A stretch of 64,000 nucleotides of DNA from Geomonas limicola (GTDB lineage: Bacteria; Desulfobacterota; Desulfuromonadia; Geobacterales; Geobacteraceae): positions 682,001 through 746,000 of the forward strand of contig NZ_BLXZ01000002.1 in assembly GCF_014193675.1 (NCBI RefSeq), written 5' to 3'. Made by a program: the position numbers and the translations under genes. Positions 1 to 64,000 of the stretch are shown here, piece by piece (within the stretch, counting starts at the first letter, position 1; every line of letters begins with the position of its first letter). The notes beneath the pieces were generated by a model, which saw only the letters and a list, made by a program, of their open reading frames with translations, ran no database searches and was not told the DNA's origin.

Positions 1-802
1 CGGCGTCCAGGAACTCGCTGCGCACCTCGAAGTGGAAGTGCACCCCGGGCGCCAGCCGCCGGATCAGCCTGAGGATCTCCTTGGCCCGGGAGGGGATCTT
101 GTTGAAGGTGGAGTCCAGCACGAAGACCTGGGGCACCTCGAGCTGGGCGAACAGGCGCAGTTCCGCCTCGATCCGCTCCAGCGAGACCCGGCGTACCCCG
201 CCCCCCCCCTTGTGGTCGAAGCAGAAGGAACAGGCGAAGTCGCAGCCGCGCGAGAGTTGCCAGAGCGCCCCGCCGACCGGGGTCGGGTCGAGGATACCGG
301 TCAGGTAGGGGGAGGGGATCTCTTCGGGATCGACGGAAAACGCCAGGGGACCGGGAGCCGCGCCGGGGAGTTGGATCCCGGGGATGCCGGAGAGTTCGCC
401 CGTTTCACCCAGGGCGCGCAGCGCGGCCGCGAAGGGGGCCTCCCCCGCACCGCGTACCAGGAAGTCGAAGTGTCCCTGGTCCAGGAACTGCTCCCCGGCG
501 GTACTTGGCTCCGGCCCTCCCGCACACAGGGTGAGGCCCGGCCGGGTGCCACGCAGCTCGCGGGCGAGGGCGAAGGCGTCCTCACGGTTCCAGACGTAGA
601 CCGAGAAGGCGACCAGGTCGGGGCGGTGTGCCAGGATCTCGGCGGCACCCGAGGCCGCATCGGCTCCGGCGAACAAGTTGACAATCTCGATTCGGTGCTG
701 GTCCGGCTGGTCTTTTTCCAGGTGGGCCTGCAAGAAGGCGCACGCCAAGGGGACCGCTTGGGGAGACGGGTAGGGATGGATGGCTACCAGGACGATATTC
801 AT
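1..802 (-). CDS. B12-binding-domain radical SAM protein, 3' end cut by window edge
   Basis: Read on the minus strand from ATG at 802, the first 267 codons run without a stop to the window edge. The N-terminus (MNIVLVAIHPYPSPQAVPLA) and the motif LCAGGPEPS fit a cobalamin-binding-type Rossmann domain over about residues 1-160. The radical SAM cluster motif CDFACSFC (CxxxCxxC) appears near residue 200, followed by VLDSTFN, typical of B12-dependent radical SAM proteins such as the DUF4080 group. The [4Fe-4S] cluster and SAM-derived radical chemistry follow from the family; the substrate is unknown. The start overlaps the stop of the upstream gene by four bases (ATGA), so the two are probably co-translated. 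The C-terminal part lies outside the window. Confidence 0.85.
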   Translation of the reverse strand, partial: MNIVLVAIHPYPSPQAVPLACAFLQAHLEKDQPDQHRIEIVNLFAGADAASGAAEILAHRPDLVAFSVYVWNREDAFALARELRGTRPGLTLCAGGPEPSTAGEQFLDQGHFDFLVRGAGEAPFAAALRALGETGELSGIPGIQLPGAAPGPLAFSVDPEEIPSPYLTGILDPTPVGGALWQLSRGCDFACSFCFDHKGGGGVRRVSLERIEAELRLFAQLEVPQVFVLDSTFNKIPSRAKEILRLIRRLAPGVHFHFEVRSEFLDA

Positions 803-1350
803 GAGCGGACCGGGCGAGCCTTCAGACGAGGCTTGCCTCCTTCCACGATGACCGCGAACTCGATGTCGCGGCAGCGGTACTTCTCCATGATGGCGGGTTT
901 CTGACGCTCGATTGCGGCGGCGATCTTCTCCTGGGAGAGGTGCTCCACCGGGAGATTGCAGGCGGCACAGGCTGCCAGGTAGTCCTGGTAGATCTTGTCG
1001 ACCGAAGCACCCGGGGAATGCTCGTGTTTCCTCGAGGCCTTTTCGGTCCCTTCCCGCTGGTGCAGCGACATCTTGAAGCGGTCCCGGTTGTACTTCCCCT
1101 CCTCGATGAGGCGGTTGATCCGGCTCCACTTCTGCCGGTGCACCGCGAGGCTGGCCACCAGCGAGTTGTACTTGAACTTGTACATCGAGTTGGTGATGTT
1201 CACGTTCTGGTAGTGCCGGCAGGTGCGCTCCACCGCCTCGAGCAACAATAGCGGCTCGCGCTTCTCGATCCCGCAGAAGTACTGCTCGTAGCGGATGATC
1301 AAGTCGCGCAGATCCTTCTCCAGTTGCGCTATGTCCTCGGGTAACGCCAT
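799..1350 (-). CDS. conserved small protein (MXAN_5187-C-like), function unknown
   Basis: A 183-aa soluble, charged protein starting MALPEDIAQLEKDLRDLIIR. ATG 1350 is chosen because a GGAGGAG ribosome site lies just upstream; the frame stays open further back to 1518 but that part runs into the glmU promoter region and reads as non-coding. The stretch RYEQYFCGIEKREPLLL resembles what I recall of proteins annotated as MXAN_5187 C-terminal domain. A pair of cysteines (CAAC) lies near residue 125. It overlaps the downstream radical SAM gene by four bases, indicating an operon transcribed leftward. No enzymatic motif is visible; the family assignment is from memory and moderate. Confidence 0.7.
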   Translation of the reverse strand: MALPEDIAQLEKDLRDLIIRYEQYFCGIEKREPLLLLEAVERTCRHYQNVNITNSMYKFKYNSLVASLAVHRQKWSRINRLIEEGKYNRDRFKMSLHQREGTEKASRKHEHSPGASVDKIYQDYLAACAACNLPVEHLSQEKIAAAIERQKPAIMEKYRCRDIEFAVIVEGGKPRLKARPVRS

Positions 1351-1441
1351 GCCACTCCTCCACGAGCGACTATAACGGGAACTTATCGAGCTGTAAATCT
1401 TAAAAGTTAGGCGCGATGCGGGCTTGCAAAGGTTAAAGACC

Positions 1442-1470
1442 TTGACGCGATTCGCTAATGTTGTTAGAAA
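1442..1470 (+). promoter_or_regulatory. candidate sigma-70 promoter of glmU
   Basis: TTGACG (1442-1447) is separated by 17 bases from TAGAAA (1465-1470), about 40 bases before the glmU start. The intergenic stretch 1351-1508 must also hold a divergent promoter for the leftward pair of genes; none is clear by eye. Confidence 0.45.
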
Positions 1471-1508
1471 TACGCAATCTAGCAATTGTACGTGGGTAAG
1501 GAGGAGAG

Positions 1509-2882
1509 ATGGCAGCAATATCTGCAGTGGTGCTGGCAGCCGGAATGGGAACCAGGATGAAGTCCGGGCTGGTGAAGGTCATGCATCCGCTGGCCGGTCC
1601 TCCCATGATCGCCTGGCCGGTTGCCGCGGCGCTCGATGCCGGCGTGGACGCCTGTGTCCTGGTGGTTGGTCACCAGGGGGAGAAGGTGCGTAACTACTTT
1701 GCCGGCCGCGCCGAGATCGCTTTTGCGACCCAGGCCGAACAACTGGGGACCGGGCACGCCGTGGCCTGCGCGCTGCCGGAGCTTCCGGCGAGCAGCGACA
1801 CCGTGCTGATCCTGTGCGGCGACACCCCGCTTTTGACCTCGGCCACCTTGAGCGCCATGCTGAGCGCCCATGCCCAAAGCGGCGCCGTGCTCACCGTGAT
1901 GACCGCGAGCTTCGCTGACCCCTTCGGCTATGGCCGGATCGTCAAGGGGGCCGACGGCAAGGTCCTGAGGATCACCGAGCAGAAGGACGCCACTCCCGAG
2001 GAGCGCGCCATCCGCGAGGTGAACGCTGGCGTGTACTGCGTGGAGCGGGCCTTCCTGGAGCGGGCGGTGGCCGCGTTGGGCAACGACAACGCCCAGGGGG
2101 AATACTATCTGACCGACGTGGTGCGCCAGGCCGGGTCCGAGGGGCTCACCTGTCTGAGCTACCCGGTGCCCGATGCCGAGGAGATCACCGGCGTGAACGA
2201 CCGGGTGCAGTTGGCCGAGGTGGCCCGCGTGTTGCGCAGTCGCATCAACCGCGAGCTGATGGTGGCCGGTGTCACCATGATCGATCCGCAGGCGGTCTAC
2301 ATCGACCGAGGCGTCGTTATCGGCCGCGATAGCGTTATCTACCCCGGGGTCACCATCACCGGTACCACGGTAATCGGCGAGCGCTGCGAGATCCAGCAGG
2401 GGGCCATCATCGAGTCGTCGCAGATCGGCGACGCCGTGGTGGTCAAGGCGGGGAGCGTTGTGGAAGAGGCCGTGGTGCATGAGGAAGTCTCCATCGGTCC
2501 CATGGCGCACCTGAGGCCGGGGAGCGAACTCTCGGCCCACGTGAAGATCGGCAACTTCGTGGAAACCAAGAAGGTCTTCATCGGCGAAGGGTCCAAGGCC
2601 TCGCACCTCACCTACCTGGGGGATGCCACCATCGGCCGCGACGTCAACATCGGCTGCGGTACCATCACCTGCAACTACGACGGCGTGCGCAAGCACCAGA
2701 CCGTCATCGAGGACGAGGTTTTCGTGGGGAGCGACGTGCAGTTGGTGGCACCGGTCACCGTGGGACGCAACTCGCTGATCGCCGCCGGCACCACGGTCAC
2801 CAAGAACGTGCCGCCCGACTCCCTGGCCCTGTCGCGGGTGCCGCAGGTGAACAAGGAAGGGTGGAAGCGGAAAAAGAAATAA
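1509..2882 (+). CDS. glmU: bifunctional GlmU: glucosamine-1-phosphate acetyltransferase / GlcNAc-1-phosphate uridyltransferase
   Basis: 457 aa, the usual GlmU length. It makes UDP-N-acetylglucosamine for peptidoglycan and lipopolysaccharide in two steps in the cytoplasm. The N-terminal nucleotidyltransferase domain opens with LAAGMGTRMKS, the diphosphate-binding signature, and carries CGDTPLL near residue 103. From about residue 250 the protein becomes a left-handed beta-helix of hexapeptide repeats that houses the acetyltransferase, with HLRPGSELS and CNYDGVRKHQT matching conserved active-site segments. An AAGGAGGAGAG ribosome site precedes the ATG. glmS follows after a 313-base gap containing a repeat element, so both hexosamine genes are neighbours but may be separately transcribed. 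Confidence 0.97.
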   Translation: MAAISAVVLAAGMGTRMKSGLVKVMHPLAGPPMIAWPVAAALDAGVDACVLVVGHQGEKVRNYFAGRAEIAFATQAEQLGTGHAVACALPELPASSDTVLILCGDTPLLTSATLSAMLSAHAQSGAVLTVMTASFADPFGYGRIVKGADGKVLRITEQKDATPEERAIREVNAGVYCVERAFLERAVAALGNDNAQGEYYLTDVVRQAGSEGLTCLSYPVPDAEEITGVNDRVQLAEVARVLRSRINRELMVAGVTMIDPQAVYIDRGVVIGRDSVIYPGVTITGTTVIGERCEIQQGAIIESSQIGDAVVVKAGSVVEEAVVHEEVSIGPMAHLRPGSELSAHVKIGNFVETKKVFIGEGSKASHLTYLGDATIGRDVNIGCGTITCNYDGVRKHQTVIEDEVFVGSDVQLVAPVTVGRNSLIAAGTTVTKNVPPDSLALSRVPQVNKEGWKRKKK

Positions 2883-2910
2883 CCTAAACGGCTTAGCGCT
2901 CATCTTCCCC

Positions 2911-3038
2911 CGTCCCTCCCCCTTCAAGGGGGAGGGACGGGGGGGGGATGGGGGGCAGCTCCGTGCCAGTGTGTGCCCATCCCCACCCTCTCCTTGAAGG
3001 GGAGGGAGATGTTATGAGCGGAAGCTTGGCGTTCATCA
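2911..3038. repeat. chromosomal palindromic repeat, copy 1
   Basis: A ~128-bp block of GC-rich palindromic sequence between glmU and glmS. It begins with the hairpin CGTCCCTCCCCCTTC / mirror arm (2911-2939) and ends with a second TCCTTGAAGGGGAGGG arm, then GAGCGGAAGCTTGGCGTTCATC-like tail. A closely similar block occurs at 50270-50402, including the tail, so this is a dispersed element and not just low-complexity sequence. The first hairpin could also slow or end transcription from glmU. The rest of the gap (3039-3195) shows no other feature apart from a near-direct repeat AGAACGTAGAAC / AGAATGTAGAAC just before the glmS ribosome site. Confidence 0.75.
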
Positions 3039-3195
3039 AGTAACCTAATACCCATTCTATGTTCTAGGCTAAAACCTTAGATCGTAGTATGATGGCCCGT
3101 TCGCCTGCCGTACCATGGGCGAGGGAGACTGAAGAGGCCGCGTCTTTTACTAAGAACGTAGAACAAAGAATGTAGAACCAGATTGAGAGGTTTTT

Positions 3196-5025
<1,830 letters not shown>

Positions 5026-5044
5026 GCAAAGATAGATAGGGTGT

Positions 5045-5049
5045 GCGAG
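5045..5049. repeat. target-site duplication GCGAG, glmS-proximal copy
   Basis: GCGAG directly precedes the element terminus TGTCTGG and is repeated exactly after the distal terminus at 48507-48511. Five bases is the duplication length made by Tn7-type transposition. Its centre lies 22 bases beyond the last base of the glmS stop, close to the canonical attTn7 insertion point. Confidence 0.93.
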
Positions 5050-5057
5050 TGTCTGGT

Positions 5058-5136
5058 AAAAATAAATTTTCCAACTGAAAAATAAAGTTTCCAACAGGAA
5101 AATAAAGTTCCCAACTAAAAAATAAAGTTCCCAGCT
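5058..5136 (+). promoter_or_regulatory. TnsB-type binding array, glmS-proximal (R-like) end
   Basis: Four contiguous sites with an exact 20-bp period: 5058-5077, 5078-5097, 5098-5117 and 5118-5136/7, consensus AAAAATAAAGTTYCCAACTG. Tight packing matches the right end of Tn7, which has overlapping TnsB sites beside tnsA. The first site is the terminal one and diverges slightly (TTTT in place of GTTT/GTTC). Confidence 0.85.
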
Positions 5137-5175
5137 CGGCCTAAGGATGGATTCATCCCCTTAGGCCGTTTTTTT
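5137..5175 (+). terminator. intrinsic terminator just inside the element
   Basis: A perfect 10-bp stem CGGCCTAAGG (5137-5146) / CCTTAGGCCG (5159-5168) with a 12-base loop is followed by seven T (5169-5175). It points away from glmS into the element, so it can end glmS transcripts and protect the tns region from read-through; the native glmS terminator is now 43 kb away (48511-48541). The T run is also the left flank of the nested element at 5176-5566. Confidence 0.85.
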
Positions 5176-5566
5176 GGCTCTTCAGGGTTTTTCGTGGGTG
5201 ACAGGGTAAAAATCGAGCCCGCCAAGCCGAAACCAGATCATTTTTTGAACCATTCCCCGTTTCGAAACCCATGGTCGTGCCTTTACGGGAGCGGCTGTTG
5301 TCCAAGAGACCAGGGCCGGCATGGAAAGCATAGCCAACTGGTAAGGGAAACCCCTGGCCCTTGAAAAAAACTGTCCAGGACCATGAATGAAAGGCCGATA
5401 CCCGCGAAGGTCCGGCTGAACTAACCGCAAATAAAAACTTACCTTATTTGCTTTAACCGGTCTAAACGCAAATTACCTCAACCTATATTTGCGGATACAA
5501 TCATGCGAAGACACCCCCTCCTCTGAGGACAGATTTAACTTTACCCACGGAAAACCCTGAAGAGCC
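5176..5566. mobile_element. nested MITE-like element with ISL3-type terminal repeats
   Basis: 391 bp bounded by ~26-bp inverted repeats that match at 24 positions. Each starts GGCTCTTCAGGGTTTT, the GGCTCTTC-type terminus I associate with ISL3-family insertion sequences. Flanks are T tracts: GTTTTTTT at 5168-5175 and TTTTTTTT at 5567-5574, compatible with an 8-bp target duplication (one mismatch), the length typical of ISL3. No transposase is recognisable inside; a short open stretch on the minus strand (5182-5430) resembles nothing I know. It is probably a non-autonomous derivative. Confidence 0.6.
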
Positions 5567-5993
5567 TTTTTTTTACCCCTCCGGACTGACCTCCAGATAG
5601 ACCTACCTTATCCTCAACCCATCTACCGCTGTCGGCAACAACCAGGATGGTGTGATTGCTCAGGCCTGGCCAAAATCAGAATTGTAACGAATTCATTCAC
5701 GGGCTCTGCAAAACCCCTTGTGGGCTAGCAAGATACATGAGCCGTTCGGCTGCCATAATACCAGATTTGGTTTTAACGTACTGATATAATTGAAAAAAAT
5801 ATTGCTTCTGGCTGGACTTTTGATTCCTTGCCGGTACCATTTTTGGGGTTTCCCGGAATAGGGGTATCTTGGAACCTTTACCAGGAGCCTATCCGCAACC
5901 AGCGTTTAACCCGGCAAGATTCGGCTAAGGTTTATCTTTTGGCAGACGAAAGGTGATTAGATGGCGGAGTAGATGGCCTACTGGAGGCTTTTA
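5567..5993 (+). other. tns leader region without a gene
   Basis: About 430 bases between the nested element and tnsA with no credible open frame. It holds an extended -10-like element TGATATAAT (5782-5790) without a good -35, about 200 bases before tnsA, the best promoter candidate for the tns operon. A TnsA ribosome site GGAGG lies at 5983-5987. No CRISPR repeat and no recognisable RNA was seen. Confidence 0.4.
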
Positions 5994-6794
5994 ATGGCAA
6001 GAAAAAAATCTTCAACAAATACGAAGATAAAAGAGGGAAGAGGACTAGGGCATGGAAAGGGGTACAAACCTTTCCTGCGGGTTGGTGATGTTCCCTCACT
6101 GGGGAAAAGTTCAAGGCCCAAAGGATGGAAAACCGAAAGAACGCATCAGCTTCTGTCCAGCCTTGAACTCAATTATTTCTATGTTCTTGAGTGGGCCCCT
6201 GGGGTCGTAGATGTCAGAGAGCAGTTTCCGCTACCACTGGAGGAAACGTTAGAAATTGCGAAGCGGCTGGGGATAAAGCACTCAGCTGACAACGCTACGG
6301 GGGAAAGTTTCATTATGACGACCGACTTCTTAGTGGATGAGGTCATAGATGGCAAAACCATTTTGAAAGCTCGCTCAATAAAGCCAGCAAGTGAGTTGGG
6401 CAGTAAACGGGTGTTGGAAAAACTGGAAATAGAGCGGACATACTGGGCTGACCGCGGTGTGGATTGGGGGCTCGTAACCGACCAGGATATCCCCATGGCA
6501 CTTTCAAAGAATGTCGAGTGGGTACATGATTCGCTCTTACCGGAGGTCCCGGAGGACCTTTTATGCCAGATTGAAACGGCTCTATTTGCTGAGTTGGAAG
6601 AAAGAGCTGACATGCCGCTATCGAAATTGGCACTAAAGGTCGATCGCGACTTGGGGATGAAGCCGGGACTTGCTTTATCGGTGGTGCGCCACCTAATTGC
6701 CTCTCGGCAGTGGCTGGTAGATATGAACCAGTTGATTCTTACCGACAAGCCCCTTTCGGTAACCCGGAACTTCTCCGATATTGCTCTTGCTTAG
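5994..6794 (+). CDS. tnsA: TnsA endonuclease of the Tn7-like transposon
   Basis: 266 aa. TnsA cuts the 5' ends of the transposon, so that with TnsB the element is excised by double-strand breaks. ATG 5994 (MARKKSSTNTK) is preferred to the upstream ATG at 5973 because GGAGG sits 6-7 bases before it. Restriction-type catalytic residues fit E58 (in SSLELNYF), D111 (in MTTDFLVD) and K130 (in RSIKPASEL), almost the same spacing as Tn7 TnsA E63/D114/K132. The C-terminal third has a winged-helix-like character expected for TnsC contact. It is followed nine bases later by tnsB on the same strand. Confidence 0.9.
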   Translation: MARKKSSTNTKIKEGRGLGHGKGYKPFLRVGDVPSLGKSSRPKGWKTERTHQLLSSLELNYFYVLEWAPGVVDVREQFPLPLEETLEIAKRLGIKHSADNATGESFIMTTDFLVDEVIDGKTILKARSIKPASELGSKRVLEKLEIERTYWADRGVDWGLVTDQDIPMALSKNVEWVHDSLLPEVPEDLLCQIETALFAELEERADMPLSKLALKVDRDLGMKPGLALSVVRHLIASRQWLVDMNQLILTDKPLSVTRNFSDIALA

Positions 6795-6803
6795 AGGATG
6801 TCC

Positions 6804-8999
6804 ATGCTAGCCGAGTGTGCTGTAATTGAATGGGTTGTGGAAGAAGAGAAGCGGACCTACATGGAACGCATCCTTTATGTCGACCGCCCGGCAGGCCAAC
6901 TTGTAGTTATTGCTCTATGCGATGATGCTTTACCAATTTGGAAATGTCTTGAGGACGTCGCCGATGCCATTGCAGCAGGGCGCGCCTTTCGGAGAGCAGA
7001 CCCCTATGCGTGGCACGCAGACCCGTTGCCGGAGTTTCTGGAAAAGCATGCTGAGCGCAGGGACAGGGGCTGGGAATTAATAAAAGACTTAGTTGGAAAT
7101 GAACCGGGAATCTTTAACCCAGAAATTCGAGGAAAACTGATCCGGGAGGCGGTGGAAAGCCTCGAAACCGACAGAACAGAGCTCTACCGTCTCCTCAGGC
7201 GATACTGGATAAGGGGAAAAATTAAGAATGCCTTGCTCCCATCATATGATCGTTGTGGAGCTCCGGGCAAAACACGGACCCTCGTCCTTAGGGCAGACGG
7301 CTCCTTTGCTAAGCGAGGCAGACCATCCAAAATAAGCCGCCTGTATCCTGACCGCCCGGGAGTCAATGTTGACAATGGGATTGCAGCAATTTTCGATTGC
7401 GCAATCAAGCTTTACTACCACAAACAGAACTCCAGGAGTCTTAAAGACGCTTATGACCAAATGCTGGACAAACACTTCTCGGTGGGGATGGTCCAGAAAG
7501 ACGGAATACAGGTACCCGTGCACTTGCCCCCTTGGGAGCAGCCGACCTATCCCCAGTTCAGATATTGGTATGAAAAGAAGCTTGACCTTCAGGAAGCGAT
7601 CATAAAACGTCGAGGCCAGAAGCGCTTCAATCTTGAAAATCGGCCAATTTTAGGAAGTTCTACACAGATGGCCTTTGGGCCAGGGTCAATATTTCAAATT
7701 GATGCCACCATCGCTGACATCTATTTGGTAAGCACTCTTAACCGGAGTTGGATCATCGGTCGTCCGGTCGTGTATTTTGTTATGGACGTTTTTAGCCGCA
7801 TGTGCGTGGGGCTATACGTTGGGTTGGAAGGCCCTAGTTGGGCAGGTGCCATGATGGCCATTGCCAACGCTACATGTGACAAGGTCGCCTATTGTGCAGA
7901 ATATGGAATCCCAATTGCCGAGGAAGAATGGCCTTGCCATTATCTGCCGGCGAAGATTTTGGCAGATCGAGGGGAGCTTATAGGGCGTAATGCGGACAAC
8001 CTACCGGATAACCTGGACATTACAGTTGAGAACTGCCCGCCATATCGTGGTGACCTTAAGGGAATAGTAGAGCAGCAGTTCCACCGAACTAAAGAGAAAA
8101 GCGTCGTTTGGCTACCAGGGGTAGTTCTTAAAGCGAAAGAACGTGGCACCAAGGATTACCGACTGGATGCCCAATTAGACCTTTATCAGTTCACTCAGGT
8201 TATGATCTACACCATTTTGGAGTACAACCGATTCCATTGGATGGACACATATGAAAAGGAACTGGACTTGATTCGAGATGATGTCCGACCGATTCCCCTT
8301 GAGTTGTGGGAGTGGGGAATTCAGAACAGAGTCGGTAAACTCAAAGAGCGGTCTCCTGAAGTCATCAAAGTCGGCTTAATGCCACAAGGAGAAGCCACGG
8401 TTACTGAGCGGGGCATCAGGTTCGAGGGGGTTTTTTATGATACGGAAAGAGCACTAAGGGAGCAATGGTACGTAAATGCAAGGTCCAATAAAACCTGGAC
8501 AATACCGGTATCCTATGACCCGCGCCAGACGGATGTCATTTACTGGCGCTGTGGTGGAACCACAGTATTTGAACCATGCAACATAATTAAGCGTGATTCT
8601 AGATTCACGGGGTGTCGGGTGGAAGAGGTCCAACAATTTTTCGCCCTCGAAAAGTTAAAGGCTACCGAAAATCTTTCAAACGAACGCCAGGCCGGGGCTG
8701 AACTCCGGGCTAAGCGTGAGCAAATCGTCAAGGACGCGCAGGAAATGACGAGAAAGGATGTTCCCGCAGGACTAAGCAAGAAGGAGCGCCTCGACAAAGT
8801 CAAAAAGAATAGGGCGGACGAAAAACAACGGAACAGAAAGGCAGAAGCCTATGATCTCAGACCTCTGCGGGAGAAGAAGGGGCCCGCGACTGTCCATGTT
8901 CTCGATTCGGAGCAAATGACGGAAGCCGCCAATGACAACTTGCCGATGACTGCTGCGGAGAAAAGGAAGAGGAACCTTGAGTTCCTTGAACGGGACTAA
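6804..8999 (+). CDS. tnsB: TnsB DDE transposase
   Basis: 731 aa, close to Tn7 TnsB (702 aa). It binds the end sites and carries out 3'-end cleavage and strand transfer. The retroviral-integrase-fold triad can be placed at D300 (QIDATIADI), D388 (LADRGELIG) and E423 (GIVEQQFHRT). The N-terminal ~280 residues should contain the DNA-binding helices; the C-terminus is long, lysine-rich and probably coiled, as expected for the TnsC-interacting tail. ATG 6804 is preferred over ATG 6798 because GAGG at 6794-6797 is then six bases away. Together with tnsA and tnsC it forms one tight operon. Confidence 0.93.
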   Translation: MLAECAVIEWVVEEEKRTYMERILYVDRPAGQLVVIALCDDALPIWKCLEDVADAIAAGRAFRRADPYAWHADPLPEFLEKHAERRDRGWELIKDLVGNEPGIFNPEIRGKLIREAVESLETDRTELYRLLRRYWIRGKIKNALLPSYDRCGAPGKTRTLVLRADGSFAKRGRPSKISRLYPDRPGVNVDNGIAAIFDCAIKLYYHKQNSRSLKDAYDQMLDKHFSVGMVQKDGIQVPVHLPPWEQPTYPQFRYWYEKKLDLQEAIIKRRGQKRFNLENRPILGSSTQMAFGPGSIFQIDATIADIYLVSTLNRSWIIGRPVVYFVMDVFSRMCVGLYVGLEGPSWAGAMMAIANATCDKVAYCAEYGIPIAEEEWPCHYLPAKILADRGELIGRNADNLPDNLDITVENCPPYRGDLKGIVEQQFHRTKEKSVVWLPGVVLKAKERGTKDYRLDAQLDLYQFTQVMIYTILEYNRFHWMDTYEKELDLIRDDVRPIPLELWEWGIQNRVGKLKERSPEVIKVGLMPQGEATVTERGIRFEGVFYDTERALREQWYVNARSNKTWTIPVSYDPRQTDVIYWRCGGTTVFEPCNIIKRDSRFTGCRVEEVQQFFALEKLKATENLSNERQAGAELRAKREQIVKDAQEMTRKDVPAGLSKKERLDKVKKNRADEKQRNRKAEAYDLRPLREKKGPATVHVLDSEQMTEAANDNLPMTAAEKRKRNLEFLERD

Positions 9000-9011
9000 G
9001 GAGAGGTGACG

Positions 9012-10715
9012 ATGAATGACAACGGCAGGGCGCACGGCTTCGGCTTCGGTCGGAAAGTTGAGGCACAATACACTCCGAGTTCGGACCCGATGTACCGGCA
9101 CAATTGCTATATAGAGGCACTGCCTCCTCCCCTCGAAACTGAAGAAGTCATCAAAAAAATGCAAAGGTTTCCAGGGTACGACGATAGCGAACGCCGTCTT
9201 CCACCGTTGGAACGCATCTATGCAGTCCAGAAGCTGAGTAATTGTATTGTTCCGCTACCGGACTATATAGAAATTGAAAAAAAGTTTTCGAGAATGCTTC
9301 TCAATGGGTACTTTGCGCGGAACCCACTGTCTGCCGAGTGGGTGAAGCAAATGCAGTCTGCCTTTCCCGGTATTGGCGAAGACGCTCTTGTGAGATCAAA
9401 CGCTGCGGGGTTTGCCATTTACGGGACTAGCGGTGTAGGGAAAACCACCGTAATAGAGAGCATTTTGTCCTTATACCCCCAAGTCATAATCCACACGCAG
9501 TACAACGGGAATCCATTTGATCAACAACAAATAGTCTGGTTAAAGCTCGATTGTCCATTCGACGGCTCTCCGCGCGGGCTTTGTATAAACTTTTTTCAGG
9601 GAATCGATAGGGTCTTGGGAACAAGGTATACTGATAAGCTCCTGAGCAAGCGGGTCACTGCTGACTTATTACTCCCCAAAATGGCTGAGGTAGCTGGAGA
9701 GTGTGGTTTGGGAGTGTTGGTCTTGGACGAGGTCCAGCGGCTGAAGGGGGCTGGGGAAAAACTCTTGAGCTTCTTTGTCCAATTGACAAACGTGATTGGC
9801 GTTCCTGTCCTGATGTCTGGAACCTACAAAGCGATGAGCATGTTTAAAGATGAGGCCGCTGCGGCGAGGCGGGTAGCTGGGCAAGGCGATGTCGTAATGG
9901 ACAATTTCGCCGACGATGAAGTTTGGCGGCATTTATTGAAAAAGCTGTGGCGGTACCAGTACACGGATATACCCACCCCTCTTTCAGACAAACTGATCAA
10001 CGCTTTCCACGAACAATCTCAGGGCATTACAGATATTGCGGTTAAGTTGTATATGTTCGCACAGTGGCAGGTGATAGGCACCGGCGATGAGAAGATCACG
10101 CCAAAGCTGGTGGAGGTCGTTGCCAAAGAAAACCTGCATGCTATGGGACCGATTCTTCGCGCCCTGCGCACTCATGATTTCGAGGCCTTAAGTAAAATAG
10201 AAGATATACGGTCCCCGTGGGACATGGATCTCGTCCTTAAAAATGCCTGCCGACAAGCTCATCTCAGCGGGGCCATGGCAACTATCCGCAATGAAACGCT
10301 CGCGGAAAATTCTGATGCCGAGGTTGGGTCGCTACCTCATGAGAAGCTAGCCTTACAGCTGGTTCAGGCGGGATTTGATGGCGATATTGCGAGAATTGCC
10401 GCACGAAAGGCTTGTGATCGCTTTGCAGCACAGACTGACATGAAACGTGCGAGCGTGGAGGCTTTCCGACTGGCCCAAGAGGCGGATGACCTAAAGAAGG
10501 AAGCCCGGATTGCTCAAGAAATGAAAAAACCGGCCGGTAGGAAGAAAGCCCCCGTGGTTTCCCTTAGTGGAGACCTCCGTGAGATCGTAAAACATGCGGA
10601 GAAAGCAACCACTCCATACGAAGCGCTAAAAAATGCAGGCGTCATAAAATCTCCCTACGAGTTCTTCTCCAAAGGAGCAAACAATGATTCCGTTCTTTCC
10701 CAGGCCGCTTCCTGA
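9012..10715 (+). CDS. tnsC: TnsC AAA+ regulator ATPase
   Basis: 567 aa. In Tn7-type systems TnsC links the target-binding protein to TnsAB and controls target immunity. Walker A is GTSGVGKTT (about 137-145), Walker B is LVLDEVQRL (about 234-242), and a sensor-like PVLMSGTYKA follows. ATG 9012 fits the AAGGAGAGG ribosome site better than the GTG six bases upstream. The last 32 bases overlap the start of tnsD, so these two are translationally coupled. The C-terminal ~120 residues are helical and lysine/alanine rich, the expected TnsA/TnsB contact zone. Confidence 0.92.
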   Translation: MNDNGRAHGFGFGRKVEAQYTPSSDPMYRHNCYIEALPPPLETEEVIKKMQRFPGYDDSERRLPPLERIYAVQKLSNCIVPLPDYIEIEKKFSRMLLNGYFARNPLSAEWVKQMQSAFPGIGEDALVRSNAAGFAIYGTSGVGKTTVIESILSLYPQVIIHTQYNGNPFDQQQIVWLKLDCPFDGSPRGLCINFFQGIDRVLGTRYTDKLLSKRVTADLLLPKMAEVAGECGLGVLVLDEVQRLKGAGEKLLSFFVQLTNVIGVPVLMSGTYKAMSMFKDEAAAARRVAGQGDVVMDNFADDEVWRHLLKKLWRYQYTDIPTPLSDKLINAFHEQSQGITDIAVKLYMFAQWQVIGTGDEKITPKLVEVVAKENLHAMGPILRALRTHDFEALSKIEDIRSPWDMDLVLKNACRQAHLSGAMATIRNETLAENSDAEVGSLPHEKLALQLVQAGFDGDIARIAARKACDRFAAQTDMKRASVEAFRLAQEADDLKKEARIAQEMKKPAGRKKAPVVSLSGDLREIVKHAEKATTPYEALKNAGVIKSPYEFFSKGANNDSVLSQAAS

Positions 10716-12540
10716 CGAATTGCTTTATGGAATCTGCGCGAGGTACCACCAAAAAAGTCGAAACGTGAGCATCAAGTCGACGGTTCAGGACTTATTCGGA
10801 TCTACATCCGCTAGGGCTGTCCTCGACCTTCCCAATGGCATCGCAATTTTGAGTGGGCAGCTTCACGTGAAGACGCTGAATACCCCTGAACGGTTAATAG
10901 AAAGGCACACCCTGTTACCGTTATACAAACCTTTTCTGCCTCCAGAGCGCTATTTGAAGATTTTGGAATGGATGAAGGGCGCAGAAAACGGCCGAGGAAT
11001 TCATCAAGCTATCGGAGCCATGGCTAGTGGCATACCGCTTCTTCGGCTGCTGCGGTGGTGCCCTCAATGTCTCCTTGAGGACAGTGAGAAGTGGGGAGTG
11101 CCTTACTGGCACCGAAGTCATCAGGTGATGGCAGTTTCCACCTGCCACCTGCATGGAGTTCCCCTTTGTGAGCAGAGGCCTTATGCGTTGGTAGAGCTGA
11201 ACCAGCATTTCTTCCAGAGCCCTCCATCGCCATCAGTTTCCTCGATTAGGGAGGGTGCGGGACGCGCGGGAGGAACGCCGCACCAGTTCCGGCTGGCACA
11301 GGATGTTGCCTGGCTGCTCAGCAATCCGCATCTGCCGATACTCGGACTGGATAGCCTCCATGATCGGTACCTGTATTTTCTAAGGGAGAGAGGCTTAGCG
11401 TCATATTGGGGACGGGTGGCCCAGCAGGAGCTACGAGAGGCATTCGTTGCTTTCTATGGAGCCGACTTTCTCAGGGAGGCATTTTCCGATTTGGACCTTG
11501 GCAGTGAACAGACCTGGCTTAGTTCCCTAGTCCGAAAGCCTCGGAGGGCAGCGCATCCAGTGCGGCATCTGCTTCTCCTAAACTTCCTGGGCTTGCATCC
11601 TGAGGCATTCTTTGCCGGTGCCACGATCATAAAAGAAAAGCGACCTTTTGGCCACGGACCATGGCCTTGCCTCAACCCTGCCGCGGGTCACTATCTCCAA
11701 CCCGTTGTTTGCGAGTGTAAAATAACAAAACATACCGAGAATGCCCTTCCAATCGGAACCTTCAAGTGCACATGCGGATTCGCTTACGCACGGACAGGGC
11801 CCGATTTGAAGAAGGAGGATAGGTTTTCTCTGGGACGAATTATCGCCTTCGGACCGGTTTGGGAGGCCGAGCTGCAACGACTTGTTACTGAAGGGGAGAC
11901 TAGCTTGAGAGGGATCGCACGGCGGCTTGGTGTCGATCCAGCTACTGTCAAAAAGCACCTCTATATGAAGCGCGTCACGGCGAAAGAACTCACCAACCTC
12001 CCCGACGATCTCGTAAAGGCACGCCGACAGCGATGGCTCGATCTCTGTCGCCATCACCCCGAAGCAGGAAAAAAATTTATCCGGGCACTTGCTCCTGCTG
12101 ATTATACCTGGCTGTATCGCCACGATAGAGAATGGCTTTTAGGTCTCCCCTGTATACCCCCACAAAAATTTCGAAGAGGAAGAGTAGATTGGGAAAATAG
12201 GGACGAGTGTATCTCGTCAGGGATTACGTCAGCTGTTAATCGGCTTAAGGAGCAGGAAGGAAGGCCGGTTCGCATCACCCTCTCGGCTGTCGGAAAAAAG
12301 CTTGGGATTCTGGCAATTGTCCAGAAGAAGCTGGAGAATCTGCCAAGGACGAGAGCTGCTCTTGGCAGCACCATCGAGACCGATATCGACTACGGGATCA
12401 GGCGAGTGCAATATGCGGTGCAGGCGATTAAACAAAGGGGGGACTCACTGGAGACCTGGAGGGTCGCCAGGAAGGCAGGACTCGGCTCGAATTACGATCA
12501 GGCAGTCGCACATGAAATAACCCGTTTGATAGAGGCCTAG
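10684..12540 (+). CDS. tnsD: TnsD/TniQ target-selection protein (likely glmS-specific)
   Basis: 618 aa, longer than Tn7 TnsD (508 aa). The TniQ domain starts at once (FPRPLPDELLYGICARYH) and has its zinc ligands in CPQC (about 126-129), YWHRSHQ and CHLHG. A second Cys cluster (CECK near 343, CTCGF near 363) and a helix-turn-helix-like segment SLRGIARRLGVDPATVKKHL (about 408-428) follow, as in TnsD proteins that read DNA. Since the element sits at the canonical glmS position, this is the most likely attTn7-binding protein (inference). A ribosome site AAGGAG lies inside the end of tnsC. Confidence 0.88.
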   Translation: MIPFFPRPLPDELLYGICARYHQKSRNVSIKSTVQDLFGSTSARAVLDLPNGIAILSGQLHVKTLNTPERLIERHTLLPLYKPFLPPERYLKILEWMKGAENGRGIHQAIGAMASGIPLLRLLRWCPQCLLEDSEKWGVPYWHRSHQVMAVSTCHLHGVPLCEQRPYALVELNQHFFQSPPSPSVSSIREGAGRAGGTPHQFRLAQDVAWLLSNPHLPILGLDSLHDRYLYFLRERGLASYWGRVAQQELREAFVAFYGADFLREAFSDLDLGSEQTWLSSLVRKPRRAAHPVRHLLLLNFLGLHPEAFFAGATIIKEKRPFGHGPWPCLNPAAGHYLQPVVCECKITKHTENALPIGTFKCTCGFAYARTGPDLKKEDRFSLGRIIAFGPVWEAELQRLVTEGETSLRGIARRLGVDPATVKKHLYMKRVTAKELTNLPDDLVKARRQRWLDLCRHHPEAGKKFIRALAPADYTWLYRHDREWLLGLPCIPPQKFRRGRVDWENRDECISSGITSAVNRLKEQEGRPVRITLSAVGKKLGILAIVQKKLENLPRTRAALGSTIETDIDYGIRRVQYAVQAIKQRGDSLETWRVARKAGLGSNYDQAVAHEITRLIEA

Positions 12541-12692
12541 CAGGTCGTTGAAAAACAAATTTCTAGCCCCCAGAGTCGCAAAAAAGGGGTCCTGTTACCA
12601 CTCGTCAGCAATAGAACGCCTGTTAGAGCCCATTTTCGAGAGCCGAGCTTCTCGGCAGTACCACCTCTCAGGTGAATTTCAACGGCCTGCTA
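12538..12692. repeat. 155-bp inverted-repeat unit between tnsD and tniQ2
   Basis: TAGCAGGTCGTTGAAA (12538-12553) is mirrored by TTTCAACGGCCTGCTA (12677-12692) with one mismatch in 16. The left copy includes the tnsD stop codon. TTGAAA-type termini are common in insertion sequences, so this may be a tiny non-autonomous element or a hairpin-forming spacer between two tniQ genes. No target duplication was identified. Confidence 0.5.
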
Positions 12693-12739
12693 GAGGCTTC
12701 CCAGGTAGAGACATAGCTTTCCGAAGTCGCGGAGCAACA

Positions 12740-13924
12740 ATGTTACCGTTTTTCCCACATCCATATCCAAACGAGTTGCTCTATAGCACGATTGCCAGGT
12801 ACCACTTCCGGAGCAAAAATCCAAGCTATAGAGATACGGCCCAGGAATTACTGGGCTCTCCAACTGCGAGCGTTATCGCGCTGCTACCCAGCAACACGGT
12901 ATTTCTGCACTCACAACTGCACCCGAATACCCTGCTGACCCCTGACAAACTGATATTCGAACACACTCTCTTTCCCCTGTACAAGCCTTTCATAGAGAAA
13001 GATCGAGCAGATTCGGCAATCCGGTATATGAAAAGGTCCTCCGTCGGCGATGGCAGGCCACTTACGGGCCTTCTGAGATATTCCCTTAGTGCCGGCCGCT
13101 CATTTAAGTACTGCCCCCAGTGCTTTGCCTCCGACACTAAAACTCACGGCGAGGCTTACTGGCATAGGGACCATCAGCACTTCGGTGTCCTTACCTGTTA
13201 TAAGCATAATTCCCTACTCGTTGACACGGGATTCCCCTTGGCTCCCACTCAGCAAGAACGCATTTTGTATAGGCTTGATAAAGAGTACCCACGCCAAACT
13301 GCCCCACCCAACTTTACTCGCAAGGACATGAGGCATTTGGAGTTTATTGCGAAGTCGGTTCACTGGCTTATGCACAATCCTGCCCCCGATAATGCAATGG
13401 AAATCTTACACAGAAGGTATGAGCAGCTTCTTGTGGAAAGGAAGTTCGCGACTCAATCCGGATTGGTAGCCCACCGTCCCATCAGCAAGGCCTTTGACTC
13501 CTATTATGGCGAAAGGATTTTAGTCGCGATGTCAAGTTCCCTTCCGATGGCAACAGACAAAAACTGGCTGGTGAGGTTGTTTAGGAGACGGGAAAAAGTG
13601 ACGGATCCCATCAGGCACATTCTGGCGATCCGATTCTTGCGTGAAGACATCCCGGGTATCTTTTCCGAGACCAAAGAACAAAATCTGCCTATACCTAGGC
13701 CGCCCCAGGGCGAAGATCACCTAAGACAGAGCCCTAAAGATGAAAACGCCCTTTCGTGCAAGTTCTGTCCCTTTACCATACCTAAGATATTCCGGAACAA
13801 GGCGGGAAAGGTAATAGGTCCGGATAGCGCACACCTTCGAATGTCAGAACATGTGGAAAAGAACCATCCTGAGGAGTACGAAAAACGGAGAAGATTTTGG
13901 GAAGGCTCCCCAGAGCCCTTATAG
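12740..13924 (+). CDS. tniQ: second TniQ-family protein with C-terminal Cys/His finger
   Basis: 394 aa from ATG 12740, which has GGAG five bases before it; the frame is open back to 12548 but that part overlaps the inverted-repeat unit. The first residues (MLPFFPHPYPNELLYSTIARYH) closely match the start of tnsD, so the two are paralogues. TniQ zinc ligands recur in CPQC (about 125), YWHRDHQ and CYKHN. The C-terminus differs: instead of the second cluster and HTH of TnsD it has CKFC (about 340-343) and HLRMSEHVEKNH, resembling a C2H2-type finger. It may direct transposition to a second class of target or assist TnsD; no CRISPR genes accompany it. Confidence 0.85.
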   Translation: MLPFFPHPYPNELLYSTIARYHFRSKNPSYRDTAQELLGSPTASVIALLPSNTVFLHSQLHPNTLLTPDKLIFEHTLFPLYKPFIEKDRADSAIRYMKRSSVGDGRPLTGLLRYSLSAGRSFKYCPQCFASDTKTHGEAYWHRDHQHFGVLTCYKHNSLLVDTGFPLAPTQQERILYRLDKEYPRQTAPPNFTRKDMRHLEFIAKSVHWLMHNPAPDNAMEILHRRYEQLLVERKFATQSGLVAHRPISKAFDSYYGERILVAMSSSLPMATDKNWLVRLFRRREKVTDPIRHILAIRFLREDIPGIFSETKEQNLPIPRPPQGEDHLRQSPKDENALSCKFCPFTIPKIFRNKAGKVIGPDSAHLRMSEHVEKNHPEEYEKRRRFWEGSPEPL

Positions 13925-14224
13925 CAGATCGATGGGACACGGGGGCACCGCGTAATCCTTCACCAGAAGTACCTTCCCTTTGTCCCCCCGGGCATGAACA
14001 TCCCACCAGAGTAGACCTGTGTGCCTACCGAATAATGGAGCGGCATCAGAAAAGACTTTGAAATGACCTCGGCAAGGTGAATTTTGGCGAGTCTGCTTGA
14101 GTCGCCATTCCTCTGGTGACTTCCATGAGTCCCGGGGAGCTTCAGTGTCAAGGTTTTGTAGGTGAAGAGCTCCTGCTTTCCCGCGTTCAACCGCTTCTTG
14201 TTCAGCTTCGGGGGTGGGGAGTTA
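13919..14224 (-). pseudogene. start-less coding remnant, convergent with tniQ2
   Basis: On the minus strand an open frame of ~100 codons runs from just after a TAA (14222-14224) to a TAA at 13919-13921, with segments such as PTPEAEQEAVERGKAG, DSWKSPEEWRLKQTR and HARGDKGKVLLVKDYAV that read like real protein. No ATG, GTG or TTG lies in a suitable place at the beginning, so it looks like the 3' part of a truncated gene. It overlaps the end of tniQ2 by six bases in convergent orientation. I do not recognise the family. Confidence 0.4.
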
Positions 14225-14312
14225 TATTCGGTTGCAACAGTTGATCCTCTCAGTCGAAATCAACCCAAGACGGGATACCGATTCTCACAAATTCGTTCCA
14301 TTGCTCAATATG

Positions 14313-15254
14313 CTAAGCAGCCTGCACAGTTGTCCTGCGTATCCTCGATATATCGCGTAATGGCGGTGCACCAAAGAAGCGATTATATTCGCGGCTGAAC
14401 TGCGAAGGACTCTCATAACCCACATTGAATGCAGCCGTCGCAGCATCCTGATTCTCTCCGAGCATCAGGCGCCTGGCTTCGTGCAGGCGCAACTGTTTCT
14501 GGAACTGCAACGGACTCAGGGCGGTCATGGACCGGAAGTGGTGATGAAAGGTGGAGGCGCTCATACGTGCCTGTGCGGCGAGATCCTCGATACGCAAGGG
14601 CCGTGTAAAGTTTTCCTTTAGCCAATCGATAGCGCGCGCTATCTGCTGACTCTGACTTCCGGTCGAGGCGATCTGGCGCAGGCGCGTGCCTTGATCTCCC
14701 ACAAGTAAACGGTAAATAATCTCCCGTTGTATGTTCGGCGCCAGGATAGGAATATCCTCCTTTTCGTCGAGCAAATCGAGCAAGCGCTGAAAAGCGGCAA
14801 GTAGCGGCAGTGTGACCTCACCTATTGCCATACCGCGGGTTGATTGCTGTGAACGTGGTGCCGGAAGATTGCTGTCCGCCATCAGTTGAGAAACCTCGCG
14901 GTGATCAAACTTCAACCGGAGTCCAAGGTAGGGTCTGTCACGACTCGCTTCGATCACTTGCACCACTGTCGGAAGATGGACGGCAGTGATCAAGTAATGC
15001 AGCGGGTCGTACACATAGCTGTCCTCGCCCAGTTGCACGTGCTTGGCTCCCTGGGTGACCATGCAGATGCTCGGATCGTACAGCCCACTAATCGGTCCGG
15101 TCGGTTCCTCTCGCCGAAACAGTGACAAGCCCGGGATGGCGGTCGTGTGTTGCTCTCCTTTTTCGGTCCATCGGGCAATGCTCGCGTTCAACGTCTCAAT
15201 AGCAGATTCCAACCTTTTATCCTCAACTACCTGTCCAACTCGTTCAATTTGCAT
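14313..15254 (-). CDS. AraC-family regulator, YqhC-like (AraC_N + HTH)
   Basis: 313 aa. The N-terminal ~190 residues (SLFRREEPTGPISGLYDPS, LITAVHLPTVVQV) match the AraC_N domain of YqhC-type regulators; the C-terminal ~100 residues hold two helix-turn-helix units (IEDLAAQARMSASTFHHHF and AATAAFNVGYESPSQFSREY). ATG 15254 is chosen because AGGAGG is five bases upstream; GTG 15260 would overlap that site. YqhC in Escherichia coli activates yqhD and dkgA in response to aldehydes; homologues of both kinds of enzyme are in this cargo. It is divergent from the oxidoreductase at 15465, with a shared 210-base control region containing the motif at 15327-15354. Confidence 0.88.
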   Translation of the reverse strand: MQIERVGQVVEDKRLESAIETLNASIARWTEKGEQHTTAIPGLSLFRREEPTGPISGLYDPSICMVTQGAKHVQLGEDSYVYDPLHYLITAVHLPTVVQVIEASRDRPYLGLRLKFDHREVSQLMADSNLPAPRSQQSTRGMAIGEVTLPLLAAFQRLLDLLDEKEDIPILAPNIQREIIYRLLVGDQGTRLRQIASTGSQSQQIARAIDWLKENFTRPLRIEDLAAQARMSASTFHHHFRSMTALSPLQFQKQLRLHEARRLMLGENQDAATAAFNVGYESPSQFSREYNRFFGAPPLRDISRIRRTTVQAA

Positions 15255-15326
15255 ATGCACCTCCTTTGCGCATACTAGCCACCCCCTCCTCGTATGGCAA
15301 CTATTATCCGGTAAATCGCACTATCA

Positions 15327-15354
15327 GGCAATAAAATGGGAGGATTGGTCTATC
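15327..15354 (+). promoter_or_regulatory. candidate AraC-regulator site, copy 1
   Basis: GGCAA (15327-15331), 11 bases, then GATTGGTCTATC (15343-15354). The same two blocks with the same 11-base spacing recur at 17835-17862 and 26771-26798. Here it lies between araC and the divergent oxidoreductase, as expected for an autoregulated AraC gene. Confidence 0.6.
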
Positions 15355-15464
15355 CGCCATAATTGACTCTGGGGTAGTCTGCATCAATCATCAGGTCCTG
15401 GCGGAGAGGCTCGGTAACTTAGCCGCCTACGGGATTTGTTGCCATTCAAAAATAGGAGGACGCT

Positions 15465-16286
15465 ATGTCTGATGACCCGAGCAGGTCCAATGCAGATCAC
15501 AGTCCCGTCGTGCCTGGGCGCCGCAAATTTCTTATCACGGGATTAGGGGCGGCTGCTGCAACGCTGATGTCGTTTGCGGTTGCCGGCAAGCTGACCCAAC
15601 CGGCAGGTGCGGCAGTCGGTAAAAAACAGGTGCAAGGAGCTGTTGTGACACCGATGCGTATCGGAGTCATCGGTGCAGGCTGGTTGGGGGGGACGGTTGG
15701 CCGGATCTTGGTACAGGCCGGACACGAGGTGCTCTTTTCTTCTCGACATCCAGCGGAACTTATACCCATGGCCCGTGAACTCGGGCCGCGCGCAACTGTT
15801 GGTACCCCGCTTCAGGCCGCTCAGTTCGGAACAGTCCTGATTTTCGCCGTGCCTTACGACGCGTTGCCTCAGCTAGGCCTGGAACTCAAGGAGGCGATGC
15901 GCGGCAAGGTCGTCCTTGACGCCTGCAACCCTGCCCCGGGAAGTGGGAGCGCTTTGGCGCGTGAGGCGGAGGCCAATGGTGTAGCCGAAACATCTGCCAA
16001 ATATTTATCGGGTACTCGCCTGGTGCGCGCCTTCAGCGCCGTTGACGCCTCGGCGGTTGAAGCATCAGCGTCAGGTCCGGGTGGCAAACTTGGCGTTCCG
16101 ATAGCAGGCAACGATGAAAAGGCAGTCCAGGTTGCGGCTCAGCTAGTGCGCGATACCGGCTGCGAGCCGGTCGTGGTAGGCAACGGGACCGAAGCTCGCA
16201 GCTTCCAGCGAGGTGGCCCAGGCTTCCGGGCAAACACTACCGCACCTAAACTCCGTCGCCTGCTCGGCCTGCCCGACAGGAGTTGA
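15465..16286 (+). CDS. Tat-exported NADPH-dependent F420-reductase-like oxidoreductase
   Basis: 273 aa. The N-terminus has a twin-arginine signal (GRRKFLITGLGAAAATLMS, about residues 24-42) ending near AGAA, then a Rossmann fold beginning MRIGVIGAGWLGGTVGRIL with the GxGxxG pattern, and the FSSRHP turn typical of NADP-binding F420H2:NADP oxidoreductase-like proteins (NpdG/ProC-like). Catalysis should be hydride transfer; the partner substrate is unknown, and this organism group is not known to make F420, so another acceptor is likely. A ribosome site AGGAGG lies eight bases before the ATG. The transporter gene follows after two bases. Confidence 0.82.
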   Translation: MSDDPSRSNADHSPVVPGRRKFLITGLGAAAATLMSFAVAGKLTQPAGAAVGKKQVQGAVVTPMRIGVIGAGWLGGTVGRILVQAGHEVLFSSRHPAELIPMARELGPRATVGTPLQAAQFGTVLIFAVPYDALPQLGLELKEAMRGKVVLDACNPAPGSGSALAREAEANGVAETSAKYLSGTRLVRAFSAVDASAVEASASGPGGKLGVPIAGNDEKAVQVAAQLVRDTGCEPVVVGNGTEARSFQRGGPGFRANTTAPKLRRLLGLPDRS

Positions 16287-16288
16287 CT

Positions 16289-17656
16289 ATGACGACGGCA
16301 GTCCGTCCGATAACCAGGGCAGAGAAGGGGAGCCGATTCGCGCAAAAAATCCGCTGGATTATCGATGCTCGTTCTGCTGAAACGAGCGCGCTGGCATGGT
16401 CGTGGCTCTACGTCTTTGCGCTTTTTCTTGCCTATTACGTCCTGCGTCCTATTCGGGATCAGTTGGGAGTGGCGGGTGGTGTCCGTAATCTCCCCTGGCT
16501 CTTCACCGGCACGCTGCTGGCTATGCTCACAGTAAATCCCCTGTTCGCCTGTGCAGTACGGCGCTGGCCGCGTGAGCGCTTCATCGCAATCACCTACCGT
16601 TTCTTCATGCTGAATCTGCTTGTCTTCATGGGCCTTTTGGCGTTGGCCGCGCCAGAGCACCAGGTCTGGGTTGGGCGCGCGTTTTTCATTTGGGCATCGG
16701 TCTTCAATCTCTTTGTCGTCTCAGTCTTCTGGTCGGTCGTCGTGGATGTGTTCGATGCGGAGCAGGGTAAGCGGCTCTTCGGCTTTCTGGCCGCCGGCGC
16801 CACGCTCGGCGGCATCGCGGGATCGGGCCTGACCTCGTGCCTCGTCGCGAAACTGGGACAGAGCTGGCTGCTTATCACCTCCATCATCCTTTTGGAGGTA
16901 GCGGTCTTCGCTGCACGGCGCCTGTCAAGTGTCAGCGATACGTTCGAGCGACCGCTGCGGGAGGCTGATCCACACCAGCCGGTCGGGGGCAACATCTTCG
17001 CGGGGATGGTCCACACCGTCCGCTCCCCGTATCTGCTGGGGATTGCCTGCTTCATCCTGCTGTACACCATCACCTCTACCTTCCTCTATTTCCAGCAGGC
17101 GACCATCGCGGAGGCGGCTTTCCCGAATCAGGCAGCACGCACGGTCTTTTTCGCTGGTATCGACTTCTGGGTAAACGTGCTCACCCTGGTTTTTCAGGTC
17201 TTCCTGACGGGGCGACTTATGGGCCGCCTCGGCGTGCTCGCTACCCTGTGCGCCCTGCCTTTGTTCAGTGTAGCGGGGTTCGCTGCGTTGGCCGTCTCGC
17301 CCGCCGTCGGGGTGTTCGTATGTGTGCAGGTGGTGCGTCGGGTGAGCAACTTTGCGTTGGCCCGGCCGGCGCGCGAGGTTCTCTTCACCCGCCTGTCTCG
17401 CGAAGACCGGTATAAGGCAAAGAGCTTTATCGACACCGTGGTCTACCGCGGCGGGGATCAGGTGGCGAGCGTAGCGTATGCCGGGCTTGCTGAATTAGGG
17501 TTGAGCATGACGGCTATTGCTATCGTAGCCGTGCCGATCTCGACTGTTTGGTTAGGCTTGAGTGTCTGGCTTGGCCGAGGACAAGATGGTCAGGCGGACG
17601 AAGACCACGAGAAAGTCAATCGCGCTTTGATCAAGGAAACCACGGTGCAGGAATAA
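16289..17656 (+). CDS. 12-TM MFS-type transporter resembling NTP/NDP exchangers
   Basis: About 455 aa, with some 11-12 hydrophobic helices. The segments YVLRPIRDQLGV, NLPWLFTGTLLAMLTVNP and FWSVVVDVFDAEQGKRLFGF are those I associate with proteins annotated as Npt1/Npt2-family NTP/NDP antiporters or related MFS members. Free-living bacteria carry distant members whose substrates are not nucleotides as far as known, so I would not infer ATP import. ATG 16289 is chosen over TTG 16283, since AGGAG then has a six-base spacing and the overlap with the upstream gene disappears. It is co-directional and nearly contiguous with the Tat oxidoreductase. Confidence 0.65.
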   Translation: MTTAVRPITRAEKGSRFAQKIRWIIDARSAETSALAWSWLYVFALFLAYYVLRPIRDQLGVAGGVRNLPWLFTGTLLAMLTVNPLFACAVRRWPRERFIAITYRFFMLNLLVFMGLLALAAPEHQVWVGRAFFIWASVFNLFVVSVFWSVVVDVFDAEQGKRLFGFLAAGATLGGIAGSGLTSCLVAKLGQSWLLITSIILLEVAVFAARRLSSVSDTFERPLREADPHQPVGGNIFAGMVHTVRSPYLLGIACFILLYTITSTFLYFQQATIAEAAFPNQAARTVFFAGIDFWVNVLTLVFQVFLTGRLMGRLGVLATLCALPLFSVAGFAALAVSPAVGVFVCVQVVRRVSNFALARPAREVLFTRLSREDRYKAKSFIDTVVYRGGDQVASVAYAGLAELGLSMTAIAIVAVPISTVWLGLSVWLGRGQDGQADEDHEKVNRALIKETTVQE

Positions 17657-17834
17657 CTCACATGAGCACTCCTAATCAACATCTAATCCGGCAATAAACT
17701 CACGCGAGGATTTCGGTGCTATACCTCTTTCGAAGTGGTCGCATGGGTGTTTAACCCTATAAATATGCATAGATATGCCAGAGTCGTGGTGCCGTCGCGT
17801 CGAACCCATGATTTTGCAGGCTTCCGCATGATTA
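17657..17834. other. intergenic region upstream of the first aldo-keto reductase
   Basis: No gene is seen in 17657-17934. A weaker relative of the AraC-site first half (CCGGCAATAAA, 17683-17693) followed by GAGGATTTCGGTGCTATACC-like sequence occurs here with altered spacing, perhaps a decayed copy; the good copy is at 17835-17862. Confidence 0.35.
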
Positions 17835-17862
17835 GGCAAGAATAAAGCAGAATCGATCTACC
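17835..17862 (+). promoter_or_regulatory. candidate AraC-regulator site, copy 2
   Basis: GGCAA (17835-17839), 11 bases, AATCGATCTACC (17851-17862). It ends 72 bases before the ATG of the aldo-keto reductase at 17935, the same distance as copy 3 from its gene. Confidence 0.6.
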
Positions 17863-17922
17863 TGTCATCGGCCATCGTGGCGTATCCTGAGACCATATCG
17901 TAGGGTAATTCAAAAGAGTTGA

Positions 17923-19924
<2,002 letters not shown>

Positions 19925-20006
19925 GTCCAGAGAACGCAAGCGTGCAGGCAAACCTGCTTTATCACGGAATAAAACCGCCAGAAACTGAAGATATAAAGGG
20001 AACACC

Positions 20007-20414
20007 ATGAAAAAAAACGATCTTAGCACCAGCGTGATTTTTCCCGTTGGAGAAAAGTTGGTTAACCCGAATTTCAACGGAACCGTGTGGCTCAACATGC
20101 TGACCCCGTTTGGCTCGGCCCTTCCCATCGGGAATGTGACCTTCGAGCCGGGATGCCGCAACAGCTGGCACACGCATGCAGGTGGCCAGATCCTCCTGGT
20201 GACCGGCGGCAGAGGCTACTATCAGGAATGGGGTAAGCCGGCACAAGAACTTCACGCCGGAGATGTCGTCACCATTGGCGCCGACGTCAAGCATTGGCAT
20301 GGCGCCGCTAAGGACAGCTGGTTTGTGCACCTCGCCATAGAGGTTCACCCAGAAAAAGGTCCGGCAACCTGGCTGGAACCGGTAGCCGATGATGATTACA
20401 ACGCATTGAAATAG
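20007..20414 (+). CDS. cupin-domain protein
   Basis: 135 aa, a single cupin fold. Metal-binding motif 1 is visible as the H-x-H of SWHTHAGGQILLVTGGRG with E/Q-type ligand nearby, and motif 2 as IGADVKHWHGAAKDSWFVH. Proteins of this size and type (next to reductases) are commonly annotated as cupin or carboxymuconolactone-associated proteins with unknown substrate. It lies between a reductase and an MFS transporter in one operon; 14 bases separate it from the latter. Enzyme versus small-molecule-binding role cannot be told from sequence. Confidence 0.88.
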   Translation: MKKNDLSTSVIFPVGEKLVNPNFNGTVWLNMLTPFGSALPIGNVTFEPGCRNSWHTHAGGQILLVTGGRGYYQEWGKPAQELHAGDVVTIGADVKHWHGAAKDSWFVHLAIEVHPEKGPATWLEPVADDDYNALK

Positions 20415-20428
20415 CAGGACAGTAAATA

Positions 20429-21715
20429 ATGAACAAGAGAATAACAACAAGCAGCCTGAGGGGCTCGGATGACGGAGCTTTAATGCCGGCGGCTCCGGGG
20501 TGGCATGTTCTTGCCGTTCTCAGCCTGCTGATGGGGTTCGCCTCGATTTCCACCGATCTTTATCTCCCCGCCATGCCGGTGATGAGTCGTTCTCTGCACG
20601 CGAGCGAGGGCTTGGTCGAGTTGACGATCTCCGGCTACCTTATCGGCTTCAGTTTTGGGCAACTGCTGTGGGGGCCGATCAGTGACCGGTATGGCCGCCG
20701 CCCCTCAGTGGCAATCGGACTGGTGCTTTTCGTGATCGGCTCGGCTGGTTGTGCTCTTTCGGAAAGCGCACTGGTTATGATTGGTTGGCGTGTTGTGCAA
20801 GCTCTTGGTGCCTGCGCCAGTGTTGCCTTGTCACGCGCCATGGTGAGGGATCTTTACGAAGGGGTCCGTGCCGCTCAGATGTTGTCCATACTCATAACGG
20901 TGATGGCGGTCGCTCCGCTCGTCGGGCCGCTGGTGGGCGGGCAAATCGTAGCCCATGCCGGATGGCGGGCCATTTTCTGGACGCTGGTCGGCATCGGTAT
21001 CGTGACCTTCGTTGCACTGTTCACAATTTCTGAAACCTTGCCTGCTGAGCGGCGCAACCACGAACCGCTGGGCGGAGCAATGGCCCGTTACGGCGAACTT
21101 TTACGTGACCGTCGAATTCTGGGCTATTTAGGGACGGGCGGCTTCTTCTATGCCGGCATGTTCGCTTACGTGGCGGGCACGCCATTCACCTATATCACCT
21201 ATTACCATGTGCCAGAACAGCTTTACGGCCTGCTGTTCGGTCTCGGTATCGTCGGCATCATGGGTTCCAATATTCTGAACTCCTACTTGGTTCCGCGGTT
21301 CGGCTATGACCGGATGCTTCTGGCCGGCACGATCATCGCGGCGTTCTCGGCCGTCATGGTGGCGCTGTTCGCCCACTTCGGATGGGGCGGACTTTGGGGG
21401 TTGGTCGTTTCGTTGTTCGTGTTTGTTTCTGCGACCGGCTTCATCGTCGCCAACTCGATCACCGGTGCCTTAAACAACTTTCCGGGACGCGCCGGTGCCG
21501 TGTCCGCGCTCGTCGGTGCGGTTCAGTACGGTAGCGGCATAATCGGCTCCGGAATAGTTGGCATCTTCGCCAACGGGACGCCCTGGCCGATGGGCCTGGT
21601 GATTGCGTTATGCGGGATAGGAAGCTTGCTTTCCATGCGGCTGCTCTACCCGGTCACCGGGCGTGATGATGGAAGGTGCCTACCGGTGCCGCTTGAGGTC
21701 ACGGAGCTGAACTGA
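20429..21715 (+). CDS. Bcr/CflA-type MFS drug exporter
   Basis: 428 aa with 12 predicted transmembrane helices after a ~25-residue polar N-terminus. Family marks are STDLYLPAMPVMSRSL in helix 1 and LLWGPISDRYGRRPSVAIGL (the MFS motif A loop). The family pumps bicyclomycin, chloramphenicol, sulfonamides or cysteine pathway products out with protons. Start ATG overlaps nothing; the stop overlaps the next ATG (TGATG), so translation is coupled to the MBL gene. In this cargo it probably exports a product or inhibitor handled by the reductases (inference). Confidence 0.9.
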   Translation: MNKRITTSSLRGSDDGALMPAAPGWHVLAVLSLLMGFASISTDLYLPAMPVMSRSLHASEGLVELTISGYLIGFSFGQLLWGPISDRYGRRPSVAIGLVLFVIGSAGCALSESALVMIGWRVVQALGACASVALSRAMVRDLYEGVRAAQMLSILITVMAVAPLVGPLVGGQIVAHAGWRAIFWTLVGIGIVTFVALFTISETLPAERRNHEPLGGAMARYGELLRDRRILGYLGTGGFFYAGMFAYVAGTPFTYITYYHVPEQLYGLLFGLGIVGIMGSNILNSYLVPRFGYDRMLLAGTIIAAFSAVMVALFAHFGWGGLWGLVVSLFVFVSATGFIVANSITGALNNFPGRAGAVSALVGAVQYGSGIIGSGIVGIFANGTPWPMGLVIALCGIGSLLSMRLLYPVTGRDDGRCLPVPLEVTELN

Positions 21716-22851
21716 TGAGGCAAACCCTGTTCATTACCCTGGCGTTTGGAACTCTTATTCTTATGGCGACCACGATACTCACGAATAACAGCAGCGCTGC
21801 CGCCCATACCCGGTCGGCGCTGTCCCTGGAGTGCGAACAGAATCATCCCGTCAAGGTGACCAAAGGTGGCAAGCTTGAACATGCGCGCATCCTCTGGGAC
21901 TTCTTTTTCAATAAACCGGCGTACACCCGCCCGACCGGGAAAATCCCGGTCCAGAGAGTGACTGGGGAGGAGTTGCAGAACGCGCCGAACGGCACGGTCT
22001 ATCGCCTGGGACACTCGACCGTCCTGCTGAAACTCGACGATGCCTTCTGGCTCACCGACCCTATTTTTTCAGACCGGGCATCGCCTCTCCGATTTTTTGG
22101 CCCGGAACGGTTTCACGCGCCCCCGATCAGCATTGCCGAGCTTCCCCCGATCAAGGCGGTGATCATTTCACACGACCATTACGACCACCTGGACCACGAT
22201 TCCATCATGCAGCTGGCAGGCAAGGTCGAGTGCTTCCTGACGCCCCTCGGCGTGGGGGATATTCTGACTAGCTGGGGGTTGCCCGCGGCTAAGGTGAGGC
22301 AACTCGACTGGTGGCAAGGTACGGATGTCGGTGGCGTCCGTTTGGTTGCGACACCCGCGCAACACTTTTCGGGCCGCGGATTCTTCGACAGGAATCGCAC
22401 CCAGTGGGCGTCATGGGTCATCCTGGCCTCCGACCGGCGGCTCTTCTTCAGTGGAGACTCCGGCTACTTTGATGGCTTCCAAAAGATCGGCGCAGCCTAC
22501 GGCCCCTTCGATCTGACCATGCTCGAGGCAGGGGCCTACGATGCCAACTGGCCGGCGGTGCACATGCAGCCGGAAGAGACCATCCAGGCGCACATTGATC
22601 TCAAGGGGCAAAGGCTGCTGCCAATCCACAACGGGACCTTCGATCTGTCGATGCACTCCTGGCACGACCCGTTCGACCGGGCCGTCGCATTGGGCGAGGC
22701 TCACCATATTCCGGTCTTGACTCCAAAGATGGGGGAACCGGTCAGCATGCTCAGCACCCAGCATAGTCAACAATGGTGGGGATCTGTGGACAGTATTACA
22801 GGACCCGAAGAGATACGTGGCGAGGGGCAGCCTGCTGCCGGGAGCATTTGA
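21715..22851 (+). CDS. metallo-beta-lactamase-fold hydrolase (NAPE-PLD/UlaG-like), exported
   Basis: 378 aa. The first ~28 residues form a hydrophobic signal or anchor (TLFITLAFGTLILMATTIL). The catalytic core has GHSTVLLKLDDAFWLTDPIF and the metal site ISHDHYDHLDHDS (HxHxDH), with further ligand blocks TPAQHFSGRGFFDRNRTQW, FSGDSGYFDGF and PIHNGTFDLS. This pattern fits the N-acyl-phosphatidylethanolamine phospholipase D / RomA-like branch. Last gene of the operon beginning at 17935; 208 bases without a gene follow. Confidence 0.88.
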   Translation: MRQTLFITLAFGTLILMATTILTNNSSAAAHTRSALSLECEQNHPVKVTKGGKLEHARILWDFFFNKPAYTRPTGKIPVQRVTGEELQNAPNGTVYRLGHSTVLLKLDDAFWLTDPIFSDRASPLRFFGPERFHAPPISIAELPPIKAVIISHDHYDHLDHDSIMQLAGKVECFLTPLGVGDILTSWGLPAAKVRQLDWWQGTDVGGVRLVATPAQHFSGRGFFDRNRTQWASWVILASDRRLFFSGDSGYFDGFQKIGAAYGPFDLTMLEAGAYDANWPAVHMQPEETIQAHIDLKGQRLLPIHNGTFDLSMHSWHDPFDRAVALGEAHHIPVLTPKMGEPVSMLSTQHSQQWWGSVDSITGPEEIRGEGQPAAGSI

Positions 22852-23059
22852 TCTGCACAATGGCAAGAGGATGGTGAACCTTCATGATTCATGGCGGCTC
22901 GTAAGTACTGCTCGCACATGCGGCAGCATCAAGCAGCATGGCATCTATTTCATAAACAGTTCAGCACGGCGGCTTGGCCCACATGGAGTTGTGCGGTATC
23001 CCACATAATACTGAGGGCGAAAGAGTTAAGGCTGGTATCGAGGGAAAGAGAGACGCACA

Positions 23060-24304
23060 ATGATCAATTCACCTGTGGACAATCGAGAATCTGACAAAAG
23101 CCACTATGGCTACGTGATCGTCCTCTGCATGGCTTTGATCATGGGGGTGAATGTCGGGCTGGTCATGAGTTCCGCCGGCATCTTCTACCAGCCAGTGAGC
23201 CGTGATCTGGGCGTCTCCGTTGGCAAGTTGGGGCTTTATATGTCCTTCAACTTTCTGAGCTCTTCCCTGATGCTGTCCATCGCGGGAAGGCTGATGGACA
23301 AGTACAGCGCAAGGATGCTGTTGACGCTCAGTTCAGCAGTTCTCGGGTTCACCGTCGGAGCCATGGGACTCTGCAATGCGGTGTGGCAGTTTTACATTGC
23401 CGGGAGCGTTATCGGTATCACCCTTTCCTTTCTGCTGTACCTAAGCTTTCCGACAATGATTAACCGCTGGTTCAAGAGTAGGGTCGGCTTTTTCATCGGC
23501 ATTTGCAGCGCAGCTTCCGGTATTGGCGGTATTCTGTTCAATCCTATGGGGGGGTATCTCATCACGCATTATGGGTGGCGGTCTACCTATATGCTGTTCG
23601 GTGGGGTCATCCTTCTCTTGGTTACTCCGCTTATTGGGCTGCTGTTGCGCAATTATCCCGAGGATATTGGATTGCAGCCGCACGGGGCGAACATGCAACA
23701 CGTTGCCGTCTCTGGCAGCGGAGTCGAATATTCCAACGCAATAAGAATGCCGGTCTTTTACGGACTGATCGTTTTCGCGTTTCTGATGATATCGATATCT
23801 ACCCTGAACCTGTTCATTCCGAAATATGTTACGAGTCTTAACTATACATTGGAACAGGCATCATTCGCAGCCTCGGCGGTAATGGCTGGCGTCACCATCG
23901 GCAAGGTGGTCCTTGGAATGATTAATGACAAAAACAGCCTTCTGGGAGTCGCCGCAACGGTTGCTGGTGGTATCGCCGGACTTGCTTTGCTGCTAATCGG
24001 GCACGTCGGTATCTGGGCGGTCACAGCCGGTGGATTCCTATTCGGCTGGGCCTATGCCGGTGTGACGGTAGAGACTCCCATGCTGGTTCGCGCCGTCTTC
24101 GGGGATAAAGATTATGCCAAGATTTATTCCAATATTTCCATTGCGTTCGCCGTGGGAGGAGCCATCACGGCTGGGGGCTGGGGATTACTGGCAGATTTTA
24201 CGTCGTTCAGGTTCATTCTGTCCCTTGGCGTCGTCTTCCTGACCATATCTGGGGGCATTGGTGTTCTGGCCCTGAAAGTCGCGAGAACGGAGACAGCCAC
24301 CTGA
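23060..24304 (+). CDS. MFS transporter, oxalate/formate-antiporter-like
   Basis: 414 aa, 12 hydrophobic helices. YVIVLCMALIMGVNVGLVMSSAGIF-type N-terminus, GVSVGKLGLYMSF and the loop GRLMDKYSARMLL fit the OFA (monocarboxylate) branch of the major facilitator superfamily. It heads a three-gene run with the SDR (24369) and iron alcohol dehydrogenase (25311), suggesting uptake or export of an alcohol/acid processed by them. A probable transporter of a small carboxylate; substrate not deducible. Confidence 0.87.
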   Translation: MINSPVDNRESDKSHYGYVIVLCMALIMGVNVGLVMSSAGIFYQPVSRDLGVSVGKLGLYMSFNFLSSSLMLSIAGRLMDKYSARMLLTLSSAVLGFTVGAMGLCNAVWQFYIAGSVIGITLSFLLYLSFPTMINRWFKSRVGFFIGICSAASGIGGILFNPMGGYLITHYGWRSTYMLFGGVILLLVTPLIGLLLRNYPEDIGLQPHGANMQHVAVSGSGVEYSNAIRMPVFYGLIVFAFLMISISTLNLFIPKYVTSLNYTLEQASFAASAVMAGVTIGKVVLGMINDKNSLLGVAATVAGGIAGLALLLIGHVGIWAVTAGGFLFGWAYAGVTVETPMLVRAVFGDKDYAKIYSNISIAFAVGGAITAGGWGLLADFTSFRFILSLGVVFLTISGGIGVLALKVARTETAT

Positions 24305-24368
24305 GCCGATGGCGGGAAAAACATGTCCAGATTAACCCGTATAGAAAAGGACACAAGGAGGATTACAA

Positions 24369-25199
24369 ATGAAAGACGTCATGATTTTGGTAGGTGCCGG
24401 GCAGATAGGCATGGCCATCGCCCGCAGAATGGGCTTCGGAATGAAGATCGTAGTCGGCGATTACAAGATGGAGAATGCTGAAGCTGTGGCCCAAATTATG
24501 ACAAATGCAGGGTTCGAAGTGGTTCCCTTTGAGATGGACCTGTCGTCACGGGCCTCCATCCTGAACATGATTGCCGAGGCACAAAAACACGGCGAGATCT
24601 CCATGCTTATCAACTCGGCGGGGCTCTCCCCCAGCCAGGCTCCCGTTGAGGCAATCCTGAAGGTGGACCTTTATGGAACCGCCATCCTACTGGAGGAGGT
24701 AGGCAAGGTCATCAAGCGAGGCGGTGTCGGGGTTACGATCTCAAGCCAATCGGGGCACCGCATGCCTGCCCTCAGCGCCCAGATCGATGAACAGCTTGCA
24801 ACGACACCCACCGAGGAGTTGCTCGCTCTCGATGTCCTGCAACCCGAAAACATTCAAAGCACCCTGCACGCCTATCAAATGTCGAAACGCTGCAACGTGA
24901 AACGTGTGATGGCAGAGGCCGTCAAATGGGGAGAGAGAGGCGCACGCATCAACTCGATCTCTCCAGGCATCGTGGTCACCCCGCTCGCCATTGATGAGTT
25001 CAACGGTCCTCGGGGCGATTTTTACAAAAATATGTTCGCTAATTGCCCGGCTGGTCGCCCCGGAACGGCCGATGAGATTGCCAATGTCGCCGAACTGCTC
25101 ATGAGCCATCAGGGTGCCTTCATCACCGGTGCCGATTTTCTGGTCGACGGCGGTGCCACGGCATCCTTTTTTTATGGACCGCTGAAACCTAAAGAGTGA
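24369..25199 (+). CDS. SDR-family NAD(P)-dependent oxidoreductase
   Basis: 276 aa. The Rossmann start is VGAGQIGMAIARRMG, which lacks the usual TGxxxGxG form and instead has GxGxxG, an oddity for a classical SDR. The remaining signature is normal: INSAGLSPSQ (NAG motif), ISSQSGH with the catalytic Ser, YQMSKRC (YxxxK), PG near residue 196, and FLVDGGAT at the end. AAGGAGG precedes the ATG. It follows the MFS gene by 64 bases and precedes the iron alcohol dehydrogenase by 111 bases. Confidence 0.88.
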   Translation: MKDVMILVGAGQIGMAIARRMGFGMKIVVGDYKMENAEAVAQIMTNAGFEVVPFEMDLSSRASILNMIAEAQKHGEISMLINSAGLSPSQAPVEAILKVDLYGTAILLEEVGKVIKRGGVGVTISSQSGHRMPALSAQIDEQLATTPTEELLALDVLQPENIQSTLHAYQMSKRCNVKRVMAEAVKWGERGARINSISPGIVVTPLAIDEFNGPRGDFYKNMFANCPAGRPGTADEIANVAELLMSHQGAFITGADFLVDGGATASFFYGPLKPKE

Positions 25200-25310
25200 C
25201 AGCCTTTGTCTGAAAACCACTCAAACGCGTCGGGAATTTACCGCTACGTGAGTTAAACAGCAGCCTATACAACTTCTGGAGAATTTTAAGAAGTCAAACA
25301 AGGAGAAAAC

Positions 25311-26498
25311 ATGAATTTCGAAGCCTATAATCCAACCCGCCTTGTCTTCGGGGCCGGTAGCCTTGCAAAACTTGGGGAGATAGCAAGCAAGTACGGCAAA
25401 AAAGCTCTGATCGTGACCGGTGGCAACAGCGTCAAGCGCAGCGGCGTGTTTGACCGTGCCATGGAAAGCCTGAAGGCTGCGGGTGTGTCGGCAGTCGAGT
25501 GTTCCGGTATCGAACCGAACCCTAGGATTACTTCGGTGAAACGGGGTGCGGACATCGCGCGCAAGGAGAACTGCGACGTGGTCATCGCCCTAGGCGGAGG
25601 CAGTGCCATGGACGCATCCAAGGTCATCGCGGCGGCAGCCCTTTATGACGGCGACCCCTGGAATCTGATCGCCCACGGACAGGAAAACTGGGCAATTCCG
25701 ACACAGGCTCTGCCGGTCATCACGGTTCCGACCCTTGCGGCCACCGGCTCGGAAATGAACTGCGGAGCAGTCATCAGTAACGATGAAACGAAGGTGAAAT
25801 CGTTTGTGTCGACCGAATGCCTCTTCCCTAAGGTCGCCCTGGTTGATCCGGAGTTGACGTTGACCGTGCCGAAGGATCAGACCGCCTACGGTGTCTGCGA
25901 CATCATCACCCATGTGACCGAAGGATACTTCAACGGCGTTGACGGAACCCCCATCCAGGACCGGTTTGCCGAAGGCGTCATCATCAACGCCATTGAATGG
26001 GGTAAAAAAGCCGTGGCCGACGGCACCGACCTGGAAGCCCGCGCCCAGGTGCAGTGGGCCTCCATCGTCGCGCTGAACGGTTGGGTTCAGGCGGGTGTCC
26101 ACATGGTTCCCCCGGTGCACATGATCGAGCACGCCCTTTCTGCCCACCACGACATCACGCACGGCGCCGGCCTGGCTATCGTCAACCCGGCCTGGATGCG
26201 TTTTGCCGCCAAATCCCGTCCCGAGCGTTTCGCCCAGTTTGCCCAAAGGGTGTTTGGCCTGACGCCCGACGGTAAGGACGACCTGACCTTAGCCATGGAG
26301 GGCATTAACGCTTACGTATTATTCCTGAAGGAAATCGGCTGTCCCACGACCCTGGCTGAGGTGGGTATCGGCGACGAGCTTTTCGAGCAGTACGCCAAGG
26401 ATGCTGCGCTCGTGGTGCATGACGAAGAAGGGAACCTCTTGGGCCGTCCTCCGATGAACGAAAAGGACATTGTCGAAGTCCTGCGTACTGCACTATAA
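25311..26498 (+). CDS. iron-containing alcohol dehydrogenase, YqhD/BdhA-like
   Basis: 395 aa, cytoplasmic. MNFEAYNPTRLVFGAGSL is the family start; GGGSAMDASK is the nucleotide-binding glycine motif; metal ligands are D and H in CDIITHVTEGYF, H in HMIEHALSAHHD and H in DITHGAGLAIV. YqhD-type enzymes reduce many short aldehydes with NADPH. Its presence together with an AraC/YqhC-like regulator and DkgA-like aldo-keto reductases recalls the E. coli yqhC-yqhD-dkgA cluster, greatly expanded here. AAGGAG lies before the start. Confidence 0.93.
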   Translation: MNFEAYNPTRLVFGAGSLAKLGEIASKYGKKALIVTGGNSVKRSGVFDRAMESLKAAGVSAVECSGIEPNPRITSVKRGADIARKENCDVVIALGGGSAMDASKVIAAAALYDGDPWNLIAHGQENWAIPTQALPVITVPTLAATGSEMNCGAVISNDETKVKSFVSTECLFPKVALVDPELTLTVPKDQTAYGVCDIITHVTEGYFNGVDGTPIQDRFAEGVIINAIEWGKKAVADGTDLEARAQVQWASIVALNGWVQAGVHMVPPVHMIEHALSAHHDITHGAGLAIVNPAWMRFAAKSRPERFAQFAQRVFGLTPDGKDDLTLAMEGINAYVLFLKEIGCPTTLAEVGIGDELFEQYAKDAALVVHDEEGNLLGRPPMNEKDIVEVLRTAL

Positions 26499-26623
26499 GG
26501 CAATCGCACGTGGGAGCTTCATACGGTAATACACAACCCATGTTCCCAAACTTCTAATCAGTGCCATGTTGAACTAAAGCTGGCGCGTTATCTTCGATTG
26601 TTCGACCTATCTATGCTGATCAA

Positions 26624-26655
26624 CAGCGAAGACGGCCATTTGGCCGCCTTCGCTG
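26624..26655. terminator. strong hairpin after the iron alcohol dehydrogenase
   Basis: CAGCGAAG...CGGCC / GGCCG...CTTCGCTG forms a ~13-bp stem with one asymmetry and an ATTT loop, about 125 bases after the dehydrogenase stop. No T run follows in either direction, so it may work only weakly as a terminator. The remaining gap (26499-26870) has no gene; its promoter-like content is the AraC-type site at 26771. Confidence 0.45.
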
Positions 26656-26770
26656 AGTATGGTCCACCAGACAATGATATGGTCTGAGCTTCCAAAGGTA
26701 GTTCTCCCCGTAACTTCTCCCTCCCACCCCATGAACAAGTGTAAAGGTTGTCTTCACCCTCGCACTATTG

Positions 26771-26798
26771 AGCAAGAATTGCAGAGAATCGGTCTATC
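26771..26798 (+). promoter_or_regulatory. candidate AraC-regulator site, copy 3
   Basis: AGCAA (26771-26775), 11 bases, AATCGGTCTATC (26787-26798), then AGTATAAAATC 18 bases on as a possible -10 region. It ends 72 bases before the ATG of the Tat-type aldo-keto reductase, as copy 2 does for its gene. Confidence 0.6.
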
Positions 26799-26855
26799 GC
26801 TCCGGATTTTTTTAAGTATAAAATCTGACTATCCAAGGTAGAGCTGGACAGGTGA

Positions 26856-28034
<1,179 letters not shown>

Positions 28035-28187
28035 AAGTTCTGCCGCGCTGATAGAACCTGTCTGAGTTGCCTTGCGGGCTAACTATACACGACATCACGG
28101 TCCCTGAGACTGACGAGGGGGTGATGATGAAGGATGAATTATTGATTGTTATGTTTGATTAACCTAAGCGCAAGGAATAAAGCAATT

Positions 28188-28694
28188 ATGAGAAGCAGGG
28201 TCGAGGCAAAAACCGGTAACTGGAAAGTGTTAACCATTTACTTTTCTCACTCCGGCAACACGCGGGAATGCGCCAGCCAGATTCACGAGCGGCTGGGGGG
28301 CGATTTAGTCGAGATCGTTCCGGTAGACCCGTACCCTCAGGATTACGATAAGGTTGTGGACCAAGCGAAGCGGGAACTAATGACGGGATATAAACCCCTA
28401 TTGATGACAAATATTGAGAACATAGAGTCCTATGACATCCTATTTGTAGGATCACCCAACTGGTGGAACTCGGTGGCTCCACCAATTATGACTTTTTTGA
28501 GCCAGTGTGATTTAACAGGAAAAGCGATCTTTCCATTTATTACCCACGAAGGAACCGGCTTGGGACAAAGCGCCGCGGATATTGCCAGACTTTGTCCAAA
28601 CGCCACGATACTCGAAGGCTTGGCGGTTCGAGGAAAAGAAGCAAAAAGAGCACAATCCCAAATTTCAGATTGGTTGCGAAAACTCGGGATGTGA
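28188..28694 (+). CDS. flavodoxin-like protein
   Basis: About 168 aa from ATG 28188; an in-frame start at 28146 is possible but has no ribosome site. The FMN phosphate loop YFSHSGNTRECA and the second FMN segment FVGSPNWWNSVAPPIMTFL match flavodoxin_4-type proteins, which carry electrons or act as small quinone reductases. It lies 153 bases after the Tat reductase and 137 bases before a NAD(P)-binding reductase. Confidence 0.88.
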   Translation: MRSRVEAKTGNWKVLTIYFSHSGNTRECASQIHERLGGDLVEIVPVDPYPQDYDKVVDQAKRELMTGYKPLLMTNIENIESYDILFVGSPNWWNSVAPPIMTFLSQCDLTGKAIFPFITHEGTGLGQSAADIARLCPNATILEGLAVRGKEAKRAQSQISDWLRKLGM

Positions 28695-28831
28695 GAACCG
28701 TGGTGCGATACAGAGGCCGCATTGGGGACCCCTGTCGACATCACCACTCCGGTGAAACCAAGCTGGAGGAACGGCATGGCTCTGAGCATACTTGGGTTAT
28801 GCCGCACAATTTAACGTCAAGGAGATACTTC

Positions 28832-29425
28832 ATGACTAAAGTCTTGATCCTAGGCGCCAACGGTGAGATTGCCCGTGTGGCCACTACCCTGTTCCTGGAG
28901 CACCCGAATGTCCACCTGACTCTGTATCTGCGGCGAGCTCGGAGATTGCAGGGGCTTCCTGCGGACCGGGTGGACGTGATCGAGGGAGATGTGCTGGATA
29001 GAAAAGGGCTCGAGGCTGCCATGGTTGGTCAGGACGTTGTTTATGCCAACCTCGCCGGACCGTTGGAGCAGATGGCCCGGAACATAGTCGAGACCATGAA
29101 GGCCACTGGACTGAGTCGCTTGATTTTCATAAGTTCCATGGGCATCTACGACGAAGTCCCCGGCCAGCGGCATGGCAGCATCCTGGACCCGTACCGCAAG
29201 TCAGCAGCTGTCGTCGAGGCCTCGGACCTTGACTACACCATCCTGAGGCCCGCCTGGTTGAACGACAGGGAGGAGATCAGCTACGACACCACCGACAAGG
29301 GCACACCGTTTCAAGCCGCCGACCAATCGGTATCACGCAAGAGTGTTGCGGACCTGGTCGTAAAACTGGCCACGACGCCAGGGTTGGCGATGCGTCGAAG
29401 TCTAGGCGTTCACAAGGCGAGGTGA
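28832..29425 (+). CDS. NAD(P)-binding atypical SDR (NmrA/YwnB-like)
   Basis: 197 aa from ATG 28832, with AAGGAG upstream; the open frame extending back into the flavodoxin gene is non-coding in appearance. KVLILGANGEIARVATTLF is the GxxGxxG nucleotide loop of atypical SDRs, followed by DVIEGDVLD, ISSMGIYDEVPG and YTILRPAWL. Such small proteins are NADPH-dependent reductases or redox sensors. Position between flavodoxin and a membrane protein suggests an operon from 28188 to 30693. Confidence 0.87.
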   Translation: MTKVLILGANGEIARVATTLFLEHPNVHLTLYLRRARRLQGLPADRVDVIEGDVLDRKGLEAAMVGQDVVYANLAGPLEQMARNIVETMKATGLSRLIFISSMGIYDEVPGQRHGSILDPYRKSAAVVEASDLDYTILRPAWLNDREEISYDTTDKGTPFQAADQSVSRKSVADLVVKLATTPGLAMRRSLGVHKAR

Positions 29426-29452
29426 GGTTATCGACCAAGAGGAGGTCATTCC

Positions 29453-30001
29453 GTGAATGAACTTGGGAGTACCGTGCTGTCTGCATGGCAGAGCTTTTAC
29501 GTCATCGTCGGATCCTCCGCAGCGGCGCTTATCGGCATGCAGTTTATTGTGGTGACACTGCTGGCCAACCAGCGTCGACCTCCTACAGAAGAGACGGTGA
29601 GCGCTTTTGGGACGCCGACTGTGGTGCATTTAGCCAGTGCCTTGCTGGTCTCCTCAATTATGAGCCTTCCCTGGCCGTCGCTCTTCCCTATGACGATCAC
29701 GCTTGCACTGTGCGGCCTTAGCGGGGTTGGTTACGGCGTGGTCGTGATCCGCCGTGCTCGTCGCCAGACCTATTACCAACCGGAGCGAGCAGATTGGCTT
29801 TGGTATGCACTCTTCCCGTGTAGCACCTATGCCGCACTCATGGTGGCCGCACTGTTGCTGCGAGCCACCTGCTTGATCTCCCTGTTCGCAATCGCAGCTG
29901 CGGCGCTTGGCCTCTTGCTGATCGCGATTCACAACGCCTGGGATACGGTGACACACATCGTCGTCGTCAGGTTACACGAAGATGCGGGCGACCCTGAGTA
30001 A
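29453..30001 (+). CDS. small integral membrane protein, unknown function
   Basis: 182 aa starting at GTG 29453, with AAGAGGAGG upstream; the ATG four bases later is out of frame. Four to five hydrophobic segments are visible (about 14-38, 55-77, 79-99, 112-134, 138-160), with short loops. The motif GSSAAALIGMQFIVVTLLA is seen in uncharacterised bacterial membrane proteins. No transport or enzymatic motif is recognised. Neighbours are redox genes. Confidence 0.75.
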   Translation: MNELGSTVLSAWQSFYVIVGSSAAALIGMQFIVVTLLANQRRPPTEETVSAFGTPTVVHLASALLVSSIMSLPWPSLFPMTITLALCGLSGVGYGVVVIRRARRQTYYQPERADWLWYALFPCSTYAALMVAALLLRATCLISLFAIAAAALGLLLIAIHNAWDTVTHIVVVRLHEDAGDPE

Positions 30002-30072
30002 CCCACCAATTACGGCTGCTAGAAGTCATAACCATCGTGCCAATGAGCATCACTTACAAAAAGAGGAAAATC

Positions 30073-30693
30073 ATGAAAGCTATAGCTATTAACGGAAGTC
30101 CCAGGCTGGGTGGCAATACGGAAATCCTGCTCAAGAAAGTGCTCGAACAACTGGAAGCCGCTGGTTGGAGCACCGAGTATGTGCAGATAGGTGGAAAGTC
30201 GGTACGGGGTTGCCTTGCCTGTATGAAATGCGTCGAAAAGCAGAATGGACGGTGCATTATTGAGAACGATGTCGTCAACGATTGCCTGGAAAAGATGTAC
30301 TCAGCCGATGCCATCATCCTGGGCTCCCCGACCTATTTCGCTGATGTAACCTCCGAACTAAAGGCTCTGATCGATCGAGCCGGTTTTGTCGCGCTGGCCA
30401 ATGGCGGAGCGTTCAGTGGCAAGATCGGAGCCGCGGTCGTTGCCGTCCGGCGCGGTGGTGCAACCAATGTCTTCGACACCATCAATCATATGTTCCTCAC
30501 GTCCTCTATGATTGTCCCGGGTTCCATATACTGGAACCTGGGCGTGGGGTGCGACAAAAGCGAGGTACTCGACGACGAGGAGGCTATGCGGAATATGAGC
30601 CATCTCGGGCAGACCATTGCATGGCTTGGAGCGGCAATCACCTCTGTAGATGCTACCACCCCCTTTCCTAAGCTCGCTGTGGAGTTGCATTAG
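30073..30693 (+). CDS. NADPH-dependent FMN reductase / iron-sulfur flavoprotein-like
   Basis: 206 aa from ATG 30073 (AGAGGAAAATC upstream). MKAIAINGSPRLGGNTEILL is the flavin phosphate loop of the NADPH_dep_FMN_red/flavodoxin_2 group; VRGCLACMKCVEKQNGRCI places cysteines as in ISF-type flavoproteins, though a full cluster set is not certain; LGSPTYFADVTSELKALIDR is the second FMN motif. Members reduce quinones, nitro compounds or metals. A 231-base gap without other genes separates it from tetR; the promoter of the latter is inside. Confidence 0.88.
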   Translation: MKAIAINGSPRLGGNTEILLKKVLEQLEAAGWSTEYVQIGGKSVRGCLACMKCVEKQNGRCIIENDVVNDCLEKMYSADAIILGSPTYFADVTSELKALIDRAGFVALANGGAFSGKIGAAVVAVRRGGATNVFDTINHMFLTSSMIVPGSIYWNLGVGCDKSEVLDDEEAMRNMSHLGQTIAWLGAAITSVDATTPFPKLAVELH

Positions 30694-30887
30694 CGCTAAA
30701 ACTGCCTGATCGAGTGGTCTGGGCAGGATGCGGCCCACCGCGTAGACTAAAGTACACCCGATGGTGCCTTGGTCACTGTGAGCAAAACGACCTTTCTGCT
30801 GAGTGGTTGGAAGCGACTCGGGAGCCGCTTTAGTTGCGCGGCAAGTTATGTTCTGCCGCAGGGGATGCCCTCAAACGAAAATATCCC

Positions 30888-30916
30888 TTGACATGTTAGA
30901 CCGATCAGTCTAATTG
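30888..30916 (+). promoter_or_regulatory. tetR promoter with NemR-box-like operator
   Basis: TTGACA (30888-30893), 17-base spacer, TAATTG (30911-30916). The spacer and -10 contain TAGACCGATCAGTCTA (30897-30912), which differs by one base from the E. coli NemR box TAGACC-N4-GGTCTA. Bound repressor would block RNA polymerase, so the TetR gene just downstream is probably autorepressed. Confidence 0.7.
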
Positions 30917-30924
30917 TTGGAGCA

Positions 30925-31521
30925 ATGAAACGAGTACATAAAAAAGAAGATATCGTTAAGGTCGGGCTCGACATCGTACTAAGCAAAGGATTCAATGCTA
31001 CCGGTGTTGAAGCCATCCTGAAAAAGGCAAACATCCCCAAGGGCTCGTTTTATAACTTCTTCTCCAGCAAAGAGGATTTTGCCCTGGAGATAATCGACCA
31101 ATTCTTCGCGGATCGGGTGGAAATTCTCCAACCCATATTCAACTCTGAATCCCTGCCACCGTTGGCGCGCATAAAAAAAAGCTTTGAAACCATAATGTCG
31201 GTTTTTGAAGACAATGACTGCTCCAAGGGATGCTTGCTTGGCAACCTGGGTCTGGAAATGTCGGATCACTTTGAAAAGGTCCGGCAACGCCTTGAGCAAT
31301 CACTGCAAAGCTGGACAACGGAGTTGTCAGGGCTGCTTCTTCGGGCACAAAAGGAACAGACCATCCCCGCGGATATGGATGTGGAAATGCTGGCGGAAAA
31401 TCTGATCTCATCTTTCCAGGGGGCGCTGCTCCGATCTAAGGTCAAAAAGTCCACGGAACCGTTAAAAAATTTCATACATCTGTATTTCGATGTCTTTCTT
31501 TCCCGGAGAGAGGGGCAGTAA
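30925..31521 (+). CDS. TetR-family regulator, NemR/AcuR-like
   Basis: 198 aa. The N-terminal helix-turn-helix is GVEAILKKANIPKGSFYNFFSSKEDF (read as residues ~29-53); the ligand domain carries NDCSKGCLLGNLG, the cysteine-containing segment that is typical of the NemR/AcuR group. NemR senses electrophiles through cysteine and controls an Old Yellow Enzyme; an OYE gene occurs here at 37721. Operators of NemR-box type lie before this gene, after it and before the RND operon. TTGGAG provides a ribosome site. Two cysteines at C-x3-C spacing could be the sensor (inference). Confidence 0.9.
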   Translation: MKRVHKKEDIVKVGLDIVLSKGFNATGVEAILKKANIPKGSFYNFFSSKEDFALEIIDQFFADRVEILQPIFNSESLPPLARIKKSFETIMSVFEDNDCSKGCLLGNLGLEMSDHFEKVRQRLEQSLQSWTTELSGLLLRAQKEQTIPADMDVEMLAENLISSFQGALLRSKVKKSTEPLKNFIHLYFDVFLSRREGQ

Positions 31522-31548
31522 AAGTACATTTTTTGGACTTGAATTAAG

Positions 31549-31560
31549 TAGACCGGTCTA
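31549..31560. promoter_or_regulatory. TetR-type operator, copy 2
   Basis: Perfect palindrome TAGACCGGTCTA, the two half-sites of the tetR-promoter operator brought together without the four-base spacer. It lies 28 bases after tetR, ahead of the decayed iron-sulfur gene. Confidence 0.6.
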
Positions 31561-31587
31561 GGCCCGGGGCGGTGGAAAGAGTTAATG

Positions 31588-31855
31588 TGGGGTACTGCCT
31601 TGAATATGGGTTTTCGCGGCCGTACTCACGAAGCTGGACCTTGCGCCGGATTTCACCGTTAGAAAAATCCCTGCACCGGTTGTGGCCTTTGTGTAAGCGA
31701 CTGCCCTGCCGGTGCATTGAACAATGAGGGTAAAACCGATGCGATGAAATGCTCCTGAACAGCCAGTGTGTCTGTCCGTCGCCTTCATTGGCGACCACTA
31801 TTTGTGCGTTCCTTGCATCGCAGCGTGCCCAATCGTCAGAACCGTGATGAGTCCA
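31588..31855 (+). pseudogene. decayed 4Fe-4S protein (epoxyqueuosine-reductase-like)
   Basis: Between two operators, pieces in different + frames spell a ferredoxin-type protein: LEYG, then AAVLTKLDLAPDFTV (31617-31663), then after a frame change NPCTGCGLCVSDCPAGAL (from ~31670) ending at a TGA, then IGDHYLCVPCIAACPI further on. The order matches 4Fe-4S double-cluster proteins related to QueG. At least two frameshifts and a stop break it. As it sits directly behind a TAGACCGGTCTA site it was probably once a member of the same regulon. Confidence 0.55.
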
Positions 31856-31877
31856 TATTTTTTTATCAGCTATTACG

Positions 31878-31889
31878 TAGACCGGTCTA
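31878..31889. promoter_or_regulatory. TetR-type operator, copy 3, before the RND operon
   Basis: TAGACCGGTCTA again, identical to copy 2, 65 bases before the ATG of the RND adaptor gene. This places the efflux operon under the neighbouring TetR regulator. Confidence 0.65.
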
Positions 31890-31953
31890 GGTGTGTGCCG
31901 TCTGTGCATCAGAGGCGAATCGGATAACGACAAGATAACTGTGAGGAACGTAT

Positions 31954-33096
31954 ATGAAAACAGCCGTATCGAAGAAGTTAAGCAGCTTGCCAAGCAGGTA
32001 TCGCATAGCACTCCTCATGGGATTATTGGTTGTTATTGCCTTCGGCGTTGTTTTTGGAAAAGAACAGAAACCACTGCCTGCTGATGCGGCCCATCCTCGT
32101 ATGGTCCGCGCCTTTACGGTGGGGTCTGCCGGGAGTTACTCGATGGAATATACCGGAGTGATTCACGCTCGCACGGAAAGCGATCTCGGTTTTCGCGTGC
32201 CCGGCAAGATTATAGAGAAACTCGTCAAGGCAGGAGAACACGTCAAACGCGGACAGGCTCTGATGCAACTTGATCCAACAGACCTGCGTCTGGCCACAAC
32301 AGCGGCCAGAGAGGCGGTCGAAGCGGCCCGGGCACAGAACAAACGCGCCCTCGCCGATGAACTGCGCCAACGTGGGCTCGTCGCTATGAAAGCGGTATCG
32401 GTACAGGAATACGAACAGGCCAAATCAGCAGCAGACGCAACAACCGCACAACTAAATTCGGCTATTGCGTACTCGAAACAACTGGAAAACCAGGCTAGCT
32501 ACGCCGTTCTCCGGGCCGATGGAGATGGCATCGTCACAGAGACCCTTGCCGATGTCGGACAGGTCGTGGGTGCGGGCACTGTGGTGGTTCGCCTCGCTCA
32601 GGACGGTGCACGCGAAGCAGTGGTCAACCTTCCCGAGGGGAATGAGAAACTTGCAGGATCTATGGCCATCGCCTCCCTTTATGCCGATCCGGCTCAGAGC
32701 TTCACTGCTAGGCTGCGCGAATTATCCGCTATGGCCGACCCTCTCACCCGAACCTACCAGGCACGCTACACACTGGGTGGTGTCGGGGCAAGCGCTCCTC
32801 TCGGTGCCACAGTGACGATTCACCTGGATGGAGAGATCGCCCGTGGCACGATGCAGCAGTTCACGATTCCGGTAGGCGCACTGTATGACGGCGGCACCGG
32901 CACGAGTGTGTGGGTGATTAATTCCAATACCTCGACATTATCGCGACGACCGGTCGAGGTGGCGAAGCTCGGCAGTGAGACAGCGCTGGTGAGCAAGGGC
33001 CTCAGGCCGGGAGAGCAAATTCTCGCGCTCGGTGCTCACCTCGTCAAGGAAGGGGAAAAAGTAACTATCCTCTCCGTCCCGGCGAAGGAGCAGTAA
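31954..33096 (+). CDS. RND efflux periplasmic adaptor subunit (membrane-fusion protein)
   Basis: 380 aa. An N-terminal membrane segment (IALLMGLLVVIAFGVVF, about 20-36) anchors it in the inner membrane; GVIHARTESDLGFRVPGKI and VKRGQALMQLDPTDL are the biotinyl-lipoyl-like half-motifs, separated by a coiled hairpin (about 105-175), then the beta-barrel YADPAQSFTARLRELSAMAD. It links the pump at 33099 to the outer-membrane channel at 36176. Only two bases separate its stop from the pump gene, so these are one operon under operator copy 3. Confidence 0.93.
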   Translation: MKTAVSKKLSSLPSRYRIALLMGLLVVIAFGVVFGKEQKPLPADAAHPRMVRAFTVGSAGSYSMEYTGVIHARTESDLGFRVPGKIIEKLVKAGEHVKRGQALMQLDPTDLRLATTAAREAVEAARAQNKRALADELRQRGLVAMKAVSVQEYEQAKSAADATTAQLNSAIAYSKQLENQASYAVLRADGDGIVTETLADVGQVVGAGTVVVRLAQDGAREAVVNLPEGNEKLAGSMAIASLYADPAQSFTARLRELSAMADPLTRTYQARYTLGGVGASAPLGATVTIHLDGEIARGTMQQFTIPVGALYDGGTGTSVWVINSNTSTLSRRPVEVAKLGSETALVSKGLRPGEQILALGAHLVKEGEKVTILSVPAKEQ

Positions 33097-33098
33097 AC

Positions 33099-36000
33099 AT
33101 GACCCACTTCAATCTATCCGCGTTCGCAGTCCGCGAACGCGCCATTACCCTGTTTTTGATTATTGCCGTCATGGCGGCCGGTGTATATGCCTTCCTGCAC
33201 CTGGGACGTGCGGAAGACCCCAAGTTCACAGTGAAAACCATGACGGTAACAGCCCTGTGGCCTGGGGCCACCGCACGGGAAATGCAGGAGCAGGTGGCAG
33301 ATCGGCTGGAGAAACGTCTCCAGGAGCTTGAGTATTACGACCGGGTGGAAACCGTCGCTTCCCCCGGAATGATCTTGATGAAACTCTATCTGAAAGACAC
33401 TACGGCTCCCAAGGACGTTCCGGAGGAATTCTACCAGGCACGAAAAAAGCTGGGTGACGAAAAGATCCGTCTGCCGCAGGGCGTGATCGGCCCGATTCTG
33501 AACGACGAGTTTTCCGATGTGTATTTCTCCATGTACTCGCTGTCGGCAAAGGGGCTGCCCCACCGCCAGCTCGTGCTTGAGGCGGAAGCGCTTCGCCAGC
33601 GTTTTTCCCGGATAGACGGCGTGGAGAAAGTCACCATTCTTGGCGAGCAGGATCCGAAAATCTATGTCGAGATTTCCTATAAACGTCTGGCAACGCTTGG
33701 CGTAAAGGCGACCGATTTGTTTCGTGCCTTGCAAACCCAAAACGATGTGACTCCTTCAGGCTTTGTGGATACGGCTGGACCGCGTGTCTATCTGCGGCTC
33801 GACGGCGCCCTCAACGGAGTGGAAGCCGTCAAGGCGATTCCGGTGGCAAGCGGCGGAAAACTGCTGAAAATCGGCGATGTGGCCGAGGTGATCCGAGGGT
33901 ATGAAGATCCGGCTTCAAAGCAGATACGTAACCAGGGAGAGCCTTCGCTCGTCCTGGCCCTGGTGATGAAAAAAGGCTTCAACGGTCTAACTCTGGGCAA
34001 CCTGCTGAAAGCCGAAGAGACGGCAATTCGCAAGGAACTGCCCGTTGGTTTGACGCTGTCAAAGGTATCGGATCAGTCCCACGTCATTTCCGAGGCCATT
34101 GGCGAATTCATGCTCAAATTCGTGGTTGCCCTTGCCGTTGTCATTGTGGTGAGCCTGGCAACGATGGGGTTCCGGGTCGGAATCGTCGTGGCTGCCGCTG
34201 TGCCGCTTACCCTTGCCGCCGTGTTCGTCATCATGCTGATCACTGGCAGGGATTTTGACCGAATCACCCTGGGGGCGTTGATCATTTCGCTGGGACTGCT
34301 GGTGGACGACGCCATCATCGCCATTGAGATGATGGTGGTCAAAATGGAACAGGACTGGGATCGAATCGAGGCAGCGACCTTTGCCTGGATATCGACGGCC
34401 GGCCCCATGCTTTCCGGCACATTGGTTACCATAGTCGGCTTCCTGCCGGTCGGCTTTGCCAAATCAACGGCAGGCGAATATGCGGGCAACATATTCTGGG
34501 TAGTGGCATTCGCATTGATCACCTCGTGGTTTGTTGCCGTCATCTTTACCCCCTATCTGGGCGTCAAGCTCCTGCCCAATATCAAGCCGATTGCGGGAGG
34601 TCATGAAGCCATTTATAACACGCCGAACTACCGGCGGCTTCGCCATATGGTGCGGCTGGTGGTCGATCATAAATGGATCGCTGCCGGGGTTACCGTTGTG
34701 CTTTTTATGTTGTCCGTGGTCGGCATGGGGTTTGTTGAAAAACAGTTTTTCCCCAACTCGGATCGCCCGGAATTGACGGTCGACGTCAACCTTCCTCCGG
34801 GCAGCGCCTTTGCCGCCACCGATAAAACCGCGAAAAACATCGAAAAAGCGATTATGGCCGAGCCGGAGGCCAGCCTGGTCACCAGTTATATCGGCCAGGG
34901 TATGCCACGCTTCATATTGCCGACGAATCCGGAACTGCCCAACCCGGCCTATGCCCAGATCGTGGTGCTGACCCAAAGCTCGGCAGCGCGTGATGCGCTC
35001 AAGAAAAAGCTGCGCACGCGCGTTGACCAGGGTGCGTTTCCGGAAGCGCGGGTGAGAGTGAAACAGTTCGTGTTCGGCCCGCCCGTGCCTTTTCCGGTGC
35101 TCTTCCGCATCATGGGGCCGGACCCGAACGAACTGCGCCGGATTGCTCGTGAGGCAAAAGCTATCATGATGGGAAATCCGAACGTGCGTGATGTACATCT
35201 GGATTGGGGCGAGTTGACTCCGAGCCAGCGTCTGGTGCTTGACCAGGATCGTCTGCGCCTGCTCGGCCTTACGCCGCAGGAAACCGGGCTTCAATTACAG
35301 GCTATTTTAAACGGTGCGCCCACCACGCAGATGCGGGACGGTATCCGCTCGGTCGATGTCGTAGTTCGCGCTCCCGGTTCCGAACGCCACAGCCTGGAAA
35401 ACCTGGCCAATGTTTCCCTGACAACCAGAGACGGGCGCGCGATCCCGTTGTCGCAACTGGCACATTTTGAATCCCGTATGGAAGATCCGCTACTGAAACG
35501 TTACAACCGCGAACCGTATATCTCTGTTCAGGCGGATGCTGTCGACGGAGTTCAACCACCGGATGTAACGGCCCAGATTCTTCCCAAGCTGGCAAAGCTG
35601 AAGGCATCCCTTCCCGTGGGATACCGCATAGAAACAGGTGGCTCCGTGGAAGAGAGCAAGAAGGCCGATACGGCGCTTGGCAAGCTTTTCCCTCTAATGG
35701 TGCTGCTTATGCTGGTAATCATCATGATTCAGGTGAGGTCGTTTGCGGCTATGTTTCTGGTGTTTGCCACGGCTCCGCTTGGCCTGGTGGGGGCTGTGCC
35801 GACCATGCTCCTATTCCATCAGCCGTTCGGCTTCAATGCAATTCTGGGATTGATCGGGCTGGCGGGCATCATTATGCGCAACACGCTGATTCTCGTCGAT
35901 CAGATCAAGCAAGACCAGAAAGCGGGACTGGGCGATTACGATGCCATCGTGGAATCAACCGTACGCCGGGCTCGACCGGTCGTTCTGACCGCCGTGGCTG

Positions 36001-36194
36001 CCATGCTTGCCTTTATTCCGCTGACGTTTTCCAGCTTCTGGGGATCAATGGCCTATGTGCTGATCGGCGGAGTCGGGGTCGGTACGATTCTGACCCTGCT
36101 CTTCCTGCCGGCGCTCTACGCAATCTGTTTCAAAGTAAAGCATCCCCAAACCGGCGCAGAGGAAGGAGGACGTGCATGTTCCGTAGAACTGTAA
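33099..36194 (+). CDS. RND efflux pump, inner-membrane permease
   Basis: 1031 aa, the standard length of an HAE1/AcrB-type pump with 12 membrane helices and two large periplasmic loops. ITLGALIISLGLLVDDAIIAIEMM is the conserved helix-4 segment with the proton-relay acidic pair (DD); GLIGLAGIIMRNTLILVDQI is the matching helix-10 region. N-terminal AFAVRERAITLFLIIAVMAAG is closer to the MexK/cation-independent organic-compound subgroup than to AcrB itself. Proton-driven export of hydrophobic compounds; substrate unknown. The end overlaps the outer-membrane gene by 19 bases. Confidence 0.94.
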   Translation: MTHFNLSAFAVRERAITLFLIIAVMAAGVYAFLHLGRAEDPKFTVKTMTVTALWPGATAREMQEQVADRLEKRLQELEYYDRVETVASPGMILMKLYLKDTTAPKDVPEEFYQARKKLGDEKIRLPQGVIGPILNDEFSDVYFSMYSLSAKGLPHRQLVLEAEALRQRFSRIDGVEKVTILGEQDPKIYVEISYKRLATLGVKATDLFRALQTQNDVTPSGFVDTAGPRVYLRLDGALNGVEAVKAIPVASGGKLLKIGDVAEVIRGYEDPASKQIRNQGEPSLVLALVMKKGFNGLTLGNLLKAEETAIRKELPVGLTLSKVSDQSHVISEAIGEFMLKFVVALAVVIVVSLATMGFRVGIVVAAAVPLTLAAVFVIMLITGRDFDRITLGALIISLGLLVDDAIIAIEMMVVKMEQDWDRIEAATFAWISTAGPMLSGTLVTIVGFLPVGFAKSTAGEYAGNIFWVVAFALITSWFVAVIFTPYLGVKLLPNIKPIAGGHEAIYNTPNYRRLRHMVRLVVDHKWIAAGVTVVLFMLSVVGMGFVEKQFFPNSDRPELTVDVNLPPGSAFAATDKTAKNIEKAIMAEPEASLVTSYIGQGMPRFILPTNPELPNPAYAQIVVLTQSSAARDALKKKLRTRVDQGAFPEARVRVKQFVFGPPVPFPVLFRIMGPDPNELRRIAREAKAIMMGNPNVRDVHLDWGELTPSQRLVLDQDRLRLLGLTPQETGLQLQAILNGAPTTQMRDGIRSVDVVVRAPGSERHSLENLANVSLTTRDGRAIPLSQLAHFESRMEDPLLKRYNREPYISVQADAVDGVQPPDVTAQILPKLAKLKASLPVGYRIETGGSVEESKKADTALGKLFPLMVLLMLVIIMIQVRSFAAMFLVFATAPLGLVGAVPTMLLFHQPFGFNAILGLIGLAGIIMRNTLILVDQIKQDQKAGLGDYDAIVESTVRRARPVVLTAVAAMLAFIPLTFSSFWGSMAYVLIGGVGVGTILTLLFLPALYAICFKVKHPQTGAEEGGRACSVEL

Positions 36195-37588
36195 TCCTGA
36201 GCATCGTCATCGTCTGCCTGGCCGGTTGCAGCAGCATGGCACCCAACTACAGACGGCCCGAAGCGCCGGTGGCAGCCGCCTGGCCCACCGGCCCGGCCTA
36301 CAAGAACAACACCTCGGTGTCCGGCAAAGCGGTTGCCACAGATCTGAAGTGGCGCAATTTTTTCGTCGGGCCGCAACTGCAAAAGCTGATCGGTCTCGCC
36401 TTGGCCAATAACCGTGACCTCCGCGTGGCTGCGCTGAACGTGGAAAAATCGCGAGCCCAGTTCCGGATACAGAGGGCCGATATGTTGCCGACTGTCGCTG
36501 CCGCCGGCAGTGGCGCGGTGCAGCGGCTCCCGGCGGCTGTATCCCCCAGCGGGCAAGACATGATTGCCCGTAACTACAACCTGAGCCTTGGGTTGAGCAG
36601 CTACGAGATCGATCTGTTCGGCCGCGTCCAGAGTCTGAAAGATCAGGCCCTGGAGCAGTATCTCGCCACCGAACAGGCGCGCAAGAGCGTTCAGATCAGC
36701 CTGGTAGCCGAGGTGGCCAACAACTATCTTGCCCTGGCCGCCGATAGGGAACGGCTGAAACTGGCTCTTGACACCCTTGAAAGTCAACAGGCTTCCTACC
36801 GGCTGGTCCAGAGCCGCTTTACCGCCGGAGCCTCGTCGGAACTGGACCTGCGGCAGGCCCAGACCGGCGTTGAAACAGCCAGGGTGGATGTAGCACGTTA
36901 CACCACCCTGGTAGCCCAGGAGGAAAACTTGCTGACCCTGGTTGTTGGCGATCAGGTTCCGACTGAGCTCTTGCCCACCGGATTCGATGCTGTGGGAACT
37001 CTGCGGGAACTGGCGGCCGGAGTGCCGTCCGAGGTGCTCCAGCGTCGTCCGGATGTCATGCAGGCCGAACTGCTTTTGAAGGCTGCCAACGCCAACATCG
37101 GAGCGGCCCGGGCCGCCTTCTTTCCGCGTATCACCCTGAATACCAGCATTGGAACATCCAGCGATCAACTGACCGGACTGTTCTCGCCCGGCTCCCTTGC
37201 CTGGGGATTTGCCCCGCAGTTCACCCTGCCGATTTTCGATTACGGCAGGAACACGGCTGGCCTGACAGCGGCCGAGCTCGACCGGGATATTTATCTGACC
37301 CGTTATGAAAAGGTGATCCAGAACGCCTTTCGGGAAGTAGCCGACGCTCTGGCCCAAAACGGGACGGTGGGAGAACAGCTACAGGCGCAACAGTCGCTCA
37401 CCGAAGCCACCTCCGAGAGCTACCGGCTGTCACGGGCACGCTATGACAGCGGCTACAGCAGCTATCTGAACGTACTGGATTCGCAGCGCTCGCTGTACGG
37501 CGCCCAGCTGGGGCTGATCAGCGTCGTCTTTGCACGGCTCGCCAATCAGATCACGCTCTACAAAGTGCTGGGTGGAGGAAGCGAGTAG
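36176..37588 (+). CDS. outer-membrane efflux lipoprotein (NodT/OprM family)
   Basis: 470 aa. A lipoprotein signal with lipobox LAGC (Cys at about 18) starts the protein, followed by the OprM-type mature start YRRPEAPVAAAWP and two outer_membrane_efflux (TolC-like) repeats, about 60-250 and 270-460, with VPSEVLQRRPDVMQAE at the hinge and SYLNVLDSQRSLYGAQL near the end. It completes the tripartite pump. An AGGAGG ribosome site lies inside the end of the pump gene. Confidence 0.94.
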   Translation: MFRRTVILSIVIVCLAGCSSMAPNYRRPEAPVAAAWPTGPAYKNNTSVSGKAVATDLKWRNFFVGPQLQKLIGLALANNRDLRVAALNVEKSRAQFRIQRADMLPTVAAAGSGAVQRLPAAVSPSGQDMIARNYNLSLGLSSYEIDLFGRVQSLKDQALEQYLATEQARKSVQISLVAEVANNYLALAADRERLKLALDTLESQQASYRLVQSRFTAGASSELDLRQAQTGVETARVDVARYTTLVAQEENLLTLVVGDQVPTELLPTGFDAVGTLRELAAGVPSEVLQRRPDVMQAELLLKAANANIGAARAAFFPRITLNTSIGTSSDQLTGLFSPGSLAWGFAPQFTLPIFDYGRNTAGLTAAELDRDIYLTRYEKVIQNAFREVADALAQNGTVGEQLQAQQSLTEATSESYRLSRARYDSGYSSYLNVLDSQRSLYGAQLGLISVVFARLANQITLYKVLGGGSE

Positions 37589-37720
37589 AGTAGTAACTAC
37601 AAATTCAGGGCGGTAACCACACGCGTCAGCTGCATTGATACGTTTTATCCAAAATAAACAAAAGGGCAGCAAATCCTTTAGAGCCGCAGTTTCACATCTT
37701 CTAGGTACAAAGGAGCTAAA

Positions 37721-38794
37721 ATGAAGACTCTGTTCGATCCAATCACCATTGCCGGAATGAAGCTAAAAAACCGTATTGTCCGTTCCGCCACCTACGACGG
37801 TTTTTCCGACCAGCAAGGGCGCCCGACGGCGAGGCTCTACAAGGTTTACGAGGATCTTGCCAAAGGAGGAGTGGGAGCCATGATCACTGGCCTTACCTCG
37901 GTAAGCGACTCGGAACCGCTTGAGAGCGGCCAGATGTCCATCCGTGACGATTCTTTCATCCCCGATTATAGGATCATGACTAATGCGGTACACAAGCACG
38001 GAGCCGCAATCATCCTACAGCTCGCCTGCATAGGGTCCCAGAGCTACCACGACGCTGGGGAAAAACCGGTTTGGGGTCCCAGTGCCGTCGAAGACCTCGT
38101 CTTTAACAAGACGCCTCGGGAAATGGGCCGGGAAGAGATCGCCCGCATGCAGGCGGACTTCGCGATGGGGGCAAGCAGAGCAAAACAGGCCGGATTCGAC
38201 GCGGTGCAACTCCACTTAGCTCACGGGTATCTGCTGAGCAGGTTCCTGACCCCCTACTACAATCGACGCAGCGACGAGTACGGCGGCTCCATAGAGAACA
38301 GGGGGCGTGCGATTTTTGAAACCTGCCGTGCAGTACGCGAGAAGGTGGGACCGTCGTTCCCGGTTCTGGTCAAGATCAACAGTGAAGACTTCATAGAGCA
38401 AGGGATGACCTTCGAGGAGTGCCGATTCATCTGCAAAGGACTTGTCACCCTGGGGATTGACGCCATCGAGGTTAGCGGAGGGTATGTGTCGTCACCGCCA
38501 AGCATGGGGCCGTGCCGAAAGGAAAATGAGTATTTTGGTGTGTATGCGGAGCAACTTGCCCTGGAACTCCCGATTCCGGTGATTGCGGTTGGGGGGAACC
38601 GCGACTTCGACGCCATGACCAGGATTGTCCGGGAAAGCGGGGTTTCGGCAGTTTCCCTGTCCCGACCGCTGATCCGCGAGCCCAACCTGGTTGAGCGCTG
38701 GAAGGGAGGGGACTACGGTCGTGCGCTGTGCATTTCCTGCAACAAATGCTTCAAGCCAAATGGGACTGCTTGCGTGTTTAACAGGGAATCTTAG
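37721..38794 (+). CDS. Old Yellow Enzyme-family NADH:flavin oxidoreductase
   Basis: 357 aa FMN-dependent TIM barrel. KLKNRIVRSATYDGFSDQQG, the substrate-anion pocket LHLAHGYLLSRFLTPYYNRR, SDEYGGSIENRGR and the phosphate-binding AVGGNRDFD are clear. The tail CISCNKCFKPNGTACVFN retains cysteine pairs as in bacterial enoate reductases with a former Fe-S site, but the enzyme ends before any further domain. OYEs reduce activated alkenes, quinones and nitro esters. In E. coli the gene under NemR is an OYE (nemA), which fits the NemR-like regulator at 30925. AAGGAG precedes the ATG. Confidence 0.92.
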   Translation: MKTLFDPITIAGMKLKNRIVRSATYDGFSDQQGRPTARLYKVYEDLAKGGVGAMITGLTSVSDSEPLESGQMSIRDDSFIPDYRIMTNAVHKHGAAIILQLACIGSQSYHDAGEKPVWGPSAVEDLVFNKTPREMGREEIARMQADFAMGASRAKQAGFDAVQLHLAHGYLLSRFLTPYYNRRSDEYGGSIENRGRAIFETCRAVREKVGPSFPVLVKINSEDFIEQGMTFEECRFICKGLVTLGIDAIEVSGGYVSSPPSMGPCRKENEYFGVYAEQLALELPIPVIAVGGNRDFDAMTRIVRESGVSAVSLSRPLIREPNLVERWKGGDYGRALCISCNKCFKPNGTACVFNRES

Positions 38795-38886
38795 CGGTGG
38801 CTCTACCCTGCACCGACGAATATCTCCGCAACCTGGCTGAACTCAGTACCGTCTGCGGAATGAGTCCCTGCCCACGGGAGAACTAA

Positions 38887-39267
38887 ATGGATCAGATCAA
38901 AATTGGAGGAAATATCGAATTCGCTGTGGTGGAACAAACACCTGAGAAGGTTGTTGCCGAAATGCCCATTCAACCGGGCATTTTAAATCCCTATGGCTCG
39001 GTCTATGCGGGTGCAATCCTGTGGTTTGCGGATGTCACCGCCACAATATTGGTGTTGGGACCCTCACGTCCAACCGAGGGCATGGTCGGTTTTCCTCTTT
39101 GCATAACGCTGAACGCGAACTTTACCGGCAACCAGAAAGTCGGGACGATGCGGGCTGTCGCTACTTTTGTCAAGAGGAGCAAAAAGGTCAACGTCGTGCG
39201 CACTACCGTCTTAGGAAAAAGCGACCGGTTGATTGCCGATGTGATAACGAACCATGTGCCGGCATAG
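38887..39267 (+). CDS. PaaI-type hotdog-fold thioesterase
   Basis: 126 aa. NPYGSVYAGAILWFADVTAT is the central helix and active-site segment of PaaI-family acyl-CoA thioesterases, although the usual HGG is replaced by YGS followed by AGA; VGFPLCITLNANFTGNQKVGTM completes the fold. GGGAGAAC lies upstream. It sits between the OYE and an SDR, probably in the same transcript. Substrate unknown; the altered active-site start could lower or change activity. Confidence 0.82.
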   Translation: MDQIKIGGNIEFAVVEQTPEKVVAEMPIQPGILNPYGSVYAGAILWFADVTATILVLGPSRPTEGMVGFPLCITLNANFTGNQKVGTMRAVATFVKRSKKVNVVRTTVLGKSDRLIADVITNHVPA

Positions 39268-39413
39268 TCCACGGACAACTTTAAGTCGGGCATCCAGCAT
39301 CGGCGATTGCTCGCGGTGTACGCGGCAGTTCAATCAGACAAATAAACTTTCAACCTCGAATGGACGGTGGAATTTGCACACGTTCCAAACACACCAAAAA
39401 GAAAGGACACATC

Positions 39414-40172
39414 ATGCAACTGAACAACAACACGATATTTATCACAGGCGGCGCTTCCGGGATCGGTCGAAGTCTTGCCGAGGCATTCCACAAGCTGGGT
39501 AACAAAGTCATCATCGCGGGTCGCCGCAAGGCTTTGCTCGACGAGGTCACTGCGGCCAATCCCGGCATGGAGGCCCTAGAGCTGAATGTGGCCGATCCGG
39601 TCAGCATCCATGCCGTGGCTCAAGCCCTGATCGCTCGTTACCCGACTCTTAATGTGCTAGTCAACAATGCGGGTATCATGCCCTTTGACGACGCGGGGGG
39701 GCAAATTGACGAAACGGTTTCGCGACGCCTGATCGATACCAACCTGCTGGGGCCGATCTGGCTGGCTTCGGCGCTGATCGAACATCTAAAGCGACAGCCT
39801 CGCGCCACGATTATCTATAATACCTCGATCTTGGCCTATGTTCCGTTGGCTCCATCTGCGGTTTATTCCGCGACCAAGGCGGCCCTGCATTCCTATGCAT
39901 TGTCTCAACGATTCATGCTGCGCGACACGAATGTGACCGTTCAGGAAATCGCACCACCCTGGGTGAACACTGATCTGATCAAAAAAAGTGACGATCCCCG
40001 CGCCATGCCGATCGATGTCTTCGTTGCCGAAACCATGCTGGGGTTGGCAACAGAAATTCCGGAAGTAATAGTAGATGCTGTCAGTATGTTGCGATCAAAT
40101 CCCGGCCCTGGCGAACATGCGCTGATCAACAGCTTCAATGCGGACATGATTGCCAATCCGCCGCCCATGTAA
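39414..40172 (+). CDS. SDR-family oxidoreductase, DltE-like
   Basis: 252 aa from ATG 39414 (GAAAGGA upstream; an in-frame ATG 54 bases earlier lacks a ribosome site). TGGASGIGRSLAEAF is the classical TGxxxGxG cofactor loop; VLVNNAGIMPFDD, YNTSILAYVPLAPSAVYSATKAAL with the Ser/YxxxK catalytic residues, and APPWVNTDL are present. Members are often annotated DltE-like but act on unknown carbonyls. Last gene of the redox part of the cargo. Confidence 0.9.
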   Translation: MQLNNNTIFITGGASGIGRSLAEAFHKLGNKVIIAGRRKALLDEVTAANPGMEALELNVADPVSIHAVAQALIARYPTLNVLVNNAGIMPFDDAGGQIDETVSRRLIDTNLLGPIWLASALIEHLKRQPRATIIYNTSILAYVPLAPSAVYSATKAALHSYALSQRFMLRDTNVTVQEIAPPWVNTDLIKKSDDPRAMPIDVFVAETMLGLATEIPEVIVDAVSMLRSNPGPGEHALINSFNADMIANPPPM

Positions 40173-40282
40173 GTCTGGCTATGAAAACAGGCTTCGATGG
40201 AAGCTAAGCTGAAACAAGGCAAAGGGAAGGGACGTGCCTTTAACTCGATGAATTTGAAATGGTGAATATTAGGTTGGGAAAC

Positions 40283-40329
40283 CAACGGCAGCCGCTACGC
40301 TCGGGATACTAGCGTAGCGGCTGCCGTTG
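40283..40329. repeat. perfect 19-bp-stem hairpin at the cargo-module boundary
   Basis: CAACGGCAGCCGCTACGCT (40283-40301) pairs completely with 40311-40329 across a nine-base loop. It stands between convergent genes (SDR ending 40172, DUF6527-like gene ending 40344), but neither side has a T run. It may be a bidirectional stop, or an unrelated palindrome left by recombination at the border of redox and defence cargo. Confidence 0.6.
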
Positions 40330-40343
40330 TCGTTAAGGGCTGG

Positions 40344-40634
40344 CTATGATCTACACCAGTCAACAAATCTGCGCCAGAGTCTCCGCAACAGTGACTCGGC
40401 CTCGATTTTTTGCGCCTTTTGCCAGTTTACTGCCGCGATGTAGGCATCCTTATCAGCTTTGTCCTTTGCTCTGACTCGCTCGATCTGGTGGTGCGAGAGC
40501 CGGCGTGCCCAAACCACTCGATCCTCTTTAATCCAGTAATGGGATTTACATGAAAAATTCCAATTCCCAATTGACGGAGTCAGAGAGATCAATTCTCCTG
40601 TCTTGACCTGACCGTCGGAAGTCTTTATCCTCAC
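40344..40634 (-). CDS. DUF6527-like protein, C-terminal half only
   Basis: 96 codons from GTG 40634. [19 protein letters not shown] and [16 protein letters not shown] resemble the C-terminal half of DUF6527 proteins, which I recall beside ubiquitin-like conjugation and other conflict systems. The N-terminal half with its cysteine-rich metal site is missing and a TAG lies two codons before the GTG, with no ribosome site, so this is probably a truncated remnant or a short variant. Only gene of the cargo besides araC and the 13.9-kb remnant on the minus strand; 77 bases divergent from the DUF4238 gene. Confidence 0.55.
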
Positions 40635-40711
40635 AAACTGCTACCGGTTCCTTGGGACAGAACCGGTTAGGCAGCATTCCCCTGATTTCAACTCACTCGT
40701 GGTGAAGCGGT

Positions 40712-41947
40712 ATGCCTGATTATCGCCGGAATCATTACGTACCGCAGTGGTACCAAAAACGCTTCCTGTCAAAAGGACAGCGTTTTTTCTATTTGGACAT
40801 GCGTCCAGACACGGTAGTGACTCCGACAGGGCATAGGTACCCACGAAATTCGCTGCATCAGTGGGGCCCGAATCTTTGTTTCTATCTCGATGATCTCTAC
40901 ACCACCCGCTTTGGGACCTTAGAATCAACCGAAATTGAGGAGAAGTTCTTTGGGAAAATAGATAATGCAGGGCGCAGTGCTGTAGAATATTTTTCCTCCT
41001 ACAACCACGACAGCGTTAGCTATGAAGCCTTGAGGACCATGTTGCCGTACATGTCGGTGCAGAAACTGCGGACCCCAAAGGGGCTGCAATATCTTTCAGA
41101 GATTGTAAGACTTAATGACAAAAATCAAGTTTTGTTTGCGCTCCAGGAGTGGCAGCAGATGCATTGTGCTCTTTGGATGGAATGTGTGTGGGCAGTTGCA
41201 GATGCCTCCTCCTCCCCCACAAAATTTATAGTAACGGACCATCCGGTAACTGTTTACAATAAAGACTGCTTTCCTTTGTCAAAATGGTGTAAGGGGTGTC
41301 ATGACCCTGCTATATGGCTTACTGCCACTCACACGCTGTTTCCTCTGGACTCTAATAAAATTTTGATCCTTACGAACCTGTCGTGGGTTCGCAATCCCTA
41401 CGGAAACCCAGTCCTGAAGAGACCAAACCCTCAGCTTTTCAGGCCGGCAGTTTTCAATTACACTCAAATTCAGGTTGGCCGACAGCTGGCAGAGCAGGAG
41501 GTCATAGAAATCAATTATGTTCTAAAAAAACGTGCGTGGAGGTATATCGCTGCGGCAGATAAAGAGTGGCTGTACCCGGAGCGCCGTCTCAGGACACAAC
41601 ATTGGGATAGGCTCGGGGGAGGTTATCTTTTTATGCCAGATCCCCGAGAAGTAAGCTTTTCCTCAGAGATTCTTTTCGGTTATGATGATAAGCGTGTTCA
41701 GGCTTTCGATGCCTACGGCCGTCGGCCTTGGCAACAAGACTATGACAAGAAAGAGGATCATGATCGAGAATGGGAAACTGCTGAGGCGTTTAAAGGTGAG
41801 TTCGCTAGGCTATTCGGCCGGAAACACAGGGGTAGGAGTAACCGATTTGGTGATTTTTACCGCGGTTGTGGAGAAGATAGTCCTACAATGTTCGAGTCGT
41901 ATTTAAAAGCAGAACATAGACATCAGAAACGACGGAAGAAAGGTTAA
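40712..41947 (+). CDS. DUF4238 protein, candidate defence component
   Basis: 411 aa. The N-terminal RRNHYVPQWYQKRFLSKGQ is the hallmark of DUF4238, followed by a mid-part FIVTDHPVTVYNK that recurs in the family. The C-terminal ~90 residues are charged (RR, DKKEDHDREWE, RKHRGRS) and not part of the usual domain. Function is unknown; members turn up in genomic islands. It is co-directional with the giant NTPase gene 63 bases downstream, so a two-gene unit is plausible. Codon use appears AT-richer than that of the redox module. Confidence 0.75.
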   Translation: MPDYRRNHYVPQWYQKRFLSKGQRFFYLDMRPDTVVTPTGHRYPRNSLHQWGPNLCFYLDDLYTTRFGTLESTEIEEKFFGKIDNAGRSAVEYFSSYNHDSVSYEALRTMLPYMSVQKLRTPKGLQYLSEIVRLNDKNQVLFALQEWQQMHCALWMECVWAVADASSSPTKFIVTDHPVTVYNKDCFPLSKWCKGCHDPAIWLTATHTLFPLDSNKILILTNLSWVRNPYGNPVLKRPNPQLFRPAVFNYTQIQVGRQLAEQEVIEINYVLKKRAWRYIAAADKEWLYPERRLRTQHWDRLGGGYLFMPDPREVSFSSEILFGYDDKRVQAFDAYGRRPWQQDYDKKEDHDREWETAEAFKGEFARLFGRKHRGRSNRFGDFYRGCGEDSPTMFESYLKAEHRHQKRRKKG

Positions 41948-42010
41948 CAAGGGGGCTCGTCCCCACAGGCGACGTAACCAAAAAAAGGTAATACAGAGGG
42001 ATACTTCATT

Positions 42011-45000
42011 TTGAGTCAATCTCCTGAACTTGCGGGCGGCAGTGGCTTCACTTTTGAGGATAGGGTTTCCGCGAATTATCTCGCTGCCCTCCTCCAACAG
42101 GGGTTCGCGCCCGGTATTGCTGACCGAATCGTCTGCCGGGTCGCACTTCAACAGCGTGATGTTGGAGAGCCTCTTGACGATGTCATTGTTGATTTTAGCT
42201 CGACTCAGGGCGACCTCGCCCGCCTCAGTCTTCAGGTGAAGCGCGCGCTCACGATCAGTGCAGCCATAACCAACACAAATTTCCATGAAATCATCCGCGA
42301 TTGCTGGCACACCCTCACCAAGGATAACTTCCGCAAGGGTGTTGATCGGTTCGGGGCAGCTGTTGGCGAGGTCGCAACAGATAAGGTGCGAGACCTTAGG
42401 ACCCTCTGCGAACTCGCCAGATCAAGCACCACCTTAGCTGAATTCGAGGCACGATTTTCCCCAACCGGCAATGCCAGCGCCGCAGTTCGTCACATCAAGA
42501 ATGATATTTCATCATTGATCCAGAAAGCCAAGGGATCAGCCTGTTCTGGCCTCCAGTTGATGGATTTTCTTGCCCACTTTGTTCTAATAGAATTCGACTT
42601 TCTTCACGAGGGGCAGATAGGCCTCCCACTCGCACTCAACACTCTAAGGTCATGTCTGCTGACTAGCGATCCCTCGCACCCCTCAGCTTTATGGGACCGA
42701 CTCACGGCTCTTGTGCGTGAAGGTGCAGGGCGTTCAGCTGTTTTCGATCGCCCAAGTCTTGTTCGCATTCTTTCTCACTCATTCCGAGTCGCCGTGGGGC
42801 CCTCATTCCGAAAGGACTTGGAGCGCATTGAGGTATTCACGAAACAGTGGCTAGCTGACATCGAAGATGATGTTGGTGGCACTCGCCTAGAACGCCACGA
42901 GCTCAAACTTGAAACCGCCTCGAAGATGGATTCCTGTAGATGGGTACAGATCCGCGGGTTGCCCGGCAGTGGCAAATCTGTTCTTCTCCGGCGCTGTGTT
43001 GAGGCCGATCTGGCCCGAGGTCCTGTTCTTTTCTTGAAATCCGGTCGGCTAGACGGCACTGGATGGGCAAGCTTCGCTACAGCAAATGGACTTTCGAACG
43101 CTGCGCTACGAGACCTCCTTGTAGAAATAGCTGCTGCCGGCTCAAGGACGATATATATCGACGGCGTCGACAGAGTCGAAAAGCCTCATCAGGCTGTCGT
43201 TCTTGATATCGTTCGGACGGTAATAACTGACCCGCTTTTGGACAATATGCGGATTGTTGTTACCTTGCGTGACACCGGCATCGAACCACTACGAAATTGG
43301 CTGGGTAACGTGCTCGCTTCTGTCAGTATCGAGACTGTTGAGGTTGGACCCCTTAATGACGAGGAAAGTGAGATACTGGCGAAGGAACAGCCGCATTTGC
43401 GTCGCTTGCTGTTTGCAGCCAAACAGGTGCAGGAGATAGTTCGGCGTCCCTTCTTTGCCAAGATCCTAAACCAGAATTTTGGTTCACATGCTGGTGATGA
43501 GGGATTCCTACCGCAGTCAGAAGTAGACCTCCTCGAGAATTGGTGGAACAGAGGCGGTTATGACTCCACTGGGCAGTCCGCGTTGGAACGCCAGCGCTCC
43601 ATCATCGAGTTGAGCTCAAAACGTGCCAGGCACTTCGAACGAGAACTCACCATCCGCGAACTGTCCACACCGACCGTAGCGGTGATTGACCAGCTTATCA
43701 GAGATGGCATTCTTCAATATGTGAGGGGGGGACATAGCCTTCGTTTTTCCCACGACATATTTTTTGAGTGGGCCTATTTCCATGCCCTATCAGATGCGGA
43801 AGACTGGTTGAGTGAGGTCCGTGCTTGCGGCGAACCGCCGGCCATTGCTAGATCCGTCGAGTTGCTTTCGCAATGGCAATTCAACCAGGGCCCGATCTGG
43901 ACCGAGACGCTCGGTAAGTTCGACCAAGCTCTAATGCGGTCGCAATGGACGCGATCCTGGCTATTAGCCCCGCTTGCCGCACCTAGCTTCAGAACTGGTG
44001 AAATATTTTACTGGCCTGCGCTGGAGGCGAACGATCACTACTATTTAAAGAAACTGTTGGTCTGGTTCCAAGCTGAGCGGACTATGCCGAATCCTGTGAT
44101 CTTAAAGGGTGACCTTCCTCAGGATGAACGTATCCGAGTGGCCGATTTCCTTGGCTGGCCTTCCGATTTTGAGTCATGGTCTAGGTTCATCTTCTTTCTT
44201 CTGACGCGCATCTCTGCGATTCCAATTACCCTCTACCCAGCTGTGTTGTCAATCTTTGAAGTTTGGCAAAATGCGCTTGCTGGGTCAAAGAATCCGATCT
44301 CCTCTGCACTTCTTGACCAAGTCTCCGCTTGGCTTGCAGAGGTTTCAGAGCAGAGTGCCTCTCGCCGCCCCTCTCCCATTCCCTCTAGGTGGGCGCCTCT
44401 CGGCCCTCAGTTAGGTGATTTTACGAGCTCATTGCTTAGACTGATTCTTCGGTCCGCTGAGGTGCGGCCGGATCTCACAGAGGCATACCTCAACCGCCTG
44501 ATTAATATGATCGATTTGCGGCGTGAAAGGTTTGCAGAGGTGGTGACATTTTCACCGATTCTTGCGCGCTCCCATCCGATGTTGCTTGTTGAGTTGACTC
44601 TCAAACATATGCTGCGCGAGCTTCCTGAGGAGCAGAAGGCGCGAGAACTGAAGGAATACGAACAGGCTATCGAGCAACGAAACCGCGCTCAAGAGAAACC
44701 TCCGGGGGAGCGTACCCGTGAGGATGATCTGGCTTTAGATGGGTTATTCATCCCATTTGGAGTGGATTCATTCAATCGGTTTGAGTGGGAGAATCTGGCG
44801 ATAGAAGACGATATCGGAGCATATTTCCCACCGTCACCACTTCGTGAGCCTTTCCACTCTCTGTTTACCTTAGCACCCGAGGAGGGCCTCCGGCTTCTTG
44901 CCGGTCTATGCAACCATGCCATGACCGCTTGGCAACAATTGTACAAGCTTGCATCTGAAGAAGCTACTCCTGCTCCAATTGAGATCCAGTTCCCCTGGGG

Positions 45001-47398
45001 CAAACAGCTTTTCTGGGGGAACAATCGCGAATACCTCTGGTGCCGCGGGATGTGGGCTCCGAAACCAATTGCCAGTGCTTTGCTCTCGCTAGAAGAATGG
45101 GCTTTTAGCGAGGTTGAACGTGGTCGCGAAATTGATGAGCTAATCCGTCAGATGCTGGCCGGAAATGAGTGCATCGCTGCTCTGGGGGCAGCTGCTGCTA
45201 TAGCCATAGAATCTGAAGCAATGACCGAAGGGATATTTTCACTTGTTACATCTCAGCGTCTGCTATCAGCAGACCATGACCGTTGGCAGCACGACCTGAC
45301 GGATAAAATGTCTGGACTCATAGGGTTTACTAACCCAGGAGATTGGCCTCATATTGAGGCAGTGAAGAGGATCAATGACCGTCAGTTTCGCCAGCGGGAA
45401 CTGAACTCGGTTATATCGAGATTTTTCCTTCTCGGGGGTGATGAGTTCTCAACTCGTATCAAAGCCGCCATTTCTGCTTTGGCGAAGAAACCAGCCTTTG
45501 AGTTTGAGGAACAACGGCAGGATTCTGAGGCGGCGAAGGACCTTACCTGCCAGGCAGAGGAGTTGGCTGAGCTAATAGAAATACAAAATTATCAACGTGT
45601 AGAAACCAACGACCCTGAAAAGGTTGGCGTTGTGCATGTTAGCCCTAGTCGTTTGACGCCTGAACGTATTGCGCAAGCGGGGGAGGCTTACACCAAACTT
45701 CGTATAAACAGCCTTTGGGTTTGGGGCTCCAAATACTTCGAATCCGGTGCGTTGGCCGAAAGCTTCAGTCTTCAAGATGCCGTTGACTTTGCTAGGGATG
45801 TTGACACTCCAGAAATATTTGATGCAACTGAAAATGAAGCTGGGGACATTGATATGCACCGCGGTGCAGTTGCCGTCGTTGCCGCTGTTGCACTTAATTG
45901 CCCAAATGCTTTGACAAAGGCAGATCTCGCGTGGGCTCGTAGGACTGTCAATCGCGCGTTTACAGCGCCGGAGGTTCGGAGCATTTTCTGGTCCGTTCGC
46001 TCGGTCATTCCGTGGCACCATCTCATCTTTGTAGCAAGAGGGCTCGCGGCGGACATCGATAATGGTACTGCGGAGCCAGACTCCCCACGTAAATTACTTA
46101 CCATAGTCGCTCATCCGCTGGAGGTAGTCTCTCTCGCAGCTTTGGAGGCTGCGCTGGGACTTCATGCTCGGGATCAAAAGATTGGCTGGTCTGCTTTGTA
46201 CCTTGCCTTATCCCTATGTGTCCTGCCACCACGGTCCGAACCACGGGACATCTCCGAAGGTATTCACTCACCGGACAGAGTTCATTCGGCAGTTGAAGAA
46301 GCAATTGGCTTCTACGAGGAACCCGGAGACTGGATTGCTCTCCCTCTGCCCGCTCCCGCATGGATCAGGGTCCAGGGTAGGGATAAGGCGCACGAAACCA
46401 AGGATCGGAGCGAAGGGTCATTAAAACCGTCTGGTTTACCCGAAATTACCGAGGAACGATGGGCCGCTTCTCCAACACGTTGGTACGATCATTATGCGGC
46501 TGAGGTGATCAAGCAAATTCCAGTGAAAAGGTACCTTTCAGGCCCTGGTGGTTCCAAGCTCCTCGACTTCCTTGCTGGAGGACTAGAATGGACGATCTCT
46601 AAACTGTCTCCTCCCTCACAAAAAGGAAGGCGTGAGGACAGCGGAGACAAACTCTATGAATGGAAAAACGAATTGGGGAGAATTATCGGTAAGGCGGCAG
46701 GGCTGTGCCCTCTGCTTGAGGTCAAGGCCCGGTTTCTTGACCCCATTTTTGCCTTAAACGGTGACAAGTGTTGGGAGCTTCTCGCACCACTTGTTGACCT
46801 TTACATCCGCATGTACTTCTATGACGCGGAGGAGGTGCCACCAGACGGGGTAGAGCTGTTGATGCAGTGCCTCGACCGGTCCTTGGAAGCTCCCTCATTT
46901 CTGCCAGGAGACTATCGTAGTGGTGACTTCCATGGTTTTCATTTGCCTCGTCTGGTCAAGTCGTTAATGTTTGTGAGCGTGGAGCGGATCGCTCCAGGTG
47001 CAGCCCGCTATGCGAATGGGGACTGGAAGGAAATTGATCGAATTTTACCGGTCGTGGATCGTTACATTCGAGCTGTTGGCTGGGTTTCCACCATAATGTA
47101 TCATTTCCTCACGCTCTGTGAGCGATCGAAGGAGGTCTATCCCGCTGCCCTATTTGCAGATCAGGTTCTGCACGTCATGGATGGTGGTGGACCGTCCTTG
47201 GTAGGCTGGCACAACTCGGTCCTCCCTGCACGGATTGCTTCCTTGGTTCAGTACCTCTCGGACCGAGAGACTCCAATGCCATTAGCCTTAGGTCAACAAT
47301 TTCTCCGTATCCTAGACCTCCTCGTGGACATGGGCGACCGAAGGAGTGCTGCCCTCCAATGCAGTGAAACCTTCAGGCAGATCCAGATCGAAGCATAA
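42011..47398 (+). CDS. 1795-aa nuclease-like/P-loop NTPase protein (Avs/STAND-like)
   Basis: TTG start at 42011 with AGAGGG about ten bases before it. The N-terminal ~150 residues look like a PD-(D/E)XK nuclease of the Cap4/DUF4297 kind: E in GFTFEDRVSANYLAALL, D in LDDVIVDF and QVK in LSLQVKRAL. Walker A is GLPGSGKSVLLRR (about 316-328) and Walker B is TIYIDGVDRVE (about 379-389), followed by VTLRDTG and a winged-helix-like stretch. The remaining ~1300 residues are helical without a repeat I can name, the place where Avs proteins carry their phage-protein sensor. This architecture suggests an abortive-infection type defence protein (inference). Confidence 0.72.
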   Translation: MSQSPELAGGSGFTFEDRVSANYLAALLQQGFAPGIADRIVCRVALQQRDVGEPLDDVIVDFSSTQGDLARLSLQVKRALTISAAITNTNFHEIIRDCWHTLTKDNFRKGVDRFGAAVGEVATDKVRDLRTLCELARSSTTLAEFEARFSPTGNASAAVRHIKNDISSLIQKAKGSACSGLQLMDFLAHFVLIEFDFLHEGQIGLPLALNTLRSCLLTSDPSHPSALWDRLTALVREGAGRSAVFDRPSLVRILSHSFRVAVGPSFRKDLERIEVFTKQWLADIEDDVGGTRLERHELKLETASKMDSCRWVQIRGLPGSGKSVLLRRCVEADLARGPVLFLKSGRLDGTGWASFATANGLSNAALRDLLVEIAAAGSRTIYIDGVDRVEKPHQAVVLDIVRTVITDPLLDNMRIVVTLRDTGIEPLRNWLGNVLASVSIETVEVGPLNDEESEILAKEQPHLRRLLFAAKQVQEIVRRPFFAKILNQNFGSHAGDEGFLPQSEVDLLENWWNRGGYDSTGQSALERQRSIIELSSKRARHFERELTIRELSTPTVAVIDQLIRDGILQYVRGGHSLRFSHDIFFEWAYFHALSDAEDWLSEVRACGEPPAIARSVELLSQWQFNQGPIWTETLGKFDQALMRSQWTRSWLLAPLAAPSFRTGEIFYWPALEANDHYYLKKLLVWFQAERTMPNPVILKGDLPQDERIRVADFLGWPSDFESWSRFIFFLLTRISAIPITLYPAVLSIFEVWQNALAGSKNPISSALLDQVSAWLAEVSEQSASRRPSPIPSRWAPLGPQLGDFTSSLLRLILRSAEVRPDLTEAYLNRLINMIDLRRERFAEVVTFSPILARSHPMLLVELTLKHMLRELPEEQKARELKEYEQAIEQRNRAQEKPPGERTREDDLALDGLFIPFGVDSFNRFEWENLAIEDDIGAYFPPSPLREPFHSLFTLAPEEGLRLLAGLCNHAMTAWQQLYKLASEEATPAPIEIQFPWGKQLFWGNNREYLWCRGMWAPKPIASALLSLEEWAFSEVERGREIDELIRQMLAGNECIAALGAAAAIAIESEAMTEGIFSLVTSQRLLSADHDRWQHDLTDKMSGLIGFTNPGDWPHIEAVKRINDRQFRQRELNSVISRFFLLGGDEFSTRIKAAISALAKKPAFEFEEQRQDSEAAKDLTCQAEELAELIEIQNYQRVETNDPEKVGVVHVSPSRLTPERIAQAGEAYTKLRINSLWVWGSKYFESGALAESFSLQDAVDFARDVDTPEIFDATENEAGDIDMHRGAVAVVAAVALNCPNALTKADLAWARRTVNRAFTAPEVRSIFWSVRSVIPWHHLIFVARGLAADIDNGTAEPDSPRKLLTIVAHPLEVVSLAALEAALGLHARDQKIGWSALYLALSLCVLPPRSEPRDISEGIHSPDRVHSAVEEAIGFYEEPGDWIALPLPAPAWIRVQGRDKAHETKDRSEGSLKPSGLPEITEERWAASPTRWYDHYAAEVIKQIPVKRYLSGPGGSKLLDFLAGGLEWTISKLSPPSQKGRREDSGDKLYEWKNELGRIIGKAAGLCPLLEVKARFLDPIFALNGDKCWELLAPLVDLYIRMYFYDAEEVPPDGVELLMQCLDRSLEAPSFLPGDYRSGDFHGFHLPRLVKSLMFVSVERIAPGAARYANGDWKEIDRILPVVDRYIRAVGWVSTIMYHFLTLCERSKEVYPAALFADQVLHVMDGGGPSLVGWHNSVLPARIASLVQYLSDRETPMPLALGQQFLRILDLLVDMGDRRSAALQCSETFRQIQIEA

Positions 47399-47500
47399 AC
47401 TGAATGGCAGAAAATGGTGCTGCCGGTGATAAGGAAATGCAATGGTGGCTCGAGCCATAGAGAAACACGGGTGCTGAGCGAACCGCTTCAGGCGTGACAG

Positions 47501-47674
47501 TAGTTGGATACTTTATTCTTTGCAATGCCTTGAAAAAATCAAATTACTGGCGCCGGATTGTTGATTATAAGCTGGTCAACGAGTGAAATTGCACGACTTA
47601 ACGACATTTTACTATAGATTGGTTCTCTCTTGAATATAATAAAGTCAATAACTGTTAAATAAACTTCCCAACTA
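47501..47674. repeat. internal TnsB-like sites, possible remnant transposon ends
   Basis: TAGTTGGATACTTTATTCTT at 47501-47520 has the orientation of the distal-end sites. TTAAATAAACTTCCCAACTA at 47655-47674 has the opposite, glmS-proximal orientation and is directly preceded by a weaker copy at 47635-47654 (14 of 20 positions), giving the 20-bp tandem period of the proximal array. The rest of the 47399-47780 gap has no gene. This looks like an eroded junction between two Tn7-like ends. Confidence 0.6.
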
Positions 47675-47780
47675 TCACTGCGGTATTCCGGAGTGGATTC
47701 AATTTTCTTAGGCCCATGTTGCTACAGGTGGCACACGAGCTGTTTGAAGCCCCCGCCGACGATTGGGGCAGGAATGAACC

Positions 47781-48335
47781 ATGGATACGACAGGAAACCT
47801 TTTATCACTGTTGGAACCAGGTGGCGTATATCGGCGATCCGACCTTGCGAGGGCAGTCAAGGGTGTGGATCGTGAGTTGATCAAGTTGGTGAATGCCAAG
47901 CGCCCAGAAAAGGTTGGCCGAGGACTTTACCATTTTCCAAGGCACTCGCGCTTTGGGAGTCTCCCCCCTGATCCGGAGAAGTTGGTGAAGGCTTTCCTTC
48001 GAGACAACCACTTCTTGGTAATCTCGCCAAATGACTTTAACTGCCTCGGCGTCGGGACAACTCAACTCTACAATTGCTTGTGGGTTTACAACCGGAAGCG
48101 TAGTGGTAGCTTTGAGATAGGTGGCCAGGTGTTTGTGCTCTTCAGAAAGCGCCATTTCCCGGACAAGGCTAGTGTGGAATTCCTACTTGTCACGCTAATT
48201 GACAATTTGAACAACCTCGCAGAGAATAGAGAAGACGTTAGATCAAAGGCGCTCGCAAGACTACAAGAGGAAAGATTGGCACAGGTTGAGACGGCGTCGC
48301 GAGAACCTCTAGGTAACGTCCCCAAGTCGAACTGA
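47781..48335 (+). CDS. AbiEi-like antitoxin/transcription-regulator protein (DUF6088-type)
   Basis: 184 aa. The N-terminal winged-helix region (LEPGGVYRRSDLARAVKG, then KVGRGLYHFPR) and the following NHFLVISPNDFNCLGVGTTQLYN / FEIGGQVFVLFRKRHFP segments match AbiEi-like or DUF6088 proteins, the antitoxin side of type IV toxin-antitoxin pairs. No AbiEii-type nucleotidyltransferase is next to it, so it is an orphan. It sits between the internal TnsB-like sites and the distal end array, the last gene of the element. Confidence 0.72.
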   Translation: MDTTGNLLSLLEPGGVYRRSDLARAVKGVDRELIKLVNAKRPEKVGRGLYHFPRHSRFGSLPPDPEKLVKAFLRDNHFLVISPNDFNCLGVGTTQLYNCLWVYNRKRSGSFEIGGQVFVLFRKRHFPDKASVEFLLVTLIDNLNNLAENREDVRSKALARLQEERLAQVETASREPLGNVPKSN

Positions 48336-48363
48336 TTTGTCAGCAAGCTCAGTGGCAACGGTA

Positions 48364-48498
48364 TAGTTGGAAACTTTATTCTCTCTAATCTGTGGTGATG
48401 CGCAAATTCAGTAGGAAACATTATTTATTTTCGACCGAGGCCGAGTTTGCTTCAACTGCCTGAAATACAACGATAGCTTAGTTGGCAACTTTATTTTT
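48364..48498 (-). promoter_or_regulatory. TnsB-type binding sites, distal (L-like) end
   Basis: Three inverted copies of the ~20-bp site: 48364-48383 (TAGTTGGAAACTTTATTCTC), 48409-48428 (weaker) and the terminal 48479-48498 (TAGTTGGCAACTTTATTTTT). They are spread over ~135 bases, unlike the contiguous proximal array, which mirrors the loose left end and compact right end of Tn7. The element ends CCCAGACA at 48506. Confidence 0.82.
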
Positions 48499-48506
48499 CC
48501 CAGACA

Positions 48507-48511
48507 GCGAG
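48507..48511. repeat. target-site duplication GCGAG, distal copy
   Basis: Exact repeat of 5045-5049, directly after the distal terminus. Joining 5049 to 48512 restores the uninterrupted glmS downstream sequence with its terminator. Confidence 0.93.
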
Positions 48512-48541
48512 GGGGGAGGGCTTCGGCTTCCCCCCTTTTTG
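48511..48541 (+). terminator. original glmS terminator, displaced by the transposon
   Basis: GGGGGGAGGGC-TTCG-GCTTCCCCCC followed by TTTTT: about ten pairs with one bulge, a UUCG tetraloop and a T run. In the empty site it would begin ~20 bases after the glmS stop. It now lies beside the distal end of the element. Confidence 0.85.
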
Positions 48542-48544
48542 TTT

Positions 48545-48985
48545 GATGCACGATTTGTTAAGAGCGATGTACAAGCTGTTGATCGCTATGCACGAGTTGT
48601 TGAGAGCGATGCACAAGCTGTTGATCGCGATGCACGAGTTTTCGAGAGCGATGTACAAGCCGTGGATCGTGATGCACGAGTTGTTGAGAGCGATGCACAA
48701 GCTGTTGATCGTGATGCACGGGTTTTCGAGAGCGATGCACAAGCCGTAGACCGCGATGCACGGGTTTTCGAGAGCGATGCACAAGCCGTAGATCGCGATG
48801 CATGAGTTTTCGAGAGCGATGTACACGCTGTTGATCGCGATGCACGAGTTGTGAAGAGCGATTTACAACTCGTAGACCGCGATGCACACGCTGTGAAGAG
48901 CGATGTACAACACGTAGACCGCGATGCACAAGCTGTGAAGAGCGATGTACAAGCTGTTGATCACGATGCACGAGTTGTGAAGATG
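48545..48985. repeat. minisatellite, 21 units of 21 bp in a 42-bp alternating pattern
   Basis: Units alternate between type A (GATGCACGAGTTGTTGAGAGC-like, 21 bases, here abbreviated) and type B (GATGTACAAGCTGTTGATCG-like). The 21-bp register is unbroken from 48545 to 48985; the last unit is partial. Because 21 is a multiple of three, several frames on both strands remain open as heptad-like peptides; no ribosome site or start supports any of them, so I treat it as non-coding. It lies directly behind the glmS terminator. Confidence 0.88.
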
Positions 48986-49161
48986 GGCTGACAATCGTCA
49001 GCGTCGGGTACCTTGGGCGGGGAAACGGCTGCCTTGACCAAAGCGGTCCTTTTTCTTATAGTGGGGCGGTAAAAAGGTCCGGGGTTGGCTATGAAAGTGC
49101 TTCCCGGCCCTGGTACCATGAGCAGGTTTTTCTATATTCTTTCGTCGACCCGGGAGTCGTT

Positions 49162-50118
49162 GTGAACGTCGTTTTTGCTGAAATCCTCCACATGTTGCGC
49201 AGTATCCATAAGTCCCGGTACAAGAAGGAGAGCCCGGCGGGATTCTCCTCGGACAATGTGCAGGTCACCGGCCAGTCCTCCTCTGATCTGATCAAGGAGA
49301 AACTTCTCGCGGGCAAACCTGCGATGATCGCACGCTTCGGCTCCGGGGAGCTTACTGCGGCACTCGCCTACCATTTCGCGCAACTGCCGGAGCCCTGGAC
49401 CCGCAAGGCGTGGCGTTACATCTGCCAGGAGTATCCGGAATTCTGGTGGGACAGGTGCCTGTCACGCGGACTCACCCGCAATGCTGGCTTCTTCCCTGCT
49501 GACGAAAAACTCTACGACCGTTTCGCTGCGCTGCTCATCGACGACATGCACTACGTCGACGTGCTTGGTTCCTGGTTGAGCGGCGAACGGGTCTTCGAGA
49601 CACAACTCGCCTCTGCGGTAAAGATCGGCTTGGACGATCTCCAGCCCTATCGTCACGCCAATCCCTGGTCCGAGGCTCTGGCGGGAAAAACGGTGCTGGT
49701 CATTCACCCGTTTACCAAGAGCATCGCCGCACAGTACCAGAAACGCGAGCTCCTGTTCGACGACCCCCGCGTACTGCCGGAATTCGAGTTGAAAACCATC
49801 ACTGCGGTGCAATCGATCGCCTTTAATACCAAGAGCCCCTTCGGGACCTGGTTCGATGCCCTCGACCATATGTCCGACCAGATGGCCCGGACCGAGTTCG
49901 ACGTGGCCATCATCGGCTGCGGCGCTTACGGGTTCCCGCTGGCGGCCCGTGCCAAGCGTCTCGGCAAGCAGGCGGTTCACCTGGGCGGGGCCACGCAATT
50001 GCTCTTCGGGGTCAACGGTAAGCGTTGGGGGGACATCGGAAACCAGCACTGGGTGCGTCCTCTTCCGGAGGAACGCCCTCCCGGCTTCGAGACCATCGAA
50101 GGTGGCTGTTACTGGTGA
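49162..50118 (+). CDS. GT-D fold-like (putative glycosyltransferase) protein
   Basis: 318 aa from GTG 49162 with GGGAG six bases upstream. KPAMIARFGSGELTAAL near residue 53 and DVAIIGCGAYGFPLAARAKRLGKQAVHLGG near residue 255 fit the GT-D fold-like domain of putative sugar transferases. No signal peptide or membrane helix is seen, so it should be cytoplasmic. The gene stands alone with its own terminator. The 176 bases upstream (48986-49161) contain a small GACC...GGTC hairpin with a T run but no gene. Confidence 0.7.
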   Translation: MNVVFAEILHMLRSIHKSRYKKESPAGFSSDNVQVTGQSSSDLIKEKLLAGKPAMIARFGSGELTAALAYHFAQLPEPWTRKAWRYICQEYPEFWWDRCLSRGLTRNAGFFPADEKLYDRFAALLIDDMHYVDVLGSWLSGERVFETQLASAVKIGLDDLQPYRHANPWSEALAGKTVLVIHPFTKSIAAQYQKRELLFDDPRVLPEFELKTITAVQSIAFNTKSPFGTWFDALDHMSDQMARTEFDVAIIGCGAYGFPLAARAKRLGKQAVHLGGATQLLFGVNGKRWGDIGNQHWVRPLPEERPPGFETIEGGCYW

Positions 50119-50191
50119 GACGGGACTCCGTTCTCGGAAGGAAGCAGGACCCGATGCGGGCGATCCTCAGCGTCGAACTTGGTAGAAAAAC

Positions 50192-50223
50192 AAAGGCCCT
50201 TGGCATTGCCAGGGGCCTTTTCT
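50192..50223 (+). terminator. terminator of the GT-D-like gene
   Basis: AAAGGCCC/GGGCCTTT stem with an inner TGGC/GCCA pairing and a short loop, followed by TCTTATT; 74 bases after the stop codon. The A/T symmetry means it could act in both directions. Confidence 0.82.
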
Positions 50224-50269
50224 TATTGGTTTATCTGGGAATCTGGTTCGCGCAGATGCTTCTGCAGTG

Positions 50270-50402
50270 CGTCCCTCCCCCTTCAAGGGGGAGGACAGGA
50301 GGGGGAGGGGGGCAACTGCTTGCCAATGTTTGCCCCATCCCCACCCCGACCCTCCCCTTGAAGGGGAGGGGGCTTCTGAGGAGCGGACGGTTGGCGTTAA
50401 TC
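50270..50402. repeat. chromosomal palindromic repeat, copy 2
   Basis: Second copy of the block at 2911-3038: same opening CGTCCCTCCCCCTTC hairpin, same middle (GGGGCAACTGCTTGCC versus GGGGCAGCTCCGTGCC), same closing CTTGAAGGGGAGGG arm and same GAGCGGA...TTGGCGTT tail. It fills the gap between convergent genes here. Confidence 0.75.
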
Positions 50403-50451
50403 TGGTCGGGAGTTCCGGGAGTGAAGACGTTATCCGGCCACTCGCCTTGCG

Positions 50452-53073
50452 CTAACGAACCAACGCCTTGTAGGTTACGGTGAAGTAGGGGTAGGGGGCG
50501 CTGCCGCCTGCCCAGGCATTCATGGTGCCGCTCATGGGAATCCGCCAGTTGGTGATGTTGGCGTCGTAGCCTGCGGGGGCTCCCCCTCCGCCGGAGACCG
50601 GAACGTAGCTCCAGGTGGCACCGTTGTCGCGCGAATAGGCCGGGGTCCCCAGGGTGAGCCCGGAGGGGGTGCTCCCCTCGATCATCTGGAAGGGGACGCC
50701 CGCCCCGTAGCTGTTCAACCCCAGGGCGAGGTACGGGCTCAGGGTGTCGGTCACCGTCACGCTGAGGGCGTTTCCGGCGCTGTTACTCATCAGGCTGGTG
50801 TAGGTGACCAGCTGCCCGGGCGCCACGTTGGGGCTGTCGGCACTCTTGGTGACCAGCAGCTTGGGCTCCAGCACGTCCTCGAAGCTGCAGACGAGGCTTA
50901 CCCCCGCCTGGACCGCCGTCGCTGCAACGGTCAAGGTATCTCCGGCAAGGGTGCTCGTCACCGGTGCCCCGGCGGCATCGCGGCAGCTCGCGCCGTTGAG
51001 CCGCCAGCCGCTGGGGGTGGATTGCGCCAGTGCGGTAGCGGTGTTCAGTGCGGCAAGGACGAAGGACTGGGAAGCGGGGTTACTCGCACCGGTGTCCAGG
51101 GTAAAACTCCCTACCCCGTTGTTCCCCAGGTAGCCGAAGCTCCCGGTTCCCGATACGGTCTGCAGTTGGACCCTCAGAAGCGGCGGGGTGTTGGTGATCC
51201 AGCAGAGGTAGTTGTCGCCGATACCGGGGGTGAAGCTCTCACCGAGGGCGCTTGGGGAACTGGCCGGATAGCCGTTGTTGGTGCAGCTTAGCGTGGCGGC
51301 ATAGACGTTGGCGGGCGTGGGCCCGGCGCTTTTGGTTTCCCCGAGGCTGTAGCTTGCCCCGGTGCCGGTGGCGGTGTAGCTGAGCCAGCCGGTGCCGCTG
51401 GTGACCTGGCTCCCGGTACCGGCGCTGCTGCTCGAGGCAATAACGCTGCCGCCGCTTATCAGCTGCACGGAGAACTGGTCGCTGTCCGAAACGCGCGCCC
51501 CGCCCAGGAGCTTACTGAGCGTGATGCTGGGGAGCTTGAGGTTCGCGAAGGTGCAGATCACGTTGTCCCCGGTGAAGGCCGCCTTGTTGATGGTGAGCAC
51601 GACGTTAGTGCCGCTTGGCGCGAAGCTGTAGTTCGTCCCGGCAAGGGGACTGCCGCTCGAGGCGTAATTGCAGGAGCCCGAGCCGAAGAGCCACCCCGAG
51701 GTGATGGCCTGGGTGATGGAGGCCCCCTGGGCCGGGTTCACCACGTAACCCGGCGAGGCGACCGGGTCGTTGCCCGCCGACGAGGTGAGCACGAGGTTCG
51801 CGGGAAGCCCGTTGCTCCCCCCAAAGTAGCTGAAGCTCGCGTAGCCGCCGACGGTGTTGCTTACCAGCACGACCGCCTGCTGCGAGGTGAGGCTGTCAAC
51901 CACCTGTGCCGTGACCGTCGGGTCGAAATCGGACTTGGCGGTGGTGGTCACCGTGTAGTTCTTGGACGCGGGCGAGGAGGCGAAGCTGTAGGTGACCGTG
52001 ACGGTGATGCTGGCGCCGGCGGCCAGGGTGAAGCTCGCCCCGAGGTTCTTGGTGTCGGTGAAACTCGTCCCCTGGTAGCTGTAGGTCACCGTGGGGGTCG
52101 GGTTGTTGGATCCGGAGACGGTCGATGAGAGCGTGAAGTTGTCGGCGCCGTTCCCGGTGTTGGTCAGGGTATGGGTCGTGCTGTAGCTCGTCGCCGAGCT
52201 GAGGGTGAGGGTCTGTGCGGGAGCGATGCCGACCCCGGCGTACTGGGTGGTCCCACCCTTGCCCCCGCACCCGCCCATGTTGTCGTCCACCTGGGCCGGA
52301 AAGGAACCGGCGCCGGGCTGGGAATTGGTGCTCGCTACGTGGAAGGTGAAGGGGGTCCCGGGATTGGTGCCGAGCCCCAGGTCGGCCCAGGAGACCTTCC
52401 ACTCCATCTCGGTCCCCGAGACGCTCCCCCACTGCCCGGTGTAGGTGGGGTGGCCCGAGGCGGGGAGGTTCACGATGGTCCCCGGCAGGTGATAGCCGTC
52501 GGCGTACCCGGAGCTGCAGCTCTGCCCCGCGCTCTTCCCGGTGGTGCAGACCATGGGGTCACCGCCGGCGTAGTAGGCCTGGTAGGTCCCCAGGTAGACC
52601 CCGACGGTGCGGTTACTCCCTTGCCAGGAAACCACCACCACCGGCTCGCCGGTCTCCATGAGCCCGTCGTTGTTGGTGTCGGCGTAGTAGATGAAGTTGT
52701 CGGTATTGGAGTCCGAGGCGTAGCGCTGCGTATAGGCGTACACGTAGTTGGAGTCGAAGGTGTAGGTGAACTGCATCAGGTCGCGGCCGGTGGACTGGAT
52801 GGGGGCGTCCAGGTCGCTCAGCGCGGAGCTGGGGTAGCCGTCGCAGATGTTGTTGTTGGGGTTGGCGGTGATGCTTGACCAGTCGCTCATGGTGCCGTCG
52901 ATGGTGATGGGCGCCGTGCCGGGGAACCAGTTGGTCATCTTGCCGGTACCGCAGACGCAGGCGGCCTGTACCGCGCCGGCAACAAATAGCACGAGCAGCA
53001 GGGCGACTGCCGCGAGTGCGGACCAGCGGCGGGCGCTGCGGTATTCCTTCCTCGCGGTGCGGTGCGACGTCAT
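50452..53073 (-). CDS. large secreted protein with DUF11-type repeat domain
   Basis: 873 aa. A long signal sequence (positively charged start, then WSALAAVALLLVLFVAGAVQA, shown in part, cleavage near AQA/VQA) directs export. Then comes a ~230-residue domain beginning APITIDGTMSDWSSI that resembles CBM9/DOMON-like modules of surface proteins, a beta-rich Ser/Thr/Gly middle, SpaA-like repeats with CTFANLKLPSITLSK and VSLVCSFEDVLEPKL, and at the C-terminus KSADSPNVAPGQLVTYT, typical of DUF11 domains. Likely cell-surface or extracellular. No sorting signal is apparent. The 201 bases between it and the kinase gene contain no gene. Confidence 0.8.
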   Translation of the reverse strand: MTSHRTARKEYRSARRWSALAAVALLLVLFVAGAVQAACVCGTGKMTNWFPGTAPITIDGTMSDWSSITANPNNNICDGYPSSALSDLDAPIQSTGRDLMQFTYTFDSNYVYAYTQRYASDSNTDNFIYYADTNNDGLMETGEPVVVVSWQGSNRTVGVYLGTYQAYYAGGDPMVCTTGKSAGQSCSSGYADGYHLPGTIVNLPASGHPTYTGQWGSVSGTEMEWKVSWADLGLGTNPGTPFTFHVASTNSQPGAGSFPAQVDDNMGGCGGKGGTTQYAGVGIAPAQTLTLSSATSYSTTHTLTNTGNGADNFTLSSTVSGSNNPTPTVTYSYQGTSFTDTKNLGASFTLAAGASITVTVTYSFASSPASKNYTVTTTAKSDFDPTVTAQVVDSLTSQQAVVLVSNTVGGYASFSYFGGSNGLPANLVLTSSAGNDPVASPGYVVNPAQGASITQAITSGWLFGSGSCNYASSGSPLAGTNYSFAPSGTNVVLTINKAAFTGDNVICTFANLKLPSITLSKLLGGARVSDSDQFSVQLISGGSVIASSSSAGTGSQVTSGTGWLSYTATGTGASYSLGETKSAGPTPANVYAATLSCTNNGYPASSPSALGESFTPGIGDNYLCWITNTPPLLRVQLQTVSGTGSFGYLGNNGVGSFTLDTGASNPASQSFVLAALNTATALAQSTPSGWRLNGASCRDAAGAPVTSTLAGDTLTVAATAVQAGVSLVCSFEDVLEPKLLVTKSADSPNVAPGQLVTYTSLMSNSAGNALSVTVTDTLSPYLALGLNSYGAGVPFQMIEGSTPSGLTLGTPAYSRDNGATWSYVPVSGGGGAPAGYDANITNWRIPMSGTMNAWAGGSAPYPYFTVTYKALVR

Positions 53074-53274
53074 TGCGGATCAGTCCCCTTGTGAGCTGGC
53101 GTAGGTTGCGGGTTCCCGGGTGGCAGGGCTCTTGGGGCGCCCGGGCGGGCGCAGGCCTTAGTACCACGAGATGTCCCCGCAGGCAACCTGCCGAAACCCT
53201 TAGCAGTCGGTAAAGATTCTCAAGGATGGGGTGGGGGGAGCCGGGCTGCCGGCTGGGCTCCCGGGGGAGGGGCG

Positions 53275-55908
53275 CTACCCTTGGTGAGCCAGCGCCTGGC
53301 GGACCGCTTCGAGGAGCGAGCCGATACTGTAGGGTTTGCGCAGGAAGACCTGGGGCCACTGGAGATGCTCCCCGCACATGACCTGGCTTTGATCGTAGCC
53401 GCTGGTCAGGATGGCGGGAAGCTCCGGGTCCAGCTTGCGCAGGGCGGCGAGCGTGGACCAGCCGTCCTGTCCCGGCATGGTAAGGTCGCTTAAAAGCAGG
53501 CGAACGGCACCCTGGTGTTGCCGGTACAGATCCAACGCCTCGGCCCCGTCTTTTGCTTCCAGCACCTGGTACCCCGAGATGCTCAGCATGGCACTGGTGG
53601 TCTTGCGGACGGACGGTTCGTCTTCCACCAGAAGCACCGTCCCCCCCTGCGGCAGCTGCGGGAGAGTTCGCACGCTTCGCTCGGCAGGGTGTTCGGCACC
53701 CTCGAGCAGCGGCAGGTAGACCCGGAAGGTGCTCCCTTTTCCATGCTCGCTGTCGACGGTCACCGCGCCGCGGTGGGCCCGCACCACCCCGAGCACGATG
53801 GGGAGCCCCAGCCCCCGCCCGGTGAACTTGCTGGAGAAGAAGGGGTCGAAGAGTTCGCCGATATCCGTTTCGCTGATGCCGCAGCCGGCGTCGGCGACCT
53901 CGAGGGCGCAGTAGTTGGCGCCCGGCTCGGGCTCCCAGTCGAGCGGAAAGCGGTTCAGGGTCCCCACCTGGGTGGCCTGGACCGTTTTCAGGCGCAGCCG
54001 GACCACACCAGCAACACCACCGAGCGCCTCCCAGGCGTTGGTCACCAGGCTCGCCAAGAGCTGCTGCAGCTGCTGCTCGCTGCCGTTTAACCAGAGCGTG
54101 CTGGTCTCCTGTTCCAGGACCAGATCCACCATGGGTGGCAGCCCGTTTTTCAGCGCCGCCGCGCTACGCCGGCAGAGCTCGGCCAGGTCCAGTTTCTCGT
54201 GCCGGCCCGGTGCCTGCCCCAGGTAGGTGAGCATCAGGGTGCTGACCTCGGCGGCACGCGAGGCGGCCTTGAGTGCCTCGCCGAGATTGTCGGCGGGGGG
54301 AACGCCGGAGGGGAGGCTCAGGAGGGCGAGCTCGAGGTTACCCAAGACCGCACCCAGGAGGTTGTTGAACTTGTGCGCGATGGCCCCCGCCATCCGTCCC
54401 AGGCTTTGTGCCTTGTGGGCCAGCTGGAGCCGTTTTTCCAGGTCGCGGCGTGCCTCCTCGGACCGGACCCGCTCGGTGATGTCGTGGAGGATGGTGTGCA
54501 AAAGCGTGCGGCCACGCACCCGGATCGAAGTCGAGTAGATCTCGACGTTGCGCAGTTCCCCGTCGGCCAGCCGGTGCCGGAACAGGAAGTGGCTCTCCAC
54601 TCCGGCCGCCGCGCGGGCCAATTCCTCCCGGACGCTCGCCTGGGGCAGGTCGTTGATCTGGTCGATGCGCAGTGAGGTGAGTGTGTCTGAGGGGAAGCCG
54701 TAGAAGGCGACGGCTGCCTCGTTGGCAGCCATGATCTCCCCGGTAGCCGGGTCGATGAGGAGCTGGATGGCGCTGCTTTTCTGGAACAGGTCGTGGTAGG
54801 TCTGCTCGCTTTCCTTGAGCGCCTCCTCGTTCACCATGAGACGGTGTGATACGGCGAGCAGGTGCTCCAGGTTGAGCGCGTTGTTGAGCACCACGGCGCA
54901 GACCACCACGGTCTCCCGGGCCACCTGCAGGTACTGTTCGAGGTGGTCCGGCAGGGCGATCCGGTCCACGCAGATCACCCCGAGGAGGCACCCTTCCCAT
55001 TGCACCCGGAGGAGGAACCCGGCACCCGAGGGAAGCGGCGCAGCAGACTCCTTAAGCGCCAGGGCCGCTTCCTTGATCCGCGGCTCCTGCGCCGCATCCC
55101 CCGAACCAAGGCGCACAACCTCGCCGGCGCTCCCGTCGCTGATCGGCATCCAGGCCACCTCGGCCGCCGCGAACATCATCTGGTAGAGCTGCAGGACCTC
55201 GCGCAGCACCGCCTCCTTGCCGGTGGCCTGCACGATCAGCTTGAGCAGGTCGAGCACCATGGCGTAGTCCGCGTTGCAGCGCCGGGCCAGTTCCAGGCGC
55301 CCCCCGAGCGTGGCCTCGCGCCGCTCGGCGCGCCAGGCGAACACCAGCGCCTGGCAGCGCAGCGCAAGCTGGTCCAGCCCCAGCCAGACGGTCTGGTGCG
55401 GCAGCCTTACCCGCTCCGCGAAGGCCGCGAGCTCACGGTCGGCGTCGGGGAGGACCCCGGTGTCGAGGTGCACGATCCCGGCAACCGACTCGCCGAACAT
55501 CTCTGCTGCGGTGTCGCCGTCAAGCCCCTGCTCGGCGAGGCGCGCGCGCCAGTGGGTGAGCCATCCGGAACTCACCAGGTACTGCCCCTGCTGCTGGTAG
55601 CGGGTCACGGCGAAGTCGCCGGCCAGGGGAGCGAGGCAGTGGGGCTGCCGGGTGACCCGGCACCCGGCCAGGTGAGGGGGGGGCTTGCCGAGCTGCTCGA
55701 GGCAGCAGCTCCCTAGGATCTCGATCCGGTCCAGCTCGAGCGTCTCGGGCAGCAGACGGCCGAGATCTTCCCAGGTGAGCGGCGGGCGGCCGCAGCGGGC
55801 GGGGTAGCGGACAAAGACCACTTCGGCCGGGTCGAATCCGCGTGCCACCTGCTCCAGTTCCGGTGCCAACCAGGCGCAGGCGACGATGGCGAGGCGTCGG
55901 TCAGGCAT
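53275..55908 (-). CDS. DUF1638-PAS hybrid histidine kinase/response regulator
   Basis: 877 aa. Residues ~1-195 look like DUF1638 (LAIVACAWLAPELEQ, EILGSCCLEQLG, GIVHLDTGVLPDADREL), a domain seen near corrinoid methyltransferases; a GAF-like stretch follows (~220-350), PAS (~365-480, SSAIQLLIDPATGEIMAANE), kinase core with H-box AGAIAHKFNNLLG (His ~ 504), N-box LVTNAWEAL, GxGxG loops DAGCGISE and GRGLGLPIV, and a C-terminal receiver with Asp in LLLSDLTMPGQDG. It overlaps the methyltransferase gene by eight bases. A soluble kinase that may sense the state of the corrinoid pair (inference). Confidence 0.85.
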   Translation of the reverse strand: MPDRRLAIVACAWLAPELEQVARGFDPAEVVFVRYPARCGRPPLTWEDLGRLLPETLELDRIEILGSCCLEQLGKPPPHLAGCRVTRQPHCLAPLAGDFAVTRYQQQGQYLVSSGWLTHWRARLAEQGLDGDTAAEMFGESVAGIVHLDTGVLPDADRELAAFAERVRLPHQTVWLGLDQLALRCQALVFAWRAERREATLGGRLELARRCNADYAMVLDLLKLIVQATGKEAVLREVLQLYQMMFAAAEVAWMPISDGSAGEVVRLGSGDAAQEPRIKEAALALKESAAPLPSGAGFLLRVQWEGCLLGVICVDRIALPDHLEQYLQVARETVVVCAVVLNNALNLEHLLAVSHRLMVNEEALKESEQTYHDLFQKSSAIQLLIDPATGEIMAANEAAVAFYGFPSDTLTSLRIDQINDLPQASVREELARAAAGVESHFLFRHRLADGELRNVEIYSTSIRVRGRTLLHTILHDITERVRSEEARRDLEKRLQLAHKAQSLGRMAGAIAHKFNNLLGAVLGNLELALLSLPSGVPPADNLGEALKAASRAAEVSTLMLTYLGQAPGRHEKLDLAELCRRSAAALKNGLPPMVDLVLEQETSTLWLNGSEQQLQQLLASLVTNAWEALGGVAGVVRLRLKTVQATQVGTLNRFPLDWEPEPGANYCALEVADAGCGISETDIGELFDPFFSSKFTGRGLGLPIVLGVVRAHRGAVTVDSEHGKGSTFRVYLPLLEGAEHPAERSVRTLPQLPQGGTVLLVEDEPSVRKTTSAMLSISGYQVLEAKDGAEALDLYRQHQGAVRLLLSDLTMPGQDGWSTLAALRKLDPELPAILTSGYDQSQVMCGEHLQWPQVFLRKPYSIGSLLEAVRQALAHQG

Positions 55909-56956
55909 CGGGCAGGACCTCCGGGGCGATCGGGTAGCGCCCCCAGCGCCGTACCGTCTCCGAGATCGCCTCCAACACCCGGTCCGGCACCTGCCAGGGG
56001 ATTTCGCCGTGGTTGTCCGACAGGATGAACCCGCCGCCCGGCGCGCCGGCGCTCAGGGCCCGGCGTACCTCGCCGGCCGCCTGCTCCGGTGACCAGCCGC
56101 ACATCTCGAGGCCGTTCAGGTTGCCGAGGATGGCGAGCCTGCCACTGAAGGACTTCTTGAGTGCGGACAAGTCCTCCCGGGAGCTCACCCCGAGGGCCGC
56201 GGTGCCGGTACCGGCTACTTCGTCGAGGATGCTCCCCAAGCGGCCGGAGGCCAGGTGGGTGGCGGTCGGCCCCTGGATGCGGGAAAGGGTGGCGCGGGCG
56301 ACGGCCCCGCCCAGGCGCGGGTAGTCGCTGGCGGGGGTCATTTCCGGGGAGGAGAGGGGGTCAAAATAGCAGATGGCCGTGGCACCCGCGGCAAGCTGGG
56401 CGTTGGCCCAGGCCACGCAGAACTCGGTATTGAGGCGCATCAGCTCGCAGAACAGTTCCGGCTCCCGGTAGATGAGCTCCAGGTAGCGCTCGAAACCCAG
56501 TTGCAGGACCGGCAGGGAGAATGGCGACATCACCGTGCCGATGATGGGGACCTCGCCCTTGGCTCGTGCCTTTAACCCGGCCAGCACTTCGAGGACTTTC
56601 TTGAGCCCGGGGGCTTCGGTGATGCGCGGCACCTCGAGGTGCGGGATCTTCCGGATATCGGTGATGCAGGGTGCCAAAGCGTTGGGGGGGCCGTCGTCGC
56701 GGAAGGCGGTCTCGCCACCCCAGGCCTCCGACTCGAGCGCGGCGTAGAGAAAACCGTAGAGGCAGTCGTGGCCGTAGCGCTTCCTGAGCCTCAGTTGCCC
56801 CTCGACCACCAGCTCCGGGGTGCTGTAGTACTCCCGGATGCCGATGCCGAGCTCGCGGGCGCCGTGCATGGTGAGGAGCAGAAAAAAGGGGACACGGTCC
56901 GGCTCGCGGTGTCCCAGGGTGCAGAGCACCCGCTCGAGAGGGGTCATCTCGTTCAT
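55901..56956 (-). CDS. uroporphyrinogen-decarboxylase-family protein (MtaA/CmuA-like methyltransferase)
   Basis: 351 aa from ATG 56956 (MNEMTPLERVLCTLGHREPDRVPF). The ATG overlaps the TGA of the corrinoid gene (ATGA). URO-D-fold barrel: family segments are AICYFDPLSSPEMT, ALGVSSREDLSALKKSF, LAILGNLNGLEM and GGFILSDNHGEIPWQVPD. In MtaA/CmuA enzymes zinc is held by HxC and a later Cys; here the corresponding places read THLASG and SDNHGEIP, without cysteines, so metal ligation or function may differ. Expected to move a methyl group between the corrinoid protein and another acceptor. Confidence 0.85.
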   Translation of the reverse strand: MNEMTPLERVLCTLGHREPDRVPFFLLLTMHGARELGIGIREYYSTPELVVEGQLRLRKRYGHDCLYGFLYAALESEAWGGETAFRDDGPPNALAPCITDIRKIPHLEVPRITEAPGLKKVLEVLAGLKARAKGEVPIIGTVMSPFSLPVLQLGFERYLELIYREPELFCELMRLNTEFCVAWANAQLAAGATAICYFDPLSSPEMTPASDYPRLGGAVARATLSRIQGPTATHLASGRLGSILDEVAGTGTAALGVSSREDLSALKKSFSGRLAILGNLNGLEMCGWSPEQAAGEVRRALSAGAPGGGFILSDNHGEIPWQVPDRVLEAISETVRRWGRYPIAPEVLPDA

Positions 56957-57600
56957 GAGGGCTCCGCGATGAGCCGACGCAAGAGGGGGATCACGCCGGC
57001 GGCTGTGGTGCTGGTGGCGTCTGCCCCGACCTCGCGCCACAGGTTGGGGTGGAGCCGGAAGGGTGCCCCCCCGACAACGAGCCGGGTCCCCGGCATATCG
57101 CGGTCCAGGCGCACCCGCAGTTCGCGCACCCGCAGTGCGGCAGGGTACATGAGGGTCGAGATCAGGAGGATCTCGATGCCATCGCGGCGGGCCCGCTGTA
57201 CCAGGTCGTCGACGCCGATGAGCCCGTAATCGGTAAGCCGGAAGCCGCTGGCGCGCACCACGGAACTCACGATCCGCTTGCCCAAGGGGTGGAAGTCGTC
57301 GAGGACGGCGATGGCGAGGGCGGGGTGGCTGGTAACGGGGAGATCTTGGGGCGGAAGGATGTCGTCGAGGAGGTCTTCGGCGATTCGCCCGCTCATGTAG
57401 ACCTGGGACAGGGCCAATTCGCCCCGCTCCCAGCGGTCGCCGATCCGCTCCAGTGCCGCGGCGAGCACGGTTTCGGAGAAGGCCAGGGGTTCGAGCGCAC
57501 CGTGCTGGAAACAGGCCCGGGCGGCGTTACGGTCCAGTTCCAGAAGGGCCGTGGTGAGCCGGTCGGTGAGCTCTTCGGTTTCGAGGGAACGCGGTTGCAT
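56953..57600 (-). CDS. B12-binding corrinoid protein (MtaC-like)
   Basis: 215 aa from ATG 57600 (GAGG five bases upstream; GTG 57618 is less likely). A helical cap (about 1-85, with DRWERGELALSQVYMSGRIAED) is followed by a cobalamin-binding Rossmann domain carrying the lower-ligand motif DDFHPLG (DxHxxG), then LRVRLDRDMPGTRLVVGGAPF with the GG near the nucleotide tail. Methyl carrier for the overlapping methyltransferase gene. First gene of the three-gene leftward operon with the DUF1638 kinase. Confidence 0.9.
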   Translation of the reverse strand: MQPRSLETEELTDRLTTALLELDRNAARACFQHGALEPLAFSETVLAAALERIGDRWERGELALSQVYMSGRIAEDLLDDILPPQDLPVTSHPALAIAVLDDFHPLGKRIVSSVVRASGFRLTDYGLIGVDDLVQRARRDGIEILLISTLMYPAALRVRELRVRLDRDMPGTRLVVGGAPFRLHPNLWREVGADATSTTAAGVIPLLRRLIAEPS

Positions 57601-57898
57601 GGCACCTCGCAGTGGCACGGGCTCTAAAACGTGCGGATGCTTTCAAAAGCTTAAGGGAGGCGGTTTGGTTACAGCATATACTCCTTTCGCCATGCTTTGT
57701 CCAGCGCCAATCGACCGTGGCAGCTCAGGGAAATATCCCCTAGGTCCGGACGGTTACCGCCTGTCGGATTGGAGGAGGATTGCTACGACCAAGAAAACGT
57801 GCGGCTGTAGGATCAGGCTTACCGTCGGCCCAGTCGGATGCCGAGCCTGGGGGCGGGAGGGTCAAGGTGAGGAGGGGAGAGGGGAGAGAAATGCAACA
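57601..57898. other. intergenic region upstream of the corrinoid operon
   Basis: No gene is seen. It should hold the leftward promoter of the corrinoid operon; AT-richer sequence at 57655-57700 is the likeliest place. A purine-rich run (GGGAGGGTCAAGGTGAGGAG) lies near 57855-57890. Confidence 0.4.
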
Positions 57899-57926
57899 GG
57901 CCCGAGTGCGCGCTGGCACCCGGGCC
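57899..57926 (-). terminator. probable terminator of the response-regulator gene
   Basis: GGCCCG-GTGC / GCAC-CGGGCC arms form a strong hairpin 63 bases after the stop of the leftward regulator gene at 57990; on that strand it is followed by CTGTTGCATTTCTC, only moderately T-rich. Confidence 0.45.
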
Positions 57927-57989
57927 TTGAGGAAAAAGGCACTGCTGTCGGGGAAAACGAGGTGCGCCGTCAGGCGAGTGCGGTCGGAA

Positions 57990-58679
57990 TCAGGCCCCTT
58001 CGCCGGCCAACAGGATGTAGCCCATGTTGTGGCGGGCACGCAGCGGCAGGGTGGTCCCGGGATCGGCCTTCTGCACCTTGGTGCGCAGCCTCGAGATCAG
58101 CACCTCGATGCGGGCATTTGACGAGATCTCGTCGGGCTGCCCCAGGGCGGCGAAGATCTGCTGGCGCGACACGTTCTGCCCCAGGTGCGCGAACAGGAGT
58201 TCCAGGAGGATGCACTCCTGGGCGGTCAGCGACACGGTCACCCCGTTGGGGGTCTGCAGGCTCGAGGTCTGGGCGCTGAAGCTCCAGGGGGTTCCGACCG
58301 GCGGGGCCAGGCGCTTGCCGAGGTTCTTGATGGCAGCGGCGAGTTCGGCGATCTCCACCGGCTTTACGAAGTAGTAGTCAGCGCCGCTCTCCAGACCCAG
58401 GATGCGCTCTTCGGTCATGCTGCGTCCCGTGAGGATGATGATCCCCAGGGTCGGGTTGTCCCGCATGCGTGCCGCGATCTCCAGGCCACCCTCCCTGGGG
58501 AGTCCCAGGTCGAGCAGGATGATGTGCGCCGGCCGCTCGGCAAGGGCCGCATTGAGTTCGGCTCCGTCGCCGACCCCGCGCAAATCAAAACCAAAGTACG
58601 ACAGTCCTTTCATGAGGTGGTCGCGCAGTTCCAGGTCGTCTTCGACAATGACAATTGACAACGAGTTCTCAAGCTTCAT
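57990..58679 (-). CDS. OmpR-type response regulator
   Basis: 229 aa. Receiver domain: acidic pair VEDD near residue 12, phospho-Asp in IILLDLGLPREGG (about 57), Thr/Lys switch residues in IILTGRS and FVKPVE. The C-terminal winged helix has SLTAQECILLELLFAHLG and IEVLISRLRTKVQ, then a tail ending HNMGYILLAGEGA (normally RGxGYxL; here MGYIL). No kinase gene is adjacent; the DUF1638 hybrid kinase two kilobases away in the same direction is a possible partner but has its own receiver. Confidence 0.92.
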   Translation of the reverse strand: MKLENSLSIVIVEDDLELRDHLMKGLSYFGFDLRGVGDGAELNAALAERPAHIILLDLGLPREGGLEIAARMRDNPTLGIIILTGRSMTEERILGLESGADYYFVKPVEIAELAAAIKNLGKRLAPPVGTPWSFSAQTSSLQTPNGVTVSLTAQECILLELLFAHLGQNVSRQQIFAALGQPDEISSNARIEVLISRLRTKVQKADPGTTLPLRARHNMGYILLAGEGA

Positions 58680-59200
58680 GGGGATGTCCGCTCCAGTCGT
58701 TAGTTGCTCTTGCTCCTGAGGAAAACGGTAATAATATACGTCATTTCGCCTACCAGCTATAATAAAAAATACTTACAGTTCCTAAATCGGTTTCCGGGGG
58801 CTCCAGGTCGAAAGAAAGTGTAAGTCTCCACAACTTTACTCTGTAAGGAAATAATTGCAATACCCAAAATAATGCGACCCCGCCGCTTAAAAAAACTCCG
58901 GAAGAGTTGAGGGAAAAACCCAGAAAATTCGGAAACTTCCCTCAGAGTACGCCGTGTTGGCACATGAAAAGTGTCCCTCGGTGCCACTCCAGCTGGCGGC
59001 GTGTCGTCGGAAAAATCTCACAAATCTGGGGGGATAGCATGGGCGCCGTGGCTCGACGGCGGGAGGGGCTCCCTCCCCTCGATAACGGGGGACCCGCTGC
59101 GACGCGGACCCCAAATGTACTCCGGGCCTTGCCCTACCCGCCAAAGGTTGTTATGTTTTCTGGCTGGAATGGCATGGAAGCCTGACAAGGAGGGTACCCG
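58680..59200. other. 521-base divergent intergenic region
   Basis: No credible gene. The left half (58720-58900) is AT-rich and should contain the promoter of the leftward regulator (TATTAT on the minus strand near 58760). The right half is GC-rich with a GGGAGGGG/CCCTCCCC hairpin (59070-59085) upstream of the REC-PilZ gene. I looked for a GEMM-type riboswitch and found no GACGCAAAGCC-like core. Confidence 0.4.
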
Positions 59201-59887
59201 TTGGAACCGACGATTCTACTGGTCGATGATGTGCGACTATTCCTGGAGATGCAGAAAGAGTTTCTGGCAAGTGCGGCAGTACGCGTGGAGACGGCCCGCA
59301 ACGGTCGCGAGGCGTTGGAGTGCATCGGCAAAAAACGCCCGGACCTGGTGTTCATGGATATCGAGATGCCCGAGATGGACGGCATCGAGTGCTGTCGTAC
59401 CATCAAGAACGACCCGGGTCTGGCGAACCTCCCGGTGGTGATGATCACCGCCAAGGGGGATGCGGCGAGCCAGCAGCGCTGCCGCGACGTCGGCTGCGAC
59501 GATTTCCTGACCAAGCCCTTGAGCCGTGCCATGTTCCTGGAGACCGCGGGGCGCTTTCTGAGCGGCCTGGAGCGGCGGACCAAGCGCAGCACCGTCTCTC
59601 TCCCCGTCACGGTCCGCGCCGGCGGCAGCGAGATCGCCGGCTGGGTGCTCAACCTGAGTGCCGGCGGTGCGTTCGTCGCCGCCCCCTGCCTGGCGGAGGT
59701 GGGGCGCAGTGTCCAGCTCTGCTTCCAGCTGCCGGGAGGGACGCTTCAGGAGTGCCGGGCCAAGGTCGTCTGGACCCAGCCGGCACAAGGTGCCTCTGCG
59801 GGGTTCGGGGTCTCCTTCCTGCTGCTGTCGGACCAGACCCGGAGTGCCCTGGAACAGTACCTGAAGAGCGGGATCTACGAGGCCTAG
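59201..59887 (+). CDS. response regulator with PilZ domain (REC-PilZ)
   Basis: 228 aa from TTG 59201, fixed by AAGGAGGG seven bases upstream. Receiver (about 1-122) with VDDVRLF, phospho-Asp in LVFMDIEMPEMDG and VVMITAKGD / FLTKPLS switch residues; a short linker with RRTKRSTVSLPVTVRAGG leads into PilZ (about 126-222), which shows GWVLNLSAGGAFVAA (N/DxSxxG c-di-GMP motif) and the RRxxR-like arginines before it. Such proteins couple phosphorylation and c-di-GMP, often to motility; pilT is three genes away. Its stop overlaps the aminotransferase stop in convergent arrangement by four bases. Confidence 0.92.
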   Translation: MEPTILLVDDVRLFLEMQKEFLASAAVRVETARNGREALECIGKKRPDLVFMDIEMPEMDGIECCRTIKNDPGLANLPVVMITAKGDAASQQRCRDVGCDDFLTKPLSRAMFLETAGRFLSGLERRTKRSTVSLPVTVRAGGSEIAGWVLNLSAGGAFVAAPCLAEVGRSVQLCFQLPGGTLQECRAKVVWTQPAQGASAGFGVSFLLLSDQTRSALEQYLKSGIYEA

Positions 59888-61056
59888 GGGACCGGGACGC
59901 TCCGGAAACGCTCTACCGCCTCCGGGATCCCCGCCTCGGTGATGTTGCCGAAGGCGAGCCGCAGGTAGGGCTCGAGCCCCGGACCGAAGACCTCGCCCGG
60001 CAAGAGCAGCATGGCGTACTCCTGCGCCAGGCGCCGGGCCACCGCCCGCCCCGATTCCCCTGTGAAGGGGTGCCGCACCCAGCCGAAGAAGGGACCGCTC
60101 GCCACCAGGGTGAACGGGTTCCCCGGCCGGGAGCATTCCGCCACGAAGACCTCGTGCCGGCGCTCCATGGTCACCCGGTTTCCCGCCACCCAATCCCCCA
60201 GATTTTCCATCCCGAAGCGCACCGCATGCTGGGTCAGCCGTGGCTGGCAGACCGCCATGGTGTCCTGCGCCTTGAGCGCGTGTCCTATGAACTCCTCGGA
60301 GGCGACCAGCATCCCGGCCCGGTAGCCGGTGAGGGCGAAGGTCTTGCCGAACGAGGTGATCTGGACGAAGTGGTCCATCCAGCGCGGTTTCTCGAACAGG
60401 GCGTGGGGGCGCACCCCGCCGGTCAGGAAGCTGTGGTAGGTTTCGTCCAGGATGAGGGCGATGCCGTGGCGGGCCGCCAGGTCGTAGAGCCGCTCCACCA
60501 TTTCCGGGGGGAGCACGGCGCCGGTCGGGTTACTGGGGGTGACCAACAGGATGGCGCGGGTGCGCGGGCCGATCAGGGAGGCGATCCGGTCCGGGTCGGG
60601 GAGTCCGCGGCGGGACTCGTCGAAGGGGGCGAAGACGCAGCGGATCCCCAGCATGGCAAGCGCCATGGGGTGGTCGAAGTAGGCGGGGAGCTGCACGATC
60701 ACCTCGTCGCCGGCGCGGCACAGGGTGACCATGGCGAGCCAGAAGGCCTGGCTCGCACCGACGCTGAGCAGGATCTGGCGCGGGTTGAGCTGCGCCCCGT
60801 ACTGGAGACGGTAGCCGGCGCAGATCGCCTCGCGCACCTCGACGAGCCCCTCGTCCGGGGTGTAGCGCGAGGTGAGCGGGTCCTCCACAAGGTGGGCGAG
60901 GTGCCGGACCAGGGCGGGGGCGGGGGGGTAATCGGGCACTGCCTGGCAGAGGTCGATGAGCGGCAGTTCGGGGTCGGCGGCGGCGAGCCACCCCCGCACC
61001 TCGGAGATGGGGGGCGGGTGCACCCCGCGGATCAGCTCGGAGATGGGAAACTGCAT
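59884..61056 (-). CDS. PLP-dependent class I/II aminotransferase
   Basis: 390 aa, fold-type I. SNPTGAVLPPEMVERL, ALILDETYHSFL with the Asp that holds the pyridine nitrogen, and SFGKTFALTGYRAG with the PLP-binding Lys are present; RLAFGNI near the C-terminus carries the substrate-carboxylate Arg. Probably an aspartate- or aromatic-type transaminase; specificity not deducible. It ends four bases before the pilT-direction genes begin (stop of pilT 61061), so it may be co-transcribed behind pilT. Confidence 0.9.
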   Translation of the reverse strand: MQFPISELIRGVHPPPISEVRGWLAAADPELPLIDLCQAVPDYPPAPALVRHLAHLVEDPLTSRYTPDEGLVEVREAICAGYRLQYGAQLNPRQILLSVGASQAFWLAMVTLCRAGDEVIVQLPAYFDHPMALAMLGIRCVFAPFDESRRGLPDPDRIASLIGPRTRAILLVTPSNPTGAVLPPEMVERLYDLAARHGIALILDETYHSFLTGGVRPHALFEKPRWMDHFVQITSFGKTFALTGYRAGMLVASEEFIGHALKAQDTMAVCQPRLTQHAVRFGMENLGDWVAGNRVTMERRHEVFVAECSRPGNPFTLVASGPFFGWVRHPFTGESGRAVARRLAQEYAMLLLPGEVFGPGLEPYLRLAFGNITEAGIPEAVERFRSVPVP

Positions 61057-61060
61057 GTTC

Positions 61061-62137
61061 TCACCCCTGACCCGCCTCTTTCGAAGGGAGGTGCTGCTCG
61101 AAGAGTTTCTTGTCGTTGCAGCAGCGGTAGGCTTCCTCGGGCGCGACCTTCTTGGTCTTCAAAAGGTCCAGGATGTGCTGGTCCATGAGCTGCATGCCGT
61201 CTCTTCGGGCAGTCTGCATGATCGAGGGGATCTGGAAGGTCTTCCCTTCGCGGATCAGGTTGCCGATGGCCGGGGTCCCGACCATGATCTCCAGGGCGGC
61301 CACGCGTCCCTTGCCGTCGGACGACTTCAGGAGCTGCTGGCAGATCACCCCCTTGAGCGCCTCGGAGAGGACGGCGCGCACCTGCTCCTGGGCGTCCTTG
61401 GGGAAGACGTCCACGATGCGGTCCACGGTCTTCGCCGCGGAGGCGGTGTGCAGGGTCCCGAAGACCAGGTGACCGGTCTCGGCGGCGCTCATGGCGAGGT
61501 GGATGGTCTCCAGGTCGCGCATCTCGCCCACCAGGATGACGTCCGGGTCCTCGCGCAACGCGGCCCTGAGCGCCGTGGCGAAGCTGTCCGAGTGCTCCCC
61601 GATCTGGCGCTGGTTGAACAGCGACATCTTGTTCTCGTGGATGAACTCGAGCGGGTCCTCCAGGGTGATGATGTGCTCAGAGCGGGTCGAGTTGATCAGG
61701 TCGATCATGGCGGCAAGGGTGGTGGACTTGCCGGAGCCGGTCGGACCGGTGACCAGCACGAGTCCCTTCTTGAGCCCGGTGAGGTTGCGCACCGCGTCGG
61801 GGAGCCCGAGGTCGTCGGCCGAGAGGATCTTGCTCGGAATGATCCTGAACACCGCCGCGATACCCCGGTGCTGCATCATGAGGTTACCGCGGAAGCGGGC
61901 GAGTCCCGGGACCGAGTAGGCGAAGTCGAGGTCGTGGTGCTCCTCGAACTCCTCGCGCTGCGCCTGGGTGAGGATCTCGAACAGGATCGCCTTGAGTTCC
62001 TCGTGCCCCAGCGCCTTGAAGTTCTGCCGTTCCATCTCGCCGCGCAGGCGGAAGATCGGCGGAGCCCCGGTGGAGAGGTGCAGGTCCGAGGCCCCCTTGT
62101 CGCTCATCAGCTTGAACAGCGCATCAATTCGTGCCAT
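61061..62137 (-). CDS. pilT: PilT twitching-motility ATPase
   Basis: 358 aa, hexameric retraction ATPase of type IV pili. ARIDALFKLMSDKGASDLHL is the standard start; Walker A is VTGPTGSGKSTTLA (about 128-141), Walker B is DVILVGEMRD, the His box HLVFGTLHTASAAKTVDRI, and the PilT-specific retraction motif appears as GNLIREGKTFQI (AIRNLIRE in other PilTs). ATG 62137 has GGAG seven bases upstream. It lies 12 bases behind the PilB-like gene. Confidence 0.96.
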   Translation of the reverse strand: MARIDALFKLMSDKGASDLHLSTGAPPIFRLRGEMERQNFKALGHEELKAILFEILTQAQREEFEEHHDLDFAYSVPGLARFRGNLMMQHRGIAAVFRIIPSKILSADDLGLPDAVRNLTGLKKGLVLVTGPTGSGKSTTLAAMIDLINSTRSEHIITLEDPLEFIHENKMSLFNQRQIGEHSDSFATALRAALREDPDVILVGEMRDLETIHLAMSAAETGHLVFGTLHTASAAKTVDRIVDVFPKDAQEQVRAVLSEALKGVICQQLLKSSDGKGRVAALEIMVGTPAIGNLIREGKTFQIPSIMQTARRDGMQLMDQHILDLLKTKKVAPEEAYRCCNDKKLFEQHLPSKEAGQG

Positions 62138-62149
62138 TGCTGGTCTCCG

Positions 62150-63808
62150 TCATAGAAGGATCGAGGCGACGTACTCACCCGGGGAGATCTCGCCGCGCTC
62201 CAAGAGCTGGGCCCCCTCCTCGGTGATGCCGCGATACCCGTTGTCTTTCATGTAGCTTATGATGTCGGCACTCTTGCGGATGGTCTCGAAAATCTCGAGA
62301 AACGCCGCGTCGAAGCGGATCACGTCCACCAGGTAGCGCCTGCCGCTGTACCCGGTGAAGTCGCACTCGGGGCAGCCGTGCGGGCGGTAGTAGTCCCCCC
62401 GGTGCGGCGGCAGCCTGAGGGCGGCGAGTTCCTCGGCGGTCGGCTGGTAGCGCTCCTTGCAGCTCGGGCAGAGCAGCTGCACCCCCTTGCAGGAGAGCAC
62501 CCCCTTGAGCTGGCTGGGGACCAGGAAGTTCTTCTGGTGCAGGTAGAGGAGCTGCTTGAGCACCCCCCCCTTGCTGCCGTGGGCGAGCCCCGCCAGGACC
62601 TTCTTGCCGCGCAACACCGCCTTGCTGGCCGAGATGAAGGCGGCGGTCTCGCTGGCGTCGTCCAGCACCAGGAGGTCGGGGTCGTGCTCGAGCAGCGCGG
62701 CGACGGTGCCTGCCACGCCGTCCGTGGCACCGGAGCCGGCCGGGATGCGCGGAAAGACCTTCTTGCCCCGCCCCAGCCGCTCGCCTACCAAGAGTACCGA
62801 TTTGCCGCCGGTATCGCAGCTGTCCAGCACCAAGTCGATGAGCCGGCAGCGCTCCTCCGGGTCGCGCTGGGCGATCAGGAGCAGCCCGTCGGGTGCCTGC
62901 ACCAGCTCTTCGAGGTCGCGGAACTTGGAGGGGGAGAGCTGCAGGTCGGCAAGCACCTCCAGGCGCGGCGCCGAGAGCTGCAGCTTGAGGGTCACGTAGT
63001 CGCCGCCGTCACCCCCCAGGAGCAGCGCCTGGAAGGGGATCCGTTTCCCCTGCCAGAGGAAGCTCAAAAGCCCCGAGCAGGCAAGCCCCGGCTCCCCGGG
63101 GAGCTTGGCGAGCTTGCGGATGCGCTGGGTGAGGTTCGCGTAGTAGGTAAGTTCGAGCCGCCCCACTTCGTTGGTCTGCCCGGCGTTGCGCGCCACCAGG
63201 AGCACCCGGTCGCCCAGGGGCTGCAGGGAGAGGCTGGCGTATTTCTGCTGCACGATGCGCAGCAGGAGGTGGTTCAAAAGGAGCGCGCAGCTCAGGTCGG
63301 CGTTGATCGCCTCGATGACCTTGGCCGGGAACAGGGCCGAGCTGAAACCCAGGTCGGAGCCCCCCTGGTCCGGCCCGTAGGCGAGCTCCTGCATCTCGCG
63401 GATCTCGCGGATCAGTCCCACCGAGATGCCGATCTGGCAGCCGGTCACGCGGCCCAGCGCCTCGATGGCTTCCTGGTTCAGGGGATCGGCCATGGCGACC
63501 GAGAGTTCGTTGCCGGAGAGGAAGACCGGGAAGAGCTGGTAGCGCCTGGCGAGCGCGGCGGGGACCCGTTCGACCGCGGCGGCGTCCAGGTTGTCCTTCC
63601 TGAGGCGGACGTAGGGGATGTTCAACTGGTGGGCCAGCGCCCAGTCGATATCCTCCTGGGTCACCACCCCTTGGCGGACCAGGGCTTCGCCGACACGGCA
63701 GCCGGAAACCTTCTGTTCCTCGAGCGCAGCCTTGAGCTCCTGTTCCGTGATGATCTGCGATTTGAAGAGGACGGCCCCAATGGAGCCTTCCTTGACGAGC
63801 CCGTTCAT
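62150..63808 (-). CDS. GspE/PilB-like protein with degenerate ATPase core
   Basis: 552 aa from ATG 63808 (GGAGG seven bases upstream). Residues 1-150 are an MshEN/T2SSE_N-type domain (IGAVLFKSQIITEQELKAAL, VVTQEDIDWALAHQLNIPYV). The ATPase half keeps the zinc tetracysteine (CPSCKERY ... CPECDFTGYSGR), but the expected Walker A reads IAQRDPEERCRLIDL, and the Walker B/Asp box is DLLVLDDASE. The protein therefore probably does not hydrolyse ATP and may act as a regulator or c-di-GMP-binding adaptor of the neighbouring PilT or of the pilus base. Confidence 0.85.
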   Translation of the reverse strand: MNGLVKEGSIGAVLFKSQIITEQELKAALEEQKVSGCRVGEALVRQGVVTQEDIDWALAHQLNIPYVRLRKDNLDAAAVERVPAALARRYQLFPVFLSGNELSVAMADPLNQEAIEALGRVTGCQIGISVGLIREIREMQELAYGPDQGGSDLGFSSALFPAKVIEAINADLSCALLLNHLLLRIVQQKYASLSLQPLGDRVLLVARNAGQTNEVGRLELTYYANLTQRIRKLAKLPGEPGLACSGLLSFLWQGKRIPFQALLLGGDGGDYVTLKLQLSAPRLEVLADLQLSPSKFRDLEELVQAPDGLLLIAQRDPEERCRLIDLVLDSCDTGGKSVLLVGERLGRGKKVFPRIPAGSGATDGVAGTVAALLEHDPDLLVLDDASETAAFISASKAVLRGKKVLAGLAHGSKGGVLKQLLYLHQKNFLVPSQLKGVLSCKGVQLLCPSCKERYQPTAEELAALRLPPHRGDYYRPHGCPECDFTGYSGRRYLVDVIRFDAAFLEIFETIRKSADIISYMKDNGYRGITEEGAQLLERGEISPGEYVASILL

Positions 63809-63917
63809 AGCCACACCTCCAGGGATAGTCAGACGGACGGCAAAGAGGAAATGTACCCGAAAAAGGAAGTGTCGACAACCTTTACTTTGACAGCCGCTTC
63901 ATGGTAGTTTACCGCGA

Positions 63918-63946
63918 TTGACAGTTGACAATGGACAATTGACAAT
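63918..63946. repeat. short tandem repeat TTGACA-type
   Basis: TTGACAGTTGACAATGGACA followed by ATTGACAAT: four near-copies of a seven- to nine-base unit in the region upstream of the PilB-like gene. It imitates -35 boxes but is a simple repeat seen in many genomes. Confidence 0.6.
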
Positions 63947-64000
63947 GCTTTAACCTGGCGTCCTCATCGGTTGATCTGAGGGCGTCTCGTATTTTCGATC

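Follow-up and report, generated by a model that had tools for sequence, protein, structure and literature searches.

A likely stand-alone STAND sensor with a Cap4-type nuclease, distantly related to Avs4, in the Tn7-like cargo of Geomonas limicola

Avs4 was reportedly defined by Gao et al. in 2022, who are said to have identified the phage portal as its ligand and to have described many effector types. The N-terminal nuclease of E. coli Avs4 is Mrr-like. The Cap4, DUF4297, LmuA and HamA endonucleases of CBASS, HerA-DUF4297, Lamassu and Hachiman each have a partner to which they are coupled: SAVED, HerA, SMC or a helicase. In the summary given in PMC12931631, the phage protein to which Avs1-4 respond is the terminase, the portal or a further one, and they cut the DNA of both phage and host; the portal is listed there as the ligand of Avs4, and the Avs5 clades respond to yet other ligands. 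Effector variation in STAND immune receptors has been described for P4-satellite systems, and in the same work a DUF4238 gene on its own, as a single-gene system, was strongly protective against T7 (Rousset et al. 2022, PMC9122126).

The window analysed here, a stretch of 64,000 nucleotides, contains a complete Tn7-like element, and two adjacent genes at the distal end of its cargo encode a DUF4238 protein and a giant NTPase. The features of the locus are as follows.

3196-5025, glmS-like SIS/GATase gene, with the tns genes downstream
5050-48506, no strand, complete Tn7-like element of 43,457 bp, downstream of glmS
5973-13924, genes for TnsA, a Mu-transposase-C protein in the tnsB position, a TnsC/TniB-like AAA protein, TnsD and a second TniQ
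40344-40634, minus strand, DUF6527 remnant (PF20137, 3e-11; profile positions 33-63 of 63 only)
40712-41947, plus strand, DUF4238 gene, 411 aa (PF14022, 3.1e-13)
42011-47398, plus strand, giant NTPase gene, 1795 aa, TTG start
47781-48335, plus strand, AbiEi-like gene (PADLOC, 1.1e-59)
48365-48506, no strand, distal (left) end of the transposon, carrying three TnsB-like sites

Several lines of evidence define the element. It carries TnsABC together with TnsD/TniQ, lies at a glmS site, is flanked by a 5-bp target duplication (GCGAG, 5045-5049 and 48507-48511), and is bounded by a terminal inverted repeat (TGTCTGG from 5050, CCAGACA up to 48506). Ten TnsB-like sites were found in the window against 0.1 expected, and they mark both element ends. 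The G+C content is about 0.48-0.56 within the element and 0.64-0.65 outside it. An earlier note, made from the sequence of the window, had described the two genes as cargo of a Tn7-like element beside a DUF6527-like fragment and an AbiEi-like gene, and all of this holds: both genes are open reading frames at the positions it gave, one with the PF14022 match, the fragment retains the C-terminal half of the DUF6527 domain and is divergent from the DUF4238 gene, and the PADLOC match identifies the AbiEi-like gene. No AbiEii-sized ORF adjoins the latter inside the element. Tn7-like cargo often includes defence genes (PMC8649781), and a search of that cargo survey found no mention of AVAST genes.

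The 1795-aa protein combines three parts in one chain.

42011-42784, plus strand, Cap4/LmuA/HamA/DUF4297-type PD-(D/E)XK endonuclease domain, residues 1-258, from fold and conserved residues
42878-43780, plus strand, STAND/NACHT-like NTPase core, residues ~290-590
43796-47398, plus strand, C-terminal sensor, residues 596-1795 (~1200 residues)
44792-46000, plus strand, sensor segment homologous to E. coli Avs4, about residues 928-1330 against 765-1178 of 8DGF

It was structure that identified the N-terminal domain, as no Pfam model recognises it and a sequence search of the PDB gave no identification either. An AlphaFold model of residues 1-280, computed with 40 homologues as input, reached a pLDDT of 90.8 and a pTM of 0.86. 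The modelled elements follow one another as a helix (15-29), three strands (40-46, 58-63 and 69-80), a helix (89-102) and a strand (113-121), which in the model is the order of a PD-(D/E)XK nuclease. In VIA-align, where unrelated rows scored a Z of about 3.5-5, the model matched Cap4 (Z 13.1, 220 residues, 5.2 A), HamA of Hachiman (Z 13.1, 205 residues, 5.1 A), LmuA (Z 12.6, 197 residues, 4.1 A), HerA-DUF4297 (Z 12.2, 183 residues, 3.4 A) and the N-terminus of Avs3 (Z 9.7, 188 residues, 4.3 A); Foldseek gave an E of 4e-7 for LmuA. Cap4, HamA and LmuA are thus the best matches, and the Avs4 structure 8DGF is absent among the matches listed, which does not exclude a likeness to it. Residues D56, D57, Q75 and K77 are invariant among 35 members of the family and E16 is nearly so, giving the domain the D...QxK motif of the Cap4/DUF4297 type as well as its fold. 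The lysine of QVK to which the earlier note had drawn attention is this conserved K77, and the invariance of the four residues makes it the predicted catalytic lysine; its proposal of a nuclease-like N-terminus is borne out by the nuclease core of the model.

The PADLOC model PDLC02918 ("DUF626_VIII"), presumably that of a retron-associated effector to judge from its name, covers the N-terminal stretch in 36 of 38 members. In the window protein, residues 1-255 match its positions 1-236 of 474 (E 1.9e-20), but the 474-residue protein has neither STAND core nor sensor.

The STAND core carries a Walker A motif (GLPGSGKS, 316-323), a Walker B aspartate (D384), D387-R388 and the segment HDIFFEW (581-587). 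K322 of Walker A, D384 and D387-R388 are invariant in the 35 members. Pfam NACHT matches the giant gene weakly (7e-4). When a profile of 35 full-length family members was searched against the PDB, it matched 8DGF with an E of 1e-20, in three collinear stretches that correspond to the STAND core, the HDIFFEW region and sensor residues 931-1333. The C-terminal 1200 residues searched alone found 8DGF as their sole match (E 1.2e-10). The homology is remote and extends over roughly one third of the C-terminus. Conservation is lowest at residues 1401-1500. The NCBIfam Avs4 model (NF041815) gave an E of 2.7e-18, but the score was 64.7 bits and the curated cut-off for an equivalog is 1500. Because the score lies so far below this cut-off, we call the protein Avs4-related rather than Avs4.

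Like Avs4, the protein is the product of a single gene of comparable length with the domain order nuclease-NTPase-sensor, and its STAND core, HDI(F/Y)-containing segment and part of its sensor are collinear with those of Avs4. This order and the likeness to Avs had been noticed earlier, and both survive the closer comparison. It differs from Avs4 in its score and perhaps in its nuclease, for which the nearest matches listed are Cap4, HamA and LmuA; from the systems built on those endonucleases, with which it shares the N-terminal fold (Z 12-13) and the D...QxK motif, it differs in that the nuclease is fused to a STAND NTPase instead. Avs3 (8DGC) shares the nuclease fold and the architecture of a STAND sensor, but its STAND and sensor parts gave no significant sequence match in the PDB search. 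We found no description of a Cap4-type nuclease combined with an Avs4-related sensor in the open-access literature, and a literature search for Avs4 with Mrr or Cap4 returned nothing on topic. The suggestion that the unit is undescribed stands in part only, because the NTPase is homologous to Avs4 in STAND core and sensor. The 1795-aa protein is a variant, not a new kind of system, and this nuclease-STAND-sensor variant is named weakly or not at all by the current Pfam and NCBIfam models.

In all, 84 NTPase loci of the family were fetched: 80 came from scanning a single genome for each species, and four from viral contigs (IMG/VR). They are mostly proteobacterial, with other phyla represented as well. 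Upstream sequence extended for at least 800 bp at 75 loci and at least 2 kb at 64, and at the latter no recurrent partner gene was seen; the commonest neighbours at the NTPase loci are tyrosine-recombinase-like integrases, identified by eye. In four members, L042 (9437-14572), L046 (9347-14596), L061 (1470-6611) and L089 (1898-7102), the nuclease is replaced, while STAND core and sensor are retained from about residue 261-269 at 33-48% identity. L042, L046 and L061 begin with an uncharacterised N-terminus of about 190 aa (SIAGALLPKGKQLY). The N-terminus of L089, in which no Pfam match was found, contains GISGSVIF; read by eye, this looks like a trypsin-type serine site in a protease-like domain. 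A tree of the shared part, some nodes of which are weakly supported, nests the members that lack the nuclease within nuclease-bearing clades: L042 with L070, L046 and L061 with L033, and L089 with L060. With other N-termini in four members that nest among nuclease bearers, the N-terminal part acts like an exchangeable effector, as in other STAND immune receptors. The family is widespread and combines a Cap4-type nuclease with an Avs4-related sensor, and its effector has been exchanged in nature. A more remote Cap4-type nuclease-STAND protein is present twice, with identical scores, in one genome (G161:C1; L006 and L011).

We consider it probable that the 1795-aa protein is a stand-alone, one-gene anti-phage STAND sensor with a nuclease, distantly related to Avs4. 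The analysis computed its fold, catalytic residues and STAND core, the remote Avs4 kinship of its sensor, the effector swaps in its family and the family's stand-alone occurrence. At rest the protein would be a monomer with bound nucleotide. Its long C-terminus would bind a conserved phage structural protein, and homology to Avs4 makes the portal the first candidate. Binding would cause the STAND domains to oligomerise, so that the N-terminal Cap4-type PD-(D/E)XK domains meet and cut double-stranded DNA of phage and host, the predicted activity of the fold, and this cleavage would abort the infection. The chances that the ligand is the portal and that it is another protein appear roughly equal.

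The ligand may differ from that of Avs4, since the equivalog cut-off was missed by far. The NTPase could belong to the Avs4 superclade and yet be a further Avs type with a ligand of its own, for example the terminase, the capsid, a tail protein or some other early protein, a reading to which we assign somewhat less than an even chance. The remote and partial similarity of the sensor, the low Avs4 score and the variability of residues 1401-1500 are consistent with it, as are the Avs5 clades, which in the summary cited above use other ligands again (PMC12931631). Against it, the sole detectable PDB homologue of the sensor is Avs4, a portal sensor, and portal recognition could persist as a feature of the fold. 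With similar reserve we can see the whole family as a separate Avs type that shares sensor ancestry with Avs4, responds to a conserved phage ligand other than the portal, and carries a swappable effector, mostly the Cap4-type nuclease and otherwise a protease-like or uncharacterised domain. The family permits a test of whether portal recognition is ancestral in this sensor lineage.

A regulatory role outside defence, or inactivity as a relic, is very improbable for the NTPase. The gene is flanked by metabolic cargo and gene fragments, which favours such a reading, but its 1795-aa frame is intact, its catalytic and Walker residues are invariant across phyla, its closest fold matches are defence nucleases, and the family has integrases as commonest neighbours and is present on viral contigs.

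The DUF4238 protein scores 50.2 bits against PF14022, where the curated cut-off is 27. It is a short form of 411 aa. Most relatives have about 800 aa (for example L115:8001-10382, L019:7983-10493 and L117:8001-10424), and in several of them a SEC-C zinc motif is accompanied by a conserved region in the C-terminal part (GSVIVTDS); neither is present in the window protein, which lacks the C-terminus of some 400 aa. A full-length relative of the short form, at 51% identity, is encoded at L126:2178-3413 on a contig that has no NTPase but has a gene whose product was judged by eye to be Zot-like. The Zot-like gene suggests a filamentous prophage, of which the short DUF4238 gene is probably accessory cargo. 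An AlphaFold model from nine DUF4238 sequences reached a pLDDT of 49, a profile of the long form matched the PDB with any strength in its SEC-C motifs alone, and no DUF4238 relatives were found in the phage collection.

The earlier note had joined the DUF4238 gene and the NTPase gene in one defence unit, and here the neighbourhood search led to a different conclusion. No DUF4238 gene was detected at any of the 84 NTPase loci, either by tblastn, with matches inspected up to an E of 0.5, or by a profile search of 4188 neighbouring frames, and no NTPase was found at the DUF4238 loci fetched from plasmids, viral contigs and genomes, where the neighbours varied. The one weak match to the DUF4238 profile near a family member (L056:15473-17944) proved to be a SEC-C zinc motif in another protein. 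That DUF4238 is an accessory or regulator in a two-gene unit is therefore extremely unlikely: the genes are adjacent, co-directional and 63 bp apart within defence cargo, but they do not co-occur in either direction among the loci fetched, the closest DUF4238 relative of the same length stands alone on a prophage-like contig, and in the published case DUF4238 defends by itself (PMC9122126). The window gene shares PF14022 with that single-gene system, which is unrelated to the NTPase and in which the activity against T7 was shown for another member. Judged from sequence and neighbourhood, the DUF4238 gene is a predicted independent defence gene that shares the Tn7-like cargo, not a conserved partner of the NTPase. 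With the pairing corrected, both genes can be tested separately.

Two extra TnsB-like sites inside the element, at 47502-47518 (minus) and 47657-47673 (plus), lie between the NTPase and AbiEi genes; the first is oriented like a left end and the second like a right end. A second Tn7-like element, inserted in tandem, may have left them behind, although the terminal TGT/ACA was not seen at these sites (47502-47673). Immediately outside the distal transposon end, an array of 21-bp repeats (GATGCACGAGTTGTTGAGAGC-like) occupies positions 48545-49006.

Follow-up and report, generated by a model that had tools for sequence, protein, structure and literature searches.

Worn internal end sites support a tandem origin for a Tn7-like element at the glmS site of Geomonas limicola

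Positions 5050-48506 of the 64,000-nucleotide stretch of the Geomonas limicola genome analysed here (the window) hold a Tn7-like element at the glmS site, bounded like one clean insertion. Further TnsB-type sites lie inside it, and the order of their directions supports a tandem origin from two parts: element A, from 5050 to about 47520 (about 42 kb), with tnsABCD, and element B, from about 47630 to 48506 (under 1 kb), with one abiEi gene. The best explanation as a whole, and one that we consider likely, is that A and B stood in tandem, lost their inner ends and moved together.

The glmS stop codon lies at 5025 and is followed, some 20 bases on, by GCGAG (5045-5049). Next comes the outer glmS-proximal end (5050-5138, plus strand), which by sequence and matrix scoring has the layout of Tn7R: a TGTCTGG terminus, then a gapless run of four 20-bp TnsB-type sites in the plus direction, starting at 5059, 5079, 5099 and 5119 (span 5059-5138). 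The outer distal end (48363-48506, minus strand) has the layout of Tn7L, with three spaced sites at 48363, 48408 and 48478 and the terminus CCAGACA, and is followed by a second GCGAG (48507-48511) and then the native glmS terminator. The outer termini, TGTCTGGT and TGTCTGGG, match each other, and the 5-bp duplication flanks both. Among the 141 genomes of the order that formed our comparison set, the four-site proximal layout recurs in G017 and G058, and the spacing of the distal sites (46/69) is near-identical in G017. The closest relative examined, G015 (glmS segment 93% identical), has an empty site, where a terminator of the type seen here directly trails glmS, along with 21-bp repeats broadly similar in kind to those flanking the element in the window. 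The position just after glmS, the duplication, the relative with an empty site, the TGT/ACA termini, the contiguous proximal and spaced distal sites, and the presence of TnsA, TnsB, TnsC and a TnsD/TniQ selector place the element among Tn7-like elements of the glmS type. Tn7 of E. coli likewise has tnsABCD, the glmS site, four contiguous R sites, three spaced L sites and a 5-bp duplication; the present element differs from it in a second TniQ/TnsD-like gene and in its cargo.

A strong terminator hairpin lies just inside the proximal end (5139-5175), as one does in G123 and G017, and presumably stands in for the terminator native to glmS, now displaced to 48511. Farther in, before tnsA, a pair of 24-bp inverted repeats (5176-5566; 96% complementary, flanked by T runs) with 343 bp between them has the look of a small insertion; one of its arms occurs once more in the genome (G000:C5:37830). 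Downstream of the glmS terminator are 21/42-bp tandem repeats (48545-49000); a different 21-bp array occupies this place in G015.

The transposition genes all lie on the plus strand and their reading frames are open. They comprise tnsA (5973-6794; Pfam PF08722 and PF08721), tnsB (6798-8999), whose product shares 44-48% identity with the TnsB proteins of eight others among the 141 genomes, tnsC (9006-10715; AAA_22 and TniB matches), tnsD, a glmS-type target selector (10684-12540; TnsD PF15978 with E 4e-103, TniQ PF06527), and a gene for a second TniQ/TnsD-like protein (12548-13924; PF06527 and PF15978). No relatives of this TnsB were found in the viral contig collection. A second, distant tnsABCD set lies outside the window in the same genome (G000:C2:312421-314334, L026; TnsB 26-27% identical). 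Element A carries, amid many oxidoreductases, the genes of an RND efflux set (31954-37588; HlyD-type, AcrB-type and outer membrane proteins). Its last cargo gene (42011-47398, plus strand) encodes a 1795-aa NACHT protein that by profile matches is partly Avs4-like (NF041815 Avs4, E 2.7e-18, below the model cut-off; PADLOC Avs4, E 2e-11).

The sole cargo of element B is an abiEi-like gene (47781-48335, plus strand), the product of which matches the AbiEi antitoxin of AbiE type IV toxin-antitoxin systems (PADLOC PDLC02234, E 1e-59); plasmid-borne relatives carry the name DUF6088. No AbiEii toxin gene lies beside it, and there is no room for one, because the distal end begins 27 bp after abiEi. 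An abiEi paralogue occurs elsewhere in the genome (C4, 51%), with no end sites found near it. Our scans of the genome and viral contig collections returned no relatives of the gene.

We scored the DNA with a matrix built from the seven outer end sites, which themselves score 18.8 to 27.9 when left out one at a time. Two internal sites fall inside this range: a distal-type site at 47500-47519 (minus strand, 21.5) and a well-kept proximal-type site at 47656-47675 (plus strand, 22.5). The next best score in the window is 13.9, the maximum in 400 kb of host DNA (both strands, 799,240 positions) is 13.2, and none of 2 million positions of an AT-rich null reached 21.5. The 16-base core AATAAAGTTCCCAACT, allowing up to two mismatches, is matched at eight places across the 5.23 Mb of the genome; every one is within the element, and two are these internal sites. 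The reversed control pattern is matched once. A degenerate proximal-type site at 47636-47655 (plus strand) scores 10.5, a value reached by 87 per 2 million AT-rich positions and not significant alone; it lies exactly 20 bp before its neighbour and points the same way. This distance equals the period at the true proximal end, and the chance of such a placement is about 1e-4. In a phylum-wide search the double-site pattern was found in this genome only.

That all the internal sites are chance matches in AT-rich DNA is exceedingly improbable, given the confinement of the core matches to the element and the ceiling of 13.2 in host DNA; in its favour are the low score of the 47636 site and, elsewhere, isolated scores of up to about 17 bits against a broader matrix (G069). 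The first-pass annotation had placed a distal-type site at 47501-47520, which is present with its frame shifted by 1 bp, and two contiguous proximal-type sites at 47635-47674. For the latter, the 20-bp period and one strong site hold, the other site is weak, and the frame again differs by 1 bp. It had also proposed a matrix scan of all 20-mers, and the scores above show no comparable sites at random places. We do not claim a third pair of sites, at 39339-39358 (plus, 13.6) and 41993-42012 (minus, 13.9), which is near chance expectation: 13.6 is reached by about 13 per 2 million AT-rich positions, so that about half a match is expected in this element. These two sites lie just ahead of two cargo genes, in the order plus then minus, as in a small nested element.

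Sites at a left boundary point in the plus direction and those at a right boundary in the minus direction. Between the outer ends the internal sites run minus then plus, giving the order (+...-)(+...-) for the whole and therefore indicating elements side by side; a nested pair would read (+(+...-)-). Insertion of B into A thus conflicts with the direction of the sites unless an inversion is invoked, and is barely credible, although nested mobile elements are common in Tn7-like cargo (PMC8649781). The contiguous pair is of the proximal type and the single site is closest to 48363, the outer distal site that is its best match; A is therefore followed by B, facing the same way, with ends in the order R...L R...L, an arrangement that insertion at glmS under the direction of TnsD would produce. 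These comparisons support the reading of 47500-47519 as a remnant of the distal end of A. The proposal of the first-pass annotation that the element is a tandem or composite insertion is thus borne out by the order of directions, and by intact adjacent insertions in two relatives, G115 and G117.

G115 is a complete tandem pair, with two elements and three copies of one duplication, in an assembly that is fragmented and may mix strains. The joint itself lies on a single contig (C417), which reads tnsDCBA-R-AAACA|ATCGT|TGTCC-L'. The R end recurs with 100% identity over 124 bp on the contig that carries glmS (C186), preceded there by ACGAT, which is ATCGT on the opposite strand, and a third contig (C356) has an L end 94% identical, flanked by ATCGT. 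These segments are L119 5855-6087, L142 2025-2148 and L143 11275-11421. The pair resembles the present case in its glmS site, its TnsB family (44%) and its L-5bp-R joint, and differs in that this joint is intact, both ends are complete, the sites are near-identical and three duplication copies remain. In G117 a TAAAT-flanked element separates glmS from an older proximal-type end with two sites. As in the present case, a complete element abuts, downstream of glmS, an older end that has two 20-bp sites; in contrast to it, the G117 element is reversed, so that its distal end faces glmS, and behind the old end we saw no cargo resembling abiEi. After that old end (L114 3695-3800; G117 43695-43800) comes the apparent 3' end of a tRNA gene, which may stem from a further integrated element.

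In three congeners, two-site proximal-type arrays lie directly behind glmS, between its stop codon and a terminator, with no tns genes there (G006, L083 204-243; G018, L085 175-214; G016, L087 226-265). They may be remnants, perhaps kept for the terminator that now serves glmS or for R-end target immunity. One or more further arrays lie behind glmS in G069, G073 and G130, and several families of 20-bp site arrays stand in a row in G073 (L145 3660-4060) and G069 (L144 2330-2580), suggesting repeated waves of Tn7-like insertion. Together these cases indicate that stacked and worn ends are common at the glmS site in this order. The 56-kb sibling element of G017 has no strong internal sites.

The first-pass annotation had suggested looking for relatives that end near 47520 or begin near 47630, and we found none. 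By DNA, neither A alone nor B alone was found in the 141 genomes, nor did AbiEi protein searches of the genome or viral collections return such a form, which counts against a tandem, although single partners would support a tandem rather than define one. Searched against the 141 genomes, the DNA of 47400-48506 matched nothing beyond a piece of abiEi at 65% in G066 and 35 bp in G121; the latter match lies between unrelated genes and was taken as chance. Target immunity of Tn7 is also expected to act against adjacent insertion of elements that share TnsB sites (PMC11406308), yet G115 shows that it is possible. With its nearly identical ends, the pair in G115 is one that target immunity should have blocked.

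A third point against a tandem is the joint itself, where 116 bp (47520-47635) separate the sites in place of a clean L-5bp-R junction. One of three distal and two of four proximal sites are left, the terminal TGT/ACA is gone at both inner ends, and no complete inner ends with a clear 5-bp duplication between them are seen; we therefore claim an eroded tandem only. At 47576-47586 stands TCA-ACGAG-TGA, which shares 8 of 11 letters with the expected ACA-GCGAG-TGT, a likeness that carries no significance by itself (about 0.13, calculated by hand). When the layout of intact ends is fitted rigidly onto the joint, even the best registers are off by at least 3 bp. Beyond the sites, the flank at 47690-47728 (plus strand) aligns with 5145-5186, the stretch that adjoins the true proximal end on its inner side and holds the terminator hairpin, though its own hairpin is lost (alignment p 0.045, controls 1.4-2.4%); the resemblance of the flank after 47675 to that after 5138 is suggestive only (p about 0.02-0.05). 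Two near-perfect sites next to missing ones suggest deletion or replacement rather than slow decay.

The same joint might also arise in a single element if parts of its ends had been copied beside the distal end, by template switch or abortive transposition, with abiEi captured between them. Such copying would fit the incompleteness of the joint, the closeness of 47500 to 48363 and the weak likeness of the two proximal flanks. It would require two separate copies, one per end, in exact tandem order and directions, and relatives hold intact tandems, so that we regard it as unlikely. Alternatively, the internal sites could have been retained for function, as alternative ends or a regulatory cluster, with A, B and A+B each mobile. 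The survival of two sites that score like true ends although the rest of the joint is gone would agree with this, but the TGT/ACA termini are absent at both inner ends and one and two sites only are present, making retention for function very unlikely. The related prospect that TnsB still binds the inner ends and that these can pair with the outer ones, which would let a single transposase mobilise A, B or A+B, is one to which we give little credence; if it held, small defence cassettes would be shuffled between elements stacked at glmS.

The tandem reading allows us to hypothesise an order of events. Two Tn7-like elements of one family would have ended up adjacent in the same orientation: the small B, which has abiEi between a proximal end of two sites and a distal end of three, and the large A, in which tnsABCD and cargo lie between a proximal end of four sites and a distal end. 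Because TnsD-directed insertion always targets the same spot behind glmS, A as the newcomer would have landed between glmS and the older resident B, giving glmS-R...L-5bp-R...L. Most TnsB sites would then have been lost from the inner L and R ends, leaving one and two. TnsAB would pair the only complete ends, those of A proximally and B distally, and so move A+B jointly before the element reached this host; such fused mobility is plausible from the sequence. Wear is seen at the joint, whereas the outer ends and their duplication are intact; the joint is therefore probably older than the present insertion, and A and B would thus have arrived together. Equal GCGAG copies would also follow if A and B had inserted successively in this host, and successive insertion with a single deletion after arrival would give a similar joint.

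Tandem Tn7-like insertion is a kind of event already known, reportedly including a description by Peters et al. in 2014 of multiple ends from adjacent insertions. What is unusual here is that the joint is worn and that the second element is tiny, with an orphan abiEi as its sole cargo. Adjacent or internal Tn7-like insertions give multiple left and right ends (PMC8649781); the present element shares such several sets of ends, and is unlike those described in that its inner ends are worn and that B, its second element, spans less than 1 kb and carries one abiEi gene and no transposase.

The intact pair in G115, the element against an old end in G117 and the orphan ends beside glmS in three congeners offer a series from fresh to fused. 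These relatives also bear on how stacking evades target immunity when binding sites are common to both elements. A growth route for Tn7-like elements would follow, in which they stack at one attachment site, their inner ends wear and the pooled cargo passes to the outer ends.
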